Positions 1 to 64,000 of a DNA stretch of 64,000 bases are shown here, piece after piece. How positions within the stretch are numbered: position 1 is the first letter of the stretch; each line of letters begins with the position of its first letter. The position numbers and the translations under genes were made by a program. The DNA is from Favolaschia claudopus (Eukaryota; Basidiomycota; Agaricomycetes; Agaricales; Mycenaceae), in the NCBI GenBank assembly GCA_037176885.1, contig JAWWNJ010000043.1, positions 1,178,001 to 1,242,000 on the forward strand. Direction: 5' to 3'. The notes beneath the pieces were generated by a model that saw only the letters and a list, made by a program, of their open reading frames with translations, did no database searches and was not told the DNA's origin.

Positions 1-490
1 GCTGCGATCAGAGTCACCTATTTGCCCTTGGCCTGGGCTTCGAGATAATGAGAAGTTTGAGCTCAAATTTCTTTGCGTTTCGACTTGTCGAGCATTCGGA
101 ATTGACCTATCGTGACTGCCCCTCAGAGTTCGAGACCGAAGTGCTCTCACCGGGTCTTGTGGTTTATCCCTTGTTTTTGTTTCATTCCTCGAACACGAAA
201 AAATCACGTCACGTGGAGCTTGCGTGACCATGAATGCCCCACCGTGACATATCGTGACAGCGTGACTGGGCCTCTCTCTCATCGTCCACCACTGCTGACT
301 ACGCGACGCTCCTACTAACCCGACCGTTCCCTATCCATGGAAGGAAAAGACATATCCTATCTCAATGGTGACCTTTTCATCGACGCTGCAATAAACCTGG
401 GAGCTCATGTCGTGATTGTCGATGGCTTTTTTTCTTTCTTAATTTGCCACTCCTACCAAAGCCTTGTACAAACAGACTCGTTTCTGCTCG
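1..490. other. intergenic, nothing recognised
   Basis: No frame in this stretch has protein-like composition or joins into a gene. It holds the presumed promoter and 5' leader of the MYND gene that starts at 491. I see no repeat or RNA gene. Confidence 0.4.
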
Positions 491-1357
491 ATGGATAACT
501 GCTTTAATGTTGAGAATTTGAAAGCATGCTCTCGGTGCAAGTGGGTGCCAAATTCTTTCATGCCACTCAGGCGCATCAAATATGAAAACTGATACGAAAA
601 CGTTGCAACAGATGTGCCCGGTATTGCGTGAGTTCTACATTGCCCATGACCCAAGGAGTAATATCTAAAGTTCCTCCAAACAGTCTGTTCAATGTCAAAG
701 TGGGAATCTTCCTTGAACTTGCTTGCCCTCGCCTGATTCTGAAAGCCTACCATCGCATTCGCCATAGGAAACAACTGGAAGCGACACAAACCCATCTGCG
801 ATCACAACGTCGAAGAAGCGGACGGGAAAGAACCCACTCTCCAACGCCACCTCCGGAACTGGGTCGCCCGCTTTGACACATCGCTCCTCCACGCCTGCAT
901 ACGCGGGCTCAACCTCAAATACGAATGGGAAAATCTCAACGAAGGCGCCGTCGTGCTCTTCATGGAGCCTCGCTCTCACCCGAACGTCGCTTGCCGATGG
1001 CGCATTCAACACGCTGGGATATTCAGGAACGAGGATATATTGAAGATTTTGGAGGAGTTCAAGATAGCGGAACAATTTCGCGAGCAGGTGTACCCTATGC
1101 ACGCGCGTGAGAGGATGAGGTTGCAGGAATCTAGTGGTGGAGATGCGGATTATGCGAAGATTTTGATTATTGCAGGGAATGTGGGGGCGGATAGGGTGGA
1201 GGGGAATCATCCGCCGACGTTAAGGTGGACGCCGACGGATGTGAGTAAGGGGATGGTTGCTCGGATTCCGATGGAAAAATATGAGGGTGATTGGGTGCAG
1301 GATTTGAAAGATCAGGTCGAGAGGGATTGTCCGCTCAACGTCGCTCAGCGTCTGTAG
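491..1357 (+). CDS. MYND-type zinc finger protein
   Basis: Predicted 223-residue protein in four exons: 491-540, 612-627, 684-699 and 768-1357. Exons 2 and 3 are only 16 nt each; all three introns are GT-AG and 56-71 nt long. Joining them restores an N-terminal MYND zinc finger (about residues 4-38): CSRCK, then ARYC, then SVQCQ, then NNWKRHKPIC. The finger binds zinc and usually mediates protein contacts. The remaining roughly 180 residues are a single open frame without a domain I recognise. The start is the ATG at 491, which puts the first cysteine at residue 3. The next gene is convergent. The exon joins are inferred, but the phases agree and the restored motif is very specific. Function beyond the finger is unknown. 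Confidence 0.8.
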
Positions 1358-1461
1358 AAGGAAGGATGGGTTGTACAGGGCAACCAATTTCAAAAGGTAA
1401 AACTGCAGTGTTCAATATGGGATATATTGTGTACAATTTGTTGATTCTACCGTCGACTCGT

Positions 1462-2287
1462 TCATCCGCTAACCGTAACCGTGGCCTGTCCAGAACTTGA
1501 AAGCCCCTCGACCTAACGCAATCAAGCACGCCAAATGCATCAACACTCGAGTCACGAAACACGACCATCCACTCACCGCCACAATCTGCAAATTCATCGT
1601 CCCCAAATTCATTCCCAACGCCGCCCATGCATTTATATGATTCCCAATCGTCACCGACCCACTTGTTCTTTTATTCTGCCGCACAGAAAGATACTGGTTG
1701 AACGTGGCGGTGCCTTGGATGGACGGCTGGTCGACTTGCGTGTGTTCGAAGATGTCGTAGGTGGAGCCGTCGGAGACGACCGTGCCTTTGTGTGTGGTGC
1801 CGGGGTTGGCGGTGCCGAGGTTGAAGGCGTTGGCGTCTTCGTTGATGTAATATTCGACGAGGGGATTGGTTGACCAGCCTGTGAGTTGATAGAAGCAAGA
1901 TGATGTAAGGCGAGGTGTGGAGATGAGATGGGAGGACGAACCATAGACCGAAAGGATCGCAGCGGATGAGGGGTTAGGACCCCAGTCTGCGTTGAAGTTC
2001 ATCACGCGGGTCCTGCTGCCTGGATTGAATCCCTGCCCGACGACGAAGTCGCCGGATCCGCTCCATTGGACGGAGTATTGTCCGCCGGCGATGTTGTTGA
2101 AAACAACGTCAAAGCTTCCAGCAACGAAATTCTGCCAGAAGAAACCGTCGAAGGTGCCGGATCCCGGACCTTGAACGCCGCGAGCGGAGAGCTCGGTGAT
2201 GGTTACATTTGTGGAGGGAAGGAAGAGCGCATATGCGCTTGCTACAGTCAAGGCGAGGGATGAGAGGAGAGTTGTCGAGAAGCCCAT
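1462..2287 (-). CDS. secreted GH11 endo-beta-1,4-xylanase
   Basis: GH11 xylanases hydrolyse internal beta-1,4 bonds of xylan outside the cell. The model has three exons (2287-1942, 1878-1577, 1512-1462) and gives 232 residues, a normal length for a single-domain enzyme. Residues 1 to about 20 form a hydrophobic signal peptide (MGFSTTLLSS onwards). Family motifs follow in order: QYSVQW, then NPLVEYYI with the nucleophile Glu124, then QPSIQGTATFNQY and SVRQNKRTSG of the thumb, NAWAALGMNLG, and VEGLSSSG with the acid/base Glu218. The second catalytic Glu appears only after splicing the last 64-nt intron. The 63-nt intron 1 keeps the frame open, so an unspliced reading would wrongly insert 21 residues into YGWSTN. 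Both catalytic residues are intact, so an active enzyme is expected. No carbohydrate-binding module is seen. Confidence 0.95.
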
Positions 2288-3365
2288 TGTTCGAACTTTG
2301 AGGGTCGGTGACCTAGAGTCTTTGTAGAATTTGGAAGACTTATGTAGCCAGAGATTTATTACTGCCGCCGATGTTGCTCTGCCAGGAGTTGAAGGTAAAT
2401 TTAGTGGATGAGAGATTGGTGTCGGTGCGGGGAAATACCGGCTCGATTTGTGGTGCATTTGATGACATTTCAGGATATTGAGTGGTTGGATGTGTCGCCT
2501 GACCGTTTGAGCCCTCGGTTGTGAGAGACTGTGGGTACCGGAAAAGTTCGGTATCCCTACCGTCGCTCAAATGTCTACGGGCAAAGATCAAGCCGTTTCT
2601 GCCGGACTTTTCAACGTTGGAGGAAGTGTCTGCAATTGAAGTTGATTGTCGTGATCTGAAGAGCAAAGGTGCCGGACAAAAAGTTGAGGTGCGTCAACGG
2701 AAAGAATTGACACTACTAGTGGGTCCAGCAGCCGCAACACAAGAACCGGGCCGTGCGAGGAATTGCCCCACGATCGTCGAGCAGCAGCTCAACCGCAGAT
2801 CATCCCAACTAACTATAGCACCGGCGAGATTGAGCAGGAATAGCGTGGCCAATGAAACTTGTAAGTCGTCCGCGAAATTTCTCGCTTTTGAGGAAAGAAA
2901 CGGTCGGTGGCCGGAAGTCCATGAAGCCAGTGGTATCAATAAAAGAGCCTGCGCTCAGAAAAGCTGCGTCGAATCGGGGTCGGCCAGCCCGCAGCGTCGT
3001 CAGTGCTAAGCCCAAGATTCGGTCGTGGTGGTTCCTGGTTAAGTGCCAACTTGTGGGAATATGTGACAGCGTGATGTTACACTGCCCACCGTGACCGGCA
3101 ATTCCCGGCCCGTGAGGTGGCCTTCCATCGCTCTCACTTGGCTCTCACCTTGCTCTCGCCATTTACACCGGGAGATGGCAGGGGAGGCGCGACCCCAGCT
3201 CGCTCGCAGAGCAGTTGTTGTCCTGTAACCCTTGTTGTTCTCAACTACCACCTTGCCCTTCTACCACTTGCCTTCAAAACGCGCCAAAGACACCGAATTC
3301 CGGCGCGGTGCTTATAGCTCAATACACCCCTCGATTCACCCCCAGAATTCACCAAAACTTGCGCG
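2288..3365. other. intergenic, no gene supported
   Basis: About 1.1 kb between the divergent xylanase and amidohydrolase loci. It contains several overlapping open frames on both strands (longest 162 codons), but none has a recognisable motif, splice structure or plausible composition. It should hold the xylanase promoter on its left side. Confidence 0.4.
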
Positions 3366-4649
3366 ATGTCGGGTTCAGACCGTTTTGTATTGGGCACGTC
3401 TCCAACTTTGATCACGATCGCGAAAATTCTGCCCGGTGCACGAAATGGAGTGGAGATCATCTTTGGAGACGGTATCGTTATCGCGGTCGGATACATCCCT
3501 TACCCTCTCATGATGCAGGCCAAAAATTTGGAAGCCATTGATGCTGAGGGCAAATGGGTGTCTCCTGGTCTCGTTGACGCGCATTCGCATCTTGGCGTCT
3601 AGGCCGTGCCAGTGCACGCAGGGAGGTGGGATGGGGTTAGTGCGTTTCCGGAGAGTTCATTAATGCGGGAGGCCGTGGTGGATGTGTTGAGGGGAAGGGT
3701 GAAGGCGAGCTTGTCTCCTGCGATTTTTTCTATATTTTTTAAAGGAATTGGATGGTTTGGTGCTAGTTGTCGGTGCATTGTCACGAGGCAAGTCTTCGAT
3801 TTCATTCACTTTAATGTGAGTTCAAATTCACTCTCTTTACAGGCGGTCGACTTTGACATGCTCATTCGTGTGCGTTCAACCACTTCCTGCCTACAAAAAA
3901 GCTCCTCAATCCGATTGTGATGATATACATCGCCGACATAATGGCTACGGTCCTGAGTCTCAAGGTCGAGTACGAGAACTCTGCGCAGAATACATAATCT
4001 TTCAATGACTTTCGTCGGAGCGGCGGAAGCTCATCTGCTTGCGGCTGAAATCGCAGCCGCAGATGTCAGCGTGATTATTTCCCCTGCGCGACCCTACCCA
4101 AGCAACTGGGATCCTCGACGAATGTAAGCCAAGTGTATGCGCGATTATTCGTTGAGATTTTGATGATCGAATCACCTTGCTTTAGCTAGGTCCCCCACAT
4201 TGGAATAGTCGGGCGATTTAAAGTCTGCCATCTGCTGATCGAATACAACTGTAAGATGATCGAATTCATGACGGTGTGCCTGGACCCCCTCTTTCTCCTT
4301 CTCCCGATACCGCGGTGACAATTCTCCCCAGGCACGGCGTCAATGTCGGAATTGGTTGTGAGCGCAGGCTATGATGTTCGCAATACGCGGTTTGAGATGG
4401 CCTGAGTGCGTGGTTTGTCATAGTGAAGTTCAACCATCCAGTAACGGGGTTATCTTTAGATGGCGTTAGATTCAAACGGTTTCAGATGGACTATCTTACG
4501 TCTCAGCAAATATCGAGAAAGCTCTTGGCGTGAAGAAGAGCGCTGGCATGCGGGATGCTGATGAGCTGGTCGTGTATCGAGGAAGTGACGACGCTTTCGA
4601 TTTTGAGAGCAAGGTCATTGGGATTGTTTCTGCAAGAAAAAGGCTGTAG
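3366..4649 (+). pseudogene. decayed amidohydrolase (CE9/imidazolonepropionase-like) gene
   Basis: Pieces of one metal-dependent amidohydrolase follow each other in the right order but in different frames. First comes an intact N-terminus, with ATG at 3366, ILPGARNG and the metal-site motif GLVDAHSHLG. An in-frame TAG follows at about 3600. Then come WDG and VDVLRGRVK (about 3625-3700), a VHCHEAVDFDML segment split by an intron (about 3775-3865), the segment AHLLAAEIAAADVSVIISPA (about 4030-4085), HGVNVGIG (about 4339), NTRFEMA, and finally ANIEKALGVKKSA to the stop at 4647. Large central parts are missing and there are several frame changes, so it cannot make the enzyme. Two remnant introns appear to use GC-AG ends. 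Assignment to the fungal CE9-like amidohydrolase group rests on remembered family motifs. Confidence 0.8.
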
Positions 4650-5162
4650 ATTTTTTTTTTTGATCTGTATGTATAACGAACTGAATGTTGAACAGTCGAA
4701 ATGGCTCGTGATGCATCGGGCTGAAGGCCAATTCGTCATCATGAGCGGTCCAGACAAGTTTCTTTGGCGTATGAGGTCCGTTCCGACCCCATTTGACCAG
4801 GCTCCTTTGTGTTGTGGCCCTGGGTGATTCGAATTCAAGATTACTTACTCATTCCACAACTTCGTGGTAGCGATTGGGCCGAAGAAAGAAAAACAGCAAA
4901 TCTCTAGCTTTTTACCGTCGTACGTTGGGCATGTATACATTCAGCTGGATATGAGCGCCATCCTCAGTGGACTTTTTCTATTTTCCATTGCTCTCTCGGA
5001 ACGATCGGTAAAATTATCGATCGACTCCTGACAACTCAGGGTCCACTTTTTATACAGCCCACACCGTCAGTGACCTTTCCCCGTGTCGTTCCCTTGCTCC
5101 CCTCCTTACCTCAGGCTCTTTCCATCCCCCACGTTCTTTCGAACCCGGTTCCGTCAGGCGTC
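4650..5162. promoter_or_regulatory. presumed upstream region of the class II peroxidase gene
   Basis: Non-coding spacer between the pseudogene and the peroxidase ATG. A TATA-like ctttttatacagcc sits at about 5044-5057, roughly 110 nt before the start codon, followed by a pyrimidine-rich leader. Assignment as core promoter is inferred from position only. Confidence 0.35.
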
Positions 5163-6863
5163 ATGAAACCTTCCACTCTTTCGACCCTCACTCTCATTTA
5201 CGCCCTCACTGTCGCTGCAACACCCACACCTTCTTTTGTGAATTCTACGCTTGCGATAACATCGCACTCTCCTCGGGCACGTTGTGGCAATGGGCGCTCG
5301 GCATCCAATAAACAAGTGCGTCTTCGCTCTGATGGATTCAAGCGACTAGCCGAATGAAGACTGTTCCGTAGTGTTGCGTTTGGTATGATGTCTTGGATGA
5401 TATTCAGGCCAATCTGTGCGTATGAGTCTCGCTTTTTCTTGCCTCTCAATGTCGTTAATTGATTTCTGGAATTCCAGTTTTGATGGAGAAGAATGCGGTA
5501 CGTTTTATATGTTCACGACCTCAATAAACAGAGTTCAACGTTCGAATCCATAGGCGAGGATGCTCATGACGCCCTTCGCGTAAGAATTTCGATTCCTTGG
5601 CTGTCGAGGGAAGTATTGACATCGTTCTATCAGCTTTCGTTCCATGACGCGATTGGATACTCTCCTTTGCTCAAGAGTCGACGCTTGCCAGGGTAAGTCT
5701 CTACTCCATCATTTGTACACTTATCTGAGTAAGCTTCACAGAGGTGGTGGTGCAGGTGCGAAATCGCCTTCTGCCACTTGTTGAACGTACTGACATGAGT
5801 CATTCCTAGATGGCTCCATTATCAAATATGCATCGACTGAACTCAGCTACCATCCAAATGTCAGTTCAGACTCTCCCTTTCTCTCAGTCAACATCGTCTT
5901 AACGAGTAAACAGGCTGGCTTGGACGATATCGTCAACGACGAGAAAGACCTTGCGGACAAGTATGGAGTGTCATATGGCGATATGTACGTGTTTAGTTTC
6001 ATAATCAACCGACATCGCAGTAGGACATATTGTTCTCCTTCCAGTATCCAATTTGCTGCTGCAGTCAGCGTTCGGAATTGTAAAGGCGGTCCTCGCATCC
6101 CTTTCATGGCAGGTCGCCCGGACCCAACCGAGCCCTCCCCCGAACACCTGGTTCCTGAGCCCTTCGATTCCGTCGACCAGATATTGGCGCGTGTGAAGGA
6201 TGCAGGTTTGACTCCCCAGGAGCTTGTTGATCTCCTTGCATCGCACAGTATCGGTTTGCAGGAGCATGTTGACTCGGTGGGCTCAAAATTTTTCTTACCC
6301 TCTCATTGTGTATGCTGAACATTGTTTTGGTTTCGCTTGGTAGACAGTGGCAGGTATGCCGCTCGACACGACTCCGACTGTATTTGACAATAATTTCTAT
6401 CGCGAGGTGAGCTGGATTCTTCATATCTTGAGGTAGGAGACTTAGCGGCCGTTCAAAATCAGATGCTGCTTCCAGGATTCTACTGGGTTGGGACCGAATC
6501 CATCAAAGGCGCAGTCAAGTCTCCCTTCCGAACTGAATTCCGTTTGCAATCGGATTGGGCACTTGCACGGTATGTATCCTCGCCTTGCCTGAGCTGCACC
6601 TTTCTCATGTAATATTCATATCCACAGGGACATGCGAACCATCTGGGAGTGGATAACCCTCGCAAGTTCGTAGTCTTCCCCTTTTCAAGAGTCCTTGGAT
6701 GCTAACTCGGATTTTTGTTTTTTGTGTTCCTCCAGTGAGCCAATCGCTGATGGCAAATCGTTTCGCTACGTCCATGGCGAAGATGGCCCTTATCGGTCAG
6801 AATCCCAGGGCACTGACCGACTGTTCGGAAGTTATTCCTCTTCCCCGATCGCGCAACAATTGA
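5163..6863 (+). CDS. secreted class II heme peroxidase (AA2), Mn-peroxidase-like
   Basis: Fungal class II peroxidases use hydrogen peroxide to oxidise Mn2+, phenols or lignin units outside the cell. Thirteen exons run from 5163-5315 to 6736-6863, all in phase, and encode 334 residues. A signal peptide covers residues 1 to about 20. Heme-pocket residues are present: distal Arg81 and His85 (RLSFHDAIG) and proximal His213 (LLASHSIG). The structural motifs GGGGADGS, AGRPDPTEP and PLDTTPTVFD are also there. The positions that bind Mn2+ in classical MnPs read Glu74, Asp78 and Glu219 rather than Glu, Glu, Asp. The position of the catalytic Trp of lignin/versatile peroxidases is Asp208. One conserved disulfide is absent: its first Cys is replaced (RTIWEW) and the chain ends just after VIPLPRSRNN, before the second Cys would occur. 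It may be an atypical short MnP or a generic peroxidase. Confidence 0.95.
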
Positions 6864-7341
6864 GTCATATCTTTATATTTTCATTGGAATAATGCGGTAC
6901 TCGAATGGACAGCTTTCTATAGTTATCTGGACGGACTTGACACTTATGAATGGATAATAATTCGGATTTTCGTTCGATACAGAACCAGAAATTCAACTTC
7001 AACTTACGTCATGTTCGATTTGAAAACGCATTTGTTTGTCTATATTTGTTGCGGGTTGCGGGAAAGTTCAGCCGAGATGCCGAATTCTCCTTGTCTCTCA
7101 CCATGAACACGTTCACGACACAATCTTCGTTTCTCCGGAATTTGAGACATCCCCAAGCATGACGCTCAGGCTCGCAACTCCCATCGTCCCCAACCACAGT
7201 TTGGCGGAATTCCGGCGACTCAGCAGGCTCTCCGGCGCTTGTATGGCGCTCAGTGACAGTAAGCGCTCGCTGAGAGCTGTATTGATCCCTATCTTAATAT
7301 ATGATCAAGCGCCGCGTGTCGCCGCCACACCGCTCTTCACC

Positions 7342-10300
7342 ATGCCTCCACGTCCTCTCACCCAGCTGCTACGAGCCATCCACCATCTCAGCCTCAGAAC
7401 CGGACGAACGTGCACACAACTTCTGGCAGTAATCATCTCGACTATCCGCAAGCTCTCGACCCAGCCGCAAGTGGCTGAACTGTTCCGATTCGTTTTTTTG
7501 GGAACCATTATGGAGACTGGACGACAAGTCGCTCAATGGATTTTGGATTTTGCTCGGGATCGTGCGTTCTCATTATTGTCCGGATTTTTTCTTTACTTAT
7601 GTCAATCTTTGCAAACAGTATTCATGGTATCTCCTGGATCTCTTCACTCATCGAGTCTTACTCTCAATCGAAATCTGCCTTGTTTATCAGGTCCGCGCAG
7701 AATTTTCCGCAGGAGACTTCGCCTACGACTGGGTCGTCAACTACCTCGAAAACCATCGAGTCTGGAACGAAAGCAGATCGTTCAAAGTCGTCGCTCGTAA
7801 CGCCGCCACGCGCCCATATCCGAAATCCAATCTCGGTAAAATCGATGGTCATCCTGATCCCCTGTATGAGCCTGCATCTGTGCAGAGCCCTTCTTTGTTT
7901 CGATGGAGGGGAGTTTGGATGTCTGTAGTGCGTCAATAATCATGGTCTCTAAATATGTGAGTTTGATTTATTTACTCTTTGGGGGAATTTCAGAGTAAAA
8001 GTAATGCGGGGTGGAGTCATTATGATCTCACTGGATATGGCGTCGGTGTTGGTGGGAGTCTGGTCATCTCGTGAGTCAAATTCCCTTCCATCTAGCGGTT
8101 TTATCGAGAATGACGGTGCTTTCAACTAACCCCCGTCATCCGTAGTGTTTGGAGTCGAGACCGTCACATCCTCGACGAATTCGTTTCGGCTGCCCGAGAG
8201 TTCTACGTCAACTCGCAAGTTCTTCCTCGAAGACTACACAGCGTCAAAACTGACGCGGTACGTCTGCTCTATCTCGCTCATTCAATCTTTGATGGATCTT
8301 TTTTACCAGTCCGAATCCCTCCTGACGGTACATTTCCATCAGGGTGATGTTTCCTACGATTGGATGCTCGACTTTCTGGTGCGTCAATCGCAATGCGACA
8401 CAAATACATGCATGATCGTGATATAGCGCTCCTCGAACGCATTCGAGGAAATCATGGAACTCACCGTCACCACCAAACAGAGTAATCTGAGTTGGGGATC
8501 CGGACCCAAGGACGCTGTGCGGTACATGCCGGCTCCGGATTCATTGCAGAGACTTCGGTTTGTGTCTCCAAGAACGGGGAGGTTCACTTGGCTGCAAGGT
8601 AAACGAAATATCTAGTTACTTATATCGACGTGTCCTTGACTGAAGCCTTCCTCAAATTCGCAGTGTCACTCCAGACGGGTGTCCCCGAGTGGGATCCCAC
8701 GCGACCGGGGAATGGGTCGATAACCATCACGTTTGTCTTATCTTTGCCTTCAAATCCGGTGTGTGTTATGAGCTTGATCATGCCGCGCCACAGGTTGCAC
8801 TCCTCTGATCGCGAAGTCCTCGCCGACTTGATTCATGCTGCGAAGTCACAATATTTAGAACAAGGCACTTCACGCGTATCAGTACATCTTACGGATAAAG
8901 TGCGTACTATATATCTCATCTCACTCCATTTCCCCGAGTATTGACGGGATTCGATATCAGTTCGGCTCCTGGGCGAAATCCGTCTCGAAATCTCGGCGGG
9001 CATTTTCAACACTGATCTTGCCCTCGACGATCAAGGAGATGATTCTGGCCGATGCAAAGGAATTTTTGGCTAGTGAGAGGTGGTATAAGTTGGCGGGGAT
9101 TCCGCATCGTCGAGGTGAGAATTAGCCTGATTATATGTTTCGTTTCTGTTTGGTCCTGAGATAGAAGTTCGCAGGCTATCTCCTTCGTGCGTTCTGCTTC
9201 TACTTATTCTTACTATCTTACTAAATGCGATATGTATCACGAAGATGGGGCACCAGGGACTGGGAAGAGTTCGACTGTACATGCTATAGTTTGTTTCTTT
9301 TTCAATTAGTACTTCCAAAAAACAGACGTTGATTTATTCACTGACAGGCGGGGGAGCTTGGACTGGAGGCGATTATCCAGTCTTTCACCTGGATTAGTTG
9401 CCTGATAATTCTCACCACCTTCCAGATATACTTCATATCTCTAGCAAACCCTGGCATGGACGACTTCAGCCTCGCACGTCTCATTAGCGATACGCCGTCT
9501 CGTTGTATTCTCCTGATCGAGTTCGGTCAAATTCTTCAGTGTTATCTTGGTTGAGCTCACTTGTTTCAGGGATATCGATTGTGCTTTCCCTTCAAGAGAA
9601 GACGCAGACGACGATGACGATGAAGAGGAAGAGCCTAGATACGATCGTAATGGAAATCCCATTAGGCCGCAACGGCTTCACTTCTTGCCGCCGAAGTCTG
9701 CGGTGACGCTTTCGGGGCTTTTGAATGTCCTAGACTCGGTATCAAGTGAAGAAGGGCGAATTACTTTTGCTACGGTTAGTTTTGCTTCGTCTTTTCCGCA
9801 TTATCTTATCAGCTTTCCGTCAGACAAATCACATTGAGAATCTGGATCCTGCCTTGATACGAGCGGGACGGATGGATATGAAGGTGAACTATTTCTCTCG
9901 CTCGTCCCTCTCTATGATCTGCGTGTTTGATTCACATATTCGGCAGATCAAATACGGTCTCGCGACGACGGCTCAAATTGAGGAAGTCTTCAACGTTTTC
10001 TTCAGCGCTACGGAATGCGACATTGAGCCCACCGGCGGGATATCTTCGCCATGCACCCTCGAAGAGATTCAAAAAGCGGCCACAGAATTCGCAGCCGCCA
10101 TTCCTGCCGAGACTTTTTCCATTGCTCAGATTCAAGGCTACTTGCTCAGAAAGAAGTGGGATCCGCTCTGCGCCGCTCGTGGTACTGCGGAGTGGATCTC
10201 TGAGTTAGAAGAGGAACAGAAGAGCATAGACGAAACGAAGCACCGGCTGCGGGAGGAACGTATGCGAAGGCGCCGAGCGGAGAAAGAATATCGCCAGCAG

Positions 10301-10423
10301 CAGGCAACTCAATTCAAGGATGCACCGCCGGAGGGGAACGCTGCCAGTCTGGCGCCGTCTGAGGAGGATGTGTTCGAATCCGCAAGGGACTCGGACTCGG
10401 AGGCAGGCGAAAACAATAATTAA
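7342..10423 (+). CDS. BCS1-like AAA ATPase with two consecutive N-terminal domains
   Basis: BCS1-type proteins are AAA ATPases; the classic member assembles respiratory complex III at the mitochondrial inner membrane, and many fungal relatives are uncharacterised. The ATPase half is clear: GAPGTGKSS (Walker A, exon 9245-9288), CILLIEDIDCAF (Walker B, about 9500-9585), TTNHIENLDP, and RAGRMDM. A charged C-terminal tail runs to the stop at 10423. Before it lie two copies of the BCS1 N-terminal domain. One is at 7619-8217, with GDFAYDW, VWNESRSFKV and LFRWRGVW. The other is at 8310-8899, with GDVSYDW and VSPRTGRFTW. About 20 short exons are inferred, including an 8-nt exon at 7619-7626. The copies join in frame only if a weak gtttct donor near 8218 is used. 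Otherwise the second copy could be its own gene starting at ATG 8292, leaving an N-domain fragment upstream. Confidence 0.85.
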
Positions 10424-10933
10424 GCAGCAATCCTTATCGAATTCAACATATTCGATTGGGACTGCGGAAGCCCACAGGATTTGACTGGGTTTTGAACATA
10501 GTACCTTGTTTAAACAATGTAAATCTGGTTCGGCGTTGTCGAGCTGTTCGGCTTGTCCGGGCATCACGGGATACTTTCCGCCGACTTGTTCGGCAACCCA
10601 TGAATATTCAATCGGCAACTCAAGATCAGTCGGCCGGCCATTCCCGGAGCTGCCGAGTGGTTCCAAATTGGTCCTTGTATTCAAGTTGTCAGGTCGACCA
10701 TAAAGTACAAAGAGAGTTAGTAGGGTATTGTACTCAATTGAGTGTTAGTCCTTATTCTACATCTACACCCTGGTAACGGCCAGGGAAATAAGTATACGTA
10801 TATGAGAATCGTCCATTCTACGCGTCCATCCTCCTTTCCAACCCACTCCGCACTTCTGAAACGGGCGCCCTCTTCTATACAAGCTTGCAGATGCACACGC
10901 GTCATCCTCCCTCCTTTCAACAAAGCAGCCTGG

Positions 10934-12400
10934 TCAGACTGCGTGCAGATGGCAGAAGCTGAATCCCGGATAAGGTACCAGATTCTGACACCGCTGAATG
11001 TTGCCTTCATGGAGACACTGCTGCCAGTACCACTCATTCAAAACGCGACCACCATCTTGCCTTGATTGGCTGGTTAGTCGGATTGTTTCGAGGATGTACT
11101 CCGCAGGTGGATTGTTTATATCGACCACAGTTTGAAGAGATGATACCAGCACAGATCGGGCTCGTCGGTGGATCGACTTCGCCAATGCTTCTAGTACCAG
11201 ATCCGCGTTGACAGGAAATGTGGAGAGAGGTACTTCGAAGGTACCGAGAGTGATGTTTCCTGAAGTGCAGCGGTGCGTGGTGAATGGCCAAGTTTAGGAA
11301 TCGTTCTATCACTTACCCCATGTTATTCTCCACAGACGCGACGGGCTCTGAGAAGTTGGAGGATAATACTTCAAACAAATTCGATAACTGCCTGAATATC
11401 TCGTCAAGTTGGCCTGGAAAACCATCCAAACTGGATGAACCGTCTCTGGAAAATCAGGTGGTAATCCATTGCGGTTGTCCGGATTGCGTCCGAGTCCAAT
11501 CGACATCTCTCCGCGCCTCAGTCTATCGCGGAGGAGTTGGAGCCAACGGATTACCGTCAAACGGAGGGCAGGGAGAGCGGGGTCGGAGGAGTTTTGCGGC
11601 AATGAGTCGCTCATGTTGGACGATGGCGTGCTTCCGGAAGTTGGAAAATGGGATGTTTTATTAATTCACGGTGCTTGGGCCCTCGCACAGGGCTACGACC
11701 AAATTGGGAAGAGGTGAGGTGACGGTGCCGAGCTGACTCGTAACGTTATTAGACGCAGAAGCGCGGTGCAATGTCGAAATTCTGTCAAATCTGTTGGTCA
11801 AAGCAGTTTGCTCCCGAACCAAGTATCATCGCTTCTCGATGCCGCTGCGACGAAGGATCGGTTGAGCTGTATAATTTGTGAGTTGGATTGAGCACCTGGG
11901 ATGGTTTCAATCGCACCACGACGGTATTGTCCTCTGCATGAGCGAGCGCTAGACACTGTGGGCGTCGGATAGATGACGCGTAATCCCATCGAAATGGAGA
12001 AATGCTGTAAAACCTCGATTTGGTTGGTCTGATAAGCACGAGGAAACTCAGCAGTATACCGATTCAAGTGTCCCTGGAGCTCGGAGATAAGGGACGATCT
12101 TCTTCTGCGTCCCCAGAGCATCATTGCTTTGTTTTGCAACCAGCAGATTTGGAGGTCGACGATGTGTGATAGCAACGGCAAGCAACGACTCGGACCTTGT
12201 TTCGAAAAAGGAAGCGAACCTATTGGGTTTATGACTGAGAGTGCCGCGTCTGAGCGCTCATCGCTGCAATCCGCTTCCAGTTGAGTGAACCCCAACACTA
12301 TTGAGACTTCAGTGCCGGCACGCACTGCCTAAAGTTACAAGTCAGTTGCGTAAAATACAAATCGTACCGCGGAAGCCGGGAGCATCGCACCGCGATAGAT
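10934..12400 (-). CDS. hypothetical protein, exon structure unresolved
   Basis: Not recognised. Several minus-strand segments look like real exons. One is at about 12324-12020, with CLPLLSHIVDLQICWLQNK and RYTAEFPRAY. It joins an upstream exon ending near 12366 by a GT-AG intron. Two short segments at about 11614-11340 (LQLLRDRLRRGEI, LDEIFRQLSNLFEVLS) join in phase through an intron at about 11445-11506. A final segment at 11260-10934 has LEALAKSIHRRARSVLVSSL and PPAEYILETIRLTSQSR before its stop. I could not make all exons agree in phase: the junction near 11310 is off by one. The start near 12400 is a guess. It could be one gene, two genes or a decaying gene. Confidence 0.35.
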
Positions 12401-13093
12401 CGGCACGGACCCTGAATCGATAGCCGAAGTGAGACATTTAGAGGAACGGGGAAAGAGAACAAAGCAAGACCCAAGCGTCAAGGAAGGCTGTTGGTGGCCG
12501 CCGCCCGGCGCGTGCGTGTCCCCCGCTGCGTGGAGACAAATGATGTAGTTGCGCAGAAGCAGCGATGATATAGGGGCGTAGATTATAGTTCGGAAGGCGA
12601 CTCGGAGACTCGGACTCCAATGAAAAGGCGGCCGCAGAGAAATATTCAAGAATTGAGGCCGTGATTGGTGTAAGCATGAGCTGGGCAGTGCAAAAATGTT
12701 GGCAGAGGGGGACAGTTGTTGCTGCGAGGCAGAATTCAAGGCAGTAGTCCAGAATATTTCCCCCGCGATTACCCTAGGGCCCACGCCGCAGAAAGTGAAA
12801 CCATGGATCAGGTCTTCGGCCGAAGTTAATTTCGAAGGTATACCGAAGGCAAGAGTCGCAAGGCATTAAAAGAAAGGAGCGGCTCAGCGATCAGAGCCAA
12901 CGGACAGAAAATTGTTGGAATCTGTGAGTTGAACCCTGTACACTCTTTATCCTTTATGACAGTCAATCAGTTATCAGAATGATTTTACAAAGGGAAAAAA
13001 AGAACCTCACGATCGACGAAGGCAATACGATTTTCTGCCCATATCCTATGAATTCCAGTAATCACAATGCATACGCCTTACAGAGATGTATTT
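12401..13093. other. intergenic, no gene supported
   Basis: Spacer between the unresolved gene and the left end of the retrotransposon insertion. Open frames at 12335-12784 may include a 5' exon of the unresolved gene but show no recognisable motif. Nothing else is seen. Confidence 0.3.
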
Positions 13094-13098
13094 GTATC
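13094..13098. repeat. target site duplication, left copy (GTATC)
   Basis: The five bases GTATC directly before the left LTR are repeated directly after the right LTR at 17900-17904. A 5-bp duplication is normal for copia integrases, and it marks the borders of the insertion. Confidence 0.9.
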
Positions 13099-13335
13099 TA
13101 TAGTTGAAATCGCACGATGTGGGTGGTAGAGAACGAGATGATATTATGGGGGCTCAAGTCGAGCTTTATATACTGTACAGAGAATGTATTTATAGAACTA
13201 GAATGAGTCAGAACAGAATGACTCAAGTAGAAATGACTCAGGAGGCAGTGAGAGGCAGTGAGAGGCAGTGACTTAGTTGTGACTCGAGTAATGAGTCGAT
13301 AAGTGAGTCAGGAGTGACTCGAATAGATTACAACA
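13099..13335 (-). repeat. 3' LTR of the copia element (237 bp)
   Basis: Read on the minus strand it begins TGTTGTAATC and ends TCAACTATA. It matches the copy at 17663-17899 base for base as far as I can compare by eye. It carries the same TATA box (about 13165-13172) and the same cluster of TGASTCA-type sites as the 5' LTR. Confidence 0.95.
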
Positions 13336-13342
13336 CTCCCCC

Positions 13343-16300
13343 TCAAGCGCGAACCATACCAAGTCGAGAGACAAAGTATTCGTGCTTGGATTTATCCAAT
13401 GCTTTGGTGAATAAATCTGCGGTGTTCTCCGAGGTTGGGCAGAAGGAAACTGAAACTTCGCGAGAAGTAATTCTCTCCCGAATGAAGTGATGACGAACAT
13501 CAATGTGCTTCGAGCGGGCGTGAAAACCAGAGTTGTTGGCGAATGAAATGGTGCCCTGATTGTCGACAGAGATGTGTGTAGGAAGGTTGGAAGGGAATCC
13601 AAGTTCCGCATGAATGCTGCGAAGCCAAAGTGCTTCACGGGTAGCAGCAGCGAGAGCCATGTACTCGGCTTCCATGCTCGATAGTGCGGACGTGGGTTGT
13701 TTCTTAGAACTCCAGGTGACAACTCCCCCTGCTAGAGTGGAGAGATAGCCGGTCACGGATCGGCGGTCGTCCGGTGAATTGGCCCAATCGGCGTCCGATA
13801 ATAATTCAACAACGGAATGACCTCCGGATTTGAATTTGATTCCGAGCGTGATGGTACCGCGAAGATAACGGTAGACGCGTTTGACGGCGGTGAGGTGAGG
13901 TGGACCAGGGTTCAGGTTGAACTGCGAAAGGGTCTGAACTGGGAAGGAGATGTCGGGTCGAGTGGATACTGCAATATACATGAGGCGTCCGAGCATCTGC
14001 TGGTACACGTCCTTGACATCGGGGTACAACTCGGATTCGGGTGTCTTTACGAGTTTGACGTGGGAGTCCATAGGTGTCGCAACGGGAGTGGCGTTGTGCA
14101 TGTTGAACTGCTCGAGGATCTTTGCAATGTACTGAGATTGGCTCAGAAAGATTGAGCCCTCAGTTCCGCGAGTGACTTCCATTCCTAAAAGTTGGCGTAT
14201 TTCACCGAGCTTATTGACGTTGAACATGGATTCAAGTTCAGTTTCGGCGGCGGCCATGAGAGTGGGTGAGGAAGCAAAAATGGTCATGTCGTCAACGTGA
14301 ACGGCAATGATTGTGATGTCGGTTCCATTGCGTTTGATGTAGACACACTGGTCGGAAAGAAGTCGGGTGTAGCCATGGGCAAGGAATGAGGTGTTGAGTT
14401 CGATATTCCAGACACGGCCGGACTGTTTAAGTCCATAGATTGCCTTGTCCAACTTCAAGACTTTTGTGGTTCCATCATGGAAAAATTCCGGCTGCTGCAT
14501 GTATATCTCTTCGTCGAGTTTGCCGTTGAGATATGCGCCAATCACGTCAACGACGTGAACATCGAGATTATAGCGTGCAGCAAGAGCAAGGAGAAGTCGA
14601 ATAGTCTCCATTCGAACGACAGGTGCAAAAGTTTCGTCATAATCGATGCCGGGAATTTGTGAGAAGCCTTTGGCGACGAGCCTGGCTTTGTAGCGTGTGA
14701 TATTGCCGTTTGCGTCTCGTTTGACGCGAAAGACCCATTTGGAGGCAACTGCTGTCCTATCGTGGGGTAGCGGAGCGTATGTGAATGTTTCGAGCTGACA
14801 GAGTTGATCCATTTCAGCGTTCATCGCCTTTTTCCACTCAGGCCAATCAGCCCGTGATTGTGCTTCTTCAACCGTGAGAGGATCACTGGAGATCGGATCA
14901 GAGGCAACGGCGGGGAGCGCGTAGGTGAAGTGAGCGCTATCCGCGTGCATAGATTTGCGTATGCGTGGTCCGAGAATGATGTTATCAGTTGAGATAGCAC
15001 TGTTAATGTCGCGAGGTGCTTTCGAACTGGGTGAGGGAGTGGATTGGCGAGATGAAAGGGATGACAAAGTGCTGGGTGCCGAGATATTGGATACAGGAGG
15101 TGCGGGAGCGGGCGCTGAAGCCTCGGGCTCAATGACAGGTGGATTCGTCGAATTTTTCTGTGTAGTACTCTCCCCCTTGAGCTGAGGCGGAGGCGCAGTG
15201 TCGTTAGGCGGAGAATTGATAAAAGTGACGTTCCGTGATGTGAGAACTTGACGAGTGGCGGGATTATAATATCTCCACGCTCGAGACTCGTCGGAAAGTC
15301 CAACGAAGATGCAAGATCGTGTCTTGATGCCAATTTTGGGGCCGGCAGGTCCCTGCTGCAGAACCTCACAAGGTGATCCGAATTCCTGGAGGGCAGCGAC
15401 ATTGGGTTTGTTACCCCAGAAGGCTTCGTCCGGCGTACGTTTATCGCCGAGAGCGCGCGTGGGAGACCGATTCTTCAAGTAAGTCGCGTAAGCAACGGCC
15501 TCGGGCCACAAAAAGAGAGGAACATCATGAGCAGCGAGCATAGCTCGAGCATGCTCAATGAGAGTTCGGTTGAGTCGTTCAGCAACACCATTTTGCTGAG
15601 GGGAATATGGAGCTGTGAGTTCGAGTCGTATTCCTCGAGAACGAAGGTATGCACGAGCTTCGGTGGAGATATATTCCTTGGCGTTGTCGGAATGAAAAGT
15701 TTTGACACGTTTTCCAGTTTGATTGAAAATGTATGCGTCATAGTCCTTCATCTTATCAAGAACCTCTGTGCGCTTCTTCATGAAGTAAAGAATGGTGCGT
15801 CGAGTAGCGCCATCAGTGAAGCTGATATAATAGCGCTCGCGATTGATGCCGGTGACACGCGAGGGTCCCCAGACATCGGTGAATGCCATTTCTCCGATTT
15901 CGGTGTACTCCCGTTCAGCAACGGCTGGAAACGGGTTAACGTGGGATTTAGCCTGAATACATGTCGCGCATTGTGCAGAGGGTGTGCTGCTAGGATCAAC
16001 ATTCATGCCCTCAACCATGTTGTTGGTTTTGAGCATTTTGATTGATGCGGGGGAAATGTGACCAAAAATGCGATGCCATTTGTCCCAGGAATGGGTAGGC
16101 GCGACGGCGGCAAAAACGGGTGTGACTGAAGATGGCATGGATAGAGTTGGTGGTGCTTTGGTGGGTGCGGGAGCGGGAAAGGCAACAGGTGCGGAACGAA
16201 CAGTGGCGCGGGTGATCTTGACATGATAGAGATTGCCAATTTTCGTGCCGCGCATGATCTCCTGCCGTTTACCAGATGTAGAATAAATGTGCATGAGGTT

Positions 16301-17500
16301 TCCCTCAAATTGAATTGAGAAACCGGATTCGGCAATGCGGCCGATGGAAATGAGGTTGTAGGGTGCGTCGGGGACATGAAGTGCGTCCCGCAAAGTTATA
16401 TTGTAAGCCGAGTTTTTGACATGGGAAGCTATAGTAGCGGAACCTGTGCCGTGGCATCGGACGCTGCCAAAACCAGAGACGGTGTGGTTGCTGAGAGTGG
16501 AGTAGGGCCCGAACGCATCTCGGGAAATGATAATGTGTTTGCTGGCACCGGAATCTGCTATCCAGGAGCCGTGGGGAAGAGGTGATGCACCATCTTGCGC
16601 CATGAAGGCGAAGTCAGTGGTATTGGATAATGATTGTGCAACGTGTGCGTGGTGTTTATTGGCGTAGCGTGCCTTCGATTCACGAGTATTCTCCTCCTTC
16701 TGGTACTTGGTAAAGGTTTTCCCAGATTTAACATCGCGGCAGTCCCCGATCATATGCCCAATCCTGCCGCAACCATAGCAGGTGACGTTGGCATTGAATT
16801 TGGACCGCTGATTGTTGTATTTGGGTTTGTGTTTCTGTTTATAGGAATGAGCCGGAAGCGCGACTTCGTCGGAGGAAGGTTTGGCTTTGCGACGGCGATC
16901 TTGCTCGAGAATTCGAGCGACAAGTTTGGTTGATTCCGTCAACGATGCCGTGTCCACTCCGGTCGTAAACGAGTCCCAGGAGTCTGGCAGTGACGTGAGG
17001 AGAGTGATGGAGAATTCCTCCTCGGAAAGACGAGTGCCTTGGGCGGCCAATTTCGTACGCAAATTGGTGAGCGCGCGAATGTGCTCCTCGACATTCCCTC
17101 CTTCCTCACAGTGTAGGCGGGAAAGTTGTCGGCGGAGTAATACAATAGCGATAACACCCTTTGGCTGATAGGTGTCAGCAAGGGTTGTCCATGCCGAAGA
17201 AGATGTGGTAGCACCGGTGATATACACCAACGGGTCGTCAGCGACACGAAGACGGATTTGGGAGAGCGCCTTACGGTCGCTGCGATCCCAGGTCTCAATG
17301 GCTTGGGCGGTGGTACCCTGCGGATCAACGATGACTCCGGCAGCATTGAGTGTGTGCTGCGGGCGCGGGATCGCTCCGGTGACGTAGTCAATCAAAGATT
17401 GATCCGTGAGGATATCGGTGATCTTCACGGCCCACGTTGGGTAGTTCTCCTCGCCAAGGAGGTGCTGGATGCGGTACGCGGATGTGGTAGAGTCGGACAT
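13343..17500 (-). CDS. copia Gag-Pol polyprotein
   Basis: A single 1385-codon frame from ATG at 17500, with no stop or frameshift. Domains follow in copia order. The Gag region holds one CCHC zinc knuckle (CYGCGRIGHMIGDC, about residue 240). The aspartic protease has WIADSGASKH (about 315). The integrase has its zinc domain (HRIFGH ... CATC, about 477-515) and the catalytic acids in TDVWGP, HSDNAKEY and GVAERLNRT (about 544, 603, 637). The reverse transcriptase has DVIGAYLNGKLDEEIYMQQP and the active-site HVDDM (about 990 and 1070). RNase H has LSDADWANS, SSMEAEYMA and ARSKHIDVRHHF (about 1235-1330). The protein copies RNA into DNA and integrates it. All catalytic motifs that I checked are present, so the enzyme looks functional. 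Confidence 0.97.
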   Translation of the reverse strand: MSDSTTSAYRIQHLLGEENYPTWAVKITDILTDQSLIDYVTGAIPRPQHTLNAAGVIVDPQGTTAQAIETWDRSDRKALSQIRLRVADDPLVYITGATTSSSAWTTLADTYQPKGVIAIVLLRRQLSRLHCEEGGNVEEHIRALTNLRTKLAAQGTRLSEEEFSITLLTSLPDSWDSFTTGVDTASLTESTKLVARILEQDRRRKAKPSSDEVALPAHSYKQKHKPKYNNQRSKFNANVTCYGCGRIGHMIGDCRDVKSGKTFTKYQKEENTRESKARYANKHHAHVAQSLSNTTDFAFMAQDGASPLPHGSWIADSGASKHIIISRDAFGPYSTLSNHTVSGFGSVRCHGTGSATIASHVKNSAYNITLRDALHVPDAPYNLISIGRIAESGFSIQFEGNLMHIYSTSGKRQEIMRGTKIGNLYHVKITRATVRSAPVAFPAPAPTKAPPTLSMPSSVTPVFAAVAPTHSWDKWHRIFGHISPASIKMLKTNNMVEGMNVDPSSTPSAQCATCIQAKSHVNPFPAVAEREYTEIGEMAFTDVWGPSRVTGINRERYYISFTDGATRRTILYFMKKRTEVLDKMKDYDAYIFNQTGKRVKTFHSDNAKEYISTEARAYLRSRGIRLELTAPYSPQQNGVAERLNRTLIEHARAMLAAHDVPLFLWPEAVAYATYLKNRSPTRALGDKRTPDEAFWGNKPNVAALQEFGSPCEVLQQGPAGPKIGIKTRSCIFVGLSDESRAWRYYNPATRQVLTSRNVTFINSPPNDTAPPPQLKGESTTQKNSTNPPVIEPEASAPAPAPPVSNISAPSTLSSLSSRQSTPSPSSKAPRDINSAISTDNIILGPRIRKSMHADSAHFTYALPAVASDPISSDPLTVEEAQSRADWPEWKKAMNAEMDQLCQLETFTYAPLPHDRTAVASKWVFRVKRDANGNITRYKARLVAKGFSQIPGIDYDETFAPVVRMETIRLLLALAARYNLDVHVVDVIGAYLNGKLDEEIYMQQPEFFHDGTTKVLKLDKAIYGLKQSGRVWNIELNTSFLAHGYTRLLSDQCVYIKRNGTDITIIAVHVDDMTIFASSPTLMAAAETELESMFNVNKLGEIRQLLGMEVTRGTEGSIFLSQSQYIAKILEQFNMHNATPVATPMDSHVKLVKTPESELYPDVKDVYQQMLGRLMYIAVSTRPDISFPVQTLSQFNLNPGPPHLTAVKRVYRYLRGTITLGIKFKSGGHSVVELLSDADWANSPDDRRSVTGYLSTLAGGVVTWSSKKQPTSALSSMEAEYMALAAATREALWLRSIHAELGFPSNLPTHISVDNQGTISFANNSGFHARSKHIDVRHHFIRERITSREVSVSFCPTSENTADLFTKALDKSKHEYFVSRLGMVRA

Positions 17501-17662
17501 GGGAATGTGAATGTGTTGTGTGTTAGTGTTGGGTGAGGAGCGAGAGGCGTAGTGTGCGTCGCTAAAATACTTGTTTGAGCTAGTAAGGCTTGGTGATCAC
17601 TGACGTGTAGTGATGTGCGAAAGTGATTCGGGAGGATTCAGTTACGGCGGGGGCCAATAACC

Positions 17663-17899
17663 TATAGTTGAAATCGCACGATGTGGGTGGTAGAGAACGA
17701 GATGATATTATGGGGGCTCAAGTCGAGCTTTATATACTGTACAGAGAATGTATTTATAGAACTAGAATGAGTCAGAACAGAATGACTCAAGTAGAAATGA
17801 CTCAGGAGGCAGTGAGAGGCAGTGAGAGGCAGTGACTTAGTTGTGACTCGAGTAATGAGTCGATAAGTGAGTCAGGAGTGACTCGAATAGATTACAACA
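17663..17899 (-). repeat. 5' LTR of the copia element (237 bp)
   Basis: This LTR drives the element. In transcription order the first half holds seven TGASTC-type sites, then a TATATAAA box (about 17736-17729, minus strand), then the start of the transcribed part. It is the duplicate of the LTR at 13099-13335. Confidence 0.95.
17768..17885 (-). promoter_or_regulatory. cluster of bZIP (Gcn4/AP-1-type) sites in the LTR
   Basis: Within about 118 bp lie four perfect TGA(C/G)TCA palindromes and three one-mismatch TGA(C/G)TCG forms, all upstream of the TATA box. The equivalent positions in the other LTR are 13204, 13219, 13234, 13280, 13292, 13304 and 13315. TGACTCA is the classic target of Gcn4/AP-1-type bZIP activators. 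Seven copies in so short a stretch suggest stress- or starvation-induced transcription of the element. Binding is inferred, not shown. Confidence 0.6.
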
Positions 17900-17904
17900 G
17901 TATC
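17900..17904. repeat. target site duplication, right copy (GTATC)
   Basis: Second copy of the GTATC found at 13094-13098, directly after the right LTR. Confidence 0.9.
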
Positions 17905-19173
17905 GTTACGCAAGCAAGGTGGAATCTGGCCCTGCCGCCCTGGCAGATGGGCCAAGATGGCTTCCGAGTCCAGTGGCGAAAAAGATGGCATTGAGCCCTG
18001 AACGAGACAAGCCAGCAGAGTCGGTAAGATCTACACTTCATTCCTCAGGCAACCGTAATCCCTCTGGAGGACGTTGCTGGGGCATTCCAGGCAGGAGACG
18101 TGGTGGTAGACGCCAAGAAGAGGCGGAGTCTGAATCGGCTTAATTCGGATCGAAGCAGTGATGTCGCCGTCGGCCGACTCTGTCCGAGTTGAACTTGTGC
18201 GTTCCAACTTCCTCTGTAAATTCAAGGGTCCAGCAGGGTCCAGCACACGCGTGAATATTGCTTTCTCTTGGCTAGAACTATCACGCTACCGCTTGAATTA
18301 TGAATATCGACAAATTCCAACGAAACTTCATAACTCACAAGGTCTGACTGATACACTTCCCCTCAGTCTGTTGATACTTCCATAGCGTGAGCGCTCAGGC
18401 TCGCGCAAACGACTCTGCTCTCCGAATGTGTAGTTTGAATCTCTGGGCCCGCCTATAATTTTATTGAGTGGCATCGGCATTATTTCCCACGCAAAGCTCA
18501 TCCACTTCCGTAGCTTTGGCCCATTTCCGTTTCGGGAGATATGAACGCTCCATTGTTCTGGAGTCTAAACTATGGGTATAAAAGCGGCGTGAAGCCCTCC
18601 AACATATACAACTTTTCTCCTCCGCTCTCCCAAAGACAACACCTTCCTGCTCAACCTTTCTCTGTCCCGCACCTGAATATTGTATCCTCTCTGGGAATGT
18701 CGAACAGCTTCGGGTTCCAAACTGTACTTTGCCACCGTCCACCATGCCACCCTATACAATAATGGCTAACAGGAATTAAGATGTATCAGGAACTCGCAGG
18801 TACTCAGCAAGACTGGACTCAGCAGCAGTATGTCGCTTTCAGATATGGTCGCGAGGTAACCGTCCGGGGCCCGTGTTGTTCTGCGATTGACCATACTCAA
18901 TATTTGACGAAATGACAGACGCACGCGTCTCAACCCCAAGACCGAAGCCACCCCTCTGCCGGGCGCTCTGTGCGTCCCTCACAGTCCGTACGTCGTCAAC
19001 AATTACTTAATTCGCCACCGAAGCATTACTCACAATTCCGGTCCAATTACCAGATCTCGAGCTCCCTTCCCTCCTCATCCCTCACCCACCCCTACACCAT
19101 TCTCTGCCTCACCCACCTCTGCTCCGGCAACACCCAACCCTCGCCCCCACCCCACGCCTGCCCCGAATGCAAC
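17905..19173. other. intergenic, with an isolated TATA promoter-like stretch
   Basis: No convincing gene. A TATAAAA at 18577-18583 followed by a C/T-rich stretch looks like a core promoter and leader on the plus strand. The frames behind it are very short: ATG at 18697 (22 codons), and another ATG near 18744 (about 12 codons). A short unannotated transcript is possible. Confidence 0.3.
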
Positions 19174-19801
19174 ATGGATCTCTACATTGCCTCCGTTCAA
19201 CTCCGCCACCTTCCGCACTCCCTCTCCGCCGTGGACGACGCTGCGCGCATGCGGACGCCCGAGGACCACGAGTACATAGTGACCTTCGACACGGGCAGTT
19301 TTGTTTCCGTCACATACGGTGTGCCCATCTGCGATATCCTTGCTTTCCGAGCGAAGCTGCGTGAGCCCGGAGCCAGGATCCTCCCGCATGACTTTGGAAC
19401 GGGTCCGATTACGGTGGCACTCATCGTGAGTTCAGAGTTTGTTTCTTTACCCATCCCTCCATCCATTCCGTCCCATTCTCTTTCGAGCCACCTTCTTTCG
19501 TTCTGCATTCCATTCCATTTCGTATTATCCGATCTCGCTGACCCTGCCAATCGTTCAGATCACTCAGATCGCGAAGAAATTTAAAAGGCGGAAGAGATTC
19601 GAGATAGACGACATTCTCTACGCCAACTGTGTGCACCGGCGCATCATGCGATATAACCTCGCATACACTCTGGCTTGTTCGCTCGCGGAGTTGGCGAAGA
19701 ATCATGAGTTGAATCCTGAAGCGGTGTCGCTGAGGAGTATTAGAAGGAAAGATGATGACCGTTGGATTGTAGATGCGCTCTACGATCAATATGAGTATTG
19801 A
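19174..19801 (+). CDS. small hypothetical protein
   Basis: Two exons (19174-19425, 19559-19801), joined in phase by a GT-AG intron, give 164 residues. I chose the ATG at 19174; an in-frame ATG exists upstream at 18970, but the added residues are low-complexity. The N-terminal half contains YIVTFDTGSFVSVTYGVP. The second half is helical and basic (IAKKFKRRKRFEIDD, LAYTLACSLAELAKNHEL). No signal peptide, membrane segment or known domain is seen. It reads like a single small globular protein, but I cannot name its family. Confidence 0.55.
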
Positions 19802-20598
19802 CATGGCTGCCCAGGTTTATCTTTTACATACTAAACTCTGATTATTGAATCGATGTGATTACTTACTTTTATTCACTCTAGTTAGCTGAGTGCCGATCAA
19901 ATCGTGGTTCACTGGTATGCCACACATACTGTCTCCGAAAAATAACCTCCACAGTGTGCTTTGGCTCACCCGTTTCTTCAACAATATTAATGTGGATGAT
20001 TTCCCCCTCAAAGAACACGATATGAAAGTGACCATAACCGTCCACACTGAGCCATAGAAATTACAGTAGGTCGCGATCGAAGAATCGCAGCCCGGAACTG
20101 TAATGCTGTATCGAAATTACCAAAGTCACACAATGTTGAAGTTTTCGTTGAGTTTCCCCCACCATCAAATTTGTTTCAAACTCCGCGCACGGCAGCACAT
20201 GCCGCGATGTTCGGAACGAATGCATTGTACGTAACGCCTCGTTCTCTCTCAACGCCGCAACAACGCCGTCTGCCATGGCCGCGCCTCCAACCATCGATCT
20301 GCCTGGTGGTGAGATTTGAAATCTTTACCGGTGCTTCGGACAGTTATAGCTGGGGCTCTCGTGCGCTCGGAAGTCAGCGAGTCAGATCAATTGACCATCG
20401 GCAGGAAGAGTTCCGGTTCCAGACTCCAGTCTGAGGCGTCGTACACAAGAATCAAAGACGTGCTACATGAAGTACTGACTTGTATACATAGTGGTGTATA
20501 GGTGAATTTCGAATTCCTACATAACCAAAGTGCGTGTCTCATTGATTTCCTAGAGCGCCTCTGAGCGCTAAGATCCACAGTTTTCACTGGCCCGTCGT
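19802..20598. other. intergenic, nothing recognised
   Basis: A few short open frames on both strands without motifs or a coherent splice structure. No repeats were noticed. Confidence 0.35.
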
Positions 20599-21478
20599 TC
20601 AAGACGTTGGAGGCGATGGTAGACCATATCCGTGCCCTGTCGGTCGAGGAACCGGAGCCATACTGTGAATGTTTCCAGCACCACCTCTCCCGATTCCCTG
20701 AATCAAAATCAATTTTATGCATACCGCCATGGGAAAAAAATCAAATAGAAAAAGGGAAGGTAACGAACCACATTGCTGGGACTCCTCTGTCCGCCGTTCC
20801 TCACCACCTCAATCTCTGCTGGCGGCGCAGACGGCGATCGCTCTGCAAAAGTCGTTTCCGGCGGGTAGGATTTGATGTTTCCTGCCCCACCCCGACCTGT
20901 GGAGCGCATATTTTGAGGGGGGATACGGTTGAACGCAGGAGCACGGTCGCGGCCGCGCGGCCAAGGGATATCTGCGATAGGGGGTGAGTGAGGTTGAATG
21001 TTGCCAGCGCCACCGCGTCCCGAAGACCGCTGGAAAACATTTCAGATTTTTGCTATGGATTAAAAAAGCAAGTCTTGACCCACGTAAATCGAATCGGGGC
21101 TGCGCGAACTCGAAACCGAACGATCTGCGTTCAAGATCAGAATCGTGTCGAGAGCCTGAGATTTTGAGAATATGTGGGAGAGATAAGGAGACTGGAATTC
21201 TTATCTACGATGACCATGCTTATCTCTCCTTCTTCCCGACCACCACTACGATCCTAGAAACGAGGACGATTCGACTCACCAAGACCCTCAACAACCGTAC
21301 TCGCAATCGACTCCGTTTCAGGGTCATAATACCTAGCCCTCGTCTCACTCTCCGCTCCCACTCGGGCCTCCGGCGCATCCCTGCCACTTCCCGTGAACTT
21401 GTCCCGTACGGCTGAAATCCTCGACGAAAGACTGCGCCTGCTGGTACCCGGCGACTCTGACTGTGGGCGAGTCGACAT
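20599..21478 (-). CDS. DUF3602/Par32-type protein with GRGGAGN repeats
   Basis: The hallmark is a recurring GRGGAGNI motif, seen three times: twice in the exon 21029-20769 and once in the last exon 20697-20599. The two are joined in phase by a 71-nt intron. The first exon (21478-21280) is Ser/Arg-rich and ends with ETESIASTVVEGLG. This is the short glycine-rich repeat of the fungal DUF3602 family. In yeast the family member Par32 is linked to TORC1 and nitrogen signalling, and the repeats are thought to contact partner proteins. One or more small exons between 21279 and 21030 are not resolved: the phases I tried disagree by one base. The product is predicted to be mostly disordered. Confidence 0.7.
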
Positions 21479-22243
21479 ACTTCGATTCTTGGGCGGGCGG
21501 GCTGAAGTCCTGGAGAGGGTAGGTCAAAGGAGACGCCTTTCGCACCATCGACGGAATATATCATGCCACGGCTTGTGCTCCGCCGCCATATTCACCACAT
21601 GTCACGTTTGCCGGCTGGGAAGTCATGTGTTGAGCGACGGCGGATCTTGAAGTCAACTTGACCCCTCGAACTCCGACTCCTCGCTGCCTTGGCTTGGAAT
21701 CTCTATACCAGTGAAGCATCTTCTGAGAGTATTTTTTCCGTCCTTTTCTTTGTGCGAGAAAACCACCCAACTCTCCGTGTTCAATATCCTGGCTGAATTT
21801 TGTGTTCACTGTTCCGCTGATGGCGTATTTTCCCTCCGCTCTCATCACGGGCCGGATCTCAAGTCGAAGTGTGCTTGGCGCTTTTCCCAAATCGTTCAGG
21901 GGCCATGATGAAATGCAAGGCAGCTGACCTCTGGACAGGACTGAGGATTCGACTCCTGGCACTCAGTTTAGTCAAGCCTGTAGCAGCAGACGAAAAGGAG
22001 AGGCAGCGGATGCCAATGGCGATGTCAACATAAGTATATCTTGGCCTGGTCACGGTCGAACCTCCGCCATTCTGAACAGGCTTACATCTGTTCAGTATTC
22101 CGTGTCATCTGTCCATCATGCGTTGAGATGAGCTGATTGTATACAGAATGAATGCGACTCTACATCACAGACCAACCCGCGTCTGTCGATAATCTCATTA
22201 TCAATTGTCACCGTGCAGGGCGGATAGAATATGATGATCACCA
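21479..22243. other. intergenic, no gene supported
   Basis: Short overlapping frames only. It may contain the promoter of the DUF3602-type gene. No repeat or RNA gene was seen. Confidence 0.35.
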
Positions 22244-23384
22244 TTACGCGCCGCAAGTAAACGTAGATCCGAGAGGATCCCCAAAAACGAACTCGTCGTT
22301 GAAAAACACCTTGAAGAGAAAGCATCATCAGAAAGTGTGAAAATATAAGGAAAACTTAGAAGGAAAATTGACCCACATCATTATATTCCACGTCGATACA
22401 CTTTCTCCCTCCAGTCGGCCCAACATGAGCACAATGGACCTAGATGCAAAGATTTTCAGCCCCATTGACAGTCTGCATTATCCACCAAGCGTTGGTTCGG
22501 TTACCAGAAAACTCACCTCGGGCCGCAACTTCGTCAACAACACATGAATCATCCGACACACGACGTTATCCCCCCACGCCTCGTCCAACCTCCCAAACGG
22601 CTTCCCCGCAAGCGTCTGCACGCAGTCCTCCACACCGTCATACACCGTATTATTCCCTACACACGTTTGATTCTGCAGCCCACAGACCCCGTGGATGGTG
22701 GTGTTCATTCCTTGCAGCGTGTACTGATCGAATCCGTGCATGATGGGGGTGAAGGCGTCGAGGTTGGGGATCCATGCGTCGTATTTGAGGACCGCGCCGT
22801 CGTCGTCGAAGCGCCAGAATGCAATCTGGGCGAAAATGACCGATCCTCGTATTAAGAGAAATATAATCAGGGCAAATATCAGAGATCCTGCGCACCTGCT
22901 TCAGCGCCGTGATGAACGGCCCCGTCGAATTATCCGGATTTATAGTACTCGCAGAGAGATACACCGTGCTCGCGGCGACCTCCGGGCATCCAGAAATAAA
23001 CTCCACAATGGTCGCGTTGGTGAATGCGCCGTTTGGCGGCGTGCCCTGAGGGAGTGGTGCGAGGCCGAAGAAATATTCGAACGAGTCTTGGAAGCCGAAG
23101 AATTCGCCGACAGGGGTGACGCGGCCGGTGGCGTTTTCGTTGAAGAGTCCAGGGGGTACCGCGGGTGCACCTTCGGAGATGATTTTCGCGTTTGCCGGGT
23201 ATACTGTCACTGTCGCAGGATGGTGCTTGCTTAGATGGATGGATGGATGAGGTAAGGGGACGTAATGGGACGTACGGTTGTATATCCGTTGGACGGTATC
23301 GAGGTTGCGTTTATACCAATCTGGCTGAGCGGCGCCGCATAGTAGAAAATGGGCGGCGACCGAGAGCGAGAGTATAGTCAACAT
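22244..23384 (-). CDS. secreted protein of a basidiomycete family, function unknown
   Basis: Five exons (23384-23276, 23209-22896, 22825-22517, 22439-22377, 22309-22244), all in phase, give 286 residues. Residues 1 to about 20 are a signal peptide (MLTILSLSVAAHFLLCGAAQ). Motifs include IYNLTVYPANA, PPGLFNENATGRVTPVGEF, YLSASTINPDNS, IAFWRFDDDGAVLKYDAWIP, DEAWGDNVVCRMIH and VGPTGGRKCIDVEYND. There are several potential N-glycosylation sites and an even set of cysteines in the second half. I recall this arrangement from abundant secreted basidiomycete proteins with an NTF2/SnoaL-like core, but no reaction is known to me. The first acceptor at 23210 was chosen because it alone keeps the phase. 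No disruption is seen. Confidence 0.8.
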
Positions 23385-25350
23385 GGGATCGAACGAAAGC
23401 GCAGCAAAGTTAAGAGCTCGCTGAAAAGCCTCGGTTTTGTTTTTATACACACGGGGTGCCGCGAGTACCGTGTGCCCGACAATCCCATTCAGGTAATATG
23501 TTTGTTGGCGGAGGGTTCTTGAACGGAGGAAGCCAGCTTAATAGAGCAAGCCTTGGAAACACTCGTGCGGCCGCGCCGAGAATCTGATCGAATGCCAGGG
23601 AAGAGACAGAAGTGTTCGGGACATAGTTATCCAGCCAGTCAGAGACGCGATAAATGAAAGGCCGAGAGCCACAAGGCCGTTGGGGGAAGGAAGAGGGCGT
23701 GTGGCGGGAGATAGTGGGTATGTATCTGAATCCAAGCGCCCTTCGTCGATGAACTATATGACCACTATCACGAGAGTTAACAAACGCGAATAACAACGGG
23801 ATAACCCGGATGAGACTCAGACTCGGTCCAACCGATTGCCAAAAATTACTGAGATTCAGTCATCTTCCGGGTTACCCAGATGCGCCCATTCCCGAAGCGC
23901 AGCGCGCTTGAGCTCTCCGCCCTCTGTCACTGCGAAATGGTTCATGGCGTACTTGAACGAAAAATACAACTGTACTGACACGGATTAATCGATTAACATG
24001 ACGAACGGTTTGCAAAGCCAGGTCGCGTGGAATCAATTTGAAGTTGACAGCAAACCTCCAAGACCTTTGACGAGGTTACCGTTTGACGTTGCTGCACGAC
24101 CGTCGACGCATCCGAGTCCACCTGGGTCTACGAAGCCATGGAAAGGCAAGCCGCAAAGGTGATGTGGGTGATTCAAAGTGACCTCAGTCCAATACTGTAT
24201 GTAAGCGTCGCAAACAGCTCATTGAGTCGATGATTGAGGCCACATTGAGGGGAAAGCAAGGGGAAAGGCAAGAGTGATGAGCGTGACAATCTGTGACACT
24301 AACCCTGACATTGACCTTCTCTTCTTTACCTTCTCTTCTTTGGCCCTCGTATAAGTTCGGACACGTATCACACGACTCTCCATTCAAGTTTGCTCTCCCT
24401 CCATGATCTGAACCCCGCATTCGAATACGCCTGGCTCTTCAAGACCTTGCGCAACTACCCGCGTCTCATCGAGATTTGCATCACATCAACCCTCGTCGTA
24501 CTCGGGTTGCATGATTCGACGTGCTGGCCCTTCTTCAGCTCCCCAACTCGATAGCCCAGCACCTCACGGCCGTCCCCGCCCCCCGCGATCTCAGCATCGC
24601 AGCTCATGACGGCCTCGTATTACCCCAAAAGCAAAAGCACCTCGCTCCCCCCCAAAGCATCCCTACCCGCTCTCTCCGCCCTCACCAGCCGCACCATCCG
24701 CACCTCAAGCATCTCAACAGGAACCACCGCCCTCCTCCGCATGTTCCACAACACCCCCCTCGCCGACATTCAATGCGACTCCGCTGCCCCGCAGACCACA
24801 CCTTCCTCGCCACGCTCCACGCCGCCTGCCTCCCCGCGCACCTCACCTCCTGATCCCTCGTCCTCAGGTTCGGCGCCGGCGGCACCCACGACCCGACCGG
24901 CGCCCTCATCCCCTCCGCTCCCTCCTCGCCTTCCCCAATCTCGCCCTCGTCCGCATCGCCCCCTCCACAAGCCTCCGCCGCGCATTGCGGAGCTGCACTT
25001 CCAGTCCACGGGCTGCGCACCCCGAGGACCGCCCGCACACCTCCTTCCCCGTGCCCCTCGCCACCCTCGCCACATTCGCACAGAGCTGATAAGGATAGCA
25101 ATACCCGCGACCCCGCACTCGAATTCCTCGACATCGGCTAGTCCCCCCTCCCCGCCGCCGCCACAGTCCCCACCGCGCGCATCTCCCCCTCCCCTCCCCT
25201 CCTTGAAGAGCATCAGCGCACCCACCTCGCCGTGGTGGCCTTCGCATCCGGTTAACGAGAACGTAGCGGGAGACAATGGGAAACGAGGAGTTCGATGCGA
25301 ATATTAATCTGATTCGGATACAAACCAAACCAACGATGCACATCTACAGT
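23385..25350. other. intergenic; GC-rich stretch 24500-25260, perhaps a gene relic
   Basis: From about 24500 to 25260 the sequence is far richer in C and G than its surroundings, with long open frames on both strands. That is expected from composition alone. Fragments in different plus-strand frames (for example KTLRNYPRLIEICITS near 24448 and LRSLLAFPNLALVRIAPS near 24915) faintly resemble the LRR part of F-box proteins. A degenerate F-box relic is therefore possible but unproven. The rest, 23385-24450, shows nothing. Confidence 0.3.
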
Positions 25351-26985
25351 CTACGGCTTCACCCACCTTGCGAAAAAGCCCATCACAAGCGTGCTGCCGT
25401 CGATCGGCGTGGGACCTTGTCCCGCCGCGATTTGGGAGAAGTCGAGCGTGGTGGAGGCCCAGCAGTGGCCTACGCGAGCGTTAGCGAGCGTAGAGGAAAG
25501 AGTCAGCGAGCAGCGAGGCAGGGGAAGGAGACGAAGAACAAGAAGGCGACAAAAATGTAAAGAAAAATATAACGAAGGAGGAGAAGAGAAGAAAGGGACT
25601 CACGCATATCATCCACCTTCCAATGCTCCACCACGCCCGTCGCGGCGCCGCATGACCACGTCGTGTGGTGGACGTCGCCGGCGAAGAGGGTTTCGGTCGT
25701 GTTTGTTAGTTGAGCGTTTGATGGGGAGGAGGAGGGGCAGTTTCGGGTGGTCCAGGTGGCGAGCCTAGTAGAGGGGGGTAAGTGAGTGAGTGATGAGGGG
25801 AGGGGATCGAATCAAATAGAATCAGATAAATGCGAGCAAGGAAAAGGGCAAGGGGAGAGTGTCGTCGAGGGTTACGAAAATAAGAACAAAAGGTAGAGAG
25901 AAGACGAGGAAGAAAGAAAGGAAGCCACAACGCACCAATCAGGAATAGCAGGCTCCACCCCGCCCTCGCCCTGCCCGCCCGCGTAGGGCACGTCCGTGTC
26001 GCTCCCGCCGTGGATCTCGAGGATGGGGAGGGGTGTGCGGGCGGGGGTGCATGAGGCGTTGGGGGTCTGGGGGGGGTTTCGTTAGTGTTAGTTGGTTGGT
26101 TGGATTGTGGGATGGAGGATGGAAGGGAGGGGAGGGGAAAAGGGGAGAAGGGGGGAGAAGATAGAAGGAAGGGGAGGGAGGCAGGACGAAGGAAGAAGGA
26201 GGCAACGGGGAAGGGAAGGGAAAGGGCAGCAGAGCGCACGTACCCCATTGTCAGTGTAAAACGATCCTGAGCCCATGGCGAAGGCGGCGAAGTTGTCGCC
26301 GACGGGCGAGCAGGCGAGGGTGTTGACGAAGCCGGCGCCGATGGACATTCTGCGGAGGAGGAGGGTTGGTGACATTGCTATTTCTCGGAGATGACACACT
26401 CACCCAGTAGCGTAAATCCTACTATCGTCGACACACCACCCGTTTCGGAGTTCGTCGAGGAGAGTCGAGATGAAGGCGAGGTCTTGGGAATGGAGGCGGT
26501 GGAGTAATTTGCGCCGGCCCATGCACCCTGGATGTCTGGGATTGAGAAATGGACTAAGATGTGAGGCAGAATGAATTGAACTCACCCCGAGGCCGCTGGG
26601 GTATACCATGATCGTCTGAATTGACCAGAATATCAGAAAAAGAGTACATAGACGAATCAAAATAAAATTCAAAAGCGCACCCCATTACTATACTTCCCCC
26701 CACTCAACCCAGTATCCAACTCAAAGAACAGCCCGATACTACTCGACCCATGGAACCCCAACACAACCGGGTACGGCTTCTTCGCGTCGTACGACGACGG
26801 GAGGTGAATCGAATAGGACCGCGACTCGGTGTGGTTTGGGTTTGCTGAGGTGGGACTGGGGACGTCGACGGAGTGGTATTGGGTGATGCCGCTGAACCAG
26901 TGGGAGGTGCCGCAGCCCGGAGACCCCGTCGCGGCGCGCGATTCCGAGAGGTGTGCGTCGATGGAGACAGCGGTCGCCAGGGCAG
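25351..26985 (-). CDS. feruloyl-esterase-like CE1 enzyme (one-base frameshift)
   Basis: CE1/PHB-depolymerase-type esterases release ferulic acid from arabinoxylan outside the cell. Seven inferred exons (from about 26985-26681 to 25469-25351) carry the family motifs. These are GCGTSHWFSG, the oxyanion region VVLGFHGSSS, MVYPSGLGGAWAGANYS, the nucleophile motif GMSIGAG, GSFYTDNG, LEIHGGSDTDVPYAGGQGEG, GDVHHTTWSCG and a final RHCW with the likely catalytic His. In exon 26527-26404 the reading frame must shift by one base between YSTASI and QDLAFIS (about 26480). All other joins are in phase. The first ATG and signal peptide are not resolved. It could be a working gene with a sequencing error, or a very young pseudogene. 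The xylanase at 1462 acts on the same polymer. Confidence 0.75.
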
Positions 26986-27748
26986 TAGGCGACGAGGAGC
27001 GAAACGGCCCGCCAATTTCATTCTTCCAAAAAGGCAGGGGAAAGGGAAAGGAAATGCGAGCGCGGCGGTCAGTCTTGGTTTATATCAAGGCCGGGACAAC
27101 ACCATGCGGGGAGAAGCCCATCGATGGCAGATGTGCGATGCTCTCGTGGTCGTGGACGGCGTTGTCAAGCGTCCATGTGTCGTTGATCGGGAGTTGCCGG
27201 TTGCGAGATGCCGGCCGTGTCGGCGTCCCCGAATGTTACCACACAGAGGTAAACAAACCCTTGATTCATTCAACTTAGCGTTAACGGAGAAGAGAGTGCG
27301 AGGCACACGTGTACACCCTACCGAGTTGTCAAAAGCCCACCGTACGAGTGCTATCTGGTAAAGTCATTGGATTTTCCAGAGATCGAATCAAGTCACAAAC
27401 TGTTTGCGACGCCGATTTCCGAACTTTAACATGATGGCTGAAGAACAAGGACAAAAAAACGAAGAGCCCAGAGAACGACATTCTTCCTTGACTTATAACA
27501 ATTTACAGGTTGGCATGAGTCTCCGGTAAAAATTCTCCTTGCTTGCCTTCGTCGAATTCGAACCAGCCCCAAGTTCAACTCGGACCTTTCGGCCGACCTC
27601 CTATCCCGCCATGTTCAAGCTGGTCTCGCGGATCTCAAAAACTCGACAGCAACCAGATCGACAGTTGAGACGTTACAGCTCTAGGCCGCGCAGGTTTCCC
27701 CGTACGATTTGGATTCAGACCCAAAGCAAAAAATTAAAGTAAACCAAA
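26986..27748. other. intergenic, nothing recognised
   Basis: It should contain the promoter and possibly the first exon of the esterase gene. No other gene-like frame was found. Confidence 0.3.
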
Positions 27749-28403
27749 AAAAGTCTCCGTCCGTTGAAGACCGCGTTCGTCAAAGGTTGGATTCTATCGG
27801 AACTATACATGTCCGCCAACAAAGCCGGAGCAATTGATAGCAATTGATTCGCGGATGATGAGTGGAATCGTGTACTGTGTTCAAAGAATTATCAAGTGGG
27901 ATTGTCCTTACAATTAACCCAGCTCTGGACACACCGACGTCAATTTTGTTCGCGGCGATCTGGTACTGAGAGTCTGTAGCAAAGAAGCGTAGTGCTAGAA
28001 GAAACAAAAAAAAATTGGTTAATGATCGCGCACTGCAAGACGGCATCATTTGGTAGAGTCCGCTGACGTCCGTGCAATTTCGAAATCAGAGCAAAGCAGT
28101 ATTGCCAAAAAAGACTCCGTCCGTTGAAGACCGCGTTCGTCAAAGAACTGTGGATTGTATCCGTTATCTTAATCAGAACTCTACATGTTCGTCAACTGGG
28201 CCGGGGCACTCAGGACAAATGATTTGCGGCATGATGAGCACAATCATGTACTGTGTGCAGAGAAGAAGAAGTTATAGTTAAACCAGTGCTGGGCACAGTG
28301 ACGTCAATTTTGTTCGCAGCGATCTGGTGTTGAGAATTTGCATCAAGGGTAGAGAAGCGTAGAAGAAACAAAGAATTGGTTGACGACCGCGCACTTCAAG
28401 CTG
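27749..28403. repeat. diverged tandem duplication, two copies of about 300 bp
   Basis: Copy 1 (about 27749-28045) and copy 2 (about 28109-28403) share an exact core (ccgttgaagaccgcgttcgt) and further matched blocks. Examples are gacgtcaattttgttcgc, gcgatctggt, gaagcgtag and attggtt..gacc/tcgcgcact, in the same order. The copies differ by many substitutions and small indels, so the duplication is old. Copy 2 overlaps the presumed 3' end of the neighbouring F-box gene. No coding potential is seen. Confidence 0.7.
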
Positions 28404-30106
28404 CTTCTCTAGACAACTTGTCTGAGTTTGAATCATTGATCAAAGTTGCGAATTTCGAACAAGTCCCAAAACAAGTCAGTATTTCAAGTAGCAAATCTCG
28501 TGTATGACGCGTCAGATTGTACTTGCTCGAACAAAGGGAGCCCACGAGAGAATGAGAAAGAGAAATCATGCAGGTGCTCGAACACAGAAACTCAACCTCC
28601 CGACCTACGGCTACCCTATTGTAATCAAAATACCGGTCAGTTGATATGAGCAGTATATAAAAACAAATACAGGCGGACGTACAAATCGGCGCACCGCCAT
28701 CCTCAAAGGCTCCAAAGAAACTACCCATCAGGTTTTCCATGTTTCTGGTCCTCGAGACTGACACCAGATTTCTTTCCCAAAGAGTGGGAAACACCTCGCG
28801 GACGATAGCAGCTTCAGTCGTTTCTTTCCACTCTCCAAAAATATTAAACATGCCAGTCGATGGGTCGATGGGTAGGGCGGGCCAGAAGATGTCGACCTGC
28901 ACTTCCACACAAGATAATTTGGGCATAGTCTGGACGATGACATCTTCCAGGGAAGTGAGGTGAGGAAGCTGTATATTATCCGTAGAGGAGCGAGGCCCCG
29001 AAAGAGCGTCTCCTACGGACAGCGCTGTGCGGAAGCGTAGCGTGTTGATGCTATTATCGGGAGGAATACGCGATATCATCGCGTGCAAATCAGAATGGGG
29101 AGAAACATCTGAAGGTCGGAGCGAATCGACGTGGAGCTCTTTGAGTGACGGAAAATAGAGTCCAATATCGATATTGTTCAATGTTTCATCTTTCACTACA
29201 ATGTTCAGGACAAATTCAGTCTCCGACTTCGGGTCCCTGGGACCACGGCAAGAGGTGTTACTAACCTGGCTGCTCCGTGCCATAGCTTTTATTGGTAACG
29301 AACAGACGCTCGACGGTGGATCCATACCGGCGGAGGAATACATCCAGGTCCGGCGTCCAAGACTTGGAATACCGAAATGTGTGAAGCTGAGTAAAGTCGA
29401 ATGCGTCGCTGAGAATATTCAACATCAATGGGGAGGATTTCAGTGTGAGGTCACGGAGGCGAGGACGTGGAGCTGATGCAGGAAAGAATGTAAGCGGCAC
29501 TTCTGGAGCTGCAGAACAACAAGAGTACAGCCCCAGCTGCTTTATATTTTTTGAGCACGAGGAAAGGATGAACCGAAGTTCGGCCGCCATCCATTGGGTT
29601 TGCGGGCGGTAATCGAAAGAGGCGATGCTGATGGAGAGAAGTGAAGGAATTTTAACAAGGGCAGCCATTCCTTCTATATAGTTTCTGCGCTCAGAAGCAT
29701 TCCCCTTCCTTGGGTCAAAAAAAATCCGCAGATGCTCCAGCCGCTGCCCACGGGTATCGTGGCCAGAGTATTGAAGCACTCCGGCTCATGACTGTGTACG
29801 CGCAAGGACTGGATGTATGGGAGTAGATGAGGACAGGACCCAAGGAGGGCCACGAGCCGGGTGGCGAGCACAGTCCCCCGTGGTAACGGTTTGGCCTAGG
29901 ACGCAGTAAGGTTGTAGCCCGGAACTTGAATTTGAAGGACGGATCCTGTCCTCAAGTGCAAGCTCGTAGAATAAATTTCTCTGCGCAGGGGAGACGAATG
30001 AGTGACAGACGAGAGAAATCCCTCTGAGGGTGCCCTCATTGTCGCATAAATTGCCAATAATGGCATCCCAGATTTCCTGGACGGGCAGGGCAGCTGGTGG
30101 TGACAT
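28396..30106 (-). CDS. F-box protein with LRR-like C-terminus, model incomplete
   Basis: The N-terminus from ATG 30106 is a clear F-box (LPVQEIWDAIIGNLCDNEG, then LRGISLVCHSFVSPAQRNLF), which in SCF ubiquitin ligases binds Skp1. Downstream segments look like degenerate leucine-rich repeats: VALLGSCPHLLPYIQSLR (about 29840), RLEHLRIFFDPRKG and ELRFILSSCSKNIKQLGLYS (29735-29540), and LYFPSLKELHVDSL (about 29165-29120). An intron of 62 nt can join the second and third parts in phase. The join between the F-box exon and the next segment near 29900 is off by one base with any donor I tried. The 3' end (28630-28396) is uncertain. Function: substrate recognition for ubiquitination, by family. Confidence 0.6.
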
Positions 30107-30619
30107 GGGACGGGAAAGGTGTGCTGTTCAGTGGTACTGAGCCTTCACCCACTGACAGAGGTCGACTCGCTGAGGACGTGGCAGTGAGAGTGGAAGAAGA
30201 AGAGCAACGTGCTACAAAAGCCGATCAATGGCCGCGTCCGGCCATCACGGCTGAAGAAATGGTGACAAGTTCGGTGCGAGGCAAGCGCAATAATGACCGT
30301 AGGCCCGCTAGCGCGGCAAAGCCCACTAACGGCACTAGCACCGAACATCGACAGCAACAGTACTAGCTCTGAACTTTGAGTCAGGATCAAAAGCTAGTTG
30401 ACCCGGTCATCCAAGGCATAGTAATGCCGCACTGCCGGATTGATGCATGTCGTAATTGGTCCTGAGCCCGCACCAAGACATGCGGATAGCCATAAGTACA
30501 GAGGGCAGAAGATGGGCCCGAATTTTCGGCACCATTTGACTGCGACCACATTATACGCTGTCCAAAACAATGAATGCCATAGATTTATCTGAGATGCTAC
30601 TAGTACTTCTAGAGACAGT
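30107..30619. other. intergenic, nothing recognised
   Basis: Short spacer between two genes on the same strand. Only shadow frames are present. Confidence 0.3.
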
Positions 30620-31704
30620 TCAAAGATACACAAAAACTCGGTCGACGTCCCAATAGCCCCAATAGCCGGAGAACTTGCCATTCTTGTACCATGGACACAA
30701 GGTGTAAGTCCAACCGACCTCAAGCCCGTCCACGTCGCGCTGCATCCGCACAGCCCTGCCGTTGATGAAATCGAATGTGAACCAGTCAAAAGGCAGTTCA
30801 CGTCCAAGGTGACCCTCCTTTGCGACGAATCTTGCGAATATTGGGTCGTACAGGTCGTACGACGCGCGGGCGTCGAGCGCCGCGTCTGCATAGTGTTTGT
30901 TATATATTCAGTTAGAGTCCGTCGATAACTCGTGGCCACTTACAACTTTAACATATCCTCGTACGACTCGTTCGTCGGTGAAGGCAGGCCATGGCGCCAA
31001 TCGTGCTCGTTCCTCTCCGTCTTATCGAGGTATAGTCCCAAACATTCCGCAGCGCAATCCTGCAAAGAAACGTTGCCCGAAAGCTTCGCATACTTCTCCG
31101 GCTCCCCAATGCGGAGCATGAAGCCGAGGTCGCATAATGCTCTGGGTTGCAGACGGAGGTCTTCCCACACATACTTACCGTCGCACAAGAGCCCGCTTCC
31201 ACATTTTAAAATGGCGCTGTCCTCCAATATTCGTTTCAATTGGACGGGGATGCTAGCTCCTCCTTCAGATCCGCATCCTGTACGAATTTGGTTGCTCACC
31301 TCGAATTTTTTTCATGTCTAGGACAACAACGTCGTACGCCGTTGCGATTTGAATTAGACTGACCCCCGCGTCGTCCCATGGGACGACATACCCTTCAAGT
31401 CCAGCCTCCTCCAACTCGGCCCGCTGGATTCCTCTGCGTTCTTCAGAAGTGGCACATGTCATTTCCCTCGCAGACACCTTGCGTTCCCCGCACTCTACAT
31501 CAAAGCCTATGAAGTGGCCAGGCAGGATGGTCGCCAAGATGTTGTTTGCCTTGTCGACGCTGTCGACTACTACTGGCGGCGTATTGAGAGGATACGAAGG
31601 CAACTAGAGGGAGAAGATTCGGCGTCTGGATACGATGGTCACAGTGAATCTACCTTGCGGGGATTTGGGTCCTTGCGCTCGCGACCATGCTTGCGGTCCG
31701 ACAT
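30620..31704 (-). CDS. 3'-5' exonuclease (DEDDy, RNase D/WRN type) with extra C-terminal domain
   Basis: Exonucleases of this type remove nucleotides from 3' ends of RNA or DNA with two metal ions. Exons are 31704-31654, 31603-31300, 31256-30944 and 30885-30620, about 310 residues. The acidic motifs are visible: FIGFDVEC (D-x-E), GLLCDGKYVWEDL (D) and YAALDARASYDLY (Y-x3-D). After the nuclease fold comes an unusual tail: PFDWFTFDFINGRAVRM, then LCPWYKNGKFSGYWGYWDVD. The broken paralogue at 34870 shares this tail. The last intron needs one base fewer than is present at its donor (reads AAGTTGTAAG near 30940), so the gene has either a one-base insertion or an unusual splice. The ATG at 31704 was chosen because the first intron ends exactly before the open frame. 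Confidence 0.75.
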
Positions 31705-32352
31705 GGATATAGCAGTGGAAGTGGTTAAAAGGGAGGGGATGCGTGTTTGCGATTGTGACGACCAATTTGCTGCGGCCGTTATAGCTCAATTAGATTGAAT
31801 TGTCGGACGAGCAGCAATGTCCGCGTCTCCAGCCAATCACAGTTAACTCCCGAAATGATTCAATGAGTTCCTCGAAAGCTTCCATCGATCACCGAATGAA
31901 ATGACAGGGCACAATAAGGTTTCGGGATCCAGCATTGCGCCGCCGCACCTACCATCCCTCTACCGCTGCTGATGCTCGCTGCTGCTGCCACAGTTTTGAA
32001 TCCTATAAGCACGTAATTATGGTCCGCGTCAAGCTGTACTCCAGTCTGTGTATAGAGGTCAGCACACAATTATCGTGTTTCGAGGGCAAGTATCTCCCAT
32101 GAAGTCGATGCATTTCGGCTCAAGGTGACAAGCTGCCTTAGCGCACTTCACTCGCCCGAATTCCCGGCGTAAGAGAGGGAGTGGAGTATACCGATGGGCA
32201 CCGGACAAAGTGTAGCCAGTATTGTCAAATCTGCTGAGTTTGAATTGAGTCGATTGCATCGATAATAGAAGCACAGCTAACAAACTGGGTGATGACAAAA
32301 TAAAGCCCTCAGAAGCCCAGACAAATAAACAAGTTCCTCATCTTTTCCTACA
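31705..32352. other. intergenic between divergent genes
   Basis: It holds the promoters of the exonuclease gene (leftward) and the F-box gene (rightward). No further gene or repeat was recognised. Confidence 0.35.
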
Positions 32353-33560
32353 ATGCACCAGTCGCTACCCACCGAAATGGTCGAAGCCATCTTCCTCGAA
32401 GCCCTCGACCCCTCGAACCCAAACACGACTTGGGTGGATTTTGTCGACTTGAGGCGAACCTTATGTCTTGTGTGCAAGATATGGAAGACATTGGTCGAAG
32501 GGCACTCTACGCTGTGGTCCACAATCACGATCCAGCGTTTCTCCACGCCCGCCCTTCTAAAACGTTGCATGGACATTTATAAAGGGACCGACGCAGTGTT
32601 GACCATCGACGCTAGAGCTAGGGAAAGATACCGTGAAAGACAAGAAACTGCAGAAAGTCCAAAGCGTTTGTATGGATTGCTTCCTGGCGATGATAGGCGC
32701 GGAGGTGATGCCTTCGGCTTGGAAAGTAGCGAGGGTGACCGTGAAATCCGGAGGAGAAGCAGAGATCGAGCAGGTTACAAACCTGCTGGCGCAACACAGC
32801 TGGCCGCGCTTACAGGAACTGGCACTGCAGCCATCGAGCAACATGGGGGCGGCACCAAGAGTGTTCGTTCTGCCGCAAACCCACCAGATAACTACTCTTC
32901 ACCTTGACACCGCTTCTCCGCGACACATTCCTCTCTCCGTATTTCCTTCCCTCCACGACCTCACTTTGCGAAACAGTAATTGCGGGCACTGGAACGGGTT
33001 CGAAACCATACTCCACCTTTTGACGCATATACGCCACCTAACGCTAGACAAAATCAAGATCGCCGGATGGCACTCCGACAGAGTCGTCCAAATGCCGGAC
33101 ACACTCGATACTCTACGTTTCTCCTATGAGACCGTGGAGGGAGCAGCAGTCCTTGCACGCCTTGAAATTGGTAGACTGGAGACACTGGAAATCCGAGCGT
33201 ACGGAAATCGCGACCTACGAGACGCAGTCGCCAGCAATCCATCCATCTTCGCTAGGAGCCGGAAGATAACCGTCGCTCAGCGGCATGACTCTGAGTTGGA
33301 GACGCGGGAAGCGACGCTTGCAGTCCTGCACGCAATGCACGACGTCCGTTCGACTCGACATGGCATGTTTCGGACCACCGGGCGTGGCGGCGTTGAAGGA
33401 ATTCGTGAGTAAGGACGGCCAGCTGAAGGATTTGGAGGAGATCAAATGTGGGGGTCTATTCAACGAAGCAGACATGCAGTACATTGCGGGAGGGAAGTTC
33501 GGACAGAAGTTCGTAATCATGCAGCACGGTGGGGTAGTACGCAGAGGCCATGCGAAGTAA
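32353..33560 (+). pseudogene. F-box/LRR gene with two frame changes
   Basis: ATG 32353 opens a typical F-box protein (LPTEMVEAIFLEALD, LCLVCKIWKTLVEGHSTLW). Near 32620 the protein-like frame shifts by one base into TVKDKKLQKVQSVCMDC, and then continues through LRR-like text (LTLRNSNCGHWNGFETILHL, DRVVQMPDTLDTLRFSYE). Near 33350 it shifts again into GVAALKEFVSKDGQLKDLEE before the stop at 33558. No GT-AG intron fits either shift, so it is probably a recent pseudogene or has sequence errors. If intact, it would serve as a substrate adaptor of an SCF ubiquitin ligase. It lies divergently from the exonuclease gene. Confidence 0.6.
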
Positions 33561-34869
33561 CAAGAAAGTCTGTAGAGTCGTTCGAAGAAACGCAGTAGGT
33601 AGTCAGAAAACAGCGCACAGAACTCTCGCGGCCCCTTTCTTCCCCTCCCAGAAAAAGGAACGAAAAGCAAGAAAGAATCGTGTCGAGTGAAGAAAGTGAA
33701 AGCGAGTATCGTGTAAACCGGCAAGGAAATGGAAAGGGTCCGGCAATCATGGCAAGTCATGTTCAGATCAACTAAATCAGCTGGCATTGAGACGGCCACA
33801 ACTTCAAATCAATCAAATCAGCTCGCATCGAGACGGCCGTCAAAGCGGTAGTTGGACATTAAAGATATTGATCAACCGGATCAGCTCGAAACAGAAATCG
33901 AGAGGCCCCCAAGGTCCACAGATTTCGAAGACGTGTACACTTTGGGCCTCAATAGCGACATAGGGGAAAATGACTACCAGGGAAGAACTGCAGGGCGTTT
34001 GAGAGGAAATCCATATCAGAAAAAAAAACGTGCCAGCAGGGTCAATAGAGTTTGAGACGTCCGGTAATTTACTTGCCGGCCGACAGCCTGCGACTCACAC
34101 TATGGAGAAGAAAACACATCGTGAGCTCCGCCTGCAGACTGGGGAACTGGATTTTGGCCGCGTAGCTTCAAAACCACTTTCAAGTTTCGGTTATTCACAG
34201 CACGCAATGCTCTTATCAAACAAAGACAAGTGCGGCTGAAATGCGGACTCAATGAATCAAGCCCAATCGGGAAGTTTACAAACGCTTTTTGGTCGTCAAT
34301 TACAACAGTACTCTGCAAAGCGTAGAGGTCATCTTGGTTACTGGGACTGTGTAATACTCATTTCTGGTGTTCATGAATCACTTCGTTGATCACTGTTTCT
34401 GGCAACTTTCTGGACAGTATGGCATTGGGCGAGGAAAATTGTTAGGGTCGCAGAGTACGTGCACTCGAGAAAAAGCATTATACGAGATGGCTCTTGACCA
34501 GTTACTTACAACTTGTGCTGGCATCCTCTCGTTGGCTTGCTCCACTGGAAATCAAGTACTACACCGATCGTACCTCAGATCTCGACATACACCGAAAAGA
34601 ACAATGACTCGCTGAAATGATTTCCTATTGGACGCCTATAATTGCACGGCGGTCTTCTTTGCCGAGGCAACTCGATGTGAATCGACATGGCTTCTACTGG
34701 ATCTCCGCTGGATCTCATTCAATCGAGTTTTCAATTTATTCCTAACAAAATCAAGAGAAGACGTTTCCTCAAGCGCCTAGTCAGTTCAAATCCCATAAAA
34801 CCTTCGCAGTTGCAGTTCTCACCACCCTACCACTGCCTTCCAAAACTTTCATTCAATCTCGAGAGAACG
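33561..34869. other. intergenic, no gene supported
   Basis: Short frames up to about 80 codons, none with motifs. A small imperfect repeat (aaatcaatcaaatcagctcgcatcgagacggccgtc type) occurs around 33760-33845. Nothing else was noticed. Confidence 0.35.
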
Positions 34870-35910
34870 ATGAACCCACAAACCCAACGCTTTGCCCCGG
34901 ACGACGCAGCAATTAAAATGAAGCTGGGCAAGCTGGGCAATCCGAAGTCCGAAAATGTGAGCGTGAAGTACTGGCAACACACAAACAATCGCTAAAGTTT
35001 TCCAGCTCAAGCCATACGAACAGCAACAGACTATATTCCTGATTAGCGACGCTGACGAGGCCAACACTCGCCTCCGTCTCATTGGCCGAACACAGTCATC
35101 GGCTTCGACAGTGAATTCAAAGTTCGTCAAAAAAACAAAGATCTTTGTAGGTTCGAAGACACGAACTAACCCTCAATGTAGCAGACTGTCAAAGACCAGC
35201 GCGGCAAGGTTTGTACCGTGCAATTAACGATCCACGACAGCACATATGTGCTCGATATGACACGAATCGACGGTGCGAGTAGACAACGGGCTTAGGCTTA
35301 GCTGACAATGCAATAGGGTGCCCTGTCGAGCTGCGGAGGATCCTCGAGGACCCTACAATCGCAAAAGCTGGCACAGGTCTCCATTGCGACGGAAAAATTA
35401 TCTCTGAATGTTTCTCAATTGATGTCAAGAACTGTCAAGATCTGGGCTGTATGATCCGTATAGCGTTGCCAATATCATACAAAGACACGACGTCCCCGCT
35501 GTCTCTGCAGCAATGCGTCGCGGACATCCTACATCGCGACCTCAAAAAAGACGATCGCAAGGCGGATTGGGAGCTCGGTTTGAGTGATAATGGGGCAGGA
35601 CGACCCGTCGACAGGCTACTACTGTGTAAGGTTTTATGAACTCCCCAACGTAGCGCTGCTTGATAGGATTGCAAACAGATGCCGCACTCGACGCGCAAGC
35701 GGCTTGGAAGTATATCATCGTCTCGTCGAGTGCGTAGCAATCACAGGCAAACAGAGAGGAATCCACATTCCCATGGACTGGTATAGCTATGACTGCTACG
35801 AAGGCAAAGCGGTGCGGATGGAAACGAACATCGACGGCGAGAAAGTAGGCTGGAAGTGGACACTCTGCCCATGGTATATAGGCGGAAAATTCAGTAACTT
35901 CTGGAAATAA
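34870..35910 (+). pseudogene. broken paralogue of the 3'-5' exonuclease
   Basis: This is a relic of the same family as the gene at 30620, in the opposite orientation. ATG 34870 leads through an intron to LISDADEANTRL. The DEDD motif VIGFDSEF then lies in another frame (near 35095). Next are VCTVQLTIHDSTYVLDM, VELRRILEDPTIAKAGTGL with HCDGK, and YAALDAQAAWK (near 35690). One base is missing before VYHRLVE (about 35708). The shared C-terminal tail follows: MDWYSYDCYEGKAVRM and LCPWYIGGKFSNFW, stop at 35908. At least two frameshifts make it non-functional as read. Introns otherwise match the sister gene in position, which supports an ancestral duplication with inversion. Confidence 0.75.
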
Positions 35911-36040
35911 CTACACTCGTAAAAGCTGTCGACGGGGAAATAACAGTAACCAAAAACACTCCTTCGTTGGGCAATACATAGTACAATCATCGATATGACA
36001 TTCAACATAAGACTCGAAGCTTTCACAGGTAGTCGACGAT

Positions 36041-36997
36041 TCAGATCCCTTGTATGACCTGCGCACTAAATATCATAAATTCTTCCATCCAAGCAGTCAT
36101 GCTCTGCAGGAATGACATGAATTGGAATCGGCTATCAGATTCGCCCGTAAACTTACATGATTCGCTCCCTCAAAACCATCTTGACGTTCCAGGACAACAT
36201 TGGCCTGGATATGTTGCCCAGCCCAAAAGGCCCAAAGATCTCCTTCCCATAGGGCCATCTTTTCATAATCAACGGTGATCTATCCAGCGAAAAAGTGATT
36301 GCTATGCACATAACAACAATTCCTATCATACTACTTGCCTGAATGGTACGTCTTCCCTCAACGACAGGTCCAAAAAAACTGTACCCGGAGCACGGTGGGG
36401 TGACGCAGGCCTGGAGGAAGGGAAGACAAAGAAGAAGAAAGATTAATGCGGGACATTGACAGTAGATTGGGTGGATTCCATTACGTTGTCGCGTATGCTA
36501 CAATCACAGAAAGATGCGGCTTCCAAAGCAGAAAGCTGTTTGTCAAAGAGCTGTTGTCCAGCTGGGCCAGACGTCGTTGGACACTTGAGGGTGATGATCC
36601 AACAATTTAAATTGTCCTAGAATTGGTTCAAGGCTAACGTCGACAAAAAGACATTGCCAAAATAAGGAATAGGCATACCCGACGAGCAAGAGTGGTAACG
36701 CGATGGTCGAATATGGCCGCCACTGCGTGTACTTCGCCGACGAGCCATCCAAGATACTTTTCAGGCTGTCGTTTCACGACAGCCGCCAAACTACGACGAA
36801 GCGGAGGAGGACTCTGAGTCGTCTTATACGAGAAACAATGAATTGGGTCCATGCACCCTACTGGAAATCGTACGATCCCTGGTTAAGATATAGTCGACAT
36901 CCTTGCGATCCAGAGCCAAGAGACGGGTATTCTCCGAGGGAAAGGGAACACCGTAGCCAAGCATGCCAGGACACGCCTCAAATCAACGCCATCCATA
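36041..36997 (-). CDS. tandem family member 0 (unknown family, divergent or degenerate copy)
   Basis: The left-most of four related genes. Shared landmarks, in family order, are: DYILTRDRTI (about 36900), YLGWLVGEV (about 36750), ITLKCPTTSGPAGQQLFDKQ (about 36600-36540) followed by a GT-AG intron, HIQANVVLE (about 36200), and a short last exon ending at 36041 after a 50-nt-class intron. These match VDFVISRDRTI, TLIGEVV, FLVKCPTNAD and the NLCKDE region of its neighbours. The stretch between landmarks is poorly conserved, and the frame between the proposed ATG 36997 and DYILTRDRTI is not resolved. It may be a decaying copy. I do not recognise the family and infer no function. Confidence 0.5.
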
Positions 36998-37047
36998 AGA
37001 TTATGTGAGGTGAGATGGAAGCGGGTGAAAGTGAAACGAGTATCGAG

Positions 37048-37052
<5 letters not shown>

Positions 37053-37093
<41 letters not shown>
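37053..37093. repeat. (GA)n microsatellite
   Basis: About 20 uninterrupted GA units. Read on the minus strand it is a CT tract about 60-100 nt upstream of the proposed start of the gene at 36997, as also seen before the genes at 46518 and 61179. Confidence 0.95.
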
Positions 37094-37097
<4 letters not shown>

Positions 37098-37425
37098 AAA
37101 AATGGGAAAGAGAATACGAGAGCAGGACGAGGAAAATGACGACAGTGGACCGCAGAAGCACATCAATTTGTACTCAGACCAATGCCCGATGCAATGATGC
37201 CAAACACCGCTTAATAGAGATCGTCATCTGTCGACTCATGGGACGCCCCAATCCCGGAATACTACGCAGCATCCTATCAAGCAACGGAAAGATCTCGAAC
37301 TTCAAAAGACAATGCACAAAAGAAAAAAAAACAAAGAAAAACAACATAAGGAGAGAACAAGGGGAGGACACACGATCGAGAATGCGAGATCGACGAGGTT
37401 AATCTAGGACTCGCCAACGAAGCCC

Positions 37426-38336
37426 TCAGCGTCCTACGTCAGCATCTGCCAGCGCATGCCATTCGAGAAACCATAGAGAAAAAAACTGAGAATTTCCAAT
37501 CAGAAAAACACAAACGACCAGAGAACTAAAATCCGAAGACATACCTTGTTCGACTGAGAGTCCGCTAAAACCTGTTCATCCTTGCATAGGTTAACTGTAG
37601 CCTGAAAGATTTGACCGTCACCGAAAGCGATGTGATTGCGTAGCTCTCGACAAGGAATAGCAGCCTTCTCGTTATCAACGATGGCGATAGCAACAAATAG
37701 AGAAGCACTCACTAGAATCTCTATCAGGAGTCCGTCCTCTTTATCATCCACGGTCCAATTTTGACACACGGCGCCGGGCTGGAAGCATACCACTCAGCAT
37801 TTATTACCGCATACTTCTCGTCGTCCACGAACCAGCTCTTTCAAATCTGCCGCGACGATGTCTTGTAGCTTCTTGGTCTGCATTTTGAAATAATTCACAG
37901 TAGCGACATCGGCGTTAGTAGGGCATTTGACTAAGAATTGGACACATTCTCCACCCTTTCCCTATAACGAACAAATGATATGATGAGCACCGACTCGGAC
38001 AAGAAAACTCACCTCCATATTCAAGGGATTTTTAAGATACACGTGTCGATGATCAACAACTTCCCCAATCAGGGTTCCTTCGTACATTGGAATCTGTGAG
38101 CGATACACAGGGGACACCATATGACGAAAGAAGGAGTCTAACGCGCACGACTTGTAGGTGAAACGATCGAGAGTCTGCACCACAGAGTCGGTGTCGAGGG
38201 GAGTTCGAATAGTGCGGTCCCGAGAAATAACAAAGTCGATGCCGTACTCATCCAGTGCGATCTGGGGCGGAGAGAAAGGTCGAGAATGCACACCCACTGC
38301 AGCATCCATGTAGCGTTGCGCAAGAGAAAAAGCCAT
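37426..38336 (-). CDS. tandem family member A (unknown family)
   Basis: ATG 38336 begins MAFSLAQRYMDAAVGV. Then come GIDFVISRDRTIRTP, TLIGEVVDHRHVYL (exon 1 to 38013), CVQFLVKCPTNADVATVNYF (exon 2), PGAVCQNWTVDDKEDG (exon 3), ATVNLCKDE (exon 4) and a last exon ending DADVGR at 37426. Exon order and intron positions match members B and C. Between exon 2 and VDDEKYA (about 37830) the frame shifts by one base without an available intron, so this copy may be broken or mis-sequenced. The repeated PG..NW segment followed by a hydrophobic strand and NLCKDE could be a small beta-barrel, but this is a guess. No known domain is seen. Confidence 0.6.
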
Positions 38337-38431
38337 GCTGCAGAAGCCGAGATCGAATCACTACTTATAAATATAACTTTATCTAATCTAATCTGCAGAG
38401 TAGATTTTATATCACGTTTTACGTCACTGCT

Positions 38432-39383
38432 TCAAGTGCGCCCAACATCGGCGTCCGACAAATAGCTGTGATTCCGAACCCATAAAGTGAAGCACTGGAG
38501 ATAGAAGCCAGAAATTAACGCAGGTGTTAATAGTAGCTAGTATCAACATTACCTTGGCTATATTTCCCGGACATGAACCGTCAGACGCTTCGTCTTTGCA
38601 CAGATTCACAACTAACTCGATGTCTCGACCAACAGGATAATCGAAATGAACACCTCCATCGTTAAGAGACGTCCAGACCTGAGACAGAGGAGAGAATCAG
38701 CACAAAAGGTGCGCTTGAAAACCAACGCAAGACGTACCTCAATGACTTTCACTCCATCCTTCAAAGTCCGGGTCCAATTAACCAGCACTTTGCCAGGCTT
38801 GAAGAGGAGTTAACAGCGCACGAGGGGGTAGGAGGAAGGGGAGAAAAAGGAGATGCGACCGGGCAAAGCATAGGTACGAAGAGGAGGAGAAGAAGAGATA
38901 AGGATTAGCCATTACCGATTCCTGGCCATCGTACTCGATGATCTCTTCTAAGACGCGAACTTGTTTATCGAACAACTGGACTGTCGCTTCATCAGCGCCC
39001 ACAGGGCACTTAAGAACGATACGATTGCAATAACATCCAGATGTCTACGAAATGGTCGTCAAAAGATGAAAGGACGAAAGAATGCGGTGAAGGACAACCT
39101 CAGCCATATGCGGATTGTCGTGATATGCAAGTTCAGAGCCTACGACGGTCCCGATGAAGGACGGCCGATAACGTGGAACGCGGATACGATAGGGACTGAG
39201 ATAACGCTCGTAGACTTCGGGGTAAAACAATTCCTTGTATGAATAACGCTCGAGGGAACCGCACACATCTGTCATGGTTTTATCTCGAGTGACAATATAG
39301 TGTACACCGACTTGATCGTTGGCCAGTATAGGATGGTGAGGATCCCGTACGGCGTCCTGCAGCAGGATCGCTCGAGAAGGCAT
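38432..39383 (-). CDS. tandem family member B (unknown family, best-preserved copy)
   Basis: All exons join in phase: from ATG 39383 to about 39102, then exons carrying CYCNRIVLKCPVGADEATVQ, PGKVLVNWTRTLKDGVKVIE, VWTSLNDGGVHFDYPVGRD with ELVVNLCKDE, and a last exon CFTLWVRNHSYLSDADVGRT ending at 38432. The product is about 255 residues, without signal peptide or membrane segment. The N-terminal part has GVHYIVTRDKTMTD and PSFIGTVVGSELAYHD. This copy is the best reference for the family. Its neighbours A and C, on the same strand about 70-100 bp away, are paralogues, so the array arose by tandem duplication. Function unknown. Confidence 0.7.
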
Positions 39384-39451
39384 GAGACAAGATGAAATCA
39401 ACAAGGTCACAGCGAAGAAAGTCGTGATGAATATGGAAAGAAGGTAGAACG

Positions 39452-40305
39452 TTACACATGATGTAAATATTCGACGGCGTGCGATAAATCCCAAGCCCGA
39501 TAATCCTGTGAACAGTGTCACAATGACGATGTATGTCGAGGACAAACAGAACTTCACCTTCGCGGAAATATTTCCACTGGAATCATCTTCGAATCTTGTC
39601 AACTTCACCTCGAGCTCCACAACCTGCCCCACGTCTCGAGTCCAATCGGACGATGCCAAGGTCCAAACCTACAACAGATCAGGGAGAATATTGATATCAA
39701 TTGCAACCACACATTGATATTCTCATTCTGATCCAAAAAGGATCTCTCAAGCTTGCCGGGCTGCGCGATGACCGATTAGCCGTAAGACCGCAGGACAGTT
39801 AGCGAATCGCGAGCAACATACCGTTGTCTCGTCATCAACGCGAATGATCGAGCACAGAACCGCAACTTGGTTTTGATAGATTGCGGAAATAGCTTCATTG
39901 AGTTCCGGATCTTTCAGAACGGCGATGTGAAGAGGGCGACCTGTTTCCTAGCAGACCCAAGCAAATATTGTCACAAGAGCTATTGTGGCGTGGGGCGCAA
40001 GTGATGCGACATACTTCATCGACGCTATCAATAACGGCGACTAGGAGTCCAAACAACCGGACGTGAAGTGGATGCACATCACGCCGTACAAAAGGGGGAA
40101 GTGTCGAAATCCTTTCGACGACGACGGGCAACGGTGGAGATTGTAAATCGATGAACATGAAAGCTTCCCGAAAGAATTCAGTCTTCCTGGTTCGCTCCCT
40201 CAGCCAATCAAAATCTGTCTTGTAGCGCAAATGAGCTAGAACGCGAGTAGTCCTATTCCGAATCGAAGTGCTCCCCTCGCGAAAGCGTTCGAATAAAGTG
40301 GACAT
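39452..40305 (-). CDS. tandem family member C (unknown family)
   Basis: ATG 40305 starts MSTLFERFREGSTSIRNRT. The first exon (to about 40013) differs from A and B but contains VRLFGLLVAVIDSVDE where they have TLIGEVV. Exon 2 has GRPLHIAVLKDPELNEAIS and SIIRVDDETT. Exon 3 has PGKLERSFLDQNENIN. Exon 4 has VWTLASSDWTRDVGQVVELE and GNISAK. The last exon ends EYLHHV at 39452. Introns lie at the same places as in B, which ties it to the family despite low identity. All joins are in phase, so the copy looks intact (about 230 residues). No recognised domain. Confidence 0.65.
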
Positions 40306-40472
40306 GAGGGTTGTCTTGAAGATCGAAAGTACCAAATAGAACACATTTGATTGGCCAGTAAAACCTTAATTGTCAGATCTACGTCATCGTCGCACTTATA
40401 ACTTCCGGACCTACAGATATCTATCATCTTCTCGGATCTTCTCATTGTCTTCTCATGTGCTCCATCAGTTAT

Positions 40473-40577
40473 CCATCAACCTGACTCGGGAACCCTGAGC
40501 CGGAGCAATTTGAATTCGCTCGAAAAAAGAAAACATCAGCCTGACTCGGGAACCCTGAGCCGAAGCAATTTGAATTC
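40473..40577. repeat. direct repeat, two 45-bp copies spaced 60 bp
   Basis: The unit catcarcctgactcgggaac...gagccrgagcaatttgaattc occurs at 40473-40517 and 40533-40577 with two or three differences. It lies in the roughly 640-bp gap between the four-copy family and the nucleotidyltransferase-like genes, the longest gap in the left half of the block. No coding sequence is seen in 40306-40945. Confidence 0.85.
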
Positions 40578-40945
40578 ACCTGGACAAACGGAGCACGGAA
40601 GGAACTCGAATTCCCCAATCAAAGTATTGTAGCTCAAGCACGCGTGCTTGGAAGGCATGAACTGTTAGCGAAAGCAGTACACTGCACAAGGAGATGGAAG
40701 TGGATCACTGAGTGGTTGCACGGGTCATCGACACCAAAGAAAGGAAAAGTCAGGACTTGGCATTATTGAGCCATGACGACACCACTGACTCACCTGAATG
40801 TCCCCGAGAAAGGTACCAACCCAGAAACAAGAGGACTCAGGAAAATGGAACTGTTTGGGATGTTATGGATACGGTGTAATGAACAGAGGGAAACTCGGAT
40901 GTGTAAGAATAGAGATGAATATCGGTAGAACCTCCCAATGACTGG

Positions 40946-42416
40946 TCACTCGTCGTTGATTTCATCATCCTCGTCACCATTGAAAGTCAGAATATAATCC
41001 ATGTCGTCCCAAGGCGTCACTTCCAAGAGATTTACTGGAGGACGAGGCATCTTGAGAAGAGCGGCAGCAAGCCGTCGAAATATTTGATACTCTGTACGCT
41101 TGTAAGGTTACCGCAACGGTAAATTCAAACGCACGTACGATAAGAATAAATGCTATGGACGGCATTGTCGCGCACAAGTCCAGATTCACAAATGCCGACA
41201 GGAGCAAGGGTCCAAGTGAACACCGGTGTAGAGGAGCGTTTGAAGTCGGGGATGGTAGAAGGAAGTAAATCTATATGAAGGCAGCCATCATCGTCAATTG
41301 TCCGCAGAGTAGCAGGACAGTCAATGTGCACGCCACATTCATGAGGAAGTGGATGATCGTACTCAAAAACGAAGCCACGGCCTTGATATTTGTGAAGAAT
41401 GCGCCACATCTGCACTTGACCTTCGAGAGTGTTCCCTGCCAATCGCATCGAGGAAGGTGTAGCCAATGCGACGCCCTTGCGAACCCGATTTATCTCGAAA
41501 TGAGAAAAACGATCCCAAGAGATCGCGCCCCTGGGAGCCGTCGAATGAAAAGCGAGAATTACATCCAAAGCATAGTCGGAATAGGTCTCCACGATGTTGA
41601 CCTGCTTCCCCGATGCGTTCCGCAAGGTGAGAACTCGACGAATACCAAAAACATCGTCATAGTCTCGACTTGCTTCGAAGGAAAGATGATAGGCACAAAC
41701 ATCGCGCATGAAGACCATAGCATCATCGGCGGATCCACGAGGGCAATAGAAGTCCAAATCATTGGGCACAAAGGTCCCTTGGAGTATAGCAGCAATGACC
41801 GAGCCAGAAAGCCGTGTACCGGTCGCAGCGAGCAAAAGCTTGATGTCACCGTACGATAGGTGAAACAGGCCCAATGCATGGATAATCATGTACTGAGTCA
41901 AAAGTTGGCGTATGTGCAGGTCCGTTCCATCCAAAGCAGAAGTATTATATTGAATAAGACGTCGAAAGACTGCGTGCCATTCGGATTAAAGCCTATATGA
42001 CAGTCAGTAGTCGAATCAATAAAGAAATCAGAGTAGTGCACTGAATGCTTACGATGGAGTTTAATGGATTGCATCGCCTGAGGTGCAGCTACTGCTCACG
42101 CCGTTAACTTCTGAGCGAAACGAGCGAAAGGAAAACTAACATTCAGAGTCGATGGGAGAGTCTACATATTTCTGCAGAAAGCGATGGACATTGCGACCAG
42201 CAATTCTACTGCGCAAGGATGTGGAAAAAAGCTGCTTCCAGTCCATAAATTTCATGTAGGTTTCGATGCGGACAGTGTACAGAAGCCTGCCGATGGACAC
42301 CTGCATCGCGGAAAGCTTGAAAGCATCAGGGCCTATGGAACGTAAGCAACGTCCGCAAGGTTTGATACGCAGAACTGACGCTGAAGGAGGTTCGCAGGCT
42401 CATGGGTGTCCGACAT
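40946..42416 (-). CDS. nucleotidyltransferase-like protein (signature intact)
   Basis: Several short 5' exons (ATG 42416, MSDTHEPANLLQR; then FKLSAMQVSIGRLLYTVR with SRIAGRNVHRFL; then AAPQAMQSIKLH) lead to a long exon, about 41930-41137. Its key motif is LSGSVIAAILQ followed by GTFVPNDLDFYCP. This fits the polymerase-beta nucleotidyltransferase signature G-S-x(9-13)-D-h-D. Such enzymes transfer nucleotides to nucleic acids, proteins or small molecules. Later come DVILAFHSTAPRGAISWDRF and HKYQGRGFVFEYD, and an acidic last exon ending DDEINDE. Near 41955 one base seems to be missing between FNPNGTQSFDVLFNI and LDGTDLHIRQLL. I recall similar proteins as large families in mushroom genomes. Substrate and role are unknown. 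Confidence 0.6.
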
Positions 42417-42506
42417 AATGGGAGAAGGAACAAAGCGAAGGTGCACATAGTCACTCTTATTACATAACGAGAATTTGTCAGATACGTAATTCCAATCGCG
42501 CGATTC

Positions 42507-43433
42507 TCAATCGGTAGAAATCTCCTTCTGAAGGAGCAATGCTACCAAAGAGACGATGAAGGGAATAAATATATATACAGAGAAAGATATGCAACTCACC
42601 AGAACCGGCAATAACAGACCCAGGCACAATGTGCAGCGGATTTTCCGAATTTGACTGCAACAGTCTGACCTCAGACCCTTCAGCATTCTGCAGAACCATT
42701 TCACAGCGAATGCCGCTGCCCTCGAACACAAACGCAGAGACTTGGTTACAATATCCACATGCATAGTTCAGGTACTTGGCCACAGAAACGAATTCCCCTT
42801 TAGCACAATAAAAGTCGACACGGTGCGATAAGGGACGGTGACCGAGCAGACTGTCCACAAATTCGCCGGAGACGACGGCCCCCGGTCACTGAATGGAGCA
42901 AATATAAGTCGCCCACGCACAAGCCGAACGATTCAAGATTGCAGCTAATGTGATATTGAACCAAAAGACCGCGAAGTCGCTGATCATCTGGCGAAACGAT
43001 GTAGTCCGAAACAGGAGGCAGCAGCGCGCGCATCAGATTGTTCATAACCAGCGGGTCCACACTACGGTGTCGAGCAGGATTGAGTGCTACAAAACGGCAG
43101 TCAATCTCGCATTAGAGGAGACGCCAGAGAAGACAAGGAATTACGATGAGAGATAAAATCATCTTGTATCTCGGGGCGAAGTACTATGAGAAAGCCGCAT
43201 AAGCAGATGTAATTCTAGATAGAACGAGAGTAAAGTTGCCTACCATCTTGTCGCAAAAGGTCATCGAAACGCTTGCCCAACCAGACATGGACGTTACGGC
43301 CAGCCATACGAGTTATTGCTGATGTCTGAAATAACTCGCTGTCATCCATACATCTTAAGTCTCGCTCCACGGCAGCATTCCAAAGCATTCGCTTAACGGA
43401 GTCCTGCATTGCAACTAAAGTTCTGAGGGACAT
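42507..43433 (-). CDS. nucleotidyltransferase-like paralogue, degenerate and shorter
   Basis: ATG 43433 begins MSLRTLVAMQDSVKRML. SAITRMAGRNVHVWLGKRFD matches the AGRNVH region of the gene at 40946. Two small exons and a longer one (from about 43072, VDPLVMNNLMRALLP) follow. At the nucleotidyltransferase site the residues read VVSGEFVDSLL...RVDFYC, so the second Ser and one of the two Asp are lost. One extra G in a run of five (about 42868) breaks the frame just before this motif. The protein ends early (42507), without the C-terminal half seen in its paralogue. Catalysis is unlikely. It may be a decaying copy or may keep only a structural role. Confidence 0.55.
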
Positions 43434-43717
43434 GGACGTAGAGAGTGACTTGAGAGAAATGATGATCAATATTATGTAATCGATTCAATGGCCACCCCGC
43501 CAAACGAAGAGCGAGTGACGCTTATCTGTCTGTATACTTCTGTATACTGCCACTGTAGTGACGATAGAACAAGCAAAGGACAAAAAATGCGAAGACAAGG
43601 AAAAAGAAAGGGATACGATGAAGAGAAAGGACGTGTGATAGAAAAGAAAAAGAAAAACAATAAGCTGACTCGGACCCCACTTTCCGTCCAATATACTGAG
43701 AGAGAAAGAATCGCGAC

Positions 43718-44921
43718 TTAGAATTCAACATCCAGAGAACTAAGTCACTATCAGTCGGAAGTGGCTCGAATATAACAGGCGATAAACTCACAATGAGCGA
43801 CCGACCACAGCATCCGAATTATCAACAGGTCTCGCATAATCAGAGACTCGCTTTTCAAAGAAGTTGGTCTTTCCAGGTAGAGAGATCATATCCATGAAAT
43901 CAAAGGGATTCTGATCATGAAAGACCTTGCCAACACCAAAAGCCTGAAGCAACCAATCCGCCACGTAGCGCACATATTGAATCATGAGCTTAGGGTTCAT
44001 GCCCAATAAGTGCACCGGTAACGCTTCTGCGAGAGATTAGCATCGTCAACAACAGAAAACTGTCCTATCATACCTCTTACAAAGTCGCATTCAATTGCGA
44101 CAGCGTCCTGCACGATGGCGATTATAACATCGCGATGTGGACGGGAGAGGAGCAAGGAATGAATGAGAACCGCGAACTGAGTGTGCATAGCTTCATCTCT
44201 GCTTATGAGCTCGTTTGAGAAAGTAAGCCCCGGCATCAAGCCCCTCTTCTTGAGCCAGAAAATAGATGCAAAAGAAGCAGAGAAAAAAATTCCTTCCACC
44301 ACAGCGAAAGCCACTATCCGCTCGCAAAACGGCCGGTCAGCGCCGAGCCAACGCATGATCCACCACGCCTTCCGACCAATGGACGCTACGGTTTCCGAGG
44401 AATGGAACATCTTGTCCTTGAGTTGCGGGTCGCGGATATAGGTGTCAATTAGAAGAGAATAGGTTTCCGAATGAATGTTTTCCATCATTATCTGAAAGCC
44501 ATAGAAGCAGCGGGCTTCAGCGGATTGAATTTCCACCGCAAACCGCTGCACAAGATTTTCATTGACCATACCGTCTGCTGAAGCGAAGAACGCCAAAACG
44601 ATAGTGATGAAATGTCTCTCATCGGCATTCAATTTCGTGTCCCAATCGACGAGATCATGAGAGAGATCCAGTTCTTCTACTGTCCAGAAGCAGCTCAAGG
44701 CCTGCTTGTACATATCCCAGATCTAAAGGCAGGAAAACGAGAAAGCTGACCAAAATGCGAGGGGGAGGGAACAAAAGCATACGCACTTGAGGGAAACGAA
44801 GAGGAAACAAGACGAAACGCTGATCATCGAGAGCGAGCAGCGGTTCATTGGAAGCCTCTAAGCGCTCATAAGGACAGAGAACAATGCCGCCGACGAACAG
44901 CTCACCTGGAGAGAGATCCAT
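43718..44921 (-). CDS. ribonucleotide reductase small subunit (R2)
   Basis: R2 holds the di-iron/tyrosyl radical that lets the large subunit make deoxyribonucleotides. Exon 1 (44921-44785) is short and replaces the usual longer N-terminal extension. The main exon starts [17 protein letters not shown]. All metal ligands and the radical tyrosine are present: FASADG (Asp), MENIHSETY (Glu, His, Tyr), [10 protein letters not shown] (Glu), [10 protein letters not shown] (Glu, His). The third exon gives [10 protein letters not shown] and [17 protein letters not shown] 22-nt last exon (43739-43718), reached by a GT-AG intron, encodes the C-terminal tail FSLDVEF that docks onto the large subunit; without splicing the tail would be lost. 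The protein looks complete and active. No large-subunit gene lies in the window, and the neighbours are fast-evolving unknowns. Confidence 0.92.
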
Positions 44922-45349
44922 AGAGTGTCAAAGAGAAACCGAAGTCTTCGAAAGCGCAGGGATCAATTCGGCAGCTGATGAACAATCAAATATCAGAGCA
45001 TCGCCATGCACGAATCATGCCGGGCCGTCTTAAGGATGACAACCGATCAGAATATCATATCAGCTGACAGCGGTCAAAGCAATAAAAGATTGCTGGACTA
45101 TTCATTTCGACAAAAAAGGCGCCGACAACAAGATGTAGCCTATTCAAGAAATGTACAGCCAGAATAGAGAGGTCACTCGATTTAAAGCCAAGTAAACTGC
45201 AGCTGCATGTTGAACGCTTTGAATAAAAAGAGACAAGAAAAAATAGGGAATGGACAACTAATGCGCGTGTTGAACGCATACTGACACGGGGAGGAGCACT
45301 CGCTAGCCATCGTCTGATCAAATCACTTGATAAAAAAGAAAGAAAGAAA
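44922..45349. other. intergenic within the block, nothing recognised
   Basis: Spacer of about 430 bp upstream of the R2 gene. No repeat or gene was seen. Confidence 0.35.
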
Positions 45350-46518
45350 TCAGCGACATGGGGAATGGGTACAACTCGAGGAAGAACTCACTCCGATAAA
45401 CGGATAATAATTAGCTCCATAATTCTCGCACTCGGAATTGAGGCAAGAATCGCCTAGCCTCCACTTGATCTTCGTGTCGAGGTAGGCGGATTTGAGCGTA
45501 GCGGTATCATCATCGACAAGTCGAAAATGATATACTCCGTCGTCTCGACAAATATAGCGCCAAAGAATAGGACAACTCCAGCCGCAAGGGCTGTCCCACC
45601 CGGTATTGTCGATGGACTTACGTTCCCCGCGAGTATGAAGAGTTTGACTGACAAACATAGGAGGATAGTGCCACGCATCGAGAGCCCTATAGCTGAACGC
45701 TTTCTCGACGTAAAACACAGTCAGGAAATTCTTGGTGATCAGACGCATATTGGATGTGTGCGGAGCGATCACGACCGCTTCCATGACGCAAGGACCAGCG
45801 GTTTCGAGTAAAACGATGGTGCGCTTCTACAGTAAATGATGAACGGATGATACGATGCATAAGATTGAAGACTGACTTCGAATAACTCGAAACTCCATCT
45901 GGCATGGACATGAGCGCGCACAAACTCGTCCACAGGAAGTGACTTGGACACGAGATTGGGATTAAGGGAGTGAAAGTATGCACTCCATGCAAGGAACGTG
46001 CCGCGAGGGATGCATATATTGAGGTTATTGGGTTTCCAATCTTTGGTTTTCACAGTGCGAGTGGTATACACGACCACCGACCCGTGAATGCCAGAATGAT
46101 AATTGTCGAGATGGTCCCAAAAAGCAGTCAGTCGTTTCAAACGCTCAAGACCGTTGATATCGGGACCACAGAGATAGTAGTCCAATTGAGCTTCGATGCG
46201 GCCACGATAATAGTTGCGAGAGAACGTCTGAGAAGAATGGTCTCTGTGACGGTCAAAAGAAGGAAGGAATTCAGTAAAAAATTGTGAGTAGATGGATAGG
46301 CGAACGTACACCCTGGACAGCTGCGCAGCCTCTTTGAATCCCACAAGCTTGAGAATCCTATCCATGAGATCAAACTCTCTCAAGAATTGCTTGAAGGTGA
46401 GGAAGGCCGAAGCGGGGGGATGTGCGACGGAAAGGCCAGAACCGTTGCCGCCTCCGTCGCCAGTGGACGCATTACTGTTTACCGCTTGCGAAGCAGAAGC
46501 ATCGGCAGCCTGATCCAT
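45350..46518 (-). CDS. nucleotidyltransferase-like paralogue with Asn-substituted site
   Basis: Three exons from ATG 46518: MDQAADASASQAVNSNAST with a Gly/Ser-rich start and FLTFKQFLREFDLMDRILKL, then a long exon (about 46260-45885), then 45834 to the end. The site corresponding to G-S...D-L-D in the gene at 40946 reads GIHGSVVVYTTRTV..NNLNICIP. Both Asp are replaced by Asn, so catalysis is unlikely. Further conserved parts are RGTFLAWSAYF, VVIAPHTSNMRLITKNFLTV and WSCPILWRYICRDDG. The end is ambiguous. Either the frame runs to TGA at 45350, or a final GTGAGT intron places a stop directly after YYPFIG. A CT tract touches the start codon upstream. Confidence 0.6.
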
Positions 46519-46520
46519 TT

Positions 46521-46521
<1 letters not shown>

Positions 46522-46567
<46 letters not shown>

Positions 46568-46591
46568 AGGGAGAGAGAGAGAGAGAGAGAA
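46522..46591. repeat. compound (GA)n / G-run microsatellite
   Basis: Two GA tracts with a run of about ten G between them. On the minus strand this is a CT tract ending four bases before the ATG at 46518, so it must form the 5' leader or core promoter of that gene. Confidence 0.95.
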
Positions 46592-47143
46592 GACGAGAAT
46601 CGGAAAGATGACCCAACTGATTATTGGAACGCGTCGCACTGAAAACAAGATCTCAGCCGCCCACCAGATCTCAGATTCACAAATAATTCGACATCTTCGG
46701 ACTGTGATGGCCCCATGTCGCGTGCCATCGCGTAAAGCTCGATGGGGAAGACCGACAGCGTCATGATGCAAGCAGATTCAAGTGCGGTCGAGACCTCCCC
46801 ACAACCGGAGGTAGGCAAAATTCGGAAAGCGCACAACGCGTCATATCATAGATTAGGAACAGATGATACACGAGGCTGCACAAAGTAAAGCTTGAAGGGA
46901 CGAGGACAAGGAAAAAAAGAAAGAGGGAGATGAAGGTAAAAGATAGAATAAAGACAATATAGATGATGTTCGAGAAGTCATCCCACCCCAATTCGTTCCC
47001 TCTATTTCGATGTGAACAGGTTCCATTCACTGATCCCCGAAGAAGGAGAGAAAAGGAAGAAAGAACGGTAAAAAAAAAGAAAAGAAAATAAGGAAGAAGT
47101 CGACCTGGGACCTGGACAGAGACTGATTGTAGCGCAAAGCAGC
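46592..47143. other. intergenic within the block, nothing recognised
   Basis: About 550 bp with low-complexity A/G-rich parts (46880-47100). Only shadow frames are present. Confidence 0.3.
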
Positions 47144-47782
47144 TTAAGCACGAAGCATTCCATTCTCCAAACAACTATGGAATCGTCAATGATTGGGGAA
47201 AACAGGGTGGCAGACGCACTTACTAACGGACGAGGGCAGATACAAGGGAATGTTCTTGAGGAGTGATATCCAAAGGGACTTCAGTATCGTTGGTGTGCTT
47301 CACAACCAAGATGTTTCCAACCCATTGCACGTTATCAGCGACAGAGTTAATGCTGACCAACTCTTCAGCCTCTTGGTCGACGAAGAAGATCGTGTAAGGA
47401 TTCTCCAGCTCCCTGCCCTCAAACTCCCGAACGGTAAGGCGGCATCGTCCCATGTCGACGACGTTAGGGGATCCAACGTAGGAGATCCACAGATGTATAT
47501 TAAGATCGTCGACAGTCGCGGGTTGGTAGAGCTGCGAGCCGAAATTGAAAGGAACGGGCACGGAAGTGGCACCGGGGATTTTGGACGCGAGCAGCGTTCC
47601 CTTGACATTATTGTTCAAAAAGTGCTAAGAAACATGAGAAGCATGAAAGGCGTCGAGCTAAGAAGGCTTACGGGCACATTTTGGATGTGGCGACAACATT
47701 TGTGGACATCCGCGAGGGTGTATGGGGTGGGTTGTAAGATTTTTTTCCCAGTGGGTGCGGCTGAGATGACGACGCGATGCAT
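47144..47782 (-). CDS. hypothetical protein, 180 residues
   Basis: Three exons (47782-47672, 47624-47224, 47174-47144), all in phase. The protein starts MHRVVISAAPTGKKILQPTP and continues with YTLADVHKCCRHI, ATSVPVPFNFGSQLYQPATV, GRCRLTVREFEGRELENPYT and WVGNILVVKHTNDT. It has no signal peptide or membrane segment. Its beta-rich look (alternating hydrophobic residues) is similar in style to the four-copy family at 36-40 kb, but I cannot align them convincingly. It lies between a RING gene and a nucleotidyltransferase-like gene on the same strand. Function unknown. Confidence 0.6.
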
Positions 47783-47902
47783 CTACAACGACGAATAACG
47801 ATCAAGAGTAAAGGGAAAGAGGACAGTAACAGGATTAAATACAAGAACAATCAAAACAGCTTATATACCTCTCCAGTATTTCCATTTAAGGAAATCGACT
47901 AG

Positions 47903-48545
47903 TTACAAGGGCCGTGAGGGGAACGAAAGCCCGCTGAAGTCGTAGGTGACTTCGGAAGAATCCCAATCGCCATAAAGCCGTAAAATACTCTTTTCTTCCA
48001 CGAACATCCGAAAAGGCGGCCTATCCATTTCCACACGACACTCAGGGCATCGCCAATCCCGCTCTAGCCATAACCGAATGCAAACGAAACAATGTCCGTG
48101 ACCGCACACATAGCTGGAAGACTGAGATCAACAGGAGGAAGTAGAAGGCCACTATGACTCACGAAACCGGATGACTTTTCAAAGACAGACAAATAGCGCA
48201 GATATACTCCTCAAAAACTTGGAGAGGAGGATCGGGGCGAACGGATCCGATCCATAGATCGTTGGCTTGCAAAGCAACAGGGCGGTATACACGACTTCCT
48301 TCAAAAGGAACATCGGCCGCAGGAGGGTCTACGTTAACCAACGGATATGTGGTGCCCGCAATCTGAGTCGTGCCCGCAACTTGAGTCACCCGTTGGCTAC
48401 CAGCGTAGACACCTCGAGAACGCCATTCAGAAGGAGAAAACATAGTAACAGGGTAAGGGCGACCGACGGTGGTGAGAGGGCTGGACCGGCTGAAAGCACT
48501 GGGAGCGTCCAAAGAGACTCGACGAGTGGATGTGATGGTGGTCAT
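47903..48545 (-). CDS. RING-finger protein, copy 1
   Basis: Two exons (48545-48163, 48113-47903), about 196 residues. A Ser/Thr/Pro-rich N-terminus precedes a C-terminal C3HC4 RING: CAIC, then after the intron CGHGHCFVC, and CPEC. All eight zinc ligands are present with normal spacing. RING domains bind E2 enzymes, so the product is probably an E3 ubiquitin ligase. After the RING comes the tail LRLYGDWDSSEVTYDFSGLS. The next gene upstream is a paralogue with the same intron position and tail. The ATG at 48545 is the first in frame after the upstream gene. Confidence 0.8.
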
Positions 48546-48677
48546 TGGGAGAGTGAGAGTGACGCACAGCAAAATCTGATCAACACAAGTCAACGACAAT
48601 AAACAAAGCCGTTGATAGACCTTTTGGGTATTTGGGTTTGTATAAAGGAACGCAGGATGAAAGAGAAAATAACAAAA

Positions 48678-49570
48678 TCATACACTTCGAGTAGTAGGAA
48701 ACACTAAACCTTCCCAGATATAATCCACTTCACTGTGATCCCAATTGCCGTACAACGGAGACACAACATCCTCTACGGCGGAGGATCTCGAAGGCTCTTG
48801 CATTATGGCGGCTCGACATGCAGGACATTCCCATTGATACTCTAGCCACACTCTGATACACGCATAGCAGCCGGTATGCCCGCATTCCAGCCTAAATTCG
48901 TCAAGTACGAGAAGGACGAATAAACAAATGACTTACGACACTGGATGCGACTGAAGATTAGCACATACGGGACAATTCAATCGTGGATCGGTAGACTTCA
49001 TGAGCGGCGGAAATACATGGCCACGGTACAAGTCCTCGGGAAGCAAGGGCTTTATTCTGACCCATCGACTGGCGGAGGAGAAGTCGACTGCCTGAGGGGG
49101 TCTGGACAAACTCGAAGGTGCCATAGCGACAACTTGAGGACGGTGCAAGCGTGGATTATATGTGGCGAACAAAGACGTGGAAGACCCGGGCGGACCGGCC
49201 AACGGTGTATTGCGCGGTCCAACTCTTATTATGCGAGGCAACGCGACTCTGACTCTTTTTTTGCGAAGAGGAGTAAAGTAAGACTGTATGGGAGAGATAC
49301 CAGCGGTACGATCTTTCGACGCCTTTGACTTCTTTTTCTTCGTTCCGATCACGACTGTGGAACCCGAAGCGAGGGAATCGCGAGGAGCGGTCGGTAAGTC
49401 ATAATCCTCCATATAAACCTGCGCTGCACGAAGACAATCAAAACAAGAACATAAGCACTATGAAAATAAAACAGGCCAAACAACAGAAAGCACATACAAT
49501 CCGCAGCGGGAGCTGGAAGAGGCTCAAGAAGGGGCTCGGAATTTGAGACCAGATGTGGCGGCGATTGCAT
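48678..49570 (-). CDS. RING-finger protein, copy 2
   Basis: Three exons. A short first exon begins at ATG 49570 (MQSPPHLVSNSEPLLEPLPA). The second starts near 49426 and contains a basic patch (TKKKKSKASKDR) and FTPLRKKRVRVALPR. The third carries the second half of the RING and runs to 48678. Zinc ligands: CPVC, CGHTGCYAC, CPAC. The intron splits the RING at the same place as in copy 1. The tail SPLYGNWDHSEVDYIWEGLV matches copy 1, so the two form a tandem pair. It is a likely ubiquitin ligase. The basic patch might be a nuclear signal. Confidence 0.8.
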
Positions 49571-49734
49571 ATGAAAGTGGTTATAGGACGAGGTTATGGG
49601 ACGAGTGGGAAATGATGCTAAAGAAACTATGAGACAAACCGAAAAGCACCGAGACTCGGAGAGCCAGTCGACCAGCAGTTGAACACGCACCTTTTGTACA
49701 ATGCAAGCCTGGTAACCAATAAAGAGTGACCTAC

Positions 49735-52197
49735 TCATACAGTCATCAGGGCAACCTGATTACAGACACCAATAACGACGTCATCCATCTGACCACTTCG
49801 GGGAAGGATCAGATCTGCACAGACTTTCCACGGGGAAAGTCCACAATTGTCCTTCAATATCGACGGTTCCATTCGCCGCAGTAAGCCCAATCTTTCCCAA
49901 CATAGACCAATCTCCGCGTAGGGACGGCCCAATGACCACAACATACACACCAACGATCTCTAAAATACATTGTGCCCGCTCTCGAGAAACGACTCCCTCG
50001 AATTCATTAGTGGTCAGGGGAAAGACACTAGATATCTTGAAGTGCTTGTCGGTGACAACTAAGGCTCCCATCCGAACCTTCACTGACCCGTTGTGCGTGC
50101 GTCTGATCTCCGGAAGAGTGTGGATGACACCAATTTGACCGTCATAGCGCCCCTTCCAACCACCCCCCTGAATACAAACATCCAGATAAGTCCCACGCAA
50201 AGCAGGACGCAAGAGCCAATGCAGGGCTGCCAATGACCCGTCATCGGTTTGCGACACCTCAAGGACGTCCTTGACCAGAGGTAGGCGGTCGTAAACTACT
50301 TCCGGCCAGACAGAAATATCGGGCAATGAACCGAGTGGAAATTCCGATGAATGAATTGCGATATCCTGGACATGAGGCAATGCCCGAACTGCCTCTCGTA
50401 TAGCACGTAAACGACGAATCTGCTGTGGCGAGCATGACGAATATTGTGTCAAATGCACACCAGTGCTACCCAAAAACATCAGACGTGGAAGAGTAAGAAG
50501 TAAATCAGACACTTACTGTCGCTCCCGGACATTGCGCACCACCACCTTCTCGACAGTATTCACAGCTCTACCTTCTGTCTGAATCCAGACGTGACAGAGG
50601 TCGAAGCTGGTACTAACGACCATGCCATAAATGGTCCCAATAATGGCATGATATGCAGTAACTTCTATGTGAGCGTATGGATCTTTTCGAGGCAGACGAG
50701 GCCACGCGTCATCATGGGTCGCATCGGGTGGAGGACATATACGAGCGTCCTGCTCTCTACAACAAAGTCGGACACTGGACCAAGGCATGACCTCCTGTAA
50801 ACGCATCAAAAACGGCCGTTATAGAATTAATCTGGCTAAGCAGAGACATACAACGGAGGCCCCTACGGCCCCAGAGGAGAGATTGTTTGCAGCGAAGAAC
50901 TGGATCTGTGGAGGATATTTGTTTCAGGGAAGAAAACCAGAAGCATGTTATGAGGCATAATCACATACGTCCTGACTACCCAACAAGGGCGGGGCAGGCG
51001 ACACAGACAACGAAGGTGGTAATTTGCTCGTCATTGTAACACGTCGTCGCTCCCAATCAACCGCTAGAAGCCAACCTCTAGCCCCACTATAACGACCTAT
51101 GATGACTTCCACCAAGTCACCGACTCGGTGATCCAACGCCACCAGACCGCTTGACACGATAATATTTGTGGAACAATGGGACCCGTTCTGTACAGACAGA
51201 CAGACGGAATCATCACCGGGTTCGTCACCGTCGAGGGACTCCACCGAAGCCACATAATATTTCTGACGATCGAAAACCCGCACTGCGTCCCCAACTCGAA
51301 CTCGCAACCGAGTGCGGATGAGTTGGATAGCGTCCTCGACGCAACAGGACAAGGCACTGGAAAGGAAGTCGTCGGCATGAAAAGCAAAATGATCAGGGAT
51401 GATCGACGGATGTAACAACGGAGATGTTGACCACTTTTCCAGTTCAGACATGTCCGGCAACACGTCTTCAGACATAAAGTCACTGTGAAGCACATCGACA
51501 ACCATGAAGCCATAGCTGTAACATGCGTCGCCTTCAACGCGAAAGATGGTAGGGTCTGATCCTCGTTCGGAATCATGCAAGTGAAGTCGTTGGACTGACT
51601 GACAATGCGAGGCAGCTTTAGGACACTGACCCGAAGAGTCTGCAATTTCGACAGCTTTAGCGACAGGCAGCACCCATCTAGGAACGATATAAAGACGCTG
51701 CCAAGCAGCATGAGTGTCGTACGTCGGGATCCAAGCAAGATCACGATGATACTCGTCATCCGGAGAACATAATCTGACCCATGCCGGGGTAGATAATCGA
51801 CGCACAGAGGAGGATGACATCAGCGACTGAAAATCACCAAAGGATATCTGCGCGGGGCGTTGGGGAGAACACGCAAAGGACAATCTCTGCGCAACACCAT
51901 AGGCCGTGTTACTGCCGACACATTCGAGATAGACGTAGCCGGGAGAGAAAGGATTGGTAAAGGCAGCAACAACGCCCTCAAAGGAATTTTCGGCATTCAA
52001 GATGTCTCCAAGGACACGAAGTTCACGGCCTAACTGGGATAATTTGAGTAAAAAGAAAGAAAAAAATGGACGCACAGCGTCCCCCCCCCCTCACCAAAAG
52101 GAGCAAATCGCCGCACGGAAAGGATGAAACCCACCTGAACCTCAATGCGCCATATGGGTACCTCGGAATTCACAGAAAACTCTTGGCCGAAGTTCAT
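49735..52197 (-). CDS. Spt5-like NGN/KOW protein
   Basis: Spt5 binds RNA polymerase through an NGN domain and nucleic acid or factors through KOW repeats. Here an NGN-like region is visible from the proposed ATG 52197: VPIWRIEVQ, a GT-AG intron, then LGRELRVLGDILNA and NPFSPGYVYLECV. KOW-like units follow: VGDAVRVFDRQKYYV (about 51260), RVGDLVEVIIGRYSGARGWL (about 51110), and later GRYDGQIGVIH and VYVVVIGPSLRGDW (50150-49900). The usual acidic N-terminus and C-terminal repeats of Spt5 are not seen. Exons upstream of 52263 are possible. The last exon is uncertain: two frames end at 49781 and 49735. I recall such divergent Spt5-like proteins from other mushroom genomes. The role is unknown. Confidence 0.6.
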
Positions 52198-53204
52198 GGG
52201 CGATGCGCGGTATGCGACACTACCCGAATTGAAGACGATGGAATAAACCGTAAAGTCGAAGTGCTACACAGGGAAGTCAGTCGCACCACCTCTAATCGTC
52301 TTCAAGAACTATTTGTACACAGGATATTAATATCAACGACAAGGGAGGCATCGACAATGAAGAACATACAATTGTTCACTGGCTAGAAACCCTCAAAACC
52401 CTCAACATTTCTTTGAATGACGACGAATTCTGAAAATCGCAGACATAGTCAGATTTATGGATTAGAGCAAATAGCCGACACACACTCAAGGAAAGTCCTA
52501 ACCGTGGCCGAATTCTGGGGCCTATTATTCTTCGACGCCGAGGGACATTATAAGGACGCACTATCGACGGGCGGAAGCAAATCTAATGGAAAAGAACAAG
52601 GAGCACTACGTTGATCGTCGTGACAGGAAACCAACGTAAGGTCAAACCGGACCGGAGCTCCGCCCGGGAATTGCCGCGCTGAATGGGTGGAACATATGAC
52701 TCATGAGAGATTTAGGGAGGGCTTTCGGAATCGGAATCGGAGAAACCGGCATAACACGTGGATGACGGCCTTTGCTTATATCACGTCGGACTCTGTCGGA
52801 CTCGGACTGCAACTCGGAAATCGCTGATCTCATTATTCGGCCCGTGTTTGAGGGTTCAACGCTGGAGTCGGGGAAGAGCGAAATCAAAGGGAAAAGCGGA
52901 TAGGCAGTGCCAACGACTTTTATTGCACGGGGCTTAAAATTCTGAAGGGCAGCAATATCGCAGGAAAGTCTTATCACCAATGCCGCCCATCACAACGATC
53001 AGAGACCCGCCATCGGCCAGCCATGACCTGTCGCCTTGAGAATGTGGGCATGTGCGGTGGAAATCAAAAACGTAGAACTACGGGATGCAATATGGAGCTC
53101 AAAGGACTCGCATTCCATACAGTCACTACATAACAAGATGCTATCAAAACGGGTTGAACCGCATACAAACGATGTTGAACCGCAAACATGGAGACAAAGG
53201 CCAA
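52198..53204. other. spacer, possible 5' exons of the Spt5-like gene
   Basis: A minus-strand frame near 52980-52645 (with RIMRSAISELQSESDRVRRD) could be an upstream exon, but I found no consistent splice path to the NGN exon. Nothing else was recognised. Confidence 0.3.
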
Positions 53205-55378
53205 TCATGAGGACGACGATGCTGCACCAATCTTCTTTCCTGCACTACGAGCCCTCTTTGATTTGACTGAATCAGCGTCAGGCACATCAACATCAATATC
53301 GACGACTGCGAGAATATGTCGGTTGAAAGAAAGTGCAGACGGAAAGGCTGATACATACCTGAACCTTGAGACAGTGACGACGATCCAGAAGGCGCAGCGG
53401 ATTGCGACGACCCAGCGACTACAGACGACCCGGGACGACCAGCAGAATCTGGCACGCGAGCCGACGCAGAACGAGAACCAGAAGAACCACCACGGACACT
53501 CGAAGAAGGACTCGCGCCACTTGATATATCAGCGTCACGGTCGTTCTTGCTCGGAGTTTTCAAAGAAAATGAAGCGAAGGCGGCTGGAGGCGGAGCTGAA
53601 ACAGTAGAGGAAGATCCATCAAAACCGCGAGGGATCAGCACTTTCCGCTCTTCAATAGGAAAATCGGACTTTGCCAGTATCTTAATACTGTGAGCATTGA
53701 TCTGATAGATCTAAAAATGGTGTCAAACAAATGTAGAAGACGCTGATGGTAATTCAGTACTTCTCACCTTTCTTTTTTTGGGACGGATCGCCCCCTTGGA
53801 GTCGGTATCGTTCATCACGAAAATATGCAGAGACGCATCAACAAGCACAAGCGTCCCAGGACGCAAACAATCATAGAAATCCCAAGGAGGAACGAGTGGA
53901 TCTTCGCTATCTGCTGGATGCCTAGCCGTAGCATCCCGCACGTCCAACTGGACCAACATAGCTTTAACTTGCCGAAAGTAATCACCTCCGTAGTCGCAAA
54001 GCAAGCGAGGATCATAATACGCGCCCAAACGAATCTGGGAAGCTGAACAACCCATAAAAAAGGAAAGAAAGAAACAAGCGTAGAGATGAGAAGAAAGAAA
54101 AAAAAAATTGAACAATAGCGCAGCAACAGAGATTTAATACATACCGTCAGGCTTGCGAACACTTGATTCGGAACTTCCTGAATTCGCTGCGACAGCAGGA
54201 GAGTTCGTAGACGGTTGAACAACGTCGTCCAATTTGCGCTTACCCCGGCGAGCGGGCGAGGCGGTTGCTGTGCCTGCAGACGCAGGAACCTACACAAGGT
54301 CATTCAATTTCAACCACAAAGAGCAACATCAATGAACGGTGGAAGAGCACGCACCCCGTATTTCGGCAACATGTGCACCATTATTATGTCGTCCTGGCCA
54401 CTGTCTTCTTGGATCGATCGCATCCAAGGTCGCAGAATATATTCCTAGAAGAACAACAGGGAAAGAATGAAGAACAAGAATAAGGAGAGGAGGAAAAATA
54501 GAAGCACCTGATATGGAACAGCGCGGGATTCGAGAGCCAACTCATGTTCAATAGCATCTCTTAGAGGCACCGTTTGATTTTGAAAAAAATTAGCCAATCG
54601 ATTACACGCCGAGGTGGGGGTAACAAGCGCCAAAACATCCTTCACAGATTTCTTGCTGTCATCGATCGGCTGAAACTACATTGAAAGTCAGATAATCGTG
54701 GCATAAATTCAACACAAACTTGCCGGTTCGCTAGAATAATAGTTGCCAATGGCACGCAACACCGTACCCTGAAGCGAGCCAGCAACTTCTCCAACGATCG
54801 CAGTACGAAAATCAAGCCCCCCATCAGATGTCCGAAATTCGATGTTATTCGAGTACTGAGGTTGATGCCGAGTGAAGTCATTGGGACAATCGACGTTTCC
54901 AAGAGCTGAGTTTCCCATAGCCTGCAAACTCTCCACAAGCTCGTCATAGAGACCAGATGTAAGCCGCTCCTCAAACACTAAATACGCAAGTCAGTTGGCG
55001 AAAGTTTCAAAAAAGAAGAGACTACCTACCAGTGGGTTCAGGACTGCCTTCAGGAAGGGACATTGGACAGAAAATAAGAAACAAACAGACAAAAGGTTCA
55101 AGATTGCCAAGAAAAGCACAGACGCAATAGACCAGCGACGAAACAAAACACCCTACAGACGGAAAAATCTCACCGCTTTTAACCTATGAAAAATTCCAAC
55201 CCTCCTCAGGAAATCGGTATTGCGAAAGCGTCATTGATATCATCATCGACAGATCCAGAAAGCGATCGAGATTAAGATGAGACAGAGAGAGAGAGAGAGA
55301 AAGAAATAAAAAAAGCGCACCAGTAGTATCCAAGGACACCGCGATGGGGCCACAAAAAGAAGACGACCCCAAAATCAT
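53205..55378 (-). CDS. large Ser/Pro-rich protein of unknown function
   Basis: The presumed first exon is at ATG 55378 (MILGSSSFCGPIAVSLDTT). The next exons are not fully resolved. From 54977 the protein is clear: GLYDELVESLQAMGNSALGN, IEFRTSDGGLDFRTAIVGEV, DAIEHELALESRAVPYQEYI, a basic stretch GKRKLDD, then RLGAYYDPRLLCDYGGDYFR, PPWDFYDCLRPGTLVLVDAS and ILAKSDFPIEERKVLIP. A long Ser/Pro/Gly-rich tail and a short basic last exon (VKSKRARSAGKKIGAAS) end at 53205. The composition suggests a nuclear protein with a structured core and a disordered tail. I recognise no domain. It is the first gene of the co-oriented block. Confidence 0.6.
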
Positions 55379-56537
55379 AGCCGAGACAATGATCTATGAC
55401 TCGAACATCAGCAATTCAAATAAAGACGGACCTACAACATCCGCCCTTTGGAGATAAACAAAAAGCAATTCGCTACCGACAAAATCCATCACCACTCAAT
55501 CAAAGAAGGAAAACATGAGACGCATGGCAAGAGGGGCCCAATGAGAAACACAGTCAGCATCGCCATCCTCCGTTGGCATTCCGCGCAAACGTCTAGTGCT
55601 TGGCACTTGAATGAAAGCGAACTATGATGCCGAATCCCTCACAAACTGACGAAAGTCGATGTGAAGCATCACCGAAAGACAAGTATCATCAGGGCGAACT
55701 CAAACAATGTTCAGCAGATTAGTCCGAAGGCAACATGTGGACCCACATGCACGCTGATCATCGAATTCAACGAAACGAAGTTGCGGCCAAACAAGCAATT
55801 AACCCATTAGGATGAAGACTTCACCTAATTGGGAGAACAATGGGCGACCAAGTCATCAACAAGCAGGGCACCCATGCGCGCCATTGGGAGAACAATGGAC
55901 GACCAAGTCATCAACAAGCAGGGCCCCAAGCAAACGGCGATTGTGCGGATAAAGAAGGAATCATCCCAACGACCTGAAATTTTGACCCGTGCTGCTGCAT
56001 GATCAGATCGTCAGCACCCATAACGATCAAATCCAACGGAACTTGAAAGAAACGAATTGGCGACTAAGCGAGCAAATTGCGAGCCAGCAAAGAAAGTGCA
56101 AGAATTTGAAAGTGCATCTCAGTTTGTACGTATCGACATCGGATCAAAAATTCCACGACACGCCCACGTGACAATAAACACCACGCCCACGTGACATTCA
56201 CATCCTAGAGTCTAAGCAATTTTACCGGTACCACCCTCCTGATCCCTGGCTCAATGTTCAAGCTGAAAAATAAACTCACGTTATGTGTCCTCATTGCAGG
56301 GAAATGAAACCTTCTCTTCAAGCTTGACAATCTTTCGAAATATCGGTCGACTCGGACTCAGTCAAAAGGAGACTAAGTTTCTTAGATATGAATTGGTCTT
56401 GGAAAACTGGACCATTAAAGAAGATCGGTGAATTCAAAATGTAGTAATATCAAATACTGACGGGACGCATGCAAATCGAGGGAGTAATCAAAGGTAGGCG
56501 AGCGAAGGTAGGCGAGCGAAGGAGCACATCCCCAAGA
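55379..56537. repeat. right flank of the block; 41-bp direct repeat
   Basis: No gene in 55379-56537. The unit attgggagaacaatggrcga..caagcaggg occurs at 55828-55868 and 55883-55923 with one difference. A second small duplication, cacgcccacgtgaca, each copy with a CACGTG E-box core, lies at about 56160-56195. A third, aggtaggcgagcga, lies at about 56492-56520. Confidence 0.75.
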
Positions 56538-58301
56538 TCATAAAGTAATTCGTGTGGACTCGTTGCACACAACTGCGTATAGGGTGCGATTGTACTCGAA
56601 ACCTAATGTAGCCACAAATTTAGCCTGTTCCATGTCCAAGTCCAGTAGAATAACAAGAGTCATACAGCTCTGTGGCATTTGGCCGAAATGTATACGTTCC
56701 GGTACCCAGACTTTCAACACGGGAATTTTAAACGGAGTCTGGGAGATAATGCGTTTTTCCGAGTAGACCACTGCCACTTCGCTCTCCGTCAGTGGAACGG
56801 GAAACCCCGAGACGACCACACAGGTCCCATGCGTAAACGGCTGGAAACAGAGACAATTATAAATTGGACCCTTGCGCGGGCGACACAGCTCCTCCAGATC
56901 CAAGCGCCTGGCTCGCGAATCGACGCCTTCTCGCATGGGTTGAGATAGGACAAACCGGATCGCAGATAGCCTGTGTATCGAGTTCGTCCGGTACTGGTAA
57001 ATGAGCCTTCTCGTTAGGAAACGGAAAATTGAGGTGCGGGGTTCTATGTCGGATGCTGTGAGGACCTCCAGATACGGGCACCTCTCAAGGATCTCCAAAA
57101 GCCCTCGATTCGGGATGGGGTTGTTGGGTAATGTCAAGGTGGTTAAGCGAACAGCCAACCCGGCTAAGTGGACGAACAACTGTACAGTCAGAGGCACGGA
57201 GCTGTCGAAAATCTCCAATTTGGACAGGCGTGGCGCGAATACGGGAGGAAGGAAATCTAGAGTCCTCAATGTCAGCCAGTCGAGAGACGGTAGTGTTATG
57301 ACCGTAGAGAATCGAATAGGATGCCTGCTATCCCATTTGAGTTGCGAGAGGTTTGTGCAAGCCGAGAAGAACGCGGACCAGTCTATCTTGTATTGCTCAC
57401 GATCTGTTGTGATATGGAGATGCTGTAGTGACGATGAAGGGGTGAACGCGATGTCGGCAAGAATAGCGCATTTGACAATGTGGAAAGTGTTGGAAAGTAA
57501 GAGAAGCCGCGGGTGCTTTTTCGAGCAGGAAACACTGCTGTTTTTCGCGACGTCCACAGTGTTCAAATTCGTAGCGTGTCCCAGAACGTTCGGACCTAGT
57601 AAGTCCTCCACACAGCGGCCCGCTGAGGTGCACGAACCGGCACCCCTAAAGAAAAGCGACCTCCAACGCTTTACGGTAGGAAGTAATAATATATTCCAAA
57701 TGCTCGTGGATTCGTCCCGTCCATGCGGAACAACAACGAGGTCGAAGGCTATATGGAGTGGGGACGGCGCCGAATTCGAAATGTGCTTGCGGACATTGGC
57801 AGAAAGCTCCGAAGAGTTCAGAGGAGAGGGTCGTTTGTCGTTCGCAGTCTCTAACATGATGAACGACCAGAATATAGGCAGGCCGTCTACGACGCGTTTG
57901 AACTTAAGGCAGATGTCTTGCAAGCGTTCACGTAGAAGCTCATTTTGGTAGACATCTTCCTGTGATAACACAGGGCGCAAGGTCAGGAGAAATATCCGAG
58001 CAATTGTCTCGTCCGGCACTTTAGCGACATTATCAATGCTCAAGTGCGCGCGTTGACTACTAAGTCACTCACAGGCCGTGAATTTTGACTTCTTGATCAG
58101 TGCGCTTTTCTTCGAAACCGTCCTCAAGTTGATAGTCGAGACATCCATTATTCGGGTGGTGGTTTCGCCTGGCACTTCAGTGACATTAACAATATTCAAA
58201 TGCGTCCAATGGCTACCTAATGACTCACAGGCCGTCGACTTTGTTTTTTTGAGCAATCTTGACTTCTTCAAGCTCGTCTTGGTAGTCGACATATCCGTCA
58301 T
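56538..58301 (-). CDS. F-box/LRR-like protein
   Basis: The main exon (58043-56538, about 500 codons) starts inside an F-box (VAKVPDETIARIFLLTLRPV ... LKFKRVVDGLPIFWS). It continues with LRR-like text such as LPSLDWLTLRTLDFLPPVFA, APRLSKLEIFDSSVP and LLEILERCPYLEVLTASDIE. The frame is open throughout. The real ATG must be in an upstream exon. The best candidate is ATG 58301 (MTDMSTTKTSLKKSRLLKKT), with one or two GTGAGT introns between. The 5' part contains a tandem duplication. By family it recruits substrates to an SCF ubiquitin ligase. Confidence 0.7.
57998..58258. repeat. tandem duplication of an F-box 5' region
   Basis: Two diverged copies, 57998-58105 and 58151-58258. Each contains, on the minus strand, a lysine-rich end (KK(T/S)KxTACE), a CCTGTGAGT donor, and the start of the F-box (NVAKVPDETIARIF, or NVTEVPGETTTRIM). 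Only the copy at 57998 continues into a full protein. The other is a duplicated fragment that now lies in the intron or 5' region of the same gene. Confidence 0.7.
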
Positions 58302-58808
58302 TTTTTATTTCGAGGAGGGTGTGAGTGAAAATACAGTGGCATGGGTTCCCACTAGCAAAACGCGATCAAGCTTATAAGAAGTGGTCGCAGCAAATGCGCA
58401 GCGAGGAAGCCCAGCGAAAGTAGAATGTTGCCATATAATTATAGTGCCGCAGCGAAGCCCGTCAATATAATTCCAGCGGGCGTTTGAGAAGGCTTATTCA
58501 AATTGGAGGAAGTTGATTGCAAAAGAAGAGGTGGCGGATAAAAAAACAAGAATGGTACTTGCACGCATCACATTACCGTTCCAGAACGAGTTCCTCAGTA
58601 TATAGGAAGCATTGAAAGTTCACAGCGAAGAGGGAGCGATTGCGCATTGATTCGGTACCGATTTGAGAAAAGCACATCGAGTGGTAAAAGCAGTATACGG
58701 ACTATGTCGGAGTGAATGATAGATATTAGTAGTTCAACAAATCATTACTCTGCGGCTCATTCCGGGCCCCATTTGTTTGGTTCGGTACCATGGATAAGGA
58801 AGCCTCCT
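58302..58808. other. intergenic, nothing recognised
   Basis: Spacer between two minus-strand F-box genes. No repeat or gene was seen. Confidence 0.35.
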
Positions 58809-60345
58809 TCAGCGTCCAACGAGGAAGCAATGAGAAATATGAAATTGTTCATGGGGCGCTTCCGGACCGATGCAGTCGAAAGCGAAGGGCATTGTGAGCT
58901 CGTATCGACGCACCACGTCCCTTAAAGGTATCGTTACCGCGAAACCGGGAGGTGTACTGGATGTACTGCTGGTCAACCCATTTGCGGCAGCCTCCTGTAC
59001 CTTAGTGTTCGCATAGTCAGACATTGAGAGTAAGTATTCGTCGATGACGACGTGTCGCAACCTAGGCAGAACGGCCGGCCAATGTAAAGCGATGGCGTGC
59101 AGGATATAGCAGAAGCTGTGAGTGCATCCTCTGGCATTGAGCGGGTGGTTACTGGGGAGCAGACGATCGATCTCCAGAAAAGTGTCGGCAGCAGGTATTC
59201 CACTCCGGATAGCCAACCTCTCAACATTCTGACCTATCTTCTCGAAGCGTTTCATAAGTTGCAGAACAGCCTCATCGCTTGTGGCCTCGTAGTATAGATT
59301 GGCCAAAACAGGCATCACAAGCTGGGAGACTGGTTGAAAAGCGCGGGATGAATGCACTACGAGGCGGAGATGGGTAAGATGTCGCATTCTCGGTGGGTCT
59401 GAAGTGTCTTCGTCGTAGTCGTAAAAAGTCACCCAGTCGAGGCAGATGTGTTGAAGCATGGGGGATTGTCGAAGGAGAAGGAAGAATTCGTGGACTGAGA
59501 CACTGGAAGTGTTGTAAAGGCGCTCCAGAGTCAACGAGGTCAACGAGGAATATACGAGTGGGGTCGTCCAATGAGTTATATCTCCCGTCATAGTGAGCTC
59601 CTCGATGATCGGCATCTGCCCACCAAACATGGGATATATTGTCCGCCCCTCGGGCAGCTCGTCTCCTGGCATGTATCCGCTCGATGTCATCGCTACTACG
59701 GCGCAGCGGAGGCGGACCGCCTCGACGGAACGCAGTTGACTTAAGAGCAATCGAGATAAAGCCACGTTTTCCACTTTGATGTGCACGAATCGGCATCGAG
59801 CTAAGCATCCGCTCAATGCATCCACGCAAGCCTCCAACCATTGATGGAACACATCTGAATGTTCCGTGTCCTCCTCCAGAAAGTGAAAGGCCAAAGAAAC
59901 CGGAACGTCGCTAGTTATGTTGTCGAAAGCGCGTATGTCGCTGAGAGGAGTGCCTGGTTGGAAGCAGAAACTGGAGCGGAAGCACAATGTGCCCCGTATA
60001 ATCCGCCTCCAGTCTCTGCAGATGCGCGCCAACCGACGGCAAGCGGTGCTCCATAGCTCGGGTCCTTGGTGGAATCGCTCAGGAACGAGAATAAGGATTG
60101 CAACGAGGATCTCATCAGGAAGGGAGTTGATTTTGGAAACTAGGACATTTCAATAAATACAAGGGTGGTCATTGAAAACGAGTAGGATTCAAAGGAGGGG
60201 TAACTCGCGTACCGATAGCATTTTCAACCGAGGAGACATACTTGATGTAATCCAAAGACAGTTCAGGAGCGTAGGCGACGGATGCAGATGACACTATGTC
60301 GAGAAACCTTTCTTCCAGATCATCGTCGCTCAGTTGGGACAACAT
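58809..60345 (-). CDS. F-box/LRR-like protein
   Basis: Two exons. The first, from ATG 60345, reads MLSQLSDDDLEERFLDIVSS and YAPELSLDYIKYVSSVENAI. A 74-nt-class GT-AG intron joins in phase to VSKINSLPDEILVAILILVP, the start of the F-box, followed by ARICRDWRRIIRGTLCFRSS. The remaining roughly 360 residues contain weak LRR-like units (MPIIEELTMTGDITHW, YSSLTSLTLERLYNTS, LLRQSPMLQHICLDWVTFYD). The frame is open to 58809. An upstream exon cannot be excluded. It is a likely substrate adaptor of an SCF ubiquitin ligase, like its neighbours. Confidence 0.75.
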
Positions 60346-61178
60346 AGTGGGTCCAAACGGATTCAACTAGGGGGACGGAGAAAAAAATTGGTTGTAGACA
60401 ACGTTCCATCTTAAGGACCTCCAAAAGGCGCGTCGATAGTAAGGCTTGCATCGACTATAGACATCGGAGAAAAAGCTGCTGGGACAGAAATAGATAATTG
60501 TATGAGAAGAACCAAGAAAAGCCAAAAACCTCCAAAAACCCTGAGGATCCAGGAAGGGTTCGGAAAAAAGCTTCGATCTATATTTATACACATTTACCCT
60601 GGTCGTTCCGATCCGGGACTTCCGGGCCGCCGGCAACGTCCTATATCATATCATATGTGCGGCCGCACATCCTCCACTTGGGTCTCCCAACCTTTCGTTC
60701 GATGGCTAGCCCGTGCAATAGAGCAATTGTAATCCAGCCTCACTGGTCAACATCAAAATGCAAGCTGAAATCTCCACCACCCTGTTTTTCAATGCGATGT
60801 ACTACAGCCTCTTCAGCCTCTATTGCTCACGATATACTGCTATGTCTTGATCTGGCTGCCTGGAAATTCTCCTTTTGGCTTTCTGGTCTTCTACTTGCTT
60901 TAGATATTATCGGGCATATTTCATCGACCGCATGGCAGTCAAGGATCTGATCGAATCTAAGTTCTGGGTAGGTCCCTGCTTTGCGGCTACCTAGGCAAGG
61001 CAAAACTCAAACTCATCCCTGACCGGGTCGGAGCCAATATTCTCCTTCTCCGATTTATCTCAACACATGTAAAACAAGGCTGCCAGTACCGACCCTCTCT
61101 CTCTCTCTCTCTCTCTTTCTTGAATCCTTTTCATTTTATTTGCACCTCGATTTACACCTCCTCAGTGGTGCCCGTCCG
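60346..61178. promoter_or_regulatory. divergent intergenic region with (CT)n leader tract
   Basis: No gene. A CT microsatellite lies at about 61094-61119, some 60-85 bases before the ATG at 61179. It probably belongs to the promoter or 5' leader of the MYND gene. Confidence 0.4.
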
Positions 61179-62139
61179 ATGTCGCACCAGCCCCCAGATG
61201 GCCTGTGCTCTGTATGTAACCAGCATACTTCTAAGTGGTGTAGTCGTTGTCAAAGGGCGTGGTATTGTTCGGAAGACCATATGCACAAGGTGTGCATGAT
61301 TGTTCATTCCACTGCGCTCTCAGAGTCACCTATTGTACAGGACTGGCCACAACATCAGAAGCACTGTCATCCAGCTGAATCCGAGTCCATAATCACGATA
61401 TCTCCACAAGCAGAGCTAGCATGTATTTCTGTTGATGCGGTCCTGTTTCCTGTAGACGAAGGTATGTGTATTATAAGGGCAACGCAGTTTCTCTGTTGTT
61501 TTTGCGCACTAAACTGTTGGTAGACCGACCCAAAATAATTACCGTCCAATGCCGCCCCCCGCAGCAGCCTTCACGGACTCGTGTCTGTCCAACACCAATG
61601 CTGCAAACTTACTTCGACAACCCACCAAACAACATGGTACTCACGCAAGGTCTCAACAAGATATACCTACGCTATCCTTTGCAAATTTTTTTTTCCACGA
61701 CGGCGCTCAGCGACGCTTCGCCTGAGAATCGGGCCATATCAAAGATCACCGGAGACACCACGTTGAAACAACCGTTTTATGGCAACGTCGTCGCGCTCAA
61801 ATACGACGGTACCCGTTGTTCGGGATACATGTCCATCCATAAGAATGAGGTAGATTCTGTGTCGGTTCCTTTGTCGGTGTATTTGTTGTCTCTCGAATAG
61901 CCTCGACACCCAAAATCCGTAACTGGCGTTGTTAGCCCACTTCATCTCAATTGAATTTGCTTTTGTTGCTATTACAGAGCGGGAGTGATGTAAATAAGCA
62001 TGAAGCTGAAGGGAACGTCAATGGCAAGTGCAAAACTGAAATGCGCAGGAAAGCCAAAATAATCGAAGAATACGCATGGCGGGACGACCCGGTTCGTCCA
62101 TCAATTCCAAGGGCGCTGAGGAGCAACCACGGACGTTAA
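61179..62139 (+). CDS. MYND-type zinc finger protein, second copy in window
   Basis: Four exons (61179-61289, 61341-61461, 61524-61849, 61978-62139), all in phase, about 239 residues. The MYND finger is N-terminal and split by the first intron: CSVC, then CSRC, then YCSEDH before the intron and DWPQHQKHC after it. The sixth zinc ligand is His instead of Cys, at the correct spacing. The downstream region (LQTYFDNPPNNMVLTQGLNK, PFYGNVVALKYDG) differs from the MYND protein at 491. The last exon is basic and could be an alternative end: retaining the last intron gives a stop at 61898. The finger probably mediates protein contacts. Role unknown. Confidence 0.75.
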
Positions 62140-62629
62140 TAAGACCTAGATAATGCTGGGAATAGAGTGATTGAAGGAGCAAGGAAGATAGGAATGCCGG
62201 AAAGAGCTGAAAACGAAGGTTAGGGGACTCATTCGCCGATTCGCCGATTACAGACACGCTACGGCGCGCAAAACGACGGTGCCACCGACACCAATGAAAC
62301 CTAGAGAACGCCGAGGGTCGCAAGTTTGAAGGTACGAGATGGGTGGAAGACAAAGAGTCGAAACAAAAATTACAATTCAGGTAAGTTCAAATTGAGTACA
62401 AAGAGGTAGCGATGGCTTCAGCACAATGAAATATGTGTGCAATGGAGGATGTCTGACTCTGCATACGTGCGCGCTGACTTCAAGACAGGGTAGTTTTGTA
62501 CTATGAAACAAAATTAGCATTGGGCACCAGGATTTGGAACGTGGTAAGCAATTTGAGGCTCTGTTTATATCAATGGATTCAGAAGAGATGCAATAGATGG
62601 CGATGGGAACGAACCGGTGCGCCGAGGTT
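62140..62629. other. convergent intergenic region, nothing recognised
   Basis: Between the MYND gene and the F-box gene at the right edge. Only shadow frames are present. Confidence 0.35.
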
Positions 62630-64000
62630 TCATTGAGGTAGAAGCTCAATACCGCTCAAGCCCTCGGTTAGCACGAGCTCTTCTATAGCCAGCCGTGCCG
62701 CGTGAGGGAGGTTCCATTCAAACCCGTAGACTGGAAGCCTATCCCACTTAGAGGGCAGCTTGGACTCCCATTCCAGTATAGTGCGCTCAGAATAGTACGA
62801 GTGCATCTCCCGGTGTTTAGGCCTAAAACTGAGACGGCGAAGGTTGTTTTGGAAGCGAATTCTGATCATATGTATCAAGGTAGGTACGGCGTCAATTTCG
62901 TCCAAGGCGCTTGGATGTGTCCTTGAATGACCGCCATCGACTAACCTCAAGAAGCGAAGATGGGGAACTAATGTCGTGTCAGACAACTCCTGGAATAAGG
63001 AATCGTTGACGAGCTCCGGATGACAGAAATCAAGCTCCAAATGAAGGAGAGACGGACAAGCTCGAAGATGGTTGATCAGAACGGCAGAGGAGTAGGGAAC
63101 CGGGAGCGCTAACTCCAAAGTGTCGAGGAATGGACAACGCGGTAGGAACCGCGCGAGGTCTGCATGGAAGCGCTCGCTGGCTTCCGACAAACAGGGAGTG
63201 TTCCAAGAGCTTCCGTAGAGGTGCAATCGAGTAAGATTCGGGCAGTTGACGCCCTCGAAAGCTTCAATCCCGGGGACCCAACTCCAAGGGACGATATAGT
63301 GAAAATAGGTGAGTTCGTGCAATTCGACACGTCCAGTGTCGGAAATGTGAGGGAGGAATACCCCTCCCAAGGACAGGCTGGTAAGCGAGCTGAGACGGCG
63401 CAAATGAGAGGAAGGGATAATCCCATTCGCGCGAGCTGTATTCAGCTCGGAATACACAATCAACGAAGACCAGGGAACGTGGAGTGTGTGCTCAGGCTCA
63501 AGCGTCTGAATCAACGTCAAAGTTGTTATTCCTCTCTCGATATGGAGTTCTGGTTGTAGTTGGTTGTGGTCCAAGCTGGCAAACCAGGCGGGTAAGCCGT
63601 TGACGGAGGGGTATTCTCCTACGAACCAATGAGCTCCGACAATATACAACTCGTCGATATCGGGGATCGCAGCAGACTGAGAAAAAAGCGATCGATTGGC
63701 AATGCCGGTTGAGGAATAGACGTCGTGGATGGTCAAGCGACGAATGCGCCGAATGGGCGAATCACGGATTGGCTGTCGAAATACAGACTGCAGAAGATCG
63801 TAGTCGGTTCGGGTGTCGTCGGCGGACATAACAAGTTCGAGGATTTTCGACGAAGTGACATAGCTCAGCTGGGCCTTCCTTGCGGCGATAGGACCGCCAG
63901 AGTCACGCAGATCTACCGGGTTCCATAAAGCAGCTGCTGGGGAAGCAGTCAGCAATGTTCTCCATTGCTTGCAAACTTGCGTCAGCGTGCGCAGAGTGAC
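62630..64000 (-). CDS. F-box/LRR-like protein, 5' end outside the window
   Basis: The frame is open from the window edge to the stop at 62630. At the edge it reads LRTLTQVCKQWRTLLTASP, the last helix of an F-box, so only the first 30-40 residues are missing. LRR-like units follow: HLRRLSSLTSLSLGGVFLPH, NCPNLTRLHLYGSSWNTPCL, RCPFLDTLELALPVPYSS and ACPSLLHLELDFCHPELVND. The C-terminus ends SGIELLPQ. It looks intact in the visible part. By family it is an adaptor for SCF-dependent ubiquitination. Confidence 0.75.
   Translation of the reverse strand, partial: VTLRTLTQVCKQWRTLLTASPAAALWNPVDLRDSGGPIAARKAQLSYVTSSKILELVMSADDTRTDYDLLQSVFRQPIRDSPIRRIRRLTIHDVYSSTGIANRSLFSQSAAIPDIDELYIVGAHWFVGEYPSVNGLPAWFASLDHNQLQPELHIERGITTLTLIQTLEPEHTLHVPWSSLIVYSELNTARANGIIPSSHLRRLSSLTSLSLGGVFLPHISDTGRVELHELTYFHYIVPWSWVPGIEAFEGVNCPNLTRLHLYGSSWNTPCLSEASERFHADLARFLPRCPFLDTLELALPVPYSSAVLINHLRACPSLLHLELDFCHPELVNDSLFQELSDTTLVPHLRFLRLVDGGHSRTHPSALDEIDAVPTLIHMIRIRFQNNLRRLSFRPKHREMHSYYSERTILEWESKLPSKWDRLPVYGFEWNLPHAARLAIEELVLTEGLSGIELLPQ

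Follow-up and report, generated by a model that had tools for sequence, protein, structure and literature searches.

The row of minus-strand genes at 36-55 kb of the window (the 64,000-nucleotide stretch of the Favolaschia claudopus genome analysed here) is the middle portion of a 43,464-bp mobile unit, which spans window position 30291 to coordinate 73754, beyond the window end (contig C43 1,251,754), and whose 5' to 3' direction is that of the minus strand. The unit is a Helitron and, judged from its sequence, very probably a giant, autonomous, gene-rich one of the Helitron2 kind whose cargo would support its own replication. Further copies, around 97% identical, are present in the F. claudopus genome, and some pairs of copies are 99.8-99.9% alike, making the element a candidate for direct transposition tests in a fungus. 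Recurrence with exact borders at several sites indicates that the block is more than chance. An earlier note on this DNA had described the block as ending at 36 and 55.4 kb; the block is real, but the unit extends beyond those limits, since the co-oriented run reaches 73.2 kb (three more genes plus RepHel) and the unit starts at 30291.

Table 1. Features of the element, in window coordinates (positions above 64000 lie beyond the window end).
Feature	Coordinates	Strand	Evidence or remark
Giant Helitron, part within window	30291..64000	-	Exact borders at other insertion sites
3' terminus, ...GCGCTAGCGGGCCTACGGTCATTA followed by T	30291..30331	-	41 bp identical in 14 tabulated left ends
F-box-like gene	32329..33412	+	Pfam F-box-like 1.1e-4, below cutoff
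T2, unknown family, second tandem copy, approximate model	37516..38678	-	Gene model, BLASTP
T1, unknown family, first tandem copy, approximate model	38822..40305	-	Gene model
NT2, nucleotidyltransferase-like	40946..42306	-	40% identity at C5; fold matches
NT1, NT2-related; model length not a multiple of 3	42380..43409	-	BLASTP to NT2
Ribonucleotide reductase small subunit R2	43718..44921	-	Pfam, structure-sequence alignment, NCBI model P0001
X46, upstream of R2	45350..46518	-	C5 locus, 55% identity in 3' exon
X47, gene of unknown family	47223..47782	-	C5 homologue in order, 35% identity
RINGb, C3HC4 RING; 3' end of model approximate	47907..48545	-	Pfam 3.3e-7
RINGa, C3HC4 RING	48684..49738	-	Pfam 4.6e-8
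'NGN' gene	49781..52197	-	Gene model
U1, strongly conserved, no assigned function; between R2 and RepHel	53205..55063	-	Comparison with lineage B
F-box/LRR-like gene 3	56538..58148	-	Pfam LRR 0.029 only
F-box-like gene 2	58809..60345	-	Pfam F-box-like 5e-4, below cutoff
F-box-like gene 1	62630..64000 in window; starts at 64426	-	Pfam F-box-like 0.0027, below cutoff
RepHel frame, outside window	65756-73195 (L029:1756-9195)	-	Pfam domains
5' terminus TTCCCACTAACG	at 73754	-	Exact right border

Left ends were found at 15 places, of which 14 were tabulated, the fifteenth (C25:96320) being degenerate in its first bases. Right ends were read at 11 of the 14 places found (C45:956753, C97:309813 and C97:314602 were left out) and in three copies of a second lineage, B. 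At 14 of the 15 left ends and at all 14 right ends read, the element is inserted between an A and a T and the target is not duplicated, in agreement with the Helitron superfamily, whose members insert at AT or next to T. Since the left flank is common to C333 and C115, and the right flank to C6, C237 and C333, these 28 conforming junctions correspond to about 25 independent ones; given the common flanks, chimeric assembly or recombination may account for some copies. A related (paralogous) empty site, at 81%, is likewise without duplication. The sharing of flanks by C6, C237 and C333, and a repeated array on C8 with a period of ~17.4 kb, might suggest a domesticated or selfish chromosomal island spread by segmental duplication, with RepHel a chance neighbour. 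Such an origin is nevertheless extremely improbable: unless assembly artefacts are responsible, it is contradicted by borders at the same base between A and T at unrelated sites, and the paralogous empty site and the location of the 5' end, which in both lineages is ~3.3 kb past a common point in RepHel, speak against it too.

The termini bear an asymmetric inverted repeat, with CCCACTAACG 2 nt from the 5' end and, inverted, 31 nt from the 3' end, where CGTTAGTGGG is the inner arm; this arrangement fits Helitron2 at the sequence level. Palindromes are present at both termini, that of the 3' terminus ~12 nt from the end, with predicted hairpin energies not below those of shuffled sequences (z of -0.12 and, for the 3' terminus, -0.89). 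Assignment to canonical Helitron1 was rejected, the ends being 5'-TTCCC and CATTA-3' as against the required 5'-TC and 3'-CTRR.

RepHel is encoded as an unbroken 2,479-residue open reading frame matching Pfam Helitron_like_N (PF14214, 2.4e-33) and PIF1 (9e-19), and is also open in copy C6, from which it is separated by 142.5 synonymous and 72.5 nonsynonymous changes. The HxH and YxxxY positions do not vary across 16 aligned RepHels (H1033, H1035, Y1209 and Y1213 in P0122 numbering), and these we take to be the catalytic residues. The predicted combination of a HUH Rep carrying two tyrosines with a PIF1-type helicase is that of the Helitron superfamily. No endonuclease domain was detected by Pfam in the 2,479-residue frame, and a Helentron, which would carry one in RepHel, was therefore rejected. 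The earlier remark that no transposase is present thus holds inside the window, RepHel lying just outside it. Of the origins then proposed, the large mobile unit is borne out at the sequence level by independent insertions, exact borders, near-identical copy pairs, the open RepHel and the related empty site; a search for the same gene order at unrelated loci, with exact borders, was likewise positive, the borders being of Helitron type rather than long terminal repeats. The virus-derived segment and the domesticated island are unsupported, because the unit has Helitron termini on both sides and a Helitron mobility enzyme.

The element carries around 15 apparently whole genes, most with introns. 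Between 36 and 55.4 kb the gene models agree with the earlier description: they are encoded on the minus strand, with introns and only short gaps between genes, and no plus-strand gene in this block exceeded a gene-finder score of 8. The R2 gene and two RING genes, both of zf-C3HC4 type, were correctly recognised, RINGa adjoining NGN also in Mycena galopus P0121. Of three supposed nucleotidyltransferase-like genes, NT1 and NT2 form a related pair (mutual BLASTP ~1.5e-14), whereas X46, which adjoins R2 in old copies too, has no BLASTP similarity detectable to either. The predicted model of NT2 matches nucleotidyltransferases at low confidence, with a mean pLDDT of only 46. The four tandem copies reduce to two modelled genes, T1 and T2, related at 1.3e-14 in BLASTP, plus a fragment near 36.9 kb; a T-type homologue stands in order at contig C5. 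The reading of the 'NGN' gene as Spt5-like was not upheld, the Pfam NGN match having an E-value of 0.093, below cutoff, though the gene is also present at C106, C17 and C25. U1 shares 78% amino acid identity with its lineage B counterpart over the part compared, and no homologue of it was detectable in Pfam or among PDB sequences.

The R2 gene comprises four exons (44921-44787, 44722-44074, 44026-43792 and 43739-43718) encoding 346 residues, a single exon yielding a Pfam match of 5.1e-82. NCBI protein P0001 matches it at 100% over 98%; another, P0048, joins the end of X46 to R2. Residues 21-346 align with the solved M2 B structure (3hf1, E 7.6e-124) and residues 24-346 with 1h0n. By eye, the metal/radical-site residues and the tail, presumably those that bind iron and R1, agree with the sequences of the solved structures, and the C-terminal tail is kept as FSLDVEF here and as ILDADF in the C5 copy. 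Conservation of both these sites and the R1-binding tail points to a class Ia R2, apparently intact.

A large DNA virus might instead have fused with a Helitron to give the unit, in the way that a herpesvirus and a piggyBac fused in Teratorn; such viruses commonly encode R2, nucleotidyltransferases and RING proteins, and the gene array on one strand would fit. Such a fusion is very unlikely, however, since the nearest relatives of the element R2 are mushroom R2s, R2 and other genes have introns, and no Pfam match to a capsid, packaging ATPase or DNA polymerase was obtained in the models and frames scanned, a search that was not exhaustive (T2, X47 and some frames were excluded, and divergent proteins could escape).

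The cargo does not behave as debris. Five exons compared with C106 or C5 give pS values of 0.72-0.96 with amino acid identities of 0.35-0.85, and the pooled pN/pS over 14 cargo models is 0.34, a figure that is rough owing to model faults and to wrong-frame control ratios of 1.03 and 0.59. Among these models T2 is out of phase (pN/pS above 1), T1 was cut to two exons, and NT1 and RINGb have lengths that are not multiples of 3. Between near copies the synonymous and nonsynonymous changes number 5 and 7 in R2, 4 and 10 in X46, and 2 and 4 in X47, singly weak signals; NT2 differs from copy C45 by 5 synonymous and 0 nonsynonymous changes. Taken at the sequence level, the comparisons indicate a gene row kept by selection.

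Lineage B comprises three two-ended copies, at C25 (59.8 kb), C106 (50.9 kb) and C17 (46.1 kb), with ~70% DNA identity and the same termini and gene order as lineage A. Its 5' end lies 3,285 bp past the RepHel match in all three copies, the stretch inspected for C106 and C17 having been centred near the predicted end position. At 19 older R2 loci, RepHel was found within 50 kb on the expected side and strand at eight and U1 at 11, neither being on the wrong side or strand at any; R2, U1 and RepHel share order and strand at eight. These counts follow removal of further fragments belonging to a locus already represented (9 of 36 R2, 12 of 52 RepHel and 23 of 50 U1 matches) and, for U1, of nine family-A copies. 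True significance of the linkage is lower than the binomial tails, which assume independent loci, C106/C17 and C133/C34 being close relatives. With 40 of 69 candidates scored, RepHel was not found near the other 11 loci or at the family-A locus C8:219376, so that some R2 clusters may not belong to a complete element.

An ordinary short pair of Helitron ends might alternatively have mobilised a pre-existing chromosomal cluster by end bypass, an accepted capture route according to the parts of the literature consulted (PMC6431247, PMC5148889), leaving host genes as passive cargo. Elements of 6.2 and 7.4 kb carrying both termini of the giant element would suit this, as would the lack of R2 within 60 kb of 24 of 40 RepHel places. 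Yet gene order and strand recur in the C5 cluster as well as in two or more two-ended lineages that are deeply diverged, proteins are conserved despite near-saturated synonymous sites, and the element-type F. claudopus R2s form one long-branch group with four Mycena R2s, apart from host-type R2. We consider this explanation rather unlikely; passive carriage is not likely, and a single old capture followed by co-evolution is the likely course.

For the Helitron2-like element itself, analogy with known Helitrons suggests that RepHel would nick at the 5' terminus, between A and TTCCCACTAACG, that one strand would be unwound, ending at the palindrome-bearing 3' terminus between CATTA and T, and that the circle or strand would then be inserted elsewhere, between A and T. 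The stable, operon-like gene row travels with the element and is maintained by selection. We infer the roles of all cargo genes, and any present-day activity, from sequence. Element R2 together with host R1 could provide the dNTPs needed in non-dividing hyphal nuclei to copy a circle of 43-60 kb, the RING and F-box-like proteins might redirect ubiquitin ligases of the host to attack factors of silencing or repair, and U1, which lies close to RepHel, may be a transposition cofactor. Such an element would allow a test of whether rolling-circle transposition is limited by the supply of dNTPs.

Helitrons are best known for shuffling gene fragments, their cargo usually being their own enzyme or gene scraps. 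A whole-gene set long under selection, with an apparently intact R2, would make this a gene-rich replicon comparable to the giant elements of other fungi. It resembles the Starships of ascomycetes, likewise giant elements of fungi that carry numerous cargo genes. Starships, however, have a tyrosine recombinase captain and target duplications, whereas here there is RepHel and no duplication, and Pfam scans of the models and frames, T2, X47 and part of the frames excepted, revealed no DUF3435 captain. More tentatively, and with the balance somewhat against it, Mycenaceae may harbour giant rolling-circle replicons that form a class of their own, Helitrons of 43-60 kb whose vertically kept core (RepHel, U1, R2, nucleotidyltransferases and RING/F-box genes) feeds and shields its own replication, virus-like without a capsid and perhaps as extrachromosomal circles.

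Comparison with described Helitrons draws on portions of the cited papers. Helitron2 and the FoHeli elements of Fusarium oxysporum share with our element RepHel, insertion at a short A/T-rich site, an asymmetric terminal inverted repeat whose inner copy lies ~20-40 bp inside the 3' end (31 here) and, in FoHeli1 and FoHeli2, palindromes at both ends; FoHeli elements are, however, ~5-11 kb, against 43-60 kb and ~15 further genes in F. claudopus, and differ in terminal letters and preferred site (PMC5148889). HELPO1 of Pleurotus ostreatus is similarly a Helitron of an Agaricomycete that has captured genes, placed downstream of its RepHel, but it has one to four cap genes and a size of 6.6-13.7 kb in the part of the table consulted, and 'ribonucleotide' and 'F-box' occur 0 times each in the text (PMC4289320). 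Maize Helitrons (up to 39 kb) are likewise large through accumulated host sequence, with up to nine gene fragments, where most genes here look whole and selected; the portion consulted of the same review terms full-length gene acquisition exceptionally rare (PMC6431247). Helentrons with OTU/VTD deubiquitinase domains also carry ubiquitin-system activities, but as domains within RepHel, next to an AP endonuclease, whereas RING and F-box-like proteins are separate genes here (PMC9741609).

The F-box-like gene nearest the 3' terminus is the sole plus-strand gene seen in the unit; a frame shift between its two open reading frames points to an intron or to damage.

The window spans C43:1178001-1242000 in an assembly of 264.6 Mb. 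The region of R2, the ribonucleotide reductase small-subunit gene, whose nearest database protein comes from F. claudopus, recurs in this assembly at several other places with 97-98% identity and at diverged ones with 65-79%. Aligning copies, as the earlier note had proposed for finding borders, gave borders on the same base, with A on the left and T on the right. The left border lies at window position 30290/30291 in four of the five other copies aligned to the window copy, the start of the fifth (C247) being lost to a contig end. All five extend beyond the window's end, and the right border was located at coordinate 73754, within the 10 kb of contig that follow. Fourteen left ends share the 41 bp TAATGACCGTAGGCCCGCTAGCGCGGCAAAGCCCACTAACG, each preceded by a host A, and eleven right ends finish in CTTACGTTAGTGGGAA, each followed by T; in a fifteenth left end, C25:96320, the first bases are degenerate. 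No target duplication was seen at the element junctions examined, and the joined flanks of the window copy, searched against the genome, matched a related empty site (81%) that is uninterrupted across the junction.

Those further 10 kb encode the nuclease-helicase RepHel in an uninterrupted minus-strand frame of 2,479 aa (Helitron_like_N, 2.4e-33; PIF1, 9e-19; DUF6570). Since RepHel runs leftward from the right end, on the minus strand, the right border is the element's 5' end. Among the best 120 of 246 relatives, identity is 41-51% across the searched region; the four named are Agaricomycetes and the remainder come largely from environmental collections. The HxH and YxxxY positions are unvarying in all 16 aligned RepHels, and copy C6 likewise keeps the frame open (pN 0.013, pS 0.080). 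Read 5' to 3', with a slash at each junction, the termini are A/TTCCCACTAACG ... CATTA/T, and an inverted CCCACTAACG stands 31 nt from the 3' end. This is the asymmetric terminal inverted repeat that PMC5148889 describes for Helitron2. Both terminal hairpins are visible, though no stronger than in shuffled sequence. The unit is almost certainly a giant Helitron.

Positions and lengths of elements and other features (second-lineage lengths may include nested insertions)
Feature	Position	Length
Two-ended copy, C43	window coordinates 30291-73754	43.5 kb
Two-ended copy, C237		43.6 kb
Two-ended copy, C6		43.7 kb
Two-ended copy, C333		43.6 kb
Two-ended copy, C115		44.0 kb
Second lineage, C25		59.8 kb
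Second lineage, C106	5' end 622408	50.9 kb
Second lineage, C17	5' end 204270	46.1 kb
Short element, C8	2602340-2608499	6.2 kb
Short element, C91	201555-208959	7.4 kb
Array, C8	130082-229505
Divergent segment	window 33799-40577
Copia retrotransposon	window 13098-17899
Glycosyl hydrolase gene (-)	window 1472-2566

Copies C45 and C247 are 99.9% alike and C333, C237 and C6 99.8%, the two sets differing by about 1% and the window copy being about 97% identical to all; such near-identity indicates recent amplification. The C45 copy is broken, its RepHel divided at window-equivalent 69302 by some 17 kb of inserted foreign DNA; one right-end match on C45 ends short, at 956753, and an additional RepHel piece with a right end lies at 935823-941596. 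Over the 40 bp read, C6, C237 and C333 have a common right flank and differing left flanks; C6 and C237 share 4.1 kb of it at 98.75%, below the 99.85% of the element itself. C333 and C115 have their left flank in common. Given repeats of 43 kb, this sharing may have arisen by ectopic recombination or from chimeric assembly; each junction by itself remains valid. Against four other copies, the divergent segment of the window copy shows 90-91% identity (falling to 86% at 34.3-36.3 kb) between neighbours at 97-98.5%, as though it had been swapped with that of another lineage.

Beside RepHel there are about 15 genes, modelled by editing the output of a home-made gene finder by hand: U1, NGN, the RING genes RINGa and RINGb, X47, X46, R2, the nucleotidyltransferase-like NT1 and NT2, T1, T2, two F-box-like genes, a third with an LRR trace, and, on the plus strand, a possibly damaged F-box-like gene. 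Residues 21-346 of the 346-aa R2 align with solved mammalian-type R2s. Its C-terminal end, FSLDVEF (ILDADF in the C5 copy, after a likely intron), is presumably the R1-binding tail.

The recurrence of gene order at another locus, raised in the earlier note, was borne out on contig C5, where X47-X46-R2-NT1-NT2-T follow in the window's order and strand with R2 at 68% DNA identity. A second lineage, on C106, C17 and C25, carries T, NT2, R2, X46, NGN, U1 and RepHel in window order at about 70% DNA identity; its left terminus matches at about 92%. In C25 a distance of 3,285 bp separates the RepHel match from the 5' end beyond it; stretches of C106 and C17 centred near the position predicted from this spacing held their 5' ends where expected, each reading CACTTACGTTAGTGGGAA/T with mutually unlike flanks. 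At C25:96199-96317 the 5' end is followed some 120 bp on by a second 3' terminus with degenerate first bases, the spacer resembling, by eye, the left flank of the first element.

At eight of 19 older R2 places RepHel is matched no more than 50 kb away, on the expected side and the same strand, and at 11, including those eight, U1 is so placed; none of the 19 has either gene on the wrong side or strand. Chance expectation per locus is about 0.004 for RepHel and 0.002 for U1. No RepHel was found at 11 places, and neither gene at eight. R2 is missing from the 60 kb on either side of 24 of the 40 RepHel places; these are ordinary Helitrons, or parts of window-type copies that insertions or contig ends have split. 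The C8 array of repeated T/NT and R2 pieces, with a 17.36-kb period, is perhaps a tandem duplication inside an element. The two short elements have both termini as in the giant one, that on C8 with unrelated content in the 1.5 kb read, and may be non-autonomous riders.

For pooled cargo, the window copy and C45 differ by pS 0.039 and pN 0.013 (introns 3.7%), rough figures with some gene models approximate; R2 shows five synonymous and seven nonsynonymous changes, and single genes say little. Old copies are a stronger test of selection than near ones: four C5 exons and the U1 exon at C106 give pS 0.72-0.96, near saturation, yet 35-85% of residues are identical. The compared part of U1 is 78% identical between lineages.

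In a quick tree of 121 R2s (SH-aLRT support only), seven rows for element-type R2s of F. claudopus, one of them the window's own (which matches P0001 at every compared column), form a starred group of 11 with the R2s of Mycena galericulata, M. maculata, M. leptocephala and M. crocata. The host-type R2 of F. claudopus (P0077) falls outside this group; branches are long and long-branch joining is flagged. By eye, the M. crocata R2 has lost an acidic site residue. M. galopus P0121 fuses relatives of NGN (38%) and RINGa (39%) in the window's order, as if two adjoining genes were annotated as one. At least some parts of the cargo row thus exist outside Favolaschia.

The accessible text of PMC6431247 gives reported fungal Helitrons as 6-14 kb and maize ones as up to 39 kb, and terms whole-gene acquisition exceptionally rare. 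No such element was found in the accessible literature on Helitrons (fungi, Mycena, F. claudopus, giant, Helitron2/Helentron, R2 cargo), subscription papers and preprints lying outside its scope. At 43-60 kb, against the usual 6 kb, rolling-circle copying would need far more dNTPs. Pairing of the element's R2 with host R1 would be the simplest reason to keep the gene, as in some large DNA viruses that supply R2 to pair with host R1; we give this role in dNTP supply an even chance. More tentatively, RING and F-box-like products might interfere with host ubiquitin-dependent control, by analogy with what PMC9741609 proposes for deubiquitinase-bearing Helentrons.

Elsewhere in the window, a Copia LTR retrotransposon has an open 1,417-aa gag-pol frame (RVT_2, 4.2e-69) and is apparently young, since its flanking 238-bp direct repeats are identical. 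The glycosyl hydrolase gene is of family 11, xylanase-type (5.6e-56).
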